NCBI GenBank assembly: GCA_033002965.1
Contig: JAURVB010013284.1
Location: 147,295-211,294, forward strand
Length of the DNA: 64,000 bases
Direction of reading: 5' to 3'
Origin: Piper betle
Lineage: Eukaryota > Streptophyta > Magnoliopsida > Piperales > Piperaceae
Positions 1-64,000 of the stretch are shown here, piece after piece. The notes beneath the pieces are model-generated. The model had not been told where the DNA came from. It searched no databases and saw nothing but the letters and a program-made list of their open reading frames with translations. The stretch's first letter is position 1. The number at the start of each line of letters is the position of its first letter. The translations under genes were made by a program, and so were the position numbers.

Positions 1-52
1 AATTTGATTCTTTCTTTAACATACATTGACATTCGTCTCCAAAAATTATCAG

Positions 53-151
53 GATTTAGTTGAGGAAAAGAGAAAATGCAACTCAGTTGAATCGAGCAGC
101 CAGAATTCCGATGCACAAGAAATCGACTTGGACCTCAAGCTTTCTCTTTGA
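53..151 (+). CDS. Last exon of a gene encoding a protein with a C-terminal EAR motif (partial)
   Basis: An AG acceptor at 51-52 (ATTATCAG) is followed by an open frame of 32 residues and a TGA at 149-151. The peptide is hydrophilic and Ser/Glu-rich and ends in EIDLDLKLSL, an LxLxL-type EAR repression motif at the extreme C-terminus. Such ends are common in plant transcription factors (MADS, zinc-finger and other families), where the motif recruits TOPLESS-type co-repressors. The DNA-binding part lies left of the window, so I cannot name the family. The exon begins in phase 0. Nothing else of the gene is visible except 3' UTR-like AT-rich sequence after the stop. Confidence 0.6.
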   Translation, partial: DLVEEKRKCNSVESSSQNSDAQEIDLDLKLSL

Positions 152-1425
152 ATTATGCATTAAAATTTAGGTCTGTTAAGGGATTCATCTTACACCTACA
201 GCTCAATGTTTTATTTCACCAGCTGTGCTGCTACATCCCTTCAAAATTCTTCAATCGTACGTAGTAATCTATTTGGATTCAATATATTAGTCTGCCAAAA
301 CTGATTAGATAAAACTTGCTAGTTACTCCAATTGCTGCGTAAAAAGGCTCTTCTTCGGGAATATAAGAAAGTAGTTGTTAAACATTTATCATTTTCTCAT
401 ACAATAATGACATGGGTCGCTCCTCAAACTGGGACTGAGATGATAAAAATCCATATGGTGTATCATAAGCGTATGCTTATGTAGTATACATGTCATAATA
501 AGGTAGACAAAAGAATGATATAAATGATATTTTTAAAACTCAAAACTTGGACTTAACTCTCTGCATATCGACTCAGCATGTCATGGATTGGATTTGACTC
601 TAAATTGACTTCAAGCAGACTCGAAATAATTTATATTAAATTTTTAATTATGTAAATAATAGTTGAATAAAGTTAGTATATATTAATTTTTTTTGACACT
701 TGAAATTGACAAACGTGTGATTTATATTATTTAAACATATTGATTTGGCTATTTTTTAAAAAAATAATATATTTTGATAGCTTTTATGTCTTAACTCATA
801 GAGTCAATTATAAAATCAATCATTGTGAGTCATCTAACTTGACAAATTACAGAGTGGAGTTGATTCAAAAAAAATTTGGAGTTAAATTTTTTTAAAAAGT
901 ACAATATGTATGTGTATAAGGCTAATTTAACTCATTATCAATGGACTAAAAAAACTAATATTAAGAAAGTAAACAGAAGAGTGATGATATATAAAAGAGC
1001 CATTGCATGGTATGTTTCATGATAGGCCAAAAAAAGGTAATGCTCCAAACGTAAACTACACTAGAAAGCATTCATTTAAATTAAAATATGAAATGAGTTA
1101 CTTCCAAGGATTTCGAGCTCGATTAAGTTTAAATAATATCATGTGACTTGCATGCGGTTTTACTCAAGAAAAACTCGATCAAGTTTGATTTATCACAAGG
1201 TTCGGCCTTTCACCACAGTTGATAATTTTAGGCTCGTTCCCCATTCAAGGTTAACTTTCTTCCACGGTTAAAAAACATAGGGCATACCGATACCTTCCAC
1301 CATGGTTTTATATAGTCTTTAAGTCAATCAATAAGTATATACTCAACGGTCCAAACAGTTGTTGTGGAAGAAAGTTTAATCTACTTCATGATCTTTAAAG
1401 ACAGTAAAGAGGTCCTAACCATGAA

Positions 1426-1470
<45 letters not shown>

Positions 1471-2203
1471 CTTACATTCTTTAACAGGTGAAAAAATAAA
1501 CTATAAGTCAAATGTAGTGGGAAATGGTGTTTTTTTCGTGCTTATGAGTGCTCTTTTTCACTTAAAAAAAATAATTTGTAAGCAAATGATTTGGAACTAA
1601 TAGGCCATTAATTAGTAGATATTAATCATCTCAAATTGGATCACTTCAAAATGGAAAAGCTAAGACAGTCATCACATCCAATACTTGTCTGAGTGATCAT
1701 GGGCCTGTATGTAGAGGTGTGTAACGTGTGTTGAGGAATGTTCAACTTGAGTACCCACTTTTGATGGACCGAACCAAGATGACTATCAGGGTTTCTGAAA
1801 TCTGCTTAGTGGTTCCTAAAATCTTTATTACTATTAAATCTTTGAAAAGAGTTTTATCACAAAATACCGCATAACTATACCAATTAAAGGATTCCGAAAA
1901 GGTGCTTGCACACAAGCAAGCATACTTAGGGTTGCCTGGCTCCACCCTGGTATGTGATGACTCGTGATAAATCAATCTTAGGGATTAGATCGTAGTAACG
2001 ATCTCAGGTTGATCGACAAGTATCACAAACGTTGCGCCTCGCCTCAACATGGCTTACCATATGAAATAGCTACAAAGCTTCCAATGCATCATCCAAATTT
2101 CTTCCCTCTTTCCCTTCACCGCTCTCATCAACCAACTATTTATGATTCCGCTACCCTTTCTGATCAATAAATGTGATATAACTCAATATATTCATCTCCA
2201 ACC
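152..2203. other. AT-rich intergenic region, no gene seen
   Basis: The region holds the 3' flank of the preceding gene and low-complexity AT sequence. An (AAT)n microsatellite lies near 1424-1471 and translates as poly-isoleucine in one frame. Short open frames here start at non-ATG codons and look random. I see no tRNA, LTR end or splice-consistent exon. Confidence 0.5.
1424..1471. repeat. (AAT)n microsatellite
   Basis: About fifteen tandem AAT units. Translation gives a run of isoleucines, which is a by-product and not a protein feature. Confidence 0.9.
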
Positions 2204-2627
2204 ATGGCGCATCTGGTAGACAAGGCAAAGGACTGCATCGTCGAGAAGGTAGCCCACATCAAGAAATCAGAGGCAGACGTCTTGGACGTCTCCATAAAGC
2301 ATGTTAGCCGAGACTCGGCCACCTTCAACTGCCGGCTCTCCATCACCAAACCTTACAGCCATGACCTTCCCATCGGAGAGGTTTCCTACCCTCTTCACAG
2401 CTCTGGCAAGGTGATTGCTTCCGCCAACCAGACCACCGATCTGGACACACGCATCAAGACGCCTTAAAACATCCTTCTAGCCTAGAAAAAGATGTTGGGA
2501 GTGATTGGGATATTGACTACATGCTGCAGCTGGGGCTTGGTATGCACCTCCCTGTTATCGGCAAGTTCATCCTCCCCCGGTCCAAGAAGGGGAGTTGAAG
2601 CTTCCCACTGTGTCTGATATCTTCTAA
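2204..2627 (+). pseudogene. LEA14: LEA14-like (LEA_2 family) desiccation protein, broken copy
   Basis: The frame from ATG 2204 begins MAHLVDKAKDCIVEKVA and continues with ITKPYSHDLPIGEVSY, closely like plant LEA14 (usually about 150 residues, cytosolic, one WHy domain, linked to water-stress protection). The frame then fails. There is a TAA at 2465-2467 and a TAG at 2483-2485. From about 2491 the homologous C-terminal half (DVGSDWDIDYMLQLG, then HLPVIGKF) is in another reading frame, and a one-base loss near 2590 shifts it again before the family-typical ending VSDIF and TAA at 2625-2627. About ten residues are also missing before the first stop. Seen: the stops and frame changes. Known: family length and motifs. 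Inferred: a decayed, non-coding copy. Confidence 0.8.
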
Positions 2628-3171
2628 TTAGCGGTTGTAGAATTAGTTGACATGTTGTGCTAATAACAGAGGAGGAGAGATCATATAGATGCATGATACC
2701 CTTGCATGATATCTAAACTTGTTTTAGCGCACCGCCAACTTGTACTCTTTTCATTATTAGACATGTTGTGTGCCGTGTTTAATTTCTAACAAATTTTGCC
2801 TTGAATAAGTACCTGGTAATTATAATATAAGCAAAATATATAAAATATAACTCAATCGGTATTATAATTATGTATACATTTAACATCCTACGGTTCACTG
2901 GAAACTAGAAAATGCCAACTTGGTGGCAGTTACGTGGAGTTGGTGCTCGAGTCGCCCAAACGGAACGCCACGGTCGTGGTCTCTACGCTAAAGAGAGCAA
3001 ACCAACCAATACATGCAAACATATGGTACAATACAAATTGAGCAGAAAATTCTTTTGTATTACTCAAAATGTATACCAACAAATTAACTCTTGCATGACC
3101 TATGATGATATACGAAACAATGAAATGCGTACATGTTTGTTGCTGGTGAGTACTCGTGAGGAGAGTTACTT
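2628..3171. other. Intergenic spacer, no gene seen
   Basis: AT-rich 3' flank of the LEA14-like copy followed by the upstream flank of the U4 snRNA gene. Two overlapping open frames on opposite strands near 2912-3250 have no recognisable domain and overlap the snRNA promoter, so I treat them as chance. Confidence 0.5.
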
Positions 3172-3182
3172 GTCCCACATCG
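3172..3182 (+). promoter_or_regulatory. Upstream sequence element (USE) of a plant snRNA promoter
   Basis: GTCCCACATCG matches the plant snRNA USE consensus RTCCCACATCG exactly. It begins 77 bases before the first base of the U4 sequence, about where plant Pol II snRNA genes carry it. No good TATA box is visible at the expected position about 30 bases upstream of the start; GGCTACAAG near 3213 is the nearest candidate. Confidence 0.75.
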
Positions 3183-3248
3183 GAGAGGACTGAAGGGGGT
3201 GAGATGAGGTGATGGCTACAAGATGGGAGGGGAGGGATGTTGAACGGC

Positions 3249-3400
3249 ATCTTTGCGCTTGGGGCAATGACGCAGCTAGTGAGGTTATAACCGAGGCGCG
3301 TCTATTGCTGGTTGAAAACTATTTCCAAACCCCTCTTTGGCCTACCCTGTAGGCCACTGAGAATTTCTGGAAGGGCTCCCTTCATTGGGTAAAGCCCTAC
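3249..3400 (+). ncRNA. U4: U4 spliceosomal snRNA
   Basis: The sequence starts ATCTTTGCGCTTGGGGCAA, the conserved 5' end of plant U4, and continues with the U6-pairing and 5' stem-loop region (GAGGTTATAACCGAGGCGCG, then TTGCTGGTTGAAAACTA). A GGCCTACCCTGTAGGCC stem-loop, an Sm-like site AATTTCTGG and a 3' stem built from GGGCT and AGCCC follow. The length of about 152 nt fits plant U4. The USE lies upstream, and downstream CAATTCTTAGTCGAA fits the plant snRNA 3' box CA(N3-10)AGTNNAA. U4 pairs with U6 in the tri-snRNP and keeps U6 inactive until spliceosome activation. The weak TATA leaves some doubt about expression, but the RNA itself looks intact. Confidence 0.85.
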
Positions 3401-3415
3401 AATTCTTAGTCGAAG
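3384..3415 (+). terminator. snRNA 3' box
   Basis: The motif CAATTCTTAGTCGAA directly after the U4 3' stem matches the plant snRNA 3'-end formation signal CA(N3-10)AGTNNAA. The exact 3' end of the RNA cannot be read from sequence. Confidence 0.6.
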
Positions 3416-4048
3416 CTTATGTTATGTACTTAGCACAAACCCTTCGTGGGGCTTCTAATCTATTTCTTTTTATTATTCTACTACTTGTTACGTTAGAAAT
3501 AAAATTTAATTTTAATTTTATAGTTAGATATTTGTATTTATAATAAAATAGGCTACCGGTTTAAGGCCCATGTAGGCTGTTTTTGTGAGCTGGTCCGAAG
3601 GATGGTGGCACTAGCCACCCTTATGGGCTTGACATTTGGCTGTTGGGCCTTATATTAGGTCAAACTCTTAAATTGGACTTAGGGGTGGACCTTCAATTCT
3701 GACAAAGAGCTTGGAGTTTTAATTTTTTTTCAGCAAAAGCAAAACTCTCGTGGTTCCAACATGGTCATAGTGCAAACTGTTGCATGCACTTGGAGTGTCA
3801 CTCGTGAGTTTTAGTCAGAGTGATGAAAGCATTGATCAATTCATGTCATCTAAGTTGTATATTAATCTATCACTCTGTTGGGTCTTAGTTAATTTGTCAG
3901 CCGCTTTGTTAACTACAAGGTCTTACAAGCGCATCTTCTAATAAACAAAAGCTAATTTTCGTCTTCTCTACATGTTGCCAACTTTTTATGTAATTGGAAA
4001 TAAATCAGTTAGAATACTTCTTCACAATCTAGCTTCATAATAAGAGGA
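3416..4048. other. Intergenic spacer, nothing recognised
   Basis: AT-rich sequence between the U4 gene and the solo LTR. No splice-consistent exon, RNA gene or repeat end was seen. Confidence 0.5.
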
Positions 4049-4053
4049 TTATA
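4049..4053. repeat. Target-site duplication TTATA (left); right copy at 7097-7101
   Basis: TTATA directly precedes the LTR start and is repeated directly after the LTR end. Five bases is the usual duplication for LTR element integration. Confidence 0.85.
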
Positions 4054-7000
4054 TGTAACACCCCAAATCCGGTTCACGCTCGTGAACTGAACCGGGATGT
4101 TACTGGCCCCGGTTAGGTCCGCTAACCCGAACCTACTCATGCGGATCCAATCTCGGCGTCTTAAGATGAAGATACAACTCTCAAGCATGGATGAATGCAA
4201 AAACCCTAACATGGTACTACATGAATGATATGCAATCAGAGTACACACCAAAACAATCCCGATAAAATTTAATAAAAATTTTGAAATATGACAGACAGAA
4301 TTTCCCCTAAAAATACAATTAGGGGCCACCCTGTCAAATATACATATAAAAATATATATAACCAAGTATCAAACAATTTCATTCACACAGAATCTAATCT
4401 ACTATACACTCATTCTGAAGCTTGGGTTTCAACCCTCAACGCTTCCACTGCGCACTCGATTCATGTTTCACCTCTTGTCATTATATCTTAGTTTTTCATC
4501 ATGTCATAACATTATCTCATTGCATTTAATCATATCCTATCATATCTTAGCATTTCACATCATTCACAATATAAAAGCATCATAAATAAAATATAAACAC
4601 TCAATCAACTGACATGTGTGCAAGCGACCACAATGCTCCTCCGTCCAAGCTGGCTCCTCCAACTCGTGCTTATCACCTACATATATATAAGAAAAACGTC
4701 AGTAACAAGCGTTACTGGTCCGGAAAATAAAATAACTATAACAAGCTGGCTATGAGAGCAAACTCTCATATGAAAGAAAGCATCATACTCCACGTGAACA
4801 CTCTGAAGGGCACTACTGAGGAGCCACTGGGCTGCAGACCCGGTAGCATCCCGAACTTACTGCTCTGCTGCTGGTACTGTGCTACTCTCAGCACTTCTTT
4901 TTCAGTACTTCTCGTGAAACTTTATCCTAAGCCCTCTCCTTACCTCCATATCTCTCCTGGCCTTGAGCACGAAGGCCGAGTACTCTCAGGCAGTCGCCTT
5001 TAGTACCCTTTGAACCACAAGTCCGGACATGCGCTGTACTAAACAGTACCCGTAAACCTCCACGTTCTCCGGGTGTGAGGAACTCAAACGCGGAGTTGTC
5101 AGGATCCCTCGGGAATGGAACAGTCCGCTGGCACTAATCCAGAGCCCGCTTTGACTGTCACGGCATCCTCTGCATGGTACGTGCAGTCGGTTTCTCCATC
5201 TCTCGTCTCACTGAAAACTCGATAAAACTATATATATAGGCCTGGGAAGGGATTCATATAATAGGCCCGAAGGCAACTTGTGGTGGATCTTGTTTTCGAA
5301 ATCATCCTCGAGGGATCTCATCCTCGAGGGGTTATTAATCCGGAAATATTCGATTAAATGGCCCGAGTTAAGTGGGATCCAATAAAACGCCACTTAACCC
5401 GCCCTGCAATAATAAAATAAACATACAATGGAAGAGCGTAAAACAAGACGAGTCCTAAACGGACCTGGTAGAAGCTCCAAGCGTGTCATCGCGCCTAGGC
5501 GGCGAGCTCCTATTCCGTACCTACACATCAAAACTAAATACTAACGCCCGCTAACTAAATGATGCATCAAACTCAACACAATTAAACACAGAATCATCAT
5601 CAAAATAACCATCAAATAATTATAAGAATAAATAATCCTAACTCAACTACTCATACCATATCTTATTCTGTTCTTCTAAGTTGCATCGTACTAGATTAAC
5701 ATGTTCATACACAATTCATCTCATTAGATCACTTCATTCACTAATAATCTCATCATGTAACTTATCATTTCATCCCTAATTAGTCATTAATCACATCATA
5801 CACATGTTTACTTCATTCATAATCTTAACATTCATCATAATAATTAATCAACCCTAGCATGCTATGCTAACAATTATCATCAATTTTAAATAATCAAATC
5901 GGAGGTAATTATACCTCACGTCGTCGGCAATCGGCGACGGCTAGGGTTCCGTCGCGCATCTCGGAGCTCGAATTCGGCGCTCCTCGGCGTCCGATGTTCG
6001 ATCGAGTCCAACTGGGTGAGCTCCGCGGAAGATCCGGTGAATTCCAGCGAATTCCAGAAATTCCAATTTTCCGGTGGTTTTCCGACAGGTACTGGCGGTT
6101 TTCCGGCGGCTTCCGGTGGTTTTCCGACGACAATCGCCGGCGGCGTCTACTGGTCGGAAAGGGGTCGTGTTGGGTACCCTCGGAACCGGCTCGGCGAGCC
6201 CGACTCATCTATGACCTCAGTGTGGCCAATGGAGGCGGCGGCTCGCCGGAAAACGGCAAAACAGAGGCCGGCCGTGGTGGTTGCTAGATCCGGCCGGCCA
6301 CGGCGGCAACGGCCTCCGCTCCGGTCAGGAAGCGTCACTGGGTGGTCGACGGTGCTGAGGCGACCACCTGATCGTGGTGGCGATGCTCGCCGGCGGCGGA
6401 ATCGGCGACGCGACCGCAACGCGGCCGCGGCGTCGCGGCGTGGTTTCCTCGCGTCGCGGCGGTCCGATGGGGGCCGGACCTGGTCGGGGCGGCAGGGCGA
6501 CGCCGTGGCCGGGCTGGGCGGCGTCGATCGGCGGCCAGGCGGCGCCGGCCGTGGCGGCGGTGGCGCGCGAACAGGGGCGGCGCGGCGAGGGTTTGGGCGT
6601 GGGGGAGAAAAGTCGGGGTGAAAAATTAGTTGGGTGGCAAACTCGTAAATAATACTTGACTCGTCTCCGTCTCGAGTCAAGTATCATAACTAACTCGTAT
6701 TAAATCCTAAAAAAATTCATAAAAATCGGGAAAAATCCCGTAAAATCAAACAACACCAAAAAAAATTATAATGGTATGCTCTAGAACTATCAACCCACCC
6801 AAACTGCCCGAACGCGTCCTAACGCGGTAAACAGCCTAATACTAATTCTACGATCCACTATATATAAAAATAAAAAAAATGACTGGCATACTCTCATATA
6901 TCTGATAACTCATTCTGTTCTGCTGTGTTCATGACGTTATCATCATATACTTGGGTACGCATGACCCTCATAGCTCATACACGCGACTGGCATTGGCTCG

Positions 7001-7096
7001 GTACACGTGTCCTGAAACTGACTCAACTCGAAAAAAATAACGGTCGACCCGACCGGTTCTAAATATAAAACCCTAACTCGAATCGTGGGTTTTACA
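4054..7096 (-). mobile_element. Solo LTR of a Ty3/gypsy-type (probably Tekay/Del-like) retrotransposon
   Basis: The 3,043-bp unit runs from TGTAACACCCC to GGGTTTTACA, the TG...CA ends of an LTR. It is flanked by a perfect 5-bp target-site duplication, TTATA at 4049-4053 and 7097-7101. No internal retroviral-like genes adjoin it, so it is a solo LTR left by LTR-LTR recombination. It aligns along its length with the LTR at 22096-24779 and, in part, with the LTRs at 18145-20820 and 28780-31593. By comparison with the primer-binding sites of those copies, the transcription direction is minus. The GC-rich block at about 5930-6640 is open in several frames, but this is composition rather than a gene. 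Lineage assignment rests on the GGGGTGTTACA end and LTR length only. Confidence 0.85.
6652..6684. promoter_or_regulatory. Perfect 12-bp hairpin at the edge of the GC-rich LTR block
   Basis: ATACTTGACTCG is followed by nine bases and then CGAGTCAAGTAT, a perfect inverted repeat. On the minus (transcribed) strand it sits just before the GC-rich block, so it may mark the U3/R area of the LTR. Related inverted repeats recur in other elements of this window. A function is not shown. Confidence 0.5.
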
Positions 7097-7101
7097 TTAT
7101 A

Positions 7102-8305
7102 TATGCATACACATTGATCAATTATGTCATATGAAAAAATTCATTATGATCGACCATCATTTCATTATTTTATCCAGCATGGTGGACTGTCTATAGTATA
7201 TTTAGAGATGCCCAAGACAACTGCCTAAATTTCATCTCTCTTTTTCCCACCCATTTTCAAAGGTGGTGTTAGGAAGACCATTTGACCAAAAGATATGCTG
7301 TTAATTCATTTCTAAATAGGTTTTGTACATCAGCTTAATTAGGAAACTAACCTTTTAGTGATAGTAGATCAATGCAGCTAACCTCCTAGGATAAGGGCCT
7401 GGTGTTGTGGACTATGAACCTTATTATGCTGTTTGATCTTATTGAGAATATCATACATCTTGATCTCATTGTACTTCATAACCTAAATTAGGGTTCATTG
7501 TGATATTTTGATATTCGTTTATGTAAAAATTTTTGAACTACCATCCATTATTAATATATATTTTCTACGTGTTAATTTATCATGTTAACTTCCTATTAGT
7601 AGTATATGCTTACGATCATTACTTACAAAAGAATATTATATTCCATAAATAAATAAATTAGATAAAGCCAATACACCAAGCTAATCCCTTGGCCCCCTTG
7701 CAACGGTTTCTACAATAGATGCATAGTTACTCTTACGATGTATAAGTGAACAATTAACAATTAATACCTGCTCATATTATACAATTTTTGCTAATATATA
7801 TAATGGTGATTAAGAAATTAATGATAATTAAGGAATATACTAACGAGATGAATCGAACATGACGTACGTACGTAGTCAACACTCAACAGCCGAGATTATA
7901 TTATCAACATATACTACATCCCCACTTGTATTTGCTAAAAGTCAGTTATAACTTCTGTTCGTTCAAAAAAGTTTAGTTATTTCAGTTAGTTAATTAGTTG
8001 ATATCTTTTAGCGATGGAGTATCTTATAATGAGTACTTTAGTTTTAAAATTTTTCTTCCTAAAATTACTTTTCATCTGTATTAATATTGAATTGAAGCTG
8101 CTATAGATGTATGATATACTTGATTTAGCTTTCAGTACGTATATATACAATTAGGAAACTTCTTTGTGAAAGTATTCACTAATTAATCAGTGGTTTGGCT
8201 CTTATGAGTAATCACGCCAATTTTGTAGTCCGTTTGATAGCAAATACTGCACTAAAATTGCATGAAAGAAATTATGGAAACTAACCTTCGATTTTCTCCT
8301 AGTTA
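7102..8305. other. AT-rich intergenic region, no gene seen
   Basis: No open frame of note, splice-consistent exon or RNA gene was seen between the solo LTR and the MITE. Confidence 0.5.
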
Positions 8306-8313
8306 GTCCTAAC

Positions 8314-8696
8314 TAGGGTTGGAAGATGAGCCGAGCTGGCGGTTCGGCTTGATGCCGGTCTAGCCGAGCCGAGCCGAGCTTGGTTCGTTTATTGTAAAGC
8401 CAGGCACGATGTGCTCGAGCCGGATCGAGCTCATCAATTTTTTTAAAATTTTATGTTGGGCTTTGGCAAGCCCAACCGAAGCCCAACAGGCTACAAAAGA
8501 AACAAAGAAAGAGCTGTTGGGCTTTGTGAAGCCCAACAGCTCTTTTAAGCCCAACAGTTTTTTTAAAAATAAATTAAGCTATTGGGCTTTGTTAAGCCCA
8601 ACGGCTTGCATTAAAAAGAACTATTGGGCTTTGTTCGGCCCAACAGCTCGAGCTCGGCTCGCGAGTCGTCGGCTCAGCTCCGGCTGCCAATCCCTA
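8314..8696. mobile_element. hAT-like MITE (non-autonomous DNA transposon)
   Basis: The 383-bp unit begins TAGGGTTGG and ends CCAATCCCTA, imperfect terminal inverted repeats that extend into GCCGAGC-rich sequence. Flanks are GTCCTAAC (8306-8313) and GTCTTAAC (8697-8704), an 8-bp duplication with one transition; eight bases is diagnostic of hAT transposition. There is no transposase. The interior contains about four near-copies of a short palindromic unit, GGGCTTTGTGAAGCCC with variants, spaced by roughly 50-70 bases. Both strands are open over much of it because of this repetition, which is not evidence for coding. Confidence 0.75.
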
Positions 8697-8704
8697 GTCT
8701 TAAC

Positions 8705-9631
8705 CACGTGAAAATATACTTTTCTACGTCAACAAGGAATTGAAGATAAGCCGCCTACATAGACCATCGACGTCTAAATTACTTCTACTAATTTTATCTT
8801 CCCTTGTAATCAATTAATATTACTCTGTATAAAACCACAAATCATCTTCATTTTATGACGTTAAATATTAAATTAAATTGTATGGATCGAGCAGCATTGA
8901 ACAGCCGAATCAACTCATTCATGTCATCTCTCCCCCTAGCTCTCATGTATTTTGATTCCAATGAGTTGTATGTATACCAACTCCTCTTTTAGCAGTACTT
9001 ATTATTAATTCACAAACGTCTTTCGAATAATTTACAGCAGGACAATCTCTTGATCTATGTATAACATTATATATTATTTCGATTGACATCAATTTGAACA
9101 AGAGAACCATGGGACCCAGAGAGCCATACTGGTTTTGTAATCTACTTATCTGGCCGTGCATGATTCAAGCCTTCACAAAGCACCTTGTCGGATACAACAA
9201 TATACATATACATATATGTATCTCATGCACGTATGCATTGCATGCATGAAATACAAAATTACGAACATATATAGATAATGACAAATTAGTATTGTGGATC
9301 TTGAGCTTTTTGCGCAACCTGTGTCATGCTCCTACATGAGCAATCCAGGCCATAAACAATGGCTTTGTTATAAGTTAAACCTAACTATACTTCATGATCG
9401 ACGGAAATCAAGGTCGTCGCATATTGTCCAACGAACACTTTCAAAGTCAGTGACGAATGAGGAGGCGAACGACTATTCAAATATGCCTACTTTGTAATTT
9501 TCTTCATCACTCCGATTCTTATTATAAATGTTTGCACACTCAACAATATTCCAATATCCCCTCCTGTTCAGCATTTGAACTACTACTCATTTCTTTACAG
9601 ACATAGTGTCTTGTGAATTGCTGATCCGAAC
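8705..9631. other. Upstream region of the bHLH gene
   Basis: AT-rich flank with no separate gene recognised. It should contain the promoter and 5' UTR of the bHLH gene, but I could not place a confident TATA box. Confidence 0.4.
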
Positions 9632-11436
9632 ATGGAAGCTCATCAGTACAATCAATTTTACTACCCCTCTTTGTTTGATCAATCCTCGACACCTTGCCAA
9701 GATGTTCTAACTGACTGGCTTGACCAAGATGATTCTTACAGCCCCACCATGGGAGATGAAGTGGTGGATGATCTCCAGATGCTGCTAGATGAGCATTTCT
9801 TTGAGTTCAACATGTTGGATGTTGTACCAAATCCACATTCCCCTCCCCTTCCATCTCCAACCCAACATGTTCTTCTGGGTCCCAATCCACCTTCCAACCT
9901 TGGGAACATGTTTCTCCACGACGAAATGTACTGTGTAAATCCGGAAGTAGCAGAGCCCGACGAAAGCTTCGGTGATATAAACAATATCAATATCGATTTC
10001 TTTGACAGTACTATGGTTCATGAATCAACTCATCATACAAACGGATCACACCTATCTAGTCCAGATGAGAACATCAACATAAACATCTCCTCGCCCACAA
10101 CCCCACAATCCCAAGATGAGGCTCCAGACGACACGTATAAGGGCACAACATCGGCCCGGGCAAGCTCTAAGAATCTGGTGTCGGAGAGGAACCGGAGGAA
10201 GAGACTTAGCCGGCAGCTATTGGCATTACGTGCTCTGGTGCCCAATATTACTAAGGTTAGATTAATCAAGAACTTTAGGCAATGTTCATAATTTATAGAG
10301 AGTTGTAAGGAAAGACTAATGAGAACATAGCATGTGATAATGTGTGACAGATGGATAAGAGATCGGTGCTGGTGGATGCATTGGCTTATCTAAGGAGCAT
10401 CCATGAGGAAATGGAGCTGCTTAAATCCGAGGTCACGACCAGAGCTCAGCATTCCGGCCATCAAACCTCAATGGTGGTAGGTCGTCTTCCATCTTCTTCA
10501 ACTGCTACGACCACCAACAAATTAGAGCCCCGGATACTCAAAGTACGTTCTTATCTAACAGTGTCATTTTGAGCATCCTATTTTAAACAAATCTGATACG
10601 CTCGTAAGGGAATAATATATCATGTTACTGCTTCAAAAACTGTATATATGAATCAGTGCTAACTGTGGGCAGTGTATTTTGTAATAGATTGAGACAGAAA
10701 AAATGGAGAATAAAAGGTTCATTGTGAACGTAACGAGCAGAGGCGGGCACGGAATTGGAGGAGAAATCTTGGGTATTATTGAATCGCTTGGAATTGACAT
10801 AACATATGCAGCCATGGAAGTGAGTAAACCTGGGCACATCCAGATGAGAGTATTCATCAAGGTATATCATTTTCTTTTTCAGATTCATGGAATTCTTTTT
10901 TCGTCCCCCTCACCGTTTGTTCCAGTTAGCTTATTGACTATCCAAAAAAGGTGGGAACGACGCCTTAGAATTGTCTTGTAAAAACATTGTAGGTGCTTCC
11001 GAATCCTATATATATTTAGTTGCATTCCCTGAAACGTATAAAAAGCCACAAGACAGTCAAAACCATGAAGCTAACTAGTTTATTACGGCTCAGTGAAGAA
11101 GACAAATCAACGCCGTTTTTACCAACATGTTTTTTTCTCCAAGCAACATGTAGACGAATGAACATATTAAATTCATACATTTGATCCTGTATGTGATAGA
11201 AAACAATTTTTCCAGTTGTAACGGCTGGAAAATTCTATATAAAATGGAGTGTGCCCAATATGATTGATTGTATAATAGAGATTTGTAACACAAAGACTAA
11301 GTGTGGAATTTTATGACTAAAGATTTAACATGTAATGATACAGGTTAGAAAACAGGACAAGATGACCGAGGAGAAACTCAAGAAGTGCATCACTAGTGCG
11401 GCTGCAAGATTGGGCTTGATCAAAATAAGGGCTTAA
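9632..11436 (+). CDS. bHLH transcription factor with C-terminal ACT-like domain (bHLH27/bHLH35-like)
   Basis: Four exons join in frame: 9632-10255, 10351-10542, 10688-10861 and 11344-11436. All introns are GT-AG, and the product is 360 residues. Residues 1-175 are acidic and low in structure. The basic region at about 179-192 (SKNLVSERNRRKRL) has Glu185, Arg188 and Arg189, the residues that read an E-box. Helix 1 runs to Lys208. The loop and helix 2 begin at the exon junction with MDKRSVLVDALAYLRSIH, an intron position common in this subfamily. Exons 3-4 (about 281-360) form a beta-alpha-beta ACT-like fold seen in bHLH27/35- and DYT1/AMS-type factors. It should act as a nuclear dimer; target genes are unknown. 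The ATG is the first in frame. It is convergent with choline monooxygenase (528 bases between stops). Confidence 0.9.
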
Positions 11437-11963
11437 AATGCATGGGAAGGTGGTTCTTCAAAAATTTGTCATTTGTGATCATATTAATCGTAGGCCCAGT
11501 AGAAAAAGAAAATTACTCTTCACTCTGATCTTGCGTGTAAGCTTACCTTGGGCCTCCTAAATCATACAAGTTGTAATTAGTATGAACACAAATCAAAGTC
11601 ATCTTCCAAATATCTCTGTTCATTTACTCTCTCTATAAAAACAGGACAAAAAAATCTTTGAAGAAAACTTATGTCTCAAAATTATTATTAGAACCGTCAT
11701 GATTCAATGCCTGTTTCAGTTTCCCTCCAACTATTTCTTATCCAAAGATAAAAAAGGATCAGAGACATCATAATTTGATCAGCTCACCGACAAAGGTTTG
11801 ATAATTATTAATTTACACAAAATAAGTGATTATAAGCTAAAGCACAAAATAATAACAAGCAATGCTAAACTCTAGGGAATGACATCACCAAACTAACAGA
11901 TGCACAATGCACTGAACAGTGCAGGACGGCATGACATGTTATTAGATTAAAGAGACATTGGGG
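11437..11963. other. 3' flanks of two convergent genes
   Basis: The 3' UTRs and terminators of the bHLH gene (+) and of choline monooxygenase (-) must share this AT-rich interval. No further feature was seen. Confidence 0.5.
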
Positions 11964-14601
11964 TCAATGATCAGTAAGATTATGGTGGAGAAGGCAATGG
12001 AAATGGTGCATGGCCATCTCTACGGAGGGCGCATATCGCCCTGTGCAGTAACCAGGACTCTCTAGACCCTTCTGCACCCCTTCACATATAGCAATGTCTT
12101 CAAACTGCAATTTGGCAGAGCAGAGTAGTGAGACAACCATAGTTTCAAAAGTTTTTGATAGCCACAATATTGTCTATGATGTGTGTGGATTTTTCAATCT
12201 TTTAGAGGGTGAAGAAGCGTCTCAAGACCTGCACTCTTTCACTTTCTTCTAAGCTTCGTTCTATGAATTCCTTGTCGTCCTGCAGGACCAAACAAATAAT
12301 CTGTGAAAAGTTTACCATCTAGGCAAGTTTTGTAGACTTTCTTCTCAAACAATGTGCCTCGCCATGCATGATTTAAGATCGTCAAAATATCGGCATAAAT
12401 CGAATTGCAGAGCTCACCTTAAGGGAAGCTTCAAGAAAGTAGTCAAATATAACTACACATTTTCTTGCACCCAACGGAAGAACCAGATTGGTATCCATCC
12501 AAGGACCATACCTGTCCAAGATCAATGTTACAGACTTACATTACATTAGATGTATGACTCCTTGTCATCAACAATGACCCATATAACATCCTAGAGGACG
12601 TTAGACATATCATTATAAAGATTTTAAAAAGCATATAATATTTCATTTTTATGAGAAGAAAAATAGTGATGGCATAAACTGAATGCATAAATCAGGAACA
12701 GGAAAGACCTGTTGACCATTAAATTTGGGTAGATGAAAGCATATAGAGCCTCGGATCCAAGCCTATCAAAGTTATCATCTTCATCCACAGGAATGCTTTG
12801 ACACCTCTGAATGCTAACCTTCTCAAACATCTATTCGGCAGTGAGAAAATCAGACACTGTAATTGCAGAATGCTACTAGAAGACTTTCAAGATCCACGCA
12901 TGTCTTCACTTAACATAATCAAATTAAACATGTAGACAGATCTATTGTTTGTTTTAGAAGGAAAACCATCTCATCAATATCAATTCCCGATCATCTGCAT
13001 TTGACCATCAATTGATGACACAAAATTCATGCCAAACCAAGTGTTAATTGTTAAAGTTTGATGTCTTTCATCGTTCAACTCTCAAACAGCCTACGTCCAA
13101 GCTACTTGGCCCCAGTCTATAACTATGCATAGAATCATAGTAGTCATTAGATCAATGCAAACAAATTCCACAATAAGAGATCCTAATTCATTAGGAGCAT
13201 GAAGTAAACATACAGTGGTTGAATATGAATTGAGGTTTAGACCAGATGCAAGACCTCCATGAGCATATGGAACATGATAGCCACCATCTAAATAATTGTC
13301 GCAGAAAACCTACATACAGAGAAGACGAGAGAATGAAGAGTACGACCACTAAAAAGTGCTTTATGCCAATACAAAATCTAAGCTTAAAGAAGCAAACCTT
13401 CCAATTGCATTCGATTGTGTACTCACGCCTACAGACATGGACCAGTGAGGAATCAATTCCGTTAGAACTAAGTATCTTGAAACAGCTTCCAAGCCACTCT
13501 TTTCCCGCTATGTCCGAATCGGTGTACTCTAGAGATGTCATGTTCTTGTCGAAATTGATTAGCACAAACGGACCCCAAATGACCACGTTCAATGGTACAA
13601 GACCAAACTCCTAGCAGTAGTAGAATCACCACAGTAGATAACCAAGCTTCACCAAATAAAACAACAAAAAAAATATCAAATCGTGTTTTTCATAAATTAG
13701 CTTTGATCAAGTTCTCATACATTGACATCGAAGTTCTTTATCCCAGAGATACGGGTAGCCTTCAGAAGCTTCCCATCTAGCCCATACGTCCATCCCTACA
13801 AAACAAAACATGCAATCTCAATAAAAACACCCACTTTGAAGAATTTGCAATCATATAAGCTTATTGAAACAAAAGGTCACTTAGTAAATAAAAGAGTATA
13901 CAAATCCAGAACTGACATGATATGGGCATACAAAGCAAGATTTTTGCCCACTCCCAGAAGCAACAAGAGAGGCATGGTGCCGGCAGACATTATGGAAAGC
14001 ACGAATGTTCCCATTAGCATCATGACAAACCACATACTGCAGAGAACCTAATCTGTCGATCAAAACAACAAGGGAGATCGATAACAATATCTCGATCAAA
14101 AAACGACGTTGTCGGTGTTCTTAAAACAGAATAAACAAAAGCATATAACAAGAATCACCTCCCGGTGAAAAAATCAAAAGGGTTTCTAATCTGCTCCACA
14201 AACCCTGCACACCAACCAACACAACGCCGATATCAGAAGCAAAACTTCCAAACTCCTTGGAAGTGTTTCAAACGAGACCATGGGCATCACATACCCACCG
14301 CCTGCCATCCACGGTAGAAGACGCGTTCAAACTCGAGATGGAGGAAAGCAGGGTCGGTGTACCAGGAGCTCGGGGGAGTTAGAGCCTCGCTCAAGGGGAG
14401 CTTAGGATCGAAGGCCTCCACCAGCGGCGAACAAGCGGGGGACAGGGACGGGGTGGTTGGAGAAGTGCTGGTTCGTTGGCGACGGGCGGCGTGGAGGATG
14501 TGGCTGCGCCGGCGAGGGCAGGGAGAGCTGGCGCCGGCTGCCGACGGGGTGATGGGAGGAGATTCCGGTGGAGGTCGGAGGAGAGGGACGACGACCGCCA
14601 T
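11964..14601 (-). CDS. CMO: Choline monooxygenase, chloroplastic (Rieske oxygenase)
   Basis: This is the ferredoxin-dependent enzyme that oxidises choline to betaine aldehyde hydrate, the first step of glycine betaine synthesis in the chloroplast stroma. Ten exons on the minus strand join in frame: 14601-14295, 14204-14159 (46 nt), 14052-13917, 13795-13721, 13610-13398, 13309-13214, 12830-12709, 12511-12418, 12279-12229 and 12104-11964. The product is 426 residues; spinach CMO has about 439. Residues 1-60 are Ser/Pro/Arg-rich, a transit-peptide composition. The Rieske [2Fe-2S] ligands Cys141, His143, Cys160 and His163 are present (CRH and CPYH). DNYLDGGYHVPYAH supplies the mononuclear-iron histidines His271 and His276. 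The end SPGYCTGRYAP with MHHFHCLL is family-typical. The gene looks intact; whether the plant accumulates betaine cannot be told from sequence. Confidence 0.93.
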
Positions 14602-14832
14602 TAGATTCTGGTATCTGAGAATCTGTCCTTCCCTTGTTTTCCACTTTTGGAAGTGTCGTTTTTCGGCAATCAATGATAACCGTTTCTGCTATATTGACTT
14701 GTTTTTGGCTAATAACATTTCCGGGAGAAATAATAGATAATTTTAAAAATTAATTATATGATTAATTATATAATAAAATATAAATTAAATAAAAAACTAT
14801 TTTATAATTGTATTTTACCGCAAGACCCAGGG
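14602..14832. other. Upstream flank of choline monooxygenase
   Basis: Short AT-rich region between the CMO start codon and the repeat block. It should hold the CMO promoter and 5' UTR. No confident TATA box was placed. Confidence 0.4.
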
Positions 14833-16118
14833 CTGTTAATTGAGCGAGTCAGCTTGCGAGCATTTGACATTGGGCTTGGCTCGACTCCACTGACAAAAAA
14901 ATTAGCCGATTCCAATAGGAATTGGCCGATTTAAATCGGATCGGGAGCGATCCGATTTCAAATTGGCGTCAAATCGAGTTAGAATCGATTTTTTGGATAA
15001 ATGATAAAAATAGCCTTAGTATGATATTAAATAAATTATTTAATTATGGGCAAAATTGAAATTAAAATTTTAAAATGATAAAAATACCCCTTACATCGCC
15101 CTCCCTCTGCTGCCACCGCCCCTTCCCTCTGGTCGTGTGCTGCTACCCCTTCCCGCCGACCCTGTGCACCTTCTGTCGTCGCCCCTCCCTCCACCATCGC
15201 CCCTTGCCTCCACCCTCCATTCGTTGGTCTACCGTCGCCCATGCGCAAGGGACAATTGGGGCCGACAAGTGGCGGGGCCGGGCGGAGGCGCAAGGGGGGG
15301 GAGGGCTGGGTGGGGCCGACGGGGAAGGGCGGTGGAGGCAGCGGCCGGGGTGAAGGAGTGGGGTGCGTCGGGGGTGGCATTCTCATAATTAAAAGTTGAC
15401 CCGACTCTGACTCGAGTCAAAAATAATAAATAGTTCTAAATAATTTAAAAATCTAAAAAATATGTAAAATATCATAAAATATAATACACACAATAATATC
15501 AAAATAACATCAATACCTAACTTTTATATATTTATGTTATGCGTTGTCAAATTATTATATACGACTGATTTGGACCGACTCAATTGAATCAATTCCTGAC
15601 CAATTCGATCTGATTCAGTGACTCCCTTGAAAATTGATTCCGATTCCGATTCATTTCTCCAACTATGCTCGAACTTGAATCTTACGAGCCGAACTTGAGC
15701 AAGGCCATGTTTGACTCGACTTGACTCGTAACTCTATTCATAGCTCGACTCAAACTCGACTCGATAATGTAATATAATAATATATATAATATCACTTGCA
15801 TACTCAAAATACATTTTAAAATGTAACAGGGAATATAATTTTGCATTAAAATACACTTCTTGGGATTCTTCCTAGCTTCCAATTTCCAATCGTCTCTTTC
15901 CTTCATGGTATCCAACAGGTTTGTCCATGTGTTGTGTTATCGGCTTATCTAGTTAATAATCATCTATAAAAAAATATTAATAGGGATGCACACTTATGTT
16001 AAAATTTTTTTCCATGTTTGATGAAAACATGATATGAAAAATACTTATATATAAAAAAGGAAAGCACGAAATCAAACCCAAAAAATAAATACCCAACAAA
16101 TATACATAAAATAGAAAT

Positions 16119-16240
16119 CAAACATAGAAAATTATGTTATTTTTAAAACAATATCAAGAAATTTAAATTGGCTTAATTCAAACATAGAAAATTATGTTAT
16201 TTTTAAAACAATATCAAGAAATTCAAATTGGCTTAATTCA
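16119..16240. repeat. Two tandem copies of a 60-bp unit
   Basis: The unit beginning AAACATAGAAAATTATGTTA is repeated exactly 60 bases later with a single T/C difference, which indicates a recent duplication by slippage or unequal exchange. Confidence 0.9.
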
Positions 16241-16429
16241 ATTTAATTGTATAGCATTTTATTAGATTTTATTTAGTATTTTTGAGATTTATTTTATTAT
16301 TATTGACTCGATTCGCAAGCGAGTCAACTTTTGTTTACAAAACTACCCTTGCCTTCATTCTCTCTCTTGCCAAAGCGTCGCTTCATCTTCTCCTAGGCAG
16401 CTGGGCCGGCAGACCTCTTCTCGCCCGGC

Positions 16430-17150
16430 AACCTTCATCTCCGACCACCGCCCCACCTCCCCCCCGGTCCTCCCTTGCCAGGACAATGGCCTGACTTCCT
16501 CACATTCACGAAGTGCAACTCTTCCTCTCCTGGCCGCCTTCATCTTTTGGTTGCCGCCACCAGTTCCACCGCCGTTGTAGCCGACCGGAGCCTTCATCTC
16601 CGACCACCTTCCCCGATCCATCGCCGTCCTCAGCCCGGACCGCTCCTTGAGTTCCTTGGTGTCCCTGAAGTGCAATCTTCCTCCCGGCAATCTTCTTCTT
16701 CTTGCCGCAGCCGCCGCTGTGGTCGACCAGAACCATCATCTCCAACCGCCTTCCCCGATCCATTGTCGTCCACCTCCGCCCTGACCGCTGCCTGAGTTCT
16801 TTGGCATTCCCAAAGTGTAATCTTCCTCCTGACCACCACCGCCGCAACTGCCGTTGTGGCCGACCATAGCCATCATCTCCGATCACCTTCCCATATCCAT
16901 CGCCGTCCTCCTCCACCTAGACCGCTGCCTGAGTTCTCCAAGATTCCCAAAGTGCAATCTTCCTGCCTTCTTCTTTGGCTGTTGCCACTGCCATCGATGT
17001 GGCCGACCGGAGCCATCATCTCCAACCTCCTTCCCCGATCCATTGCCGTCCACCTCCACCCGGACCGCAAGCTGAGTTATCCAGTGTTCCCAAAGTGCAA
17101 TCTTCCTCTCAGTCCTGACCTTCTTCCTCCGCCACTGCCACTGTGACGAT
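16430..17150. repeat. C/T-rich minisatellite with ~140-bp period
   Basis: Successive units share GGCCGACCGGAGCC, CTTCCCCGATCCAT, GAGTTC and CCCAAAGTGCAATCTTCC. The first of these motifs occurs at about 16577, 16721, 16858 and 17001, spaced 144, 137 and 143 bases, with a partial unit before and another after. Long open frames in several phases on both strands are a by-product of repeated stop-poor sequence. Confidence 0.8.
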
Positions 17151-18144
17151 CCCGGGCAGGTTTTTATTTTAGTGTACATAAAAAATACAACACTTAGCCA
17201 TTTAAAATAATTAAATTCATCATTTACCCCTAAATTTTAGCATCATTTCCTGATAAAAAATATTAGTTATTTTTTTTCAAAATTAGCGCTATTAGGCAAA
17301 TTAATACCATTAAGTGATAACACAATAAACTTGCAATCGCTTAATTTATGATATAGAATTGTTGCATCAAAATAAAATTAATTGTTATTAATTTCATTAA
17401 AATTAATTAATATATACAATAAATGAATGTATTAAAATAAATTATATGATAATTAAAAATATATTACTATTTTATTTAATTTTCTATCATGGCCTTTTTT
17501 ATAACCCGAAAGATGAAATATTATTTATTATTTTTTTACATCATGGTCTTTTTATAACCCGTAATATAGATGAATGTTATAAAATATAGACTATAGTGTT
17601 TTTTTTCAATTTTGGGTTTACAATTCTAAGCATTTTATTTTTGGAAACATTTACCATTGAACATGTCTTAGATATTTTGTAAAAAAATTGAAGCATGGTT
17701 GCAACTTGAAACAACCTTTTATTATTGAGATAATTTATATAAATAGTTTGATATACTATTTTTGTTAATTTTAATCTCTATAGTTGGATATTTTCTCCTA
17801 AATGAGTTACTTTCGATTTTATGATCGAGTTAATTTCGAGCTCCTGAACGAGTTGTTTTTGATCTCCCAAACGAGCTATGTTTGAGCTCCCAAACGAGTT
17901 AGTTTCGAGCTCCTCAGAATTAAACAGTTTAAGTATATTCGATCTCAAACAAAATAAAAAAATATTCGAGTCAATCTAGAGCATATATATATATAACTCG
18001 TTCGATCTCGAGTCGAGCTCGAACGAACTTTGAGCTAGTCGAGTTAGAGCACAAGCTGAGCTCAACTTGCTTACTCGCTTAGCAGCCTAAAAGTACCGAT
18101 CAAAATTTAATTACAAAAAATAAAACTTTCATTTCCACCCTATC

Positions 18145-20820
18145 TGTAGAACTCGTGACTCGAGTCAGAGTTTTACGTTACCGAACCAGTCGATTCAACC
18201 GTTGGTTTGAGTCGAGTCAGTTTCATGAACCGCGTGCTGAGTCGAGGCCAGCCGTAAGTTATTAGCGATGAGAGTCACGTAAGTATACATTATTTTTCTT
18301 TTTATATGTTCGATCGTAGAAATAGTTTTAAGCCGAATAACGCATTATGATGTGTTGTGTTTGTTTTATTTTATGGGATTTTTCCATTTTTTTCTAGATT
18401 TTTTAGGATTTATTATTAACTAGTTATTATTTTGACTTAAGTACGAATCGAGTCAATACTTATTTATGGGTTTGCCATTGAGGGTGTTTTTCTCCTTCCT
18501 GACACCGCCGCCGACGTCGCACTGCCGTCGATCAACGCCGCCCCGCCTTGCCGTGTCCTCGTCGTGCCGCCACGATGCCGGAATCGCCCCACAAGCCGCG
18601 ACGCTCCCCTTGTCAATTCGCCGCCGTCCAGGCCGCACCGCCGCGCCGTGACCCCGACGACCACCCCCTTGACCTACCCGACGTTTCCCCCTACCTAGAG
18701 CCGCCGTCGAAGCCGGTCGTTGGCCTGATCGGAACGACCAACCGACCTAACCAAACTCGACGCCGCCGATGGTGGTCATCGCCGCCGCAGCCGCCATTGC
18801 TGTCACCACCATTGGGACGAACTCGCCGAGCCGGTGCTACCCTTACCTTGATCGCCCTGCTGGAACAGTCGCCAGAAAACCGCCGGGACAGTTGCCGATA
18901 AATTGCCAAAAACTGGATTTGCCGAAATTCGTCGGAAATCACCTAATCTTCCGCCAAATCCCTCTGATTGAACCCTTTCGAACTTTGAACGCCATAGGGT
19001 GCTGAATTCGAGTCACGAATCCCGCTAGGTATAATTTATTTTAACTTAATTATTTAAAAGTATTGATTATTAGAATTGCATGCTAGGATTGGTGAATTGC
19101 ATGTTATAATTATATATATAAATGTAGAATTGATTAAGGATAAAATATGAAATTTGTTTGATTGAGTGGTGTTAAAAATGGAGGCTAAGAAACTAATTAG
19201 GGTAACTAGGTAATGATCATGATCTAATGCAAACTAGCCTAAGTAGACTTGCTAGAATTGATATAGGTTGATGTGTGTTGATTGATGCGTGATGGATGTA
19301 TGTGTGATATAGGATGTATGACTGCATCATGAGCGGGCGTTAGTATTTAGTTTCGATGTGTAGGTACGGAGTAGGAGCTCGCCACCTAGGCACGAGGACA
19401 CGCTTGGAGCTTCTACCAGGTCCGTTTAGGACTCGTTCTCTGTTTTATGCTATTCCATTGTGTATTTGATTTATCATGTGCACAGGACGAGTCAAGTGGC
19501 ATTTTATCGAATCCCACTTAACTCGGGCCATTTAGCCAACAGTTTTTTTCGGACTAATAACCCTCGAGGATGAGATCCCTCGAGTCAGTTTTCGAAATTA
19601 AGATCCACTACAGGTTGCCTTCGGGCCTATTGTATAAATCCCAACCCAGTCCTATATATGTATAGTTTTCGCGTTTTCAGTGAGAGATGGAATGAGGGTT
19701 ACTGACAGCCACGCCTCTCAGATAGGGCATGTGCCCGGAAGAGTGGGCTCTAGAGCTGGGGAGAACCCACTTCGTTCCCGAAGGATCCGGACAACTCCAC
19801 CTTTGAGTTCCTCAAACCCGGAGAAGTGTGGAGGTTTACGGGTACTGCAATGCAGCGCATGTCTAGACTTGTGGTTCAAAGGGTACTAAAGGCAGACTGC
19901 CTGAGAGTGTTTGGCCTTCGTGCTCAAGGCCTGGAGTAATATAGAAGATGTAGAGGGCGGAAAGGAATGAGATTTGATGCGAGAAGCGATAGAGAAATGA
20001 CCTAAGGTATGAGAATGAGAAAGAAAGGGAGACGCTGTCGACCCGAGGGTAACGCCCGATGGCGAGCTCCCATATATGCCCTGATGAGAGTTCTTGAGGA
20101 AGTATATAGTTTTGATTCAACAAGAGAGTTTGCTCTCCTGTGCCAGATTGATATTAATTATTTCCCGGGCCGGTAACACTCATTACTGACGGTTTTTCTA
20201 TATATATGTAGGTGAGAAATGTGAGGGATGAAAGTTGTCGGGACTGCGGATGAGCAACACGGAACTGCGCACACATGTACTTGCCGCGTGTAATGTATAA
20301 TGATGGTGTGTTAATGCTATGTGAATGATAATTTTGATGTGTTTGTTTGGATGAATTGCTTGTTATGAAATGAACGGATAAATGTGAATGAGTAGGGAGC
20401 CTTGGAGTTCAGCCTCGGCTCAAATGAAAACAAATGAGATAATGATGGGATGTCGTGGTAGATTGTTATGTTTTATCGTATTTTGATAAAATATTTATAT
20501 ACCCTTGTTGTGGATAGGTTGGCCCCTATTGCACTTTTAGAGGAGATTCTTGTCCGTTTTTTCGTAAAAAATTAATGAATGTTTATTTAAATTTCTTACT
20601 TGTTGCATGGTTTTGTTTTGCTTGCACGTTATGGCATGCATGTAGGACCGCGTTAGAACCCAATTGTTCCCATTCATGCATTTCATGGTTGCATCCCCAT
20701 CTTAAGATGTCTGAGGGCAGATCCGGGTCGGCTTAACCGAACCCAGTAGATTAGCAAACGGTTCGGTCGCCGGTGACATTTTCGGGTCGGTTCACGGGTG
20801 AGCCGAAACGGGGTGTTACA
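18145..20820 (+). repeat. Left LTR of the palindromic element
   Basis: It runs from TGTAGAACTCGTGACTCGAG to CGGGGTGTTACA and is 2,676 bp long. ATAA and a primer-binding site follow it directly, so it is a 5' LTR for the plus strand. It aligns with the reverse complement of 28780-31593. Confidence 0.8.
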
Positions 20821-20824
20821 ATAA

Positions 20825-20840
20825 TGGTATTAGAGCTAAC
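20825..20840 (+). other. Primer-binding site, initiator tRNA-Met type (left arm)
   Basis: TGGTATTAGAGC differs at one position from TGGTATCAGAGC, the complement of the 3' end of plant initiator tRNA-Met. It lies four bases after the LTR end. Confidence 0.8.
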
Positions 20841-23800
20841 CCTTGGTTGATTAAGATGGTAGGTGCGTTACAGGTTACATGTGTGCCGAAGCTGCTCCGA
20901 GCTGTACCGATAGGTATTTTTCTGTCTTAATATTTTCGGGTTACAGATTTTCTTACGAATCGGTGGTGTGACAGGGTGAACAGATCAGATCAGGAATTTG
21001 TAGAGGGATGTTGACACATACCCGCCGGACGCAGATCAGGACCCCATCGCCTCCAATAGCCAGACAAGACAGTCTTAGCCCTGTTCACAATGATGCCGCC
21101 TCCAGTCAACCTAGGACTGCCATGCCACCAGTAGAGGTCAGTGTGACAGTTTCAGCTAGCTGATGTGGTGAGAGCCATTATCAAGATAGTCGCCGTGGAC
21201 CGAGATAGTCGCCGAGACCGAGACAGTGGTCACGACAGTTACCGCACCAGAAGTACCCGACAGGAGAGAGACACAATGATCTCTAGGTTGACGGAAACTC
21301 AGACACAAATGTAGCAAAGTCAGGAAGAATTTAGGAGACAAATGTAGCAAGATCAGGAGGAATTCAGGAGAGAGCTCAAGCAGATAGCTCTTTCTATATC
21401 TAGAACTGAGAAGAGACCAGCAATGGGTGAAGAGGCACGGGGAGAGCCAGCAGTTTCCATAGACCTTCTACCGCTGCCTCCTCCTCCAGAGGGCTACTAC
21501 GATGATAGCTCCTCTATTTGCCCCACTTCAGGCAAGGATGAGACCAAACATCAGTGGAACTGTAGTAACAGGTAGCGGGCCGACTATAGGCAGAAGTGGA
21601 GCTGCAAGATTTGACAGTGTACCAGCAAGTACGGGACCACAACTTACTCGGTATGAGCAAGGAGAAGGATCGAATAGATCAGTGGATACGAGGAAATTGG
21701 AACTGTGGCAATACGAGAGGTTCGTGAAGAATGGTGGAAAACCTTTCTTTGGAAAGTTGGACGCATAAGAGGCATTCTTGTGGATATCGTCAGCTACAGG
21801 AGTGTTTGACACTATGGCATGCCCCGCGGAGCACCGAGTGCGCATCATCACAGGAGTATTCCAAGACAAGGCAAGGATATGGTGGAGTTCGGTCCACAAT
21901 TCTGTATTTGCCCATCATCAGCCCCAAGACATCACATGGGAGGAATTTAGGGCGGAATTCGATGGAAATTATTTCCCGCCAAACGTCAAGAAGAGGAAGG
22001 AATGGGAATTCCAGATGCTGAGGTAGGGACCCATGATGGTGGTACAATATGAGATTAGGTTTAGAGCTCTGGAGAGATTTGCACCAGACTTGGTGTGTAA
22101 TACCCCAAATCCGGTCCATGCTCATGAACCGAACCGGCATGTTACAGGCCCCAGTTAGGTCGGCTAACCCGAACCCAACTCGCGCGGATCTAATCTTGGC
22201 GTCTTAAGAGGAAGATATTACTCGTCATGCATGGATGAATGCACAAAATCCTAACATGATACTACATGGATGACATGCAAACTAAATTACGCACCATCAC
22301 ATCAATATAATAATATCATAACAAAATATAACCACTCAATCGACTGACATGTGTGCAAGCGACGACAGTGCTCCTCCGTCCAAGCTGGCTCCTCCAACTC
22401 GTGATTATTACCTACATATAATATAAAAACACGTCAGTAACAAGTATTACTGGTCCGGAAAATAAAATAACTATAACAAGCTGGCTATGAGAGCAAACTC
22501 TCATATGAAAGAAAACATCATATACTCCACGTGAACACTCTGAAGGGCACTACTGAGGAGCCACTGGGCTGCAGACCCGGTAGCATCCCGAACTTACTGA
22601 TCTGCTGCTGCTGATGCCACTCTCGGCATTTTCTTACTTCATTTTCTGGTCTCAAATCCTAAGCCCTCTCCTTACCTCCATATTTCTCCTGGCCTTGAGC
22701 ACGAAGGCCGAGTACTCTCAGGCAATCGCCTTTAGTACCCTTTGAACCACAAGTCCGGACATGCGCTGTACGTAAACAGTACCCATAAACCTCCACGTTC
22801 TCCGGGTGTGAGGAACTCAAACGCGGAGTTGTCAGGATCCCTCGGGAATGGAACAGTCTGCTGGCACTAATCCAGAGCCCGCTTTGACTGTCACGGCATC
22901 CGCTCATGGTACGTGCAGTCGATTTCTCCATCTCTCGTCTCACTAAAAACGCGAAAACTACATATATATAGGGCTGGGTAAGGATTTATATAATAGGCCC
23001 GAAGGCAACTTGTGGTGGATCTTGTTTTCGAAATCATCCTCGAGGGATCTCATCCTCGAGGGGTTATTAATCCGGAAAACTGTTCGGTTAAATGGCCCGA
23101 GTTAAGTGGGATCCAATAAAATGCCACTTAACCCGTCCTACAAATAATAAAATAAACATACAATAGAAAAGAGCGTAAAACAGAGACGAGTCCTAAACGG
23201 ACCTGGTAGAAGCTCCAAGCATGTCATCGCGCCTAGGCGGCGAGCTCCTACTCCGTACCTACACATCAAAACTAAATACTAACGCCCGCTAACTAAATGA
23301 TGCATCAAACGCAATGAACATCACACACAATTCAATCATCAACATCCAGCAACAGTTAAATAATCATAAATGTAAATAATTCTAACTCATCCTATTCATA
23401 CCAATTTTATTGTGTTTTTCAAGGTTACGTCCTGATCACTTATCATGCTGAGACTCGATCTACCTCATTAGATCACTTAACCTTCATTCTCAATTAATTG
23501 CATCATGCAATCATCATTTCATTCATAGTCATACATTTATCCTAACAACTAACCAATTCTAGCATGTTATGCTAACAATCATTATCAATTTTAAATAATC
23601 AAATCGGAGGTAATTATACCTCATGTCGTCGGCAATCAGCGACGGCTAGGGTTCCGTCGCGCATCTTGGAGCTCGAATTCGGCGCTCATCGGCATCCGAC
23701 GTTCGATCGGGATCGACTAGATGAACTCCTCGGAAGATCCGGCGAATTCCAGCGAATCCGATTTTCTGGCAGTTTTCCGGCAGGTTTCAGTAGTTTTCCG

Positions 23801-24330
23801 GTAGCTTCCGACGGTTTTTCGGCGACAGTCGTCGGCGGCGTCTACTGGCCGGAAAGTGGTCATATTGGGTACCATTGGAACCGGCTCGGCGAGCCCAACA
23901 CATCCACGACGTCGACGTGGTTGGCCGAGGCGGTGGCTCGCCGAAAAATGGCTAAAACAGAGGCGGCGGTGGTGGGTAGCTAGATCCGGCCGGCCTGGGC
24001 GACGATGGCCTCCACTCCAGTCGGGGAAGGTCGCCGGGTGGTCGAGGATGTTGAGGCTAGAGCTGGATCGCAGTGGCGGAATCGACGACACGAGCGCAAC
24101 GCGGGCGCGGCGCTTGGCGCGGCGATCCGGCGTCACGGCGGCCAAATGATGGCCGGGACTGGTCGGGGAGGCACGGCGACGCCGTGGCGGGGCTAGTCGG
24201 CGACGATCGGCAGCCAGGTTGCGTCAGCGACGGCGACGGTGGCACGCATGGGGGAGGCGTCGGGAAGGGTTTTGGGAAGAAGGCAGTCGGGAGGGGAGAA
24301 AAATAACTGGGTGGCAATTTCGTAAATAAG

Positions 24331-24359
24331 ACTTGACTCGTCTCCGGCTCGAGTCAAGT
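24331..24359. promoter_or_regulatory. Conserved LTR hairpin ACTTGACTCG...CGAGTCAAGT
   Basis: Ten-base perfect arms with a nine-base loop at the same place in the LTR as the hairpin at 6652-6684. Confidence 0.45.
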
Positions 24360-24532
24360 ATAATAACTAAGTCGTATTAAATCCTAAAAAATTTCATAAA
24401 AATCGGAAAAATCCCGTAAAATCAAACAAACACCAAAACATCATAATGATATGCTCTAGAACTATCAACCCAGCCAAACTGCTCGTAACGTGTCCTAATG
24501 CGGTAAACGACCTAAAACTAATTCTATGATCC

Positions 24533-24561
24533 ACTATATATATATATATATATATATATAA
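24533..24561. repeat. (TA)n microsatellite
   Basis: Run of alternating T and A inside the nested solo LTR. It is absent at this length from the copy at 4054-7096. Confidence 0.85.
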
Positions 24562-25489
24562 AAACAACTGGCATACTCTTATATATTCTGATAACTCATT
24601 TTGTTCTGTTGTGTTCATGACGTTATCATCATATACTTGGGTACGCATGACCCTCATAGCTCATACACGTGATCGGCGTCGGCTCGGTACATGTGTCCTG
24701 AAACTGACTCAACTCGAAAATAACAGTCGAACCGACCGGTTCTGAATATAAAACCCTGACTCGAATCATGGGTTTTACATGGTGTCCACCGAAGAAAGAA
24801 GGATAGAGCGTTTTTACGAAGGCCTACATCACGAGATCAGGATGGCCTATTTGGATAGGAAGTTCGCTACTTTCGGTGATGTTATGAGAGCTACAGGCGA
24901 AGCAGAACGAGTTATAGCTGGGATGTTGACCAACATTCGAGGCTGTATCAAGAATAGCAGAGACGTCAGTTACATGCACTAGTTGCCATAAGAGCTATGG
25001 ATGGCCAAGATCAGGGCAACATAGCACCTTTATGTCTGATTTGCCAACGTCATCATAGAGGCGAGTGCAGAGTGGGCACAAATGTATGCTACAGATGTGG
25101 TCAAACAGGACATAGAGTTGTAGAGTGCAGAACAAGCACAGGCGCATGCTACAGATGCGGTAAACCAGGGCATAGAACCGCAACTTGTCCAATTGGCCAG
25201 ACCCAATAGGTGACGCTCCAAACACCTCCGCAGAGACTTGCACTCCCAGCTCCCCAGCAACAACCATAGCAGAGAGGTCAGCTGGGTCAAGGTCAAGGCT
25301 AGAGAGGCGAAGACCGATAGCCACCGAGGCAACAGCAGAGAGGACTTGTAGCTATCATGATAGGACAAGAACAGCAGCCCCTGGATCAGAGATGAATGCA
25401 AACAACACCACCAGTAGGACCTTCCGTCTCGGTACCACCATGGGCAGCTAGGATAGACACAGCCACAATTGCTGAAACATTAGAGGATA

Positions 25490-25615
25490 CGACAAACGTG
25501 ACAAGTACGCAAGCGTCTCACCTCAGATTTCACATTAAGGAGGTTTCACTCTGGTAGCTATGTACTAAATGTGAAATCTGAGGTGAGACACTTGCGTACC
25601 TGTCACGTTTGTCAT
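25490..25615. repeat. Centre of the palindrome: inverted arms and 31-bp spacer
   Basis: CTCACCTCAGATTTCACATT ends at 25536 and its inverse, AATGTGAAATCTGAGGTGAG, starts at 25568. The arms pair without a gap for more than 20 bases next to the spacer at 25537-25567 and continue, with scattered mismatches, for kilobases. Confidence 0.9.
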
Positions 25616-28600
25616 ATCCTCCAGTGCTTCAGCAATCGTGGCTGTGTCCATCCCAGCTGCCCATGGTGGTATCGAGACGGAAGGTCCTGCTGGTGGCATT
25701 GTTTGCATTCCTCTCTGATCCAGGGCCTGCTGTTCTTGTCCTATCACGATAGCTACAAGTCCTCTCTGCTGCTACCTCAGTGGATGTCGATCTCCGCCTC
25801 TGACCTTGACCTTGACCTTGACCTTGCTGACCTGTCTGCTATGGTTGTTGCTGGAGAGCTGGAGTGCAAGTCTCTGCTAAGGTGATGGGAGCGTCACTTA
25901 TTGGGTCTGGCCAGTTGGACAAGTTGTGGCTCTATGCCCTGGTTGACCACATCTGTAGCATGCGCCTATGCTTGTTCTGCACTCTGCGGCTCTATGTCCT
26001 GTCTGACCGCATCTGTAGCATACATTTGTGCCCACTCTGCACTCACCTCTATGTTGACGTTGGCAAATCAGACATAAAGGTGCTCTGTTGCCCTGATCTT
26101 GGGCATCCATAGCTCTTATGGCAAGTGGTGCATCTAACTGACGTCTCTGCTATTCTCCCGGCTTTGGCTGATATGGCCTCGAATGTTGCTACCTCTGGTC
26201 AACATCCCGGCAAGGTCTAGCAGCTATAACTTGTTCTACCTGGCCTGCAGCTCTCATAACATCACCGAAAGTTGCGAACTTCCTATCCAAATAGGCCATG
26301 CTCATCTCATGATGGAGGCCTTCGTAAAAACGCTCTATCCTTCTTTCTTCGGTGGACACCAAGTCTGGTGCAAATCTCTCCAGAGCTCTACACCTGGTCT
26401 TGTAATGTACCACCATCATGGGTCCCTGCCTCAGCGTCTGGAATTCCCGTTCCTTTATCTTCCTAACGTTTAGCGGGAAATACTTTCTATCAAATTCTGC
26501 CCTAAATTCCTCCCATGTGATGTCCTGGGGCTGACAATGGGCAAATACAGAATTCTAGATCGAACTCCACCATATCCTGGCTTCGTCTTGGAATGCTCCT
26601 ATGATGATGTGCACTCGATGCTCCGCGGGGCATGCCATAGTGTCAAACACTCCTGTAGCTGACGATATCCACAAGAATGCCTCTTATGCGTCCAACTTTC
26701 CAAAGAAAGGTTTTCCACCATTCTTCACGAACCTTTCGTAATGCCACAGTTCCAATTTCCTCGTATCCACTGATATGTTTGATCCTTGTCCTTGCTCATA
26801 CAGAGGAAGTTGTGGTCTTGTACCTGCTGGTACACCATCAAATCCTGCAGCTCCACTTCTGCCTATAGTCGGCCCGCTACCTGCTACTGCGGTTCCACTA
26901 ATGTCTGGTCTCATCCTCACCTGAAGTGGGGCAAATAGAGGAGCTGTCGTCGGAGTAGCCCTCTATTGTAGTGGTGGAGGAGGAGGCGGCAGTAGAGGGT
27001 CTGTGAAAACTGCTGGCTCTCCCCGTGCCTCTTCACCCACTGCTGGTCTCTTCTCAGCTCTGGCTATAGAAAGAGCTATCTGCCTGAGCTCTCTCCTGAA
27101 TTCCTTCTGATCTTGTTGCATTTGTCTCTTGAATTCTTCCTGACTTTGCTGCATTTGTGTTTGAGCTTTCGCCAACCTGGTGATCACTGCGTCTCTCTCC
27201 TGTCGACTACTTCTGGTGCGGTAACTGTCGCGACCATTGTCTTGGTCCCAGCAACTGTCTCAATGATGGCCCTCACCACGTCGGCTAGCTGAAACTGGCA
27301 CACTGACCCCTACTGGTGGCATGGCAGTCCTAGGTTGACTGGAGGCAGCATCACTGTTAAGTGTTTAAAATATATAATATTTCCCCATATTTTTAATATG
27401 ATTTTGTACTTCTCGGGTATAAACATTATTAATTTAGTGATATTTTTCATTATATTCTAGTTAATTAATATTTTATTAGATATGCTTAATTTTGGTGTTT
27501 CAATGCAGAAAAAGATGAATAAATTAAGCTTTGGATTTGATTGGTCATGACACTTGGCCCTACCCAATGGCTACAATTCATGGTGTTCAATGGAGTCGAA
27601 CAGTTGGAAACTTGAAGGGACATTATAATTAATTAGACTACGTCGATTTGTGAACACCCTCTTCGAATTCTTGTATCTCCACTTCTATATAAAGGGGTGG
27701 TCATTTGTTGTTATCATATCTCATCTCTTGGCTTCAGAGTGTAGTGAAAGTAGTAGTTTTAGTTTTTGTAATTCCTTTTTCTTTCATAATAAAAATTAGT
27801 TTCTTCTTTATAATGTTTTCTATTTTTATTATGGAGTAGTCTTTTATTTCGTTCTAGAGAAGAATGAAACTTAACATGATTTAATTGAATTTATTTCAAG
27901 CTCTTACTCTTTTATTCAATTGGATTGTTTGAATTATCATGTTCTTAATGCTAAGAGTAGATTGATCACCTATTTCTTAGATCATGAGGTTTAATTAGAT
28001 TTTGGGAGAAATTAATTAGATTAGTCATTGATAATTCATCATACGACGAGTCTTTTGACTTGTTTGTCGTTGTGGTCGGAAGATACACAACACCGTATGC
28101 GATTGTAAGGCAATTCTTAATGCATTATTTTGTTGATTAATCAATTATCACCGGGAGGTAGAAATTGAGGCAAAATAATAGAAGCATGAAGGAGCGGGAG
28201 CCACCATGTCATATAATTATCCTAGATCGACAATCTGAGGGAATAAAAGATGAGAGTAAGATTTGATGAAGATTAAATTCATGTTAAGGGAAATTCGACT
28301 CTAGAACTAGTTTTATAATTTTAACTCCGCTTTTTATTTAAGTTATTATTTAGATTTCGTTAAGTCAATTATTTCTGTTTTGTTCTTAATTTTATTTTCT
28401 TTAATTAATTTAAGGAAATTCATCTCTTTGTGGGAACGATACTCTAATTTATCATCATACTACTTGTTTCGACCGTGTATACTTGCTTGTTATTGAAAAT
28501 AGTCTAACAATCACTGTGAACAGGGCTAGGACTGTCCTGTCTGGCTACTGGAGGTGATGGGGTCCTGATTTGCAGCCGGTGGGTCTGTGTCACCATCCCG

Positions 28601-28750
28601 CTACAAATTCCTGATCTTATCTGTTCACCCTATCACACCACCGATTTGTGAGAAAATCTGTAACCCAAAAATATTAAGACAGAAAAATACCTATCGGTAC
28701 AGCTCGGAGAAACTTCGGCACACATGTAACCTGTAACGCACCTACCATCT
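25571..28750 (-). pseudogene. Retrotransposon gag, minus-strand copy, interrupted
   Basis: Read on the minus strand, 27187-26963 gives an N-terminal Gln/Lys-rich coiled-coil-like segment ending in a proline run. 26920-26684 gives the capsid segment ending FFGKLDA and then a TAA at the same codon as the left arm. 26419-26189 gives EERRIERFYEGLHHE, and 26110-25898 gives two CX2CX4HX4C zinc knuckles. The N-terminal side is split by the LTR at 27355-28509. It matches the left arm at roughly nine bases in ten by eye. Several stops make it non-functional. Confidence 0.85.
27355..28509. mobile_element. Solo LTR of a different retrotransposon family, nested in the right arm
   Basis: The 1,155-bp unit runs from TGTTAAGTG to GTCTAACA, with TGTTA/TAACA as short inverted ends. 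It is flanked by a perfect 5-bp duplication ATCAC (27350-27354 and 28510-28514). The left arm at the matching site (near 21087) reads straight through, which proves the insertion. Near the right end GTGGGAACGATACTC resembles a motif common near LTR ends of some plant gypsy elements. The unit shares no obvious sequence with the large LTR family of this window. No coding sequence lies inside. Confidence 0.85.
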
Positions 28751-28761
28751 TAATCAACCAA

Positions 28762-28775
28762 GGGCTCTGATACTA
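28762..28775 (-). other. Primer-binding site, initiator tRNA-Met type (right arm)
   Basis: On the minus strand TAGTATCAGAGCCC lies four bases after the LTR end. It differs at one position from TGGTATCAGAGC, and at a different position from the left-arm site. Confidence 0.8.
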
Positions 28776-28779
28776 TTAT

Positions 28780-31593
28780 TGTAACACCCCATTTTGGCTC
28801 ACCCGTAAACCGACCCGGAAATGTCACCGGCAACCGAACCGTTCGCTAATCTACTGGGTTCGGTTAAGCTGACCCGGATCTACCCTCGGCGTCTTAAGAT
28901 GGGGATGCAACCATGAAATGCATGAATGGGAACAATTAGGTTCTAACACGATCCTACATGCATGCCATGACGTGCAAGCAAAACAAAACCATGCAACAAG
29001 CAAGAAATTTAAATAAAAATTCAATAATTTTTACGAAAAAATGGACAAAATCTCCCCTAAAAGTGCAATAGGGGCCAACTTGTCCACAACAAGGGTATAT
29101 AAATATTTTATCAAAATACGATAAAACATAACAATCTACCGTGACATCCCATCATTATCTCATTTGTTTTCATTTGAGCCGAGGCTGAACTCCAAGGCTC
29201 CCTACTCATTCACATTTATCCGTTCATTTCATAACAAGCAATTCATCCAAACAAACACATCAAAATTATCATTCACGTAGCATTAACACACCATCATTAT
29301 ACATTACACACAGCAGGTACATGTGTGCACGGTTCTGTGCTGCTCCTCCGTAGTCCCGATAGCTTTCATTCCTCGCATTTCTCACCTACATATATATAGA
29401 AAAACCGTCAGTAATGAGTGTTACCGGCCCGGGAAATAACTAATATTAATCTGGCACAAGAGAGCAAACTCTCTTGTTGAATTAAAACCATATACTTCCT
29501 CAAGAACTCTCATCACGGCATATAATATAGGAGCCATGCCATCGGGCCATCGCCCTCGGGTCGACAACATCCACCTTTCTTTCTCATTCTCATACCTTGG
29601 CCATTTCTCTATCGCTTCTCGCATCAAATCTCATTCCTTTCCGCCCTCTACATCTTCCATATTACTCCTGGCCTTGAGCACGAAGGCCGAACACTCTCAG
29701 GCAGTCGCCTTTAGTACCCTTTGAACCACAAGTCTAGACATGTGCTGCATTGCAGTACCCGTAAACCTCCACACTTCTCTGGGTTTGAGGAACTCAAAGG
29801 TGGAGTTGTCTGGATCCTTCGGGAACGAAGTGGGTTCTCCCCAGCTCCAGAGCCCGCTCTTCCGAGCACACGCCCTATCTGAAGGCGTGGCCATCAATAA
29901 CCCTCATTCCATCTCTCACTGAAAATGCGAAAACTATACATATTATAGGCCTGAGTTGGGATTTATACAATAGGCCCGAAGGCAACTTGTGGTGGATCTT
30001 AATTTCGAAAACTGACTCGAGGGATCTCATCCTCGAGGGTTATTAATCCAAAAAAAATTGTTGGCTAAATGGCCCGAGTTAAGTAGGATTTGATAAAACG
30101 CCACTTGACTCGTCCTGCACATGATAAATCAAATACACAATAGAATAGCATAAAACAAAGAACGAGTCCTAAACGGACCTGGTAGAAGCTCCAAGCGTTT
30201 CCTCGTGCCTAAGCGGCGAGCTCTTACTCCATACCTATACATCGAAATTAAATACTAACATCCGCTCATGATGCAGTCATACATCCTATATCACACATAC
30301 ATTCATCATGCATCAGTCAACACACATCAACCTATATCAATTATCATGATCATTACATAATTACCCTAATTAGTTTCTTAGCCTACATGTTTAACACCAC
30401 TCAATCAAACAAATTTCATATTTTATCCTTAATTAATTCTACATTTATAAATATAATTATAACATGCAATTCACCAATCCTAGCATGCAATTCTAATAAT
30501 CAATACTTTTAAATAATTAAATCAAAATAAATTATACCTCGCGGGATTCGTGGCTCGAACTCTGGCACCCTATGGCGTTCAAAGTTTGATAGGGTTCAAC
30601 CGGAGGGATTCGACAGAAAATTAGGTGATTTTCGACGAATTTCGGTGAATCCAGTTTTTCGGCGACTTCCGGCAGTTTTCCGGTGACTGTTCCAGCTGTT
30701 TTTCGGCGACTATTCTGGTGGGGCAATCGGGGTAAGGGTTAGCACCAGCTCGGCGAGCTCGTCCCAATGGTGGTGACAGCAAGGACGGCTGCGGCGGCGA
30801 TGACCGTTGCCGGCGGCGTCAAGTTCGGTCGAGTCGGTCGGTCGTTCCAATCAGGCCCACGGCCGGCTTCGACGGCGGCGCTAGGTAAGGGGGAAACGTC
30901 GGGTAGGTCAAGGGGGTGGTCGTTGGGGTGACGGCGGTGGCAGTGCGGCCTGGACGGCGGCAAATCGACAAGGGGAGCATCGCGGCTTGTAGGGCGATTC
31001 TAGCGTCGTGGCGGTGAGACGGTGGCCGCGGTTGGGCGGGGCGGCGTTGATCGGCTGCAGTGCGGCGGTGGCGGCGACACACATAGTGGGCGTCGGTAGG
31101 GTTTTGGGAAGGGAAAGGTGTCAGGATGGAGAAAAACACCCTCAATGTTAAACTCGTAAATAAGTATTGACTCGATTCATACTTAAGTCAAAATAATAAC
31201 TAGTTCATAATAAATCTTAAAAAATCTAGAAAAATATGGAAAAATCTCATAAAATAAAACAAACACAACAACATCCAAATGACATGCTCTATAACTAATA
31301 AACCACCCGAATATGATCCAACGCATCCTAATGCGTTATTCGGCTTAAAACTATTTCTACGATCTAACATATAAAAAGAAAAATACTATATACTTTCATA
31401 TATTCTGATAACTCATATCTCACCATCTTCGACGTTATCATTATATATTCAGGTACACCTAACTCTCATCGCTCATAACTCACGAGCTGGCCTCGACTGA
31501 GCACTTGGTTCATGAAACTTACTCGATTCAAACCAACAGTTGAACCGACTAGTTCGGGAATATAAAACTCTAACTCGAGTTACGGGTTTTACA
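28780..31593 (-). repeat. Right LTR of the palindromic element
   Basis: In plus coordinates it runs from TGTAACACCCC to CGGGTTTTACA and is 2,814 bp long. It is the 5' LTR for minus-strand transcription because the PBS lies on its left. It is the inverse of the LTR at 18145-20820 with scattered substitutions and small indels. Confidence 0.8.
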
Positions 31594-31819
31594 TTACCAA
31601 CCCTCCCTACCGGTTTTAATTAAAGCATAAAGGATTTTTTTTCCCTCGCAATCACGTTTCAATCTTTTTTATGTTTAAGTTGATTCTAGCCCACTAATAA
31701 TTTTTTAATTAAAAATTAAAATAATTATTATACCACCACATAAAAGAAATAGAAGAAATAGAAGAAATCATTATTATTTTTTCTACATGTCTTGTTTTAA
31801 CATATGATTATTGGAGAAG

Positions 31820-31874
<55 letters not shown>

Positions 31875-32949
31875 ATATCAACAAACCCTCTTATATCTAA
31901 GAATCAGAGAGACACTCTAGGAGAAATAATTGCTTTGGAATAAGAGAGATACTCTAAGAGTTATCAAAGGGGAAATCTTAACTACAAGATAAACATGATC
32001 GGGTATCCAAGGTTATATACGTAATAAAATAACATCCAACACTATTAATTTAAGGTAATTATTTTTATTAAACACGATAAAAGTGTGGCTCGTTATTAAC
32101 CTTTATGGGCTTTATATGGATCTCGATTTGACGGTGGCCGGGCTAATAATTATCAAGTTTTTGTTTTACCCAGTAAAATAAATTAAAAAAATTAATTATT
32201 CTCCCAATTTAAAAATGGGAAAAAGTTGTTAAATTAATCGAGCAAAAGTATTTATACAAGGCTTTGCCATTGCTGTTCCAATTGTCAAAAATTGATTGAT
32301 AATATTATTTAAAATTATTTAAGTTTGACACTTATATAATTTTATGTTGAAATTTAATTAATATTAAATTGTTTTACTTTTATACTTGTTAAGTATTGGT
32401 TTAGGCTAGTTATTAAACTAGTATTAGCCAATATTATTAAAATATTATACTAGCTAATGATTCAGTATTGGCGATTTGTATTAACGGTTTTCTTTTGTTG
32501 TATTCATCATTGAGACGAATTATCCACCTTCATCCCTCGTGAAGATATAACTATGAATCGATGATGATCATTCACCAAACCCAAATGAGTAAAGGTTGCA
32601 TTGCGCAAAACCTTATGCATTAATCACTCTTATCCTTTTATAGACCTCTACGTCCAAAAAGAAGGATGAACATGAAAGAGGAGAAAGAACGAAGGATTAC
32701 TCTTGTATAGTTCGTCCTTTGCAGGCAGTTTTGTTTGTACAGCAAACAAGAACATTTATCGATTGTATTCAAGATCCTCTCTTCACAACCGAGTCGCTTA
32801 CTAGCAAAAGCTATTAGTACCACAACTTCCACCAACGAAGTAGATTTGGGTCATTGGACCTCGGTCTCTACCTACTAATCAAATAGAGCAAACATCCATC
32901 AAAACTAGTCGCCAAAGGGCAGCCTGCTCAACATCATCTGAAATGATTG
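31594..32949. other. AT-rich intergenic region with a long (TA)n
   Basis: A (TA)n run of about 50 bases lies at 31822-31871. The rest is AT-rich; the part nearest 32949 should include the 3' UTR of the MSR gene on the minus strand. No other gene was recognised. Confidence 0.5.
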
Positions 32950-35900
32950 TTAGCAGAAACAATTATAGGCCAAGTGATTCTTTTGGGTAATATAAGGCGA
33001 CACGTATTCGGCGGCAGATGCAGAAGGGCTGGATATTGGAGCTGGAACGAGTATATTGGTTTTGCCAGAAGCTATTCTTTTTCCAGCCACATTTGCATAG
33101 AACATGCCAGAAATGGCTGGCACAAAGACATCACTTTCAGAGCAAACGTGGAAATCAAGGATTTTCTCTAGTTGTGCACTTCCATCATTGAGGAACTTAT
33201 CTTTCTTGTCAGCCGGGATCAAACCTTCCTGTAATCAGATAATAAGCAACATTTGGATTTAGAAATGTTGATGTACAGAACAAATGATGCAAGATATTAA
33301 AGCAAAGCAATAAAAGATGGCTATAATGACAATACAACCGGAACTGCGGTAAATATCACTTGACAAGGACTTGTGTTGTACGTATTTTTCTTTTTACCAC
33401 TTAAAATTGAATGAGAAAGTATACTCTACTGCTTGTCATTGTAAAAAATGAGTTGCAAAGCTTCCTACAATGCAATTCTTAGTCTTCTAGTATTACTTCT
33501 GCGAATGAATACAATATTTAATTACCAAAAAGACTAAAAATTCAAAAAGAGGACTTCTCACCTTGGTATAAGTTTTCGGGAACATCTCTTTTAAAGGACC
33601 AAGGCTATCATGCCAGCGTGGTTGAGTTACGTAAACTGTAGTTTCCCTATCAAAGCCAACTTTCCTAAGAAACAATGCAATCTCTTCCGCACTGTAGCAG
33701 CTTTTTGCTTTACCTTGTCCACTCTGTCTACATCCTTTCTTTTGCAGTATATCAACCCTCAAGTCCACCGCAACAAACTGGCCATCTGACTTGCGACTCA
33801 AGGTTCTCAGCCTCTGAGCCATCATGTCAACCACATCATGTATCTCTTTCTGTAATTCAAGAGTGCCAAACATAGCCAAGCAAGCAATTGAGTCAATTTC
33901 CTTCTTCTGGGTTGACCTAATTTTCATGTTCACAGATGGAAAGGTTGACACCACCCGTAAGTGACCTTTCATTCTGAAGACTGGCTCAATGTTTTTTGAA
34001 ATAAAATCTTCTGTTACTCTACTGGGAACTTTCAAAACCCCTGGCTTACTCGCTTCACTTGGTTGATTTTGGGCTACGTTGATGACTCCATCGAGAGCAT
34101 TCACAAATTTTTCAGCATTATACACATCTACAAAATTCCTGCAAATATCAAATTTAATTCCTTAAATGATGTCAACCTCTCAAAACCAGTTTACTAAATA
34201 AGAAGTCTATAGTTCAGTCTAACAGAAAGCGCAATGTCCAGTAAGACATGACACTAAAAAAATAAATAAAATTCGTGTACACTGAATTGATATAGAAATA
34301 ACATTAGATTGAATAAATTAATTGGTAGATCATCAGATAATCTTATGTTAATCAGATGCAGAATCCATCTCCAAACTAACCTCTTGTCTCCAAGTTCAGC
34401 TCCCCTGATGTCAGGAAGTACAAGTGTTGCTCCAAGATATTTTGCAACCATCACTGCATTGGCAATCTGAAAATGGGAAAATAGAAGTGAAAAGCATAAG
34501 GATGTGTCATATATACATCAAATAGCCTTAGGAGAGACCAATATACAAATTATATTTCTTTATTGTTAAAACGTCTATTGCTTAGGAATATAAAAATTGG
34601 TACCTTGCACTTTAAGATTATGATCTTTAAAATGAATAACGCATTCAACATATTCATAAAAAAAGAAATTTGTTCATGATCACAAAACAACCATAACATA
34701 ATCCAATTCTAAATTCATTCAAGCAGTGCAACCAAGTTTTTTTATATATATATTTTGTCTTTGTTTGAAAAAGAAAGCGAGAAAATGCATAAAGAAAAAC
34801 ATAAACTGTTTGTTTGCAAAAAGACATCACTATAGTCGGTCCTTAATCATAAACTTTACCTGCATCAGATGGTATTCAGGACCATTTGACAATGAGAATG
34901 TGATGAATCCTCTAGTCTTTCCAGTTTCTTCTGCAATGTTAATTTCAGAATTTAACTCAAAGTTCCATTGATTGCTATAAATCAATAAATACACACTTCA
35001 CACAAATTAATGTCAGCAAGAACTAAATACTTGATGTCTGTACTGTCCAGCAAGGTTTAAGTGTCTGCCTATCATACTTCCAAGGGCCTTTAGCATCCTT
35101 TAAAACTGTTGCACCTTTATCCGCCTGAACCTTTGCTACGTCAAACTGGATTTTAGGCTCTTGAGGCTGAGTCACCTAATGGGCAGAACGGTGAACTAAA
35201 GAGTTAATCACAATAGATAATCAATGATAAATGATTTTGACAATTACCACGTGATTGAGGTATTACATCATCAAATTCATAGGTATCTAATGAGTGATTA
35301 TGTGGAAGAAAGGTTAAACCTATGACATTAATAAGATTGCTAAGCAAAACAGATGAGAAGCCGCTATATATGGCTCTGGCATAGAAAGGCGTCTATACAG
35401 ATTGAAGAACATAATGATCTCGATCTAAAACTTATGGAATCTACAACTCACGGAATTAGTTTGGTTGTATCTGGAAAGAACACCACCATAAGGGAAAAGG
35501 AGATGCCCCTATAACTCATACAGTTTCTCAAGGTCAATACAACCACAGGACAACAATTTTGCAACATACACCACACTAGAATTAAAAAAATAAAAAGCAA
35601 GAACAGGCACCCCCATTTTTAATTTTGCATTGCACCAACAAACTATCAAGATTGAATTGCAACCTAGCAGCTCCATGTTTCATTTCCATTACCAGATATT
35701 GACTTAAACAGATGACTATAGCACGGCCATGTCGAATGATAATGATTCCTTGAATTGAAGATTAACACATAAGCCAGACTCCCAAAAAATCTCATTTACA
35801 TCCAAAAAAATTCACCAACCACCACGGAATCAAAAACCCAGATCTAACGCCTGCCACACCCATGCAGAGAGAGGCCTCACCTCAACCGGATCATCGAAAT

Positions 35901-35985
35901 GATCCTTCTTAATCATGTTCCCAAGCATGACGAACATGGTCACCGTCAGAAAAGCCGCCAGAACCTGCCTCGGGTCGACCGCCAT
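32950..35985 (-). CDS. MSR: MSR-type protein (mannan synthesis related, O-fucosyltransferase-like)
   Basis: Six exons on the minus strand join in frame: 35985-35881, 35166-35031, 34930-34860, 34466-34381, 34138-33562 and 33228-32950. All introns are GT-AG. The product is 417 residues, close to Arabidopsis MSR1/MSR2. The N-terminus (MAVDPRQVLAAFLTVTMFVM) has one hydrophobic segment at about residues 7-22, typical of a Golgi type II membrane anchor. The lumenal part carries MVAKYLGATLVLPDIRG, VPSRVTEDFISKNIEPVF and FVPAISGMFYANVAGKRIA, all strongly family-like, and ends NHLAYNCFC. MSR proteins belong to the plant GDP-fucose O-fucosyltransferase-like superfamily and promote mannan or glucomannan synthesis; the exact transfer reaction is not settled. 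No break was seen. Confidence 0.9.
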
Positions 35986-38900
35986 TTCCAAGATCCCAGC
36001 AACCGCTCAAACAATGCCGGCGGCCGCACCTTCAAATATCAGCAAGCATGCAACGTAGGCCGCCGCAAAGCTGCACCGTCGGCCGCGGTGGCGACAGTAG
36101 TCTCCTAACCGAAGCTAACAAAGATGGGCAGATCAGAAAAAAACACAAGAGTTGGGACTAGTTATAGATGCGTGGTTGGAGGAATGCCATTGCCGACACC
36201 TCAAAAGCGAAAGCGACCTCTCGCCTGCCTACGCTCGCCGGTCAATTGTTTTCCCATCTCTGACACAGTTTTTGTTCACTTCTCCTCTCTCTTTTAATCT
36301 GTTCCCCACGCTGTTATAAATTACTCTCCTGGCCTAATCAACATCTAGGAATGATTTTTATAGGATTAGGGTAACATAATATTGGTTTAGCTCCGTTTAA
36401 ACTCGTGCTTATTATTTTAAAGCGTGGACAAAAATCAGGTTAAAAGTTTAGATAAACTGTGAAGAAAAAATTACATGCTAAAATGTAGGTTTGACCCTCA
36501 AGCTCAATATAATATTTACCTCGATTTTAATTTTATTTAATTATCTTATTTTACTTATAAACGATTTTAATCTTACTATCAATTTTACTCCTATGATTAA
36601 AACTATTACGATAAAGTTTGAAATCGGATTTATTAGTGTCATCAAAAAGGTCAGCATAAGAACCAAAAAACGAACGAAACTTGAAGACTTAAAATTAGTT
36701 TTCAATCAACTTGATTTTGGCAAAAAAAAGCTCATATTAAATTATGTTAGAAATAATTTTTTTAAAAAAAATAGGGGAAAAAAACTGAATATGACACGAT
36801 ATTCAGTACATCAACACATCTGCATTGTAACCGAATTGCCAAAATGTTTACTCGAGTAAATTTTACGTATTAAATATAGAACAAGTGCACGGTAAAATGT
36901 TTGCTCAAGGTTTTTTATGCTAAAAAATAAGGCGTGCCTAGTTGTTTGTGTTATTCGCCATGCGAACCTCGTTATCCAGTATGTACACAGACAGTTTGCT
37001 CTCGCGTGGTACACTTTGTTGATTATTTTAGCTTATGGACCGGACCTGTGGGTGTTGTAAGTGTGGTGGTTGACAAGGAGAATTGAGAGGGACCATAACA
37101 GGGAAGATGAGGTGTTATGGGACCTTACTCCTTAGAACGCAAGATAGAGATAATTGTCTGCGTTTAATCGTTGATGTGTTTGGATAACGTAAGAACTAAG
37201 GTTTTGACTCGTCGATCCAAAGGAGTAGGATTTGAGAACTGGGTCTTTGCACACCCAAGTCAGATGACTTGCCTAGATCATAAAAATGGTTTGTTTTTCA
37301 CAAAGTAGGTCACAAAAATGGCTGCTTGTTGGAAATGAGGAACTTCCTCTGCCTGTTTGTTTCTGGTTTTGATGCAGTCAATTGTGGAGGAGGAAGTGGA
37401 AAGGAAAAGACCAACGGCGTAATTGGAGGGATTTGGGATGATTTCTACATGAATATCCCGGCAAGCACGCCGGGGTTACATGAATCAGACGGCGCATTCT
37501 ATGGAATCATTAATTATCCAAAGAAGTAGTTAGAAAAAATTAAAACTTGACGGCTCCTTCCTTAATTTAATGAGTCAATTTTTTTTAGTAATGATAAAAG
37601 CTAATTAGCCTCGGTCACAAATATTTCAAATTATAAAATATAATTTTTTCCCTCTTTTTGTTAATCTCTTATCCCCACTCCTACAATCTCTCCTATTCTT
37701 ATTAATTCTTACTAATTAGTACAATGGATCACTAAAACTACTATCCATTCTCAATCATTAACATGCTTACTTCAGAAATAGCACTAGATTAAATTGTTCG
37801 TCAATTGTATTGTCAACAAGTTCATCTATCTAACCAAAAAAATTCTTGTATGTGCATGTTGTTTTTGTGTTCGTGCTCACTAGTCATATGACGTTTTTGT
37901 ATTCTCATTTATAAGTTTAACTCGATTACAAATATTTTTAAATTCAACAATGGTCTGAGTGTCAAAAAAAAAAAAAAAAAGTCCTAAGAAGCCCTAATGG
38001 GCCAAATTTCCAAAAAGGTAAAGGCCCAACGAGCACCATGTTGGGCTTTGAACTATGGCTTCCACATCTTCTTCCACCCATCTCCTCCTATCCCTTGCCG
38101 GACTATCCCCTTCCCGACCTCCGGCGTCGCTCCAAAATATTAGATTTATAGAATTTGATTTTTTTTCTTTTATTTATTTATTTAGTGATATTTAATCCTA
38201 CTTTTTGTCTTAGGAATTAGTTTGGCTGATTTTAGTTTAATTAAGAGTTGTTTAATTTAGTTTTGTTAATCATGAAAGTTGACGTGGAATGAGCTTTGCA
38301 ATTGTCGTTTTTATTATATACCATAACGTGAACATCCGCATGGTCTTGCCCGGGATGATATAATATTTTTTTACTGTGATTATATTTTCAAATAACTATT
38401 ATTTTCACGATTGTTTTTCTAACTACTTGGCTTTTTATTAAAATATTTTTGCATTGCACTCCGTGTTACTTTTTTATTTTATTATACTTTTTAAAATTAT
38501 TACATTTTAATTATAAATATTCATGTTTTCATGCACCCCCTAAAATTCATATTAGCAATAGTCAAATTATTTACCTAGTTTGAGTTTATTTATATTTTAA
38601 ATTTTAAATCAAGTACGTTTACTTTTTTTTATTGTTTTAAGCTTTGGAAAGGGTTTGTATATTAATCAAATTAGGGTTCAATTATAAACCTATTAAATAC
38701 TAAATAGTAATTTATTCAAAAATGATATTTTTAAATATTAAGAATAATTTATGTATTCTAATCAATTATAATCCTAGTCAAGTTCCAATTCAAATATTTT
38801 CAATTACAAATTTATGTACATTTTAAATATTTTAAATTTATATATAATTCATACGACTCTTATGAATTTATTATGATTTTTATATAATATTTAAATAAGA

Positions 38901-41275
38901 GATCTAAATCAACTTAAAGTATAATCCTACTTGAACTCAAGTATATTATGATTTCTATACGTTTTTATAATTATCATTACATATAATCCTACTTTTCTCA
39001 CATTCTTTTATTTATCAACATCCATTTGATTTAAGATTTAAGTTTATATTTAACTATCATGGCTCCTATGCGAAATAATAACTTCATAATGTCAGTATCA
39101 GCTAACCAATGTAGCTACGATTTATTTTTAATTTTTTTAAAAATAGTTAATTGAGAGAAAAACATATATGACCTAGTTTGTGATTTATTTTTCAATATAT
39201 TATTAGTTTATACTTTACAAAAATGGATTATTATGATATTCTTAAATTTTATATTTTTTTTGTACTTATGCATTTTGCATGAGTTTATTGAATGAAAAAA
39301 CACATACAATTAATTAATATTAGAAGCAACTCCATAAATATAATTACATTGCACCATGCAATACTATAAAAAATTAATTAATATAACCAACTTCAAGTAG
39401 ACCTACATAATGACATATTGACGAAAGAAATTAATCCACGCGACGAGAATTTTTACCATTTTTTTCTATATATTGATTATAACTTCAATAACTATTATCA
39501 TTTTGATTTTTAAAATTAGATTATTAATTATTATCATTTTTTCTATATTACGTACCTACCCTCTATCAATCCAAAATTTCGAAGTAATATATCACATTAA
39601 TATTATACTTAACTTAATTAAATTTAATTTTATGTTCAATTTAATATGATCATTTAAAATTTATTTATTATTAAAATATTCTTATGCAGTGTGGCACGCT
39701 CTACTCAATTTTATATAGTATTTTATTATTTTTTTAAATATGATTTTATTCTAATTATTAACCCAACTCATAATATAACCCATCACATACAAATCTAGAA
39801 TAATTTTTTGAATTAATTCAATTGCAAATTTGGAATTATTTTTTAAAAATCTAAATTAAACAGTCAATTAACTTGCATGTCCAAAATTTTCATTTTTCAA
39901 TATTTTTTAAAATTTCAAATAATAAATTATAGATACGGAGTTATACTTTCTATTTAAATCAATTAAAATTTGGATCATTTATCTATTTTATTTAATCAAC
40001 TTACTTATGTGGAATTATCGTTTTAATCAATTAAATTATAAATCTGAAAATATATTCTCAATCAAAAAATTCATCAACAGTATATTCCAGAATTAAAAAT
40101 TAAAAAAATATTATTACCAACTTTAGACTGAAGTACACATTAAATTATGTCTTTCATACTATACTATTTTTTTAAAATTACAATATTCCAATTCTAATAT
40201 AGCCCTACATAAGTTAGAAATTCAATTACAAATCTTGAATTATTTTTTAAATTAATTCAATTACAAATTAGGAATTATCTTTTACAATTCTAAATTAAAT
40301 TTTTAATTAAAGTGCATGTCCAAAAATTCCACTTTCAATATTTTTTATTTGTTTAAATAATTAAATCATAGATATGGAGTTTTCTTTTTATTTAATTCAA
40401 TTAAAATTCCAGATCATTTATCTGTTTTATTTAATTAACTTGCTAATATTGAATTATCTTTTTAATAATAAAATTATTACCAATCTGGGAATATTATAAT
40501 ATTTTATTAGTTTTTTTACAAATCTAGGGATATATATAATATTGAGTAAGAAAATCTATTGATTTTGAATTTCAAAAAAGATAAATTCTCACTCAGGGAA
40601 GATTAAAATTTAAAATAGCATATCTTCTATATATCTACGTATATATAAATAGAATATATGCTCAATACGATATCATACATATGACAACAATAAATGAAGA
40701 AAAATAAGACGGATATTTTCTTTATATATTAATTATACTCTCAAAAGAATATTTTTTTAATTTTTCTAAGTTAATTATCACATTCTTCTTTTTATATTAT
40801 GTACAGACCTGCTACCATATCTCAAAATATTGTTTACTATAACATACATTTTTATTTATATATTCTTTAAAAATTACATTCCTTTTCAAACTATCTGAAG
40901 TGCTACCGTGCGTTTAGTAGTGCATGTTCTACTCAATTATATATCGCTTTAATATTTTATTATTATTTTTATTTATTTAATATATTCATATTATAATTAT
41001 TCATACGGCTTTTCGAGTTTGAATTAACCTTAATGATTCGATTTGCTTGGATTTTATACTTTTTAAAAATTTAAATCAAATTCAAACATTATTTAACTCG
41101 AATTAAAATTTCATTATAGATTTTTGTAAAAGCTTGGGCATTTAAAATTATTAGTAAAATTTTAAAGTATAATTCTAACCAGATTAGGAATCCATGGAAT
41201 AATCTAGGACTTCTATTTATTTATTAATTAATTTTATTATTATTATTTAAAAATTGTATTTTGATCGATTTTGTC

Positions 41276-41325
<50 letters not shown>

Positions 41326-41734
41326 GGCCCGTCATTCTTTTCGCACCAAAATTATTTCAAAAATAATCAAAATTGGATTCCACCAAAATTCTTAAATCGT
41401 CAAGAGGAGCATATATATAGTTCATTAACCAAGGGTTAAGAGTTTTATATTAAGCTGATGATACGAAAGTTTAAACTCATTATAGATCGTATTATAGGAG
41501 TTCAAAAAACGTCCCTAATAGGAATGATATAAATATAATATAATGTGGCCAAGATTGCTTTAGAGGTCAAGCACTAATGGGAGAAGTAAATACCAAACGT
41601 TGGAAGGTAATAGTTCCATATACATATATCTTCTTAAATATTTATTAATTACACTAACCATTCACATGCCCATCTTTATGTCCAAAGATATCTCCAATAT
41701 TTATTAGTTATAGATGATCTACTGATAAAATAGT
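35986..41734. other. Long AT-rich intergenic region, no gene seen
   Basis: It begins with the 5' flank of the MSR gene and continues as AT-rich sequence over more than 5 kb. Short frames at 36491-36859 and 37326-37529 have no recognisable domain, and the second starts at TTG. A GC-richer patch at 38000-38140 (CCCTTGCCGGACTATCCCC) could be a relic of a gene or element. A (TA)n lies at 41281-41321. Probable old repeat remnants cannot be classified by eye. Confidence 0.45.
41281..41321. repeat. (TA)n microsatellite
   Basis: About twenty TA units, ending before AAAAGAGG. Confidence 0.9.
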
Positions 41735-42318
41735 TACTTAACATGTTGTGCAATTTGGAAATCAAATCCACCATAGATTAAAGCGATAAAATGAGTAGAA
41801 TCCCTGTTGTCTGAGCTCCAAGCATAATATCTCATCTATGGTGAGTTCAGATTGCGAAACTTATATTGACTACTAATTAAAATACTTATATCTCTATATG
41901 TGCATCATCATGATGTGTGCTCACATCATCAATGACATCACAATAAAAATTAGTACTAAATAGACCTACAACTACACCTATTACAAAAATTGAGACCATA
42001 ATAATAATAAATAAAAAATAAAAATAAAAATAAATACACTTATAGATAATTAGATAAATAATAAATTCATGAAAATAGATAATACTTTATTCATAAAAAT
42101 AATAATATCATTATACTAGATAAGTAAATGGCTAAACACGAGTAAATAACAACTTATACTCGTGTTACTAAATATATAAATGAATGAATAAACAATAATT
42201 TGATAAATAGATAAATAAAAAATAGTTAATATTAATTAATCATGCATACTAATAATAGCATAGCTAGCCAATACGAAAATAAATAATTACACAAATAAAT
42301 AATAATATATACACAACA

Positions 42319-42319
42319 A

Positions 42320-42370
<51 letters not shown>

Positions 42371-42393
42371 AGAGAGAGAGTGTGTGTGTGTGT
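42319..42393. repeat. Compound (TA)n(GA)n(GT)n microsatellite
   Basis: TA units run into GAGAGA and then GTGTGT at the left border of the foldback element. The right border has the inverse order in short form (TATATATA then CACACACA near 43848-43864). Confidence 0.85.
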
Positions 42394-43862
42394 TCTATTA
42401 GAGGGTGCACTGCTTGTTTTGTAGCGCACCACATAGCCACAGGAGAAAAATCTAGTTCCACCCCCCTCCCCTGGCTTCTCGCCGCTCCCCACCCGGCATG
42501 CCCCTGCCCCCGCCCCCGACGCGCCCATGAAACATGGCAGGGAGGGGAGGCGAACAGGGTAAGGGAAAGAGAAAGAGGGAAAGGAAGGGAAAGAGGGGTG
42601 GCAGCGTTGGTCGACGGTGATGCAAGCGACGGCGGCGAGGTCGTTGGCGGTCGTGGTAGAGCGGCAAAAACAAAGGTGGGGGGCGATCGTCGATAGGGGA
42701 GAAAATGAATTGATGGCAATTTTGTAATAAAAAATTCACTCGCTCCTAACTCTGGTCGATATTATGAAATAAATCCACAAAAATATAAAAAATTTAACTT
42801 GCTCCTAACTCGAGTCAATATTATGAAATAAATCCAAAAAATATAAAAAACTTGACTGGTTGGGAGGTGGCAGCAGATTGGCGAGCGGCATCGCTTGTTG
42901 GCAAAACAAGGGAGAAGGTCGGGAAAAAGAAATGTCTTTAGGTGCGGGGGTAGTTCCGTAATAAAAACTTGACTCGCTCTAAACAGCCTATTTTTTATTT
43001 TATTTTATTGTCAGAATTTTGTTATAAAAATAAAATAAAATATCATCATATTTTGAGAACGTCCAATTTTTTATTTTATTTTTATTTTTTTACTTATAGT
43101 GGATCACAAAATTAATTTTATGTTGTTTACCTCATTAGGACGCGTTATTTATTAATTTTGGGTGGGTTATTAAGTTTAGAGCACATTATTTGATTAAGAA
43201 CTCAATTATTTTATTTTATGATATTTTACTGTATTTTTTTATATTTTTGGGATATATTTCGTAATATTGACTCGAGTCGGGAGCGGGTCAAGTTTTTATT
43301 ATGAAACTACCCCCGCGGCTAAAGGCATTTCTTTTCCCCGACCTTCTCCCCTGTTTTGCCAGCCAACAATGCTGCTGGCCAATGCTATCGCCGCCTTTCA
43401 ACCAGTCAAGTTTTTTATATTTTTTGGATTTATTTCATAACATTAACTCAAGTCAAGAGTGAGTGAAATTTTTTATATTTTTTTAGATTTATTTCATAAT
43501 ATTGACCGAAGTTAGGAGCGAGTAAAGTTTTTATTACGAAATTGTCATTGAGTCATTTTTCCCCCTACCGACGATCACCCCCTCTTCTATTTTTACCACT
43601 CCACCCTGAACGTCGGCGACCTTGCCACTGCCATCACCTTCATCACCGCTATCGCTGCCCCTCTTTCCCTTCCTTTCTCCTCTTTCGCTTTCCCTTACCC
43701 TCTTTGCCGCCCCTCCTTGATCTGTTTCGTGGAGCACCGAGGGGGATGGGGGGAGGGAATTGACAATTGCTAGATCAAAATCCAGTGGCAATAAATGTGG
43801 TGCGCTACCTGCGCTGCAAAAACACGCAACACACCCTAATAGAACTATATATATACACACAC
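42386..43862. mobile_element. Foldback-type element with ~600-bp inverted arms
   Basis: The left arm (42386-42985) begins near GTGTGTTCTATTAGAGGGTG and the right arm (about 43275-43862) is its imperfect inverse, ending CACCCTAATAGAAC. Both arms hold GTAGCGCACCACAT, a GC-rich purine block, and repeats of TATTATGAAATAAATCC. The spacer between arms is AT-rich. Microsatellites (TA, GA, GT) border both ends, so the exact termini and any target duplication are hidden. There is no transposase. Confidence 0.65.
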
Positions 43863-44325
43863 ACAATTTAGTAAATATGATTGTAACTAATATTAATAAA
43901 TAAATATCTTGTTAAAATCAATAAATAATCACACAAACATTCATCATACCAGACAAGCATATCAATAAAAAGAAATAAATAATAATGAATAAATAAATAG
44001 ATAAATAATTAAATAAATAAAAAATTAATTAAAAATATTTATAATGTCAAAATATACTAAATAGTGTAAATATACATATAAACTAATATAAGGGTTTTCG
44101 AATTAACAATATTGATCAAAAAATAGCAAAAAATGAACGAAAACATTAAAGCGAGTCAACTGGGCTAGCACAGACCGAGTCAAATGAGCTGACCAACTCG
44201 TTCTAGGTTAACAGAAAAAATGGGCTAAGTTGGCTGGGCAGACATAGCCATAGACTAGCAGACTAGACTCGGGCACGGCCTAGCGAACAAGGTCAGAGGA
44301 GCAAACACGAATGCGGGCAAACCAT

Positions 44326-45219
44326 CCTTTTGTTTGTTAGTTAATCCTGTATCTAATCATATCAAGCAGAAACATCAAATTTGTACATATTTTTTAAAAT
44401 AAGATTTGACCAAAATCTTCACTCTGGATTTCATAGGATCTATGCATCCTTAGTATATAAATGAATAGATTATCTTATTTTTTATATTTAATTGATTAAT
44501 CCAATGGAGACATTTGCTGATCCCTCGTTCAATATTTACACTGTGGCAAAAATCGTTCTCTTATTATAGATTATTAGAATAGAAGATATATAGGTAGACA
44601 GATAAATAGATAGAAGATAGAAGATTTGAATCGTGCGCTTGCAAGTTAATTTTAAACCATAAACTGATCGAGGGTAGACGTTGGAACAATGCAATCTTCA
44701 AATTTTCGACCAACGAGTTAGTCAACGAACGACACAGCTTGAACTCTCTAAAAACAAGATGTTTCTGCCTTAGCAGTAGGCGGCTGCACCTCAGCGAAGA
44801 AGCACTGTCCAGCAAAATTACTCTAGTAAAATATATTTACATAAACAAACAAACAACACCAATAACGAAACCTGCCTGCCAGATTACATGCAGCTAACAA
44901 TCACAAAAACTAACATTAACAAAATTTTCCAATACAACATGAGCACCTTTTCAAGAAGAAAATTTAAGTTGCAGCTCACTAATACGTAGAAACTCATTAT
45001 GATTCATAGTTCACATAGGGTGCAAAATCCCCCCACTCTGCATGCATGGAACCTCATATTTTAGAATTTTCTTAGATACTCCTGTTTTTTTTCCGCCACT
45101 TCAACTACAATTTTTTTTTATTAATTACACCAAACTTATTAGGATTGGCAACGGCGGATAAGGTGGCAAACATACCAGGGGTACCTATTATTTTTCTTAT
45201 CTTACACACATTGAAGGGA
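44326..45219. other. Intergenic region with the 3' flank of the PIRL gene
   Basis: AT-rich sequence with no recognised gene. The part next to 45219 should be the 3' UTR of the minus-strand PIRL gene. Confidence 0.5.
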
Positions 45220-46651
45220 TCAACTTCTTAGGGAGCTTTTGAAGGAGAAGAGCCTCCTCGGCGAGAAAGGTCCCATCTCCGCCCTCGGTGACCCCGGCCG
45301 GAGTCCAAAAGATCGGCAAAAGTCCGACAGCAGGCCGTCCTTCATATCACCCGAGGCGGAAGCAGCGCCGTCGTTCGACGAGCGGCCATTGAAGGTCTGG
45401 TACCTGGCCAACTTCCCAAACCACGTCGACGACGTCTTCTTCCCCGGCGACGTGTTCGACGTCGGCGACTCGGACTCATTGTTCATCATGTCGCTCAAGT
45501 AGGCCTTCACCACCTCAGGCCTCTTCCGGGCAACCTTCATGGGCGGGGAGACCAGCGGGTTCCCCTCCACATGCAGCTTCTCGAGGTGCTTGAGGCAGCT
45601 GATGGAGTTGGGGAGGAAGGTGATCTGGTTGTAGCTCACGTCGAGCTCGACGAGGGATAGGAGGAGGCCAATGGCGTAGGGGAGGGCGGTGAGGTAATGG
45701 AAGTTTTGGCTCACGTTGAGGACTTGCAGGTTGAGGAGGTTCTCGAGGTCCTCGGGTAGAGCTCGGAGGCAGTTGAGGCGGGCGTCGAGGATGCGAAGGC
45801 TGGTCATGTGGGTGATGGAGGGAGGAAGGAAAGCCAACTTGTTTGAGTTCACCGATAGTTTCTGGAGCTTGTGGAGCTCATATCCAATGGCGTCTGGTAG
45901 TTTGGTTAGCTTGTTGAAATTGGCGTTTAGTTCTTCCAGTGCCCTGCAAATCGAAAGAGTCCATGACAACGTTAAATATTGAACCTGTTCAATGATGTTT
46001 TCATGATGCAATTGCGGCCGGACAGAAAGAATTAAACAAACCTGCAGTAGATGATAGTCATGGGGATGGAGTTCAGCATATTGCCTGAGATGTTTAGGAA
46101 CTTGAGTTTCGACAGACATCCGATGGAATATGGCAAGCAGGTAAGGTGGTTCGAGTGAACGTCAAAACTCTCTAAGTTAAGCATTCTTGCTGCTAGAGAT
46201 TCTGGGATGCTCTTCATGTATGAGAATTGAGAAGAAGCAAGGCAAAGAAGAGCAAGTAAGGCCAAGGAACATCTTGGTAGGCAAGAAGAGAGGACCATCA
46301 TGAAGGACAAATTAACATTTTGCGGAAAAACTACTTGGTTAATGTCTGTCATTATCAATCATCAGTGACAACATACCTCAATATTATTGCTAGAAATATC
46401 AAGATGGCTGATCAGAGACAAGTTAACGGACGGACTGGGAATCTCAGACAATGACAGACAGCTCAAATTTACGCTATCCATCTTCTCCTCCTCCACCACT
46501 TTCCCCCTCTTGGGTTTCCCAATCCCGAGCGATGTTTCTTGTGCACATACCTGCAACCAATCAAACAACACTCTGAATCAAACAAGCGACCAAACTGCTA
46601 ACAACGGGGAGAGCATGAAGATAAATAGGGGATCCCTTAATTAACCTCCAT
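45220..46651 (-). CDS. PIRL: Plant intracellular Ras-group-related LRR protein (PIRL family)
   Basis: Exons on the minus strand: 46550-46377, 46211-46042 and 45943-45220, which join in frame. The start is uncertain. A 6-nt first exon (ATGGAG, 46651-46646) followed by GTTAAT would splice in phase to 46550 and give 357 residues; an ATG at 46571 that reads directly into exon 2 is the alternative. Leucine-rich repeats of the plant Ras-group type run through about residues 35-245, for example [30 protein letters not shown] and [15 protein letters not shown]. The C-terminal tail of about 110 residues is Ser/Gly/Arg-rich and probably disordered. There is no signal peptide or membrane segment, so it is cytoplasmic. 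PIRLs act in signalling, with roles known in pollen and embryo sac development; the partner here is unknown. Confidence 0.88.
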
Positions 46652-48160
46652 GATTTGCAGTCTTTATCTATCTCTGTCAATTATCCGGAAGTGATTTTAT
46701 ACAAGAGAAGCTATATATATGAAAATTTGGAGCCAAGTAGATAGACATCCAACCGGACTTAAATAGAATGTGTGATTTGAGCGGGGTTGGAGGGAAAGAT
46801 TAAAAGGGCCGGAGGTGATGAAAGAGTTGTATATGTGTGTGTGGAGCAAGGAAGGATGAATACCCGACCTCTAAGGAAGAGCGAGTAATGCTCCGTTTTG
46901 TGCTCTGTTATGAACATTACGGTGGTACCTTTGAAGTGGTCAATAATGTTCTTCCTCCAAATTAAGTGAAAACATTTTTTTCAGGCTCTTGTTTTATTGA
47001 GGGAAAAAGAAATGAAAAATTTTTATCCAGAAGACCCTGTATAAATGCACCACGTGGACAGTTGGTCATTCGATTTCGAAAGTTCGATTAAGCTCGATTT
47101 AATTTGGGTTTGATTAAAAAGACATTCGATTTGAAACCGGATTCAAAGATTGATATTTTACATAAAAATAATATTTTGGACATATGCATATTTTTAAGAA
47201 TTGTGAATCATACAAGTGGGGCACAACAGCATGTCTAATTATGTTTTCGAACATACTAACATAGATTGTTAAATGCGGAATCGAATCCCATTCAATGTAA
47301 AAATGATCGAAGGTATTTATTGGCGCTAGCTTGTCTTCCCTTTCAAGGGATGGCACATGTTTGCATAACAGCGAATAATGGCCAGTTCTCAAAACTCCAT
47401 CTTCATCATTCATCATTTCCCTCTCCAGACCGCTGACCGCAGATTTTAATCTTTATGGCCTTGTTCATAGTCGATTACTAGGTCGAATTTAATTTAATCC
47501 TCATATTTCTGAAAGAGGATGCTGAACGCCGGCAATTTTGATGCTCAAGTAAAAGGCTACCTATCACAATGTGTATACAGACATTCCTGCTACTCTCTCA
47601 AACTAGAAACCACATCACCAGAACATGTTTTTTCCACTTTGCATATGTCATTATTGTTGACTAGATCCAAAACTCTAAAGTTCTGAACATACACAGGTGA
47701 GGCCTTGTCCCTCCTACAAGACGTAAAAATTCGAGGATAAGGTGACAAGACAAGCACTTTGACTTCATTGGGCAACTACATCATTGGATAAGGTATCGAC
47801 ACCATGATGAACAGATGATAGAATTATACAGGCAATGATCACCTACATATCTTACCACTGCATTATTGAAGTTTTTGGACATGTAAAGCCAATCTTTATT
47901 GATTGGGATAAAGAGATTAGGATAACGCCCATGACTCACCACCTTGCTGGAAATTGCACTCCACTGTACCAAATACCAACTTCTATTCATATATTACAAT
48001 AAGTTGGAGGGTCACCCTGCTAGCGGTCTATATTTAAAGTCCTACTACTCACATTTACATCATAGCAGGTGATAAAATAAAGTGGGAACTGTGAAACTAA
48101 TGAAGGAGAAAGCAAACAAAAAATTTGCAATACGAAAGACAAGATGGTTGGCTGCTCCAT
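46652..48160. other. Intergenic region, no gene assigned
   Basis: It contains the 5' flank of the PIRL gene and the 3' flank of the OXS3-like gene. A 100-residue minus-strand frame from ATG 47416 to 47114 and two shorter ones at 47590-47990 have no domain that I recognise. Confidence 0.4.
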
Positions 48161-49206
48161 CTATGCATTTCTAAGATCAGAGAGGGAATAGGACCTTGAA
48201 GATCCAATTGTCTTAAATTTCTGGGAATGTAATTTCATGGGAATGGTCGGACGCAGTTGGTCCCTGCTTTCCTCCTCTTCTTCTTCCTCGCTGTCTTCAC
48301 CTTCTTCATCTTCTTCTTCATTTCCTTCTGTTCTTTCTAGTTCTGCGGGCAATTGAGGCATGGAAGCATTCAGAGAAGCCCCCTCGACCAGCCTGACCTG
48401 CACGCCACAAGAATTCTTCTCCTCTTGTTGTAAGGATTCTCCAACTTGGCCAGTTCCTTAACTGATGTTTGGGATGCTACATCCGACAAACTGGCAAAAG
48501 ATTTCGACTTGCCCGAAAAGTAGCTAGACAATCCTCTCCTGCAAGTTGAAGAGAAAAAACAACAACAGAGAATCATTGTTAGAACGGACAAGCAAAGATG
48601 CCTCGTTTCCTTCTAGATCAAGGTTACAAGAAACATAAGACACCATCTCATGCACAATGATGAATGATGTGGACTTGAGATGTAAATGAAAACATCAAAA
48701 GTGGATAACATCTAGAACCAACAATTCATCAGAAAAACAAGATTTCGATCACCAATAAATTCTGTATTTCCACATCCTCTGATCTGCACCCAAACCATAG
48801 TAAAGACTGCATCACCTTCAAAATGCATCAAATGACTATGATTGATAAGCCCAAGTTATCGGAAAATTTTTAGATCAGGAAAAAAAACAGTTACCCACAA
48901 AATAGATCTAGTAAACTCGGAGCAAACCGACATTTTTTCCCTTCTAGCAAAAAAAAAAGCATATACTCACTTGATAGGCAAGGACTCCTCCAACTCATTC
49001 AAGCAAGAGAACCCGCTCTCCACCTCCTCCTCCCCATCATCCCCATCCTCCTCGGAGCTAACCCGGCCAAACCCAATCGACGAACTCTCCTCCGCCTCCA
49101 AACAAACCGGAGACGGCGAGAACCGAAACCCTCTCCCCTGCCCACCACCCCGGATCCCAACCGTAGCACCCCCAGCCGCCTCCCGGCTCCCCTCCACCAA
49201 GGACAT
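48161..49206 (-). CDS. OXIDATIVE STRESS 3 (OXS3)-like protein, 3' end unresolved
   Basis: Exon 1 (49206-48971) starts at the first ATG in frame (MSLVEGSREAAGG) and holds an acidic region (SSEEDGDDGEEEVESGF). It ends in ELEESLPIK. A GTGAGT donor and GCAG acceptor lead in phase to exon 2 at 48538, which reads RGLSSYFSGKSKSFASLSDV, then LENPYNKRRR, the conserved core of the OXS3 family (nuclear or stress-granule proteins that raise stress tolerance). In that frame translation stops at 48370, giving about 134 residues. A second frame, 48403-48161, continues with an acidic run and ends SRSYSLSDLRNA, which looks family-like but is in a different phase. A short intron of about 65 nt (GTCAGG to GAAAG) could join them, or one indel could have split the gene. 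Confidence 0.7.
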
Positions 49207-52200
49207 GATGATGGCTATCACAGGGGGAGGGAGAGTAGCAAAGAGCGTACAGAGCAGCTAGCCTTGACCCATGCGGTTGGTGAGTGTTGTCATGGAGGCA
49301 GAGGGAGGGGTAGGTGGGTGGGAGAGGGTGAAGAGGAAGAGGAAGAGGAAGAGGTTGGAGGAGGAAGGGGAAGCATGGCCGCCAACAGGTGAAGACTGGT
49401 TTCGACACGTTCATGCCGTTGTTATATACGAAGTCGGGGTGGCACGTGGAGGCGAAGACTCTGCCGCCAAGTCTTATCACCTCGCCACGTTGGCTACGTG
49501 AAATTTTGACTTTTCCTTAAAAGTTTTTTTCAATTTTGTTAAATTTTTTTGAGAAATTTAAGAAAAAAATGGTGTCATTGTCTGGAATTTACGATTTTCG
49601 GGAACGATTACCTATGTTCATGATTTGAGGTAGTAAATTTCAAAAAGATAACAACCCTTAAACTTAAGATCCTTTTTTAGGTCATTTTGATCCGAAATTA
49701 AGAGTAAAGTTGTTATTTTTAAATTTATTTTCTTAAATTATAAATACAGATAATAGTCCCTTGAAATAGTAAAATGTTGATACTGACACCTTTTTTTGTT
49801 AAAAAATATGTTTTTTAAATTTAAATTATTTTATTAAATTTACCAAAATAAAATAAATTTTATAATTTTAAGAGACTACTATCCCTATTACAGATTTAAA
49901 GGAATAAATTAAAAAATATAAACACTTAATTTTAAATTTGGATTAAAATAAATTAAAATAGTTAAGATTTAGAAATGAATCAAAATCGAAGATTAAGGGT
50001 AAAGTTATCCCTCTATAATTTATAACCTTCATATTATAAATATAAATATAGTCTCTTTTTTTAATTTCCGTTTTATTATTTGATGTAAAAATTAAAATTT
50101 TCTTGTAATAATAAGATTGAAAACAAGAGAAATTTAAGAAAAAAGGTATCAACATCTAATATTTACAATTTTAGGCAACTATTAAATGTATTTATGATAT
50201 GAGAGTAAAAAATTTCAAAAATATAACTTTACCCATAATCGTCATTTTTGGTTTGCTTTTTTGGATCCGACAGATGAAAATCATCTTCATTCAAAATTCA
50301 GGGTAAAGTTGTTCTTTTTAAATTTATTTTCTTTAAATTTTAGATATGTATACTAATCCCTTTAAATCATAAGTTTTGGATAAAACACTATTTTTTAGTA
50401 AATTTCTCTTAAAAACAAAAATATAAAACTGTCTTTGCCGCTTTAAAATGCAGTTAGATTTTTTAAAATAAAATAAGGAAAAAATCATAGGTGTATTTGA
50501 TATTTACCTACTTGTAAAAAAAAGAACTTTTCTCATAGACGAAGATAAGCAACGCTAACCATCCCAAGGTGTTATTGGAAGCCATTATATTTGGCTGAAT
50601 TTTAATTGGAGGTTGGCTAAATTCGAGATATTTGTCATTTTGTCATTCTGGGGTGTTTGATTGTTTCTTAATTTTCAACCTAAAATTAGTTCAAATAATA
50701 GTCTTGCTATTATATATTGAGGTGCAAATTCATTTCAATATTATGCAAAATTTCTTCCAAATAAGTAATTATGAAAATCGAATGCTTTTTCTACAAAATG
50801 TTTAATAAACTTCCTTTTATTAATTGATGATTTGTAAAATTAGACGTCCAAAATTATTTAATATTAAAAGGAGATTTATAGAAATCATAACTACAGCAAT
50901 AATACTTACGTATTATGTAGATATTGAATTTCTTTGATTTGGACCGAATATAACAGAATAGTTGGGTACTAAACAATTCTTTCATAAAAATTTAAAATAT
51001 GTTAATTACTTTGTTTGGTTCAGTTGATTAATTGATTCTTCTCGCTCACTCCTTACTTTGTTTAATTCATTTTTCGTATGCTAAAGTCCTAAGAAATATT
51101 GAGATGTTTAACATCTTAACATAAATAATTAGAAGAAGAAGACGACAAAGGAATCCCTGACGTCTTTATAATACAACCTTGACATCAGTGAAATTTGTTG
51201 GGTTGTACCTCTACTGTAAATGTACGAAATGACAATCTTATTTTAGATAAAAATTAACTTTTTTTTATAAAACGTTGCATGTGGAGAGAAAGGAAGAAAA
51301 ACAGAATTTTTTTCTTTTTGTGGTGCAGAGAAAAAGAGTGATGGGAGAAAGGAAAATTTATGCGGATTGAAAAAAGGTAAAAATCTAATTAAAATTTGTT
51401 TACAATTGTTAATGGTAATTTCATCAAGTTTTTAATCGGTGACATTTTTCTTTTATTCTCTTTATTTATAATTAATAATAATTGTGTAGAAATTATAATA
51501 AATTTGTATCGAGAGAGTTTATTTTTTCGTTGATATTTTCTGTATCAAGTTGTAATATAATCTATGGTTTTTCCTTAAATTCGGGATTTTTACATAAATT
51601 GGTGTTGTCTCTTATTTATGTTAAATTTAGTTAACTTGGTTGGTACTTCTCATCAATTATATGTTGAAATAAGGATTTAAGTATTTAGTTAATCTCAATA
51701 AAAAAATTAATAGCTAGGCAAACTCTTCTCCATTTGTTTTGTTCTTTCTTTTTTTTCTTTTTTTTATTTACAAATTACATCCATTGAAAGTTGTAAACAT
51801 TTTGGGCCTTGAAGAGCTGGAAGATAAAAAATAACTAACATCTCAAAACAATATAAAAGATTTTTTTAAAAAAAAACAATGAATATTGGAAGATATAGGC
51901 CATCTCACATTTAGCTAACTAATTATATGGCATCTGTTAAATCACTTTAGGTAAACTGATGCAGGGCATCTATTAGTATTTTTATTAGATTTATTTTATT
52001 TTTTATTTCATGGATTTATTTATTTTTTTTTGAATTATTATAAAGATATTTTAAAAATTATTTTATTAGGATTTTTATCACCTACTTATAAATAAGGAGT
52101 ATCCTCCTATTTGTAATAGAGATGTTCGTTGAAAATTTAATGAAATAGACGTGTGTCTATGTTTTCTTTATATTATGTTTTTAGATCTAGTTTTTTTTTA

Positions 52201-55200
52201 TTTGACTAGCCTTAATTTTTCTTGTTTTTTATTAAATTAGTCATTTTTGTTATATCCCCTGTATTAAAACTGACATTAGAGATAATCTACAATTGAATTT
52301 AGCAAGCTTGATCATGCAATACTGTGACGGAAAAATGAAGTGACAACAACCTGAGATAAAATGCACCACAAGTAATTAACTATTCAACCGATCAATTTTA
52401 GATTCCTTTAACTTGACAAGAAATTTGGATTAGAATTATGATCTAAGCTTGGGCATTTTTATGACAGCCGCGCAATTCTCTGAAAGGCAATTTTTGTTGG
52501 TGAAGCCGATTATGTTTCAAAGGGATTAAGTTAATCTTTGCTCGGCTTATTGACATATGCTTCATTCCCAACAAAATCTAAAATCCTCCTTGGACGGCAA
52601 TATATATATAACAACCTCGCCTAAAATATATCATAATAGATTAAGTTAAAGATGTGTACTTCATTCTTACTTATATCCAGGTTAAAGTATTAAATATAAG
52701 ACTAAGTTGAAGAATCTTCAATCTACCCACTTTAAAAAATTTTGTCTTCAAAATTCTTATACTTTGCGCATTACTAACTCCAGCCCACGACCTTTTTCCC
52801 TATAGACTAGCAACTTAACCAATATCTCTAATTTAACCTACCATCTAATACCGTCTTCAGTCCAACTTACTATATAATACTGTCCCTACTCTAACCATCA
52901 TTTAATATGAAATTAGGATATTTTAATATCATTTGTTACGACCTGACTCAAATTATAATATAATAAATTAAGTCATTTCTTTAAAAGGACCCAAAATAAC
53001 ACATAATGGGTTAAGACATTTTTACAAAAATTGTTAATTAAGTTAAAACTCTATTTTCACTTATAACTAAGATTTTAACATAATAATAAATGTGAGATTA
53101 AATTAAAAAATATCACTTAGTCCATCGTGTCAATGAGATTATTGTAATATGACATTGGAGATTGAGGTATTAACGAAAGGCCAAGATGTTGAAGACGATT
53201 TTCTGCAAATAAGCTGAGTGGGTTTGGTTGCGTCCTTATCTTTCTAACTATATCAGTTCTGTTTAGAATTGGGTTGGCATATTCCAATATGCATCTTTTC
53301 TTATTTACTGTACTCCACCTTTATCGAAGTCGATAGGAAATGAGGAGTTTCATTGAGTGAGAATCTTGTACCAGTTGGTAGGGTGATCAATCAACAGTGA
53401 AGCTTGTTTCAATGTCTCTAGACGTTGATGTTGCCCGGTTGTTTGATGGACTTTACAAGTAGCATGTCTCTCTCAAATTAGATATCTTCATACTCAGCGC
53501 TTATCCAAAGGCAAATGTCAAACATTTCCTCCTAAACTCCAAGCATGTCCTTCAGAGCTCCTACACGGCACGTCGCACTAGTTCCGGCTACCTTTCACTT
53601 ACCCTTTTATCATTCCACCAATTACAACGTTGAATTTGAAAGGAAAAAAAACAATTAGATGTTCACGTATGCATTAGATTGGATTAGGTGCATGTAAAAA
53701 CTTATACTTAGCGGACAAATGAATATGTTGAAACTTGAACATTAGTCATCTCTCAAGAATCATGCGATCATTATTTTTATTCCTTATAAGCATATAATAT
53801 GATCTTTGATTATCGCGCTTACCAACCTGAAAATTCAATGAAGATTAAAGAATATTAAAGGCACAAACATTTTTTTTTTCAAACACTGAATGAAATAAAC
53901 ATGGGGATCGTGAAAAATGGCATTAATATTTATTATCTGTATGTATAATGGGCTTTCAGTACATTGACGGCCAGCTAATAAAGCCGATTACTTTAATACT
54001 TGTTATTAGTTAACAAAGGACATTAGCTGTATTTAAGAAAATGTAGAATGGCACACACAGTTTTGAATCATTTGTTTGTCATGGGACTTCTAAGAATCAT
54101 AATCGAACTCACAAGTATCCAAACAAGAAAGAGCATCCACCATTTATAATTTATCTAAACGCAAGTGGGCACATCTTGCAATTAGGAACAGACGGTATAA
54201 TATCATGTAGAGTGCACAATTCATGAATAAGTTGTTTGTAGCGGGTAAACAAATGAGTCCAACAGTGCAAAGAATGTGCAGTAGAACGGCACAGGGGCTA
54301 GAGCGCGACCAAGGAACAAGCAAAACGTATCTTTCTAGCTGTCTGGTGAGGGAGGCCAAGAGCAAAAGACAAGGAGAAGCTTAGCTGTTATCGTCGTTCT
54401 TTTGTGACAACCGTCGTAATCCAGTTTGCAAAAGCGAATGAGAACAGGTGGAGAGCCCGGCCTCTTGTGCAACCTTTTGATCACCTCTTTCATCAAGTTT
54501 TAGGCTTTGCACGCAGTCAGACTTGGGATGCGTAATCAATCACGTCTTCTTCCCAACCGATCAGTTGATTCTTTGCTTCTTTGTTCTTGGGTGCTAGCGC
54601 TATCCATGGCCTGATTGAATTTGTATATCAGAACTGATTTTGTATGACGTTCTTCTAAATACATTCTTTCTAAATTGAAGATCAAGAAACAAATGAGGTT
54701 TATGTACACAAGAACAAGGCTAAAAACAAATTGGCTAGCAGTTAATAGCTCGCGCAGGGACTGTTAGGAAGTGAAAATTCACATGGTAAATCAGTGAGCT
54801 CATTTGTGTCGAACTGTTATCCTCAGAAACTACTAAATGCTACAGCGTATTACAAAAAATGAATTAATTCTAAGATAATTTATACACATATATCTCCTTC
54901 TCTGTACAACTCATAAACAACTGTAAAATGTTATGACCAATCTAACAAGGACAAAATTACGGTCCTTAGTTATGAGATGTTCTACAAATCCGAGGATGAA
55001 GGAATAGTGCATCAAAATCTAGTTAGTGGCATTTTTTTCACTGGACAGCCTTTTATCTTTCTCATGCAAAGTTCTTATCTGGCAATCTCCATCCCTCCCT
55101 CCGCTGTTTTTAACTTTAGAATTGTAGAAGTATAACCAAGGGATTCATATAGATGAGCGTCCAAAAATGTACAGACAATTGACGAAGGTCAAATACTGAT

Positions 55201-55218
55201 CAGTCGGAAGAAAATACA
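49207..55218. other. Long AT-rich intergenic region, no gene seen
   Basis: Next to 49207 is the promoter of the OXS3-like gene. Between about 49540 and 50480 a block is repeated in diverged form (GAGAAATTTAAGAAAAAA near 49551 and 50128; AAATTTATTTTCTT near 49719 and 50318), also partly inverted, so it is an old intergenic repeat. Near 52930 GTTACGACCTGACTCAAAT resembles the start of a decayed LTR. The last 500 bases are the 3' flank of EXO70. No splice-consistent gene was found. Confidence 0.4.
49540..50480. repeat. Diverged direct and inverted repeat block
   Basis: Two units about 570 bases apart share GAGAAATTTAAGAAAAAA, a TTACGATTTT-like stretch, a GTAAATTTCAAAAA-like stretch and an AAATTTATTTTCTTAAAT-like stretch. 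Part of the sequence between them is the inverse of the last motif. The class is unknown. Confidence 0.45.
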
Positions 55219-57243
55219 TCATCTAAGAGTTGAGGCAGAACGAAATTGGCTTGTCATGATGCCGCTAACCTTCCCATTCGATGGGGACACTAAGGCACTT
55301 GGGTACTTAACTAATTTTTGCAGGAACAAAGTAGAAAGCATATTCTCCAAGCTTTGAGCAGTATACTTCATATATTTGCTTGCACTTGCATCTTGCTCGA
55401 CCAAAGGACCGTAATTCTGCATGTAACTCCTAAAAACAGGCACAATCGCCTGAATTGCACGTTGACATGTGTTTTCTCTCAGATCCTTGTCTGTAACAAC
55501 CCACTGAGATTGCTTCTTGTACATCTCTTCAAATGCTTCATTAAAGGCCTTTAGCCTCTTCTTCACCAAATCTCGAGCAGTAGCTCTCCCAGCCGAGAAC
55601 ATAAGCAGCCCTTCCTTGCTAAGTATGGGTGGAAGCTTCGCCCAGCTCTCTTTCAAGTACTGTGCTGCATAAAATTCTTTGGACCCTTCATGTTCCTTGA
55701 GCCAAGCATGCCCTAGGAGCTCACCAAGCTTTGTTCCCTTTAAATGCTTGTAAAAATGCCAGTGGTTATTCATCAAAAAAAGTGCAGACAAGGCTTTGTC
55801 CTCATAAAACTTGGACCATACGTCCACATTAATTTCAACTGCTTTCATAATCTTCAGTATTTCATCAATTAGGATCCTCTCTTGGAATTTCTCATGTTTC
55901 CAACTCCTATGGATGACAAGAACCTGAGTCAAAACAGGTTTGCAATCATCCCCGAGTAGACGATTGCAGTAATCGGTAATAAAGCTCACCAGCCTTGGAA
56001 CAATTCCATTTGCTGGTGGCGGTGTCTGCCTCTGAAATTCCATTTGGGCCAATAGCTCCCAAAATATCTCTGAAACTCCTTCTATCACAGCTTTTATAAG
56101 GTCTCTTGTCACATTCTGAATCTCAATGCATGCCTTTCCACCAAACAGGCGGTTAAAATCCAACCTCAGATTATTCAAAGAGGTAAATATGTCTAAAAGT
56201 TTTAACAGTTTGATAGGATCCTTTTTACTCTCAGTGACAGTTTTCCCAAACTGAAGAAAAGACATAATACCTGCTTGAGAAGCAATCCTTGCAAAGTAAT
56301 CAATCCATGAGCTGCATCCCATCTTCTCAAATACGTCCTTGCACAGATTGTACTCAGCTTCAAACAAATGCTTCACAGCAAATTCCAAATGCTTACCCCA
56401 TTGCGCTATATAACCTTCAATGCTCTGAACATCGTTAAAATCGGAAGCAGACAGATCAAGGTAGTCCAAATTCAACTCCATCGTCAAACTAGCCTTTATG
56501 ATTGATATACGTACCTCAACATATATCAAGACGCACTGCTCAAACCGGCCATTGAGAGTTAGTCTCTCCATTATCAACTGTAACTTTTTTATCACAGATA
56601 CCGGCAGTTGTGAAGGAGCAATACAAGGCCGATCCATACCATCAGTAGACGATGACGCCATGGGCAAAATCGAGCTATTTTCAGTGAGCAGCCGGCGAAA
56701 CTCAGCTTCCAACCTATCCAAAGCAGCATAGAAAAGCCCTCCATCCAAGCTTGCCCTGTCCTCCCCAGCCTGCAATTCCCTAAGACCCTTCAAATCCTTC
56801 TTCAAACCATTCAAATACCGATCATCGGCAACAGAATTATCTTCCAAATACTCCACAATGTCCTCCAACCACTCAATCGCCAAGCCGCAATTATCAGCCA
56901 GAAACTTCAATGCCTCCCCCAACTGCTCGAGCACGGCCAGATAACTCCCCAAATCATTCCCCGGCTCCGAAAGCAGTGACTTCTCAAGTCCGTGAACTGC
57001 ATCAAACACCTTCAGAACAGCAGCGGCGGGGCCAACAGCTTTATCAATATGCCCTCCCACAGCAAGCAAGGCCTCCTTGTCGGCGCGTATAGGCCTCACC
57101 GATGCTTCCAACGACGGCAACCGCTGGTAAATCTCGTCCAACCTTGGACTCGCCTGGTTCAAAGCAGAGCCGAGTGCTTTCGACTTCTCCAAGCTGGTTT
57201 TGAGCGACTTCCTGGCAGCAACTAGGTTCTCTATACCCTCCAT
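55219..57243 (-). CDS. EXO70: EXO70 exocyst subunit, intronless (EXO70G-like)
   Basis: A single uninterrupted frame of 674 residues starts at ATG 57243 and stops at 55219. EXO70 is a rod-shaped subunit of the exocyst, which tethers secretory vesicles to the plasma membrane. Its C-terminal part binds acidic phospholipids. The N-terminal half has coiled-coil-like segments (LEKSKALGSALNQASPRLDE; LADNCGLAIEWLEDIVEYLE) and the second half is the Exo70 domain, roughly residues 270-650. Family landmarks include ARDLVKKRLKAFNEAFEEMY, RAIQAIVPVFRSYMQNYGPL and VEQDASASKYMKYTAQSLEN. The lack of introns fits the multicopy plant EXO70 clades other than EXO70A. I place it nearest the G type from its N-terminus, but only from memory. 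The 5' UTR-side flank has a (GAG)n run at 57710-57732. Confidence 0.93.
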   Translation of the reverse strand: MEGIENLVAARKSLKTSLEKSKALGSALNQASPRLDEIYQRLPSLEASVRPIRADKEALLAVGGHIDKAVGPAAAVLKVFDAVHGLEKSLLSEPGNDLGSYLAVLEQLGEALKFLADNCGLAIEWLEDIVEYLEDNSVADDRYLNGLKKDLKGLRELQAGEDRASLDGGLFYAALDRLEAEFRRLLTENSSILPMASSSTDGMDRPCIAPSQLPVSVIKKLQLIMERLTLNGRFEQCVLIYVEVRISIIKASLTMELNLDYLDLSASDFNDVQSIEGYIAQWGKHLEFAVKHLFEAEYNLCKDVFEKMGCSSWIDYFARIASQAGIMSFLQFGKTVTESKKDPIKLLKLLDIFTSLNNLRLDFNRLFGGKACIEIQNVTRDLIKAVIEGVSEIFWELLAQMEFQRQTPPPANGIVPRLVSFITDYCNRLLGDDCKPVLTQVLVIHRSWKHEKFQERILIDEILKIMKAVEINVDVWSKFYEDKALSALFLMNNHWHFYKHLKGTKLGELLGHAWLKEHEGSKEFYAAQYLKESWAKLPPILSKEGLLMFSAGRATARDLVKKRLKAFNEAFEEMYKKQSQWVVTDKDLRENTCQRAIQAIVPVFRSYMQNYGPLVEQDASASKYMKYTAQSLENMLSTLFLQKLVKYPSALVSPSNGKVSGIMTSQFRSASTLR

Positions 57244-59089
57244 CTATACGATCAAAACACCCCACCCCAGCCACCAAGACTCAACCTTTAGGCAAACATA
57301 CACTTCTAATCTAGCTCCGATCAAAAATCAAAACTTGTACAAACAACAAAACAAACAAAGTTTGAAGCTTTTTCGCAATTTCTACCAGTCTATACAGTGA
57401 GCTCATTTCATCCAGGTCTTAACGAGATGTACGTCAACAGGACGCCCACCGTCGTCTTGCCAATTCTCACCACCACAGCACAAACTCGCCACTAATGAAT
57501 TAACAAAAGAGCAGGCCAAAAACCACCACAAATGAACCCAAATCAAGCACAAAAAAGAAAAAAACAGAGATTGCAGAAATCGGAACCCAGCACCAGAGCT
57601 AGTGTTGATGAACGATTACGAAGCGACTCACGATGATATTTTGGTTGGAAGGACGCGAAAGACGCCGGCTTTCTCCCACCTGGACTCTCAATTGGATCGA
57701 AGTGGGGAGGAGGAGGAGGAGGAGGAGGAGGAGACAGCGGGGAGGCAGACCACCCGCCGAGTATCGTCGCCGAAAGCTGCCGGCGACTGAAAAACTGAAT
57801 GCCGGAAATGGTGAAAGTCGGTTTCTACCAGACCTGTCCAGCTTGTTTTTCTAATGAACCAACTATGATTAGTTTTAGTCTTAATTAAAATTTTTTTCCC
57901 GGTCCTTAATTAAAGATTTGACTTGGAAGTCAATTTTTTTTAATATTTTGCTTAAGGAAAAGTATCTTAAACTTTACACATAATAATTAAAACTACTCAA
58001 ATCCAGTTTCAGGAGGAATTAACTTTTGGTCAAGTTTTCAATATCTTGCACTTTCGAAAAAAAAAATTTGCATTTGTGTATTGTTAGTCCCTATGAGGAA
58101 GAGAATAATAAGACATCTGGGCAAAGATTAAAAAAAGGCTTTAACAGAAGTAATAATTGGCCAGCAAAATATTGACATTTATTGAATGTGATATTTTGGT
58201 CTTATTGTAAACATTAATAAAAAACAGAGTATTATGATCAAGCTTAAGTAGTGTATTGTGTGGCTTCTTTCTACTAAGTTGGATGATATAAAATAAATAT
58301 GAGAATGAGAAGATCTCAAATCTTGATGTCTTTTCTAATATTAGAATGAGAAGTTCCTGAGTGCACTCATTATTGTCTCTTCGAATCTCAAACCAAAAAC
58401 TTAGGTGTTGGCTCCTTTTCATGAATATCATGATTCCTCGAACTGAAGACCTTGATGACAACAAAAGATTATCTGCCACTTTCTCACTCTCCCAGCGACA
58501 ATTCACTTTGATAAAATGGGATACAGGCTTAATAAGACGATCTACAGATTTACAGATAACATCTTCTCGATTGATTTTGGGGCTTAAGTTTGAAGTTTGA
58601 GTCGAAATATCATGAGTTCGTGACTTGATAGAAACGTTTGTACTGATAAATAAAAACTTGCAAGAAACCTTTCTGAAGAAAACAGAGGCGTAGAGAGAGT
58701 TTGGAAGGTTCGTTTACGACAATACAACGGGCAACATGGAATGAAGTAGCCATTTATTTATTATGCCCTTCCAATGGCTTCCATTGTGGGGTTGTTGTTC
58801 CACCTGGGACGGATGTAGACATGCGGAACAAGGAAGCGCATACGGTCCTAGTAGTCCTCAATTTTGTTCAAACGACGAAGTTAAATACGAAGTGACCATG
58901 GGCTTTGATAAAAAAGGTGATCATGGTTACGTGATGTGGGCTTCTACGAAGAAGTCCAAATGTTTATGTTCGAAGAATCCTCTAGCAGAGTGTTTCTCGG
59001 ATTTGAATGGAGTATTTGGTTGATTGATGGTAAATATGTATGGCAGGAAAAAATTGTATTTGTTTGATCAATTAAAGTTAATATGAGTC
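57244..59089. other. 5' flank of EXO70 and AT-rich spacer
   Basis: The first 600 bases should be the EXO70 5' UTR and promoter, with a (GAG)n run near 57710-57732. Frames at 58361-58600 and 58701-59023 begin at non-ATG or unsupported starts and have no recognisable domain. Confidence 0.45.
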
Positions 59090-59094
59090 CTTCA

Positions 59095-62000
59095 TGTGAT
59101 ACCCCGATTTCGGTTCACCTGAGAACCGGATTGGAAATGTCGTGATTGAGTCGAGTTATGTTTAACGCAATTAGTTTATGAGACTCGATTAATAATATAG
59201 ATCAAAGTAACTTATTTAGCATCAAGATAATAGAAGATATTACTAAATATACGTCAAAAAACATTCAATATAAATAAAAGTGTAAAAGAAAATAATTGCG
59301 CCAAACTCAAGTGTATATAGTATTTATTTATCCTCCCACTAAAGCCGACTAAGAATTATGAAACCTACATATATAATAGAAAAAACATTATAACGAATGT
59401 TACGGATCTAAAAATAACTAATAGTCAAACTAACACGAGATAACTGACCCTCCTCTTAAATAAAAATATTTATATACTCCACAGAATCTCTCATAAGGGC
59501 ATTAATTAGGAACTGTCGACCTCACGCAACAGCATCCCTTTTCTTACTCATCTCATACTTCATCAACTTTAAAACTATCCCTCGTGCGAGAACATCAATT
59601 TCTTTTCTTTCAACCTCCTACGTCCTCTGTATCATTCCTGGCTCTAAGTACATAGGTTGAGTACTCTCAGGCATGCGCTTTCATTACCCATTAAAACCAC
59701 AACTATACACATGTATTGCATTACACTACCTGTAAACCTCCACACTTTTCTATATTTGAGGAACTTGTGGAGTTGTTAGGATCCCTCGGGAATAGAATGA
59801 ACGTTCACCAAATCCAGAGCCTGACTTTGACTAACATGTGCCCTATCTCAATACATGATCGTCAGTTTTCCCCTTTCTCACATCTCACTGGAAAACTTGA
59901 GAAAATAATATATAGGCCTGTGAGTGGATTTATATAATAGGCCTGAAGGCAACTTATAATGGATCTTGTTTTTGAAATCAAACTCAAGAGGTCTCATCCT
60001 TGAGGGTTATTAATCACGAAATAAAATACCTCTAAATGGCCCGTGTTAAGTGGAGTTTGATAAAACAACCATTTAACATATCATGCGATCTGAAAATCAA
60101 ATCAGTAATAAAGTATAGCGATAAAAAGTGAGAAGAATCTTAATGGACCTATGGTCCAAGCTCCAAACCTGACGCCTCCTCTATGCTGAGCTCGGACTTT
60201 GAAACTTATATTAAAGCCCACTACTAAATAAAATATTAATATCTCTATATGATGCATATTCATGGTATGTGCTCACATCAGGAGTAAATCTTAATAAGTA
60301 AAATAATAGTAACTAAACTTACAACTGATTATACAATACATAAATCAAGGCATAATAAATGAAATAACAATAAATAAATAAATAAATACACTCATAAATA
60401 AATAGATAAATAATAAATACATAAAAATAACAATACTCTAATTATAAAATGATAATATTATATACTATATAAATACACGGCTAAACATGAGTGAATATCA
60501 CATTTACTCATGTTAGTAAATATATAAACAATTAAATTAATTAATTACATTAATACATTAAATAAATAGTTAATTTTAATTAATCATGAATAATAATAAT
60601 AATAATAATATCATAGTCATTTAACACTAAAAACATAATTAAATATAAATAAATAATAACATACACGCAACGAACAAATAGGTAAAAAATTAATTAAATA
60701 AATAAAGTTTAGTAAACATGAAGAAAATTAATATTAATAAGTAAATATATCAATAATAATAACAAACAATCACATAAGCATCCATTATATACAACAAACA
60801 TAGAAATAAAAAGAAATTAAATTATAATATATATATATAAACACACATAATATCCAAATATATTCTAAATAAATTGAATATGCATCTAAATTAATGCAAG
60901 TGTTCTCGAATTACCAAAAACTGTCGAAAAACAACTAAAAACAGTTGAAAATGAGTTGAACAGAATCTAACCGAATCAACCTAGGCTCGGGCATGACCAC
61001 ATACATGAATGGGTGAATAGAACTCAGTGCTAGCTGACGCCAACACAGGCAACCGAACACGAATGTGGGTAACTGGGTCCAACAGGATAGGTGATGTTCG
61101 ATGCCGGAAAATGCCGATGACGGAGCGGTTGGGGTCGCCCCTAGTCGGGATCGACAACATATATGACGAAGAAGATAGTGATGGCGATCGGCGGAGTCCG
61201 GTCATTGGATAGCCGAAAAATAGCCAAAAAGGGCGGAATCACCTTCGGGTGCGGTGGTGTTGCTGGTGGCGATCGCGGCCACAACAGTAGTCATGGGTGT
61301 TCTCAAAATGAAGATCTCAATGAAGGTAATCTGTCTGGGTGGTAGAATAGGCCGGAGGTGGCTCATCGGCGCTGGCTCGAACATGTGGTGGTGGTGGTGG
61401 AAACCAGCAATAAAAACATCATCGTTGGCGGTGATTGTGGTGGTGCCGGTGATGGTGAGTGGTATGGATAGATAGCCAGTTGCGAGGCAGTCCTGGAGGT
61501 GCCAGTCTGGTAGCTGGGGACGAGCCACAGACTTGTTGGTGGCGAGCCGAAGTGGCGGTGGCGCTAAGGGCGTAAATCATCAAAATCGTAGGAAATCTTT
61601 GCAAAATGAAAATCTCAATGAAGGTAATCTGTCCGACTACTAGTAGCCTAGTGGGGCCCACCTATGAGTATATGTTATTTGTATATGGACGGAATGCTCA
61701 TATCAAGACCGTCCAAAGTCAAAACTGAGTCGATTCTTAAAAATGACTCTATAGGTAGGAATCGAGGTAAAAAGACTAAATGGGCTTCGAACCCTGAACT
61801 TAATCGAGTAAAAATCTATAGCTCAAATCAAGCTAGGCCCACAGGGGCAATCCTGTGATCCGAAATTCTTATGATATATGCAAATTAAATACCCTTAAAA
61901 TTCCAAATGGAAACTAAACGCTATAATGGCCTAAATTTAGGCCTACAACCCTGGCTAACCTATAAAAATCATCTGTATATGTTGTGTATACAATGATAAC

Positions 62001-62205
62001 TCATGCTCTTTTATAGCCTATCTGAAGCTATCATCTATATAACAAGCATACTCAACCACCATAACATGCTCATACAGCCATTTGGGCTATATACTCATAG
62101 TTTGAAAACTAGTCTGGCTCAAGGTCATTCGAACCGACTCAAGACTGGCCTGAACTGGGTAAAATTACGAGCGGGTAAAACCCTAACCCGAAGCTGTGTT
62201 TTACA
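59095..62205 (-). mobile_element. Divergent LTR, probably solo, of the large LTR family
   Basis: It begins TGTGATACCCCGATTTCGGT and ends CTGTGTTTTACA, giving 3,111 bp with TG...CA ends. The first 950 bases follow the same plan as 4054-5500 (GTTACGGATCTAAAAATAAC; ACCTCCACACTTTTC; AATAGGCCTGAAGGCAACTT) with many substitutions. The middle and end are diverged, with a G-rich patch at 61080-61560. Flanks CTTCA (59090-59094) and CTAAA (62206-62210) match at three of five bases, so the target duplication is decayed or absent. No internal region adjoins it. It is the better-preserved relative of the relic at 41735-44325. Confidence 0.7.
60592..60612. repeat. (AAT)n microsatellite
   Basis: Seven AAT units inside the divergent LTR. 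Confidence 0.85.
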
Positions 62206-62261
62206 CTAAAGATTATAAAGACGGTCTGATAATAAAAGTAATTTTGTCATATTTAAATGAC

Positions 62262-62266
<5 letters not shown>

Positions 62267-62303
<37 letters not shown>
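62267..62303. repeat. (TA)n microsatellite
   Basis: About eighteen TA units between the divergent LTR and the LINE fragment. Confidence 0.9.
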
Positions 62304-62307
<4 letters not shown>

Positions 62308-62614
62308 GTCTAATGGACAAATATTTGTATTTGTTTGTCCTCTTTATTCTTGTGATGGATGAATTAATTCGTAATATTCAAGATAATGCCCCATGGTGTA
62401 TGTTATTTACAATGACATGATGTTGAATGATACTTCTAAGGAAAGAGTTGAGGATAAGTTAAATAATAGACAAATACCCTATAATCATAAAGCCTAAGGA
62501 TTAGTCAATAAGAAAAGAATACATGAAATATAATTTTAGAGAGATTGGAGAATTCTTTTCCTATTTAGAGAACTATGAGTTGTGAGAAAAGGGACATTAA
62601 GTATTTGACTATAT

Positions 62615-63135
62615 ACTAAATGTAGATGGGGACATTGACGAGGATGTCAAACATAGAATTGCAATTTGATGGCTAAAATGGAGAGCTACTTAACGAGTGT
62701 TATATGACAATTAAGTTCTTTCAATACTACTTAACGGAACAGAATATTTGACACCAAAACAAATGCATATTGATAAAATGAAAGTAGCTGAAAAGTAGAT
62801 ATTGAGATGAATGTGTGGTAAAAACCTTATAGACCGAATTCCAGACAACACTATACATATACAATGAATGGTGATACCAACTGAGGAGAAAATAAAAGAA
62901 TATTGATTTGGGCATGTGTAAAAATATCTTTCATATGCTTTTGTTAAAAGATATACCATACTATTTTACTAGTGTATTGCCAGAGTACTTGGTAAGCTTA
63001 AAAGAACTTGGATTGAGATAATAAGCTAATATATGAAAAAGTTTGAGTTAAACCTTGATATAGTCTATATCAAGTGAAATGAAAGAAGCTATAGATATAT
63101 ATATAAAATTATGTGATTTAAATAGATGATTTAGA
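62615..63135 (+). mobile_element. Decayed 3' end of an RTE-type LINE (reverse transcriptase C-terminus)
   Basis: Reading the plus strand through stops gives the familiar C-terminal string of plant RTE-like reverse transcriptases in order. GDIDEDVKHRIA is followed by WLKWRA-like and RVLYDN-like sequence, then NGTEYLTPK, KMKVAEK-ILR-MCG, PTEEKIKEYWFGHV and KRTWIEI, and finally FELNLDIVYIK-NERS. At least eight in-frame stops break it. Only the 3' part is present, as expected for a 5'-truncated LINE insertion. No target duplication or tail was placed. Confidence 0.7.
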
Positions 63136-63492
63136 CTAGATATTTTTATATATAATTTTAAAATAATAGTAAACAATCTCTTTGAATTACACTTTCATTT
63201 ACAAACTTTTTCAAGCAAGATACTGGGCCGGATTAGCTAGCTAGTGAAGTTTGATTTTTCAAACGCAGAGGAATATCGTAGCCCACACAAATCTACAACT
63301 TATGCCAGGCCCATTCAAGAACGAAAGGATTAAATCGAAACAACATTCGACGCCCACCATGGATTGAAATATTATTAACGTTCTAAATTTACGATTAACT
63401 TGTACAGTAACAATACAACTAAACTCGATCAAAACTCAATGCAGAACACAGATCAGACATACCATGCATGGATAGAAATAGAATTACCAACC

Positions 63493-64000
63493 TCACTGAT
63501 ACATGGTAGAGTTTCTTTCACTAGCATTCTTAGCTGGAGTCGAGCAAACCTCCTGCGTGGGTGATCTCATAAAATAGTACCCCAATCTCCCAGCTACAGA
63601 ATAGGATCGTTGGCAATGTCGAGAGAAGCAAGCCACCCTACCGAGAGGGAAACCGGGTTACCGTCGTCCAAGATTTAAAATTGGATAGGCAGAGAGGTAT
63701 AAACAGTACTGAGCTTTGCCCAAATCTCAGAATTCAAGGACATATAGATTCGAATAAATTCGGAGACACCTTGTTTTTATCAAAATTTCGACTACAAAAA
63801 AATCCTCAGGACAAATATTTTTGAAAAAAGAAGGCCAATTGGGCGTTCTTTCATTGACAAAAGCAGACATATGTTGTTCACAGCCTCGCATACTTGGCTT
63901 GCCATCGCAGATCAGTCCACAATAAATCCATAAGCACACTATTATTTTTCTTATAATATAATCAACAACAACGCCATAAAATTTCATTGACCAACGATTA
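63493..64000 (-). CDS. Probable last two exons of an unidentified minus-strand gene (partial)
   Basis: A minus-strand frame from the right window side to 63773 reads FVNERTPNWPSFFKNICPED and ends ILIKT-AG before a GTGTCT donor. An acceptor CTCTCGGTAG leads to 63637-63493, which reads SRHCQRSYSVAGRLGYYFMR and ends NASERNSTMYQ with TGA at 63493-63495. The two exons are in matching phase (AG|G), separated by a T-rich intron of about 135 bases. The frame of the upper exon stays open to an ATG at 63987, but the true 5' boundary probably lies at an acceptor or outside the window. PSFFK resembles the start of a B3 domain, but too little is visible to name it. Confidence 0.3.

Follow-up and report, generated by a model that had tools for sequence, protein, structure and literature searches.

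TR-GAG elements are non-autonomous elements with an LTR-gag-LTR organization, and self-primed or snap-back palindromes, in which the growing strand turns round, are known from unintegrated retroviral DNA. Template-switching complexes of the Triticeae consist of two fused units, proposed to be made by reverse transcriptase and to enter the genome in a single integration, and have an internal third LTR, two complete core sequences and intact target site duplications (TSDs) (Sabot and Schulman 2007, PMC1950507). In maize, Mu killer, a derivative of the class II DNA transposon MuDR which silences MuDR, has the same element end at both outer ends and two partial coding copies that meet as an inverted duplication, and is a proposed source of hairpin RNA (PMC3440606). 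The same paper describes short antisense Mu killer transcripts in silencing plants and, as to a long hairpin, goes no further than allowing that it may contribute.

The locus described here lies in a 64,000-nucleotide stretch of Piper betle DNA (the window) and is a 13.4-kb palindrome of the order LTR(+)-PBS(+)-gag(+)-31 bp-gag(-)-PBS(-)-LTR(-) at positions 18145-31593 (Table 1). Mu killer is its closest parallel, with the same arrangement of outer ends, the same meeting of partial coding copies and a similarly predicted hairpin RNA, whereas Mu killer is a DNA transposon derivative with a silencing effect and the palindrome is an LTR retrotransposon known from its sequence alone. With the Triticeae complexes it shares a fused two-unit structure and a proposed origin by reverse transcription and single integration, but its units are joined tail to tail between two outer LTRs, it has no clear TSD, and it contains neither an internal LTR nor complete core sequences, only gag. 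Gag is likewise the sole coding region found in TR-GAG elements; their LTRs are direct, however, while those of the palindrome are inverted, which places it outside the TR-GAG definition. The turn-round that we propose is that of the retroviral snap-back palindromes, except that our palindrome is old and resides in a chromosome. No precedent for a palindromic double-5' LTR retrotransposon was found in the open-licence PMC literature by title or abstract start.

Table 1. Features of the palindrome and its borders (positions in the window)
Feature	Position	Strand	Remarks
Left outer 5-mer	18140..18144	+	CTATC; candidate degraded target duplication
Left LTR	18145..20820 (2,676 bp)	+	TGTAGAAC...GTGTTACA; aligned with right LTR, 91.9%
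Left primer-binding site	20825..20836	+	TGGTATTAGAGC
Left gag arm	21342..25536	+	Capsid and two zinc knuckles; split by solo LTR; tblastn with P0001, Pfam
Solo LTR in left arm	22096..24779	-	Related family; TSD TGGTG/TGGTG
Central spacer	25537..25567	.	31 bp; right-arm reading begins with TAG at gag end
Right gag arm	25568..27121	-	Collinear with P0001 residues 1-507, one frame bar stops and short indels
Solo LTR in right arm	27355..28509	.	TGTTA..TAACA ends; TSD ATCAC/ATCAC
Right primer-binding site	28764..28775	-	TAGTATCAGAGC
Right LTR	28780..31593 (2,814 bp)	-	Outer tip TGTAAAAC
Right outer 5-mer	31594..31598	+	TTACC; candidate degraded target duplication

Alignment of the arms bore out the tail-to-tail LTR-PBS-gag order given in the initial annotation, with both LTR tips present, and also its statement that the arms align throughout: 18145-25536 and 31593-25568 pair from tip to center, piecewise and with indels (BLAST against the opposite arm, E=0 for 18281-21094, 21084-22096 and 24777-25539 and 1e-39 for 18145-18275). 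The absence of pol reported there was likewise reproduced, Pfam searches of all six frames of 18145-31593 (E<=0.01) returning Retrotrans_gag and zf-CCHC in one frame per orientation and no pol domain. For the two later inserts, annotated at 22096-24784 and 27355-28514, the starts held and the ends were corrected to 24779 and 28509. The arm LTRs are mutually inverted, with no direct LTR pair at 18145-31593, and the center of this interval holds only gag and no LTR. Long TG...CA LTRs, a PBS adjacent to the inner LTR end, and a capsid with CCHC knuckles (PF03732, E=3.9e-16, plus zf-CCHC) mark the arms as Ty3/gypsy-type in general, Ty3_capsid scoring 17.9 bits on gag, under its 29.1 cut-off. Because no pol domain was found and the LTRs are inverted, the palindrome is a derivative of a Ty3/gypsy-type LTR retrotransposon and not a complete member. 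The PBS carries one mismatch in each arm; that of the left arm, TGGTATTAGAGC, we take to be the plant initiator-Met complement with one mismatch.

Palindromes can arise from missed-adapter reads, and an assembly or long-read fold-back artefact had to be considered. The arms differ at 395 of 4,635 aligned columns, however, and each carries a distinct later insert; as both inserts are solo LTRs flanked by their own perfect 5-bp target duplications, an assembly fold-back is very unlikely, and it was set aside on these arm-specific inserts and the 8.5% divergence. The flanks also speak against it, being unmirrored: as initially annotated, the symmetry stops at the outer tips, the alignment ending at the TG of each, and comparison of the 400 bp beyond either tip revealed no homology (score 28; 300 shuffles averaged 23 and reached 32 at most). 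The same boundary bears on a chromosomal inverted duplication of one LTR-gag fragment by ODIRA-like replication template switching. The short inverted repeat that borders the 31-bp spacer does resemble the ODIRA junctions described in PMC11790251, yet this process should duplicate the flanks as well; since the flanks are unmirrored, chromosomal snap-back or ODIRA was set aside and we give it a minimal probability.

The arms are 91.5% identical (K2P 0.092), with identity in 200-bp windows spanning 0.82 to 0.97. Differences numbered 213 in 2,636 columns of the LTR, 21 in 270 of the leader, 96 in 978 of the middle gag (slightly more diverged, 9.8%) and 65 in 751 of the distal gag, with no significant difference in divergence among the four segments (chi-square 2.97, p=0.40). 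Transitions made up 313 of the differences and transversions 82, and the transition ratio between the arm LTRs was 4.20 versus 1.77 between two solo LTRs of a related family (Fisher p=1.4e-5), the control being a single solo LTR pair from a more distant family. Such homogeneous, transition-rich divergence is as expected for arms that were identical at the start, and the outer LTRs, now 91.9% identical, fit decay from identity in the same way. When the four LTRs were compared, 490 sites paired the arm LTRs against the solo LTRs, and 10 and 10 contradicted this pairing. In the arms, transitions affected 22.8% of cytosines in the CG context, 19.8% in CHG and 8.6% in CHH, with rates of 0.198, 0.202 and 0.154 in the control solo LTRs; as the latter share the CG and CHG rates, the context pattern alone is not arm-specific. 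With a substitution rate of about 1.3e-8 per site per year, a K of 0.092 would correspond to some 3.5 million years.

The transition excess weighs against a history in which two elements of the same sub-lineage inserted separately in inverted orientation and later lost the center with both pol regions and inner LTRs, e.g., by cleavage or polymerase jumping across the hairpin of the inverted pair, since the arm differences are more transition-rich than those between two solo LTRs. Further evidence comes from gag. One close protein, P0001 (77% identical), was found among the 7,993 candidates scored, the two protein searches having scored the 7,993 and 7,995 candidates with most shared words, so that relatives may be missed. 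The C-terminus of P0001, ...SHLRFHI, is the last residue before the palindrome turns, this end being either a stop or the end of the 2,306-bp contig; the right arm reads HI-TAG at the same residue, and the left arm has AAG at the gag-stop codon position. The turn-round of the palindrome thus lies at the end of gag, a feature absent from the initial annotation. Separate insertions would require trimming symmetric to within 31 bp at this point, and two independent truncations would close to 31 bp with a chance of about 3% in the 2.03-kb interior (2x31/2027), or about 1% for an assumed parent interior of 5 kb, although hairpin-guided loss could leave near-symmetric ends. Both copies would in addition have to carry the same three premature stops, common to the two arms and not in P0001 (3 of 486 co-covered gag codons). 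Parallel C-to-T decay could explain two of them (Q to TAG/TAA); the third, TAA in both arms at residue 146, where P0001 has E, is not C-to-T decay.

The spacer has no match of at least 9 bp within the element, a length reached by 226 of 300 shuffled spacers. Copied (templated) filler was therefore not seen, and was set aside as the origin of the spacer. The window has two 10-bp matches to the spacer outside the element, which are probably fortuitous, and a spacer 23-mer had 0 matches in viral contigs.

The weak point of a single integration is the target duplication. The 5-mers outside the tips match at three of five positions (likelihood ratio relative to chance, 2.6). Decay to this extent or further would befall a true duplication with P=0.061; the duplications of the three further LTR insertions examined in the window match 5/5 (TGGTG, ATCAC, TTATA). 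A missing TSD is a sign of recombination between separate insertions by the criterion of Sabot and Schulman, who tabulate 20 recombinant complexes versus 2 template-switching ones (PMC1950507). The outer duplication, not being intact, hence counts for two separate insertions, the main rival, which we regard as a possible but doubtful origin.

With moderate confidence, we favor instead a single integration event, in which the inserted molecule was a palindromic cDNA whose turn-round lay at the end of gag. The integration of a pre-formed palindrome had been proposed in the initial annotation; the anatomy and the non-inverted flanks support that proposal, and the 3/5 target duplication leaves it favored but unproved. 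A growing plus strand, U3-R-U5-PBS-gag, would have run about 28 nt beyond the gag stop. There, either in the course of reverse transcription or following it, its 3' end may have primed synthesis on itself or on the sister strand packaged with it, with copying back as far as the U3 end. On this view the arm made first would be the right one, which has TAG at the position of the P0001 end, and the spacer would represent the loop. The linear product would carry a U3 tip at both ends, usable by integrase, and its arms, identical at the start, would then have decayed under methylation. The parent copy was probably gag-defective already. Read-through from either LTR would be predicted to yield an LTR and gag hairpin RNA, a putative source of silencing RNA like that of Mu killer.

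We know of no route for reverse transcription to copy a double-5' element, which counts against a small family that spreads as palindromes, with P0001 the gag of another copy whose ORF ends at the fold. Such a family would fit the exact end of P0001 on the turn-round residue, as well as the fact that a query with its last 68 residues retrieved, out of 11 candidates, only P0001 itself; yet a gag stop with pol separate or absent accounts for P0001 equally well, and we hold the palindromic family to be distinctly improbable. Similarly unlikely, if a little less so, is a recurrent turn-round at the gag end that would make integration-competent double-U3 palindromes, P0001 being another and each a hairpin locus possibly silencing its parent family. 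Of the P0001 pattern matches in prokaryote genome contigs (17) and viral contigs (1), 0 were confirmed as relatives. In another gag family, represented by P0002, which is 34% identical and contains a protease domain, the protease lies close behind the knuckles; P0002 says nothing on what follows the end of P0001.

If the favored single integration of a palindromic cDNA is true, integrase can fix cDNA with two identical U3 ends, reverse transcription in plants can turn back on itself, and a family can make its own inverted-repeat silencer by one insertion. The palindrome would give long double-stranded RNA if transcribed, and recurrent double-U3 palindromes, if real, would be the retrotransposon counterpart of Mu killer. 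A simple search of any long-read plant genome would look for LTR-gag arms in inverted orientation that share a mirrored internal truncation and lie within a single outer TSD. Both its divergence and the insertions it has since received point to the ability of such a palindrome to persist; the solo LTR in the right arm appears, from its termini, to be copia-like.

Self-comparison of the window showed that 18145-31593 contains strong inverted matches, and the two arms of this palindrome could be aligned piecewise over their full length, from LTR tip to centre (4,635 columns in total, 91.5% identity, K2P 0.092), bearing out the initial annotation, which had the arms aligning throughout. The LTRs start with TGTAGAAC on the left and TGTAAAAC on the right and share the end GTGTTACA. 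Directly inside the LTR ends lies ATAA followed by the primer-binding site, with one mismatch per arm to TGGTATCAGAGC, which we take to be its motif. Homology stops at the LTR tips: no symmetry was detectable between the 400-bp flanks, whose score of 28 lies inside the range of 300 shuffles (mean 23, maximum 32).

Features of the palindrome and arm-versus-arm alignment by segment
Feature	Position	Ends	Target duplication	Aligned columns	Differences
Left LTR	18145-20820				
Right LTR	28780-31593				
Solo LTR in left arm	22096-24779		TGGTG		
Solo LTR in right arm	27355-28509	TGTTA..TAACA	ATCAC		
LTR, arm vs arm				2,636	213
Leader, arm vs arm				270	21
Middle gag, arm vs arm				978	96
Distal gag, arm vs arm				751	65

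At a threshold of E ≤ 0.01, six-frame Pfam scans over the whole 13.4 kb, with stops read as X, detected Retrotrans_gag and zf-CCHC in one frame per orientation; no model for protease, reverse transcriptase, RNase H, or integrase was hit, in agreement with the earlier description of an element lacking pol. Among 7,993 scored candidates the sole protein at E ≤ 1e-10 was P0001, a gag of 507 residues from a 2,306-bp ENA contig. The right gag arm (27121-25568) follows it collinearly in a single frame, at 77% identity.

Each nested solo LTR is missing from the opposite arm and is therefore a later arrival. Because of these later, arm-specific inserts and the divergence between the arms, a read or assembly fold-back is a very unlikely origin. 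The left-arm solo LTR is 86% identical to another, of a related long-LTR family, at 4054-7096.

P0001 terminates in ...NVTGTQASHLRFHI. Both arms read ...SHLRFHI and turn at that point, the right as HI-TAG and the left as HI-KEVSLW-stop, a difference that lies in the 31-bp spacer, so that the fold coincides with the P0001 end to within one codon. The right-arm TAG suggests that this end is a stop codon. A query with the P0001 tail (residues 440-507) returned only P0001 itself among 11 candidates, and no 9-bp stretch of the spacer recurs in the rest of the element. At the fold (25537-25567) the gag-stop codon is TAG in the right arm and AAG in the left, a one-base asymmetry that could be the fossil of a priming mismatch or a later mutation.

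Four lines of evidence favour the arms having begun as one sequence. Divergence does not differ among the segments (chi-square 2.97, p = 0.40), although 200-bp windows span 0.82 to 0.97 identity. The arms differ by 313 transitions and 82 transversions; for the two LTRs alone the ratio is 4.20, versus 1.77 for one single control pair of related-family solo LTRs (p = 1.4e-5). Arm transitions are concentrated at CG (108/474) and CHG (88/444) over CHH (117/1,361), as in decay under methylation, but by itself this pattern does not separate the models, since the control pair has similar rates at CG (76/384) and CHG (51/252), with a higher one at CHH (106/689). When four LTRs were compared, 490 sites united the arms and 10 + 10 contradicted this; 130 arm changes could be polarised, 74 on the left and 56 on the right, and 79 of them are C to T or G to A. 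The gag matching P0001 contains nine stops in the left arm and eight in the right, three at common positions within 486 shared codons. One of these, at residue 146 (TAA in both arms, E in P0001), is not a cytosine-decay change, while those at residues 324 and 408 (Q) could reflect parallel decay. Of the 486 codons, 342 are the same in all three sequences, 47 are shared by the arms but not by P0001, 35 by P0001 and the left arm only, 44 by P0001 and the right arm only, and 18 differ throughout.

The initial annotation's integration of a pre-formed palindrome is favoured but not proved, and evidence against it comes from the outer 5-mers, CTATC and TTACC, which match at only 3/5 positions. As both mismatches are C/T, the original target may have been CTACC, with a single C-to-T change on each side. 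The likelihood ratio for a true duplication over chance is 2.6; one at the arm divergence would match this poorly or worse with P = 0.061, and at least three matches arise by chance with P = 0.13. By contrast, the solo LTR at 4054-7096 retains an intact TTATA/TTATA. Flanking target duplications have served as the test of whether a complex arose by one integration or by recombination of separate insertions, and recombinant complexes outnumbered template-switching ones 20 to 2 in ~7 Mb of Triticeae sequence (Sabot and Schulman, PMC1950507). For all these reasons, a pair of insertions in inverted orientation, later trimmed at the centre, stays a real rival, against which stands the chance, by our arithmetic ~3% in a 2.03-kb interior, of two elements being independently truncated to within 31 bp.

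For the favoured reading, a palindromic cDNA integrated once, the retroviral pathway offers a route. The plus strand starts at U3 and, once transferred, reads U3-R-U5-PBS-gag. Turning round beyond the gag stop and copying back, it would acquire a U3 end on both sides, a product that fits the palindrome anatomy; a minus-strand turn-round would, on the same pathway, yield the 3' half instead. The hairpin would then be converted to a linear duplex, or priming might occur on the sister strand.

LTRs point inward from both sides, and any transcript reading through would be predicted to fold back on itself over the LTR, leader, and gag. Mu killer (PMC3440606) is built likewise, with the same element end present twice and a pair of incomplete coding copies that run into an inverted duplication, but is a DNA transposon, whereas the palindrome is an LTR retrotransposon. 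The analogy is no proof of function, since in that account silencing plants carried short antisense transcripts, with a contribution from the long hairpin treated as possible.

A second inverted repeat (42502-42979 versus 43757-43281, 81%) partly matches solo-LTR U3 sequence, with no match to the left-arm LTR. It lies in a segment of ~1.5 kb that interrupts the LTR-like stretch 41723-44133, which matches 60058-60941; another such stretch, 59363-60166, is in reverse orientation and 70% identical to the left-arm LTR. Two of six scanned window proteins had no domain match and four carried O-FucT, LRR, or Exo70 domains. Two ORFs at 32953-34158 (-) match protein O-fucosyltransferase (49.2 bits and 23.4 bits, the latter below the cut-off of 31.5) and are likely to be exons of a single gene with its 3' end ~1.4 kb from the right tip of the palindrome. 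The window also contains a U4 spliceosomal RNA gene (3249-3396, 111.7 bits) and an Exo70 exocyst subunit gene at 55222-57243 (-), a single ORF of 674 codons.
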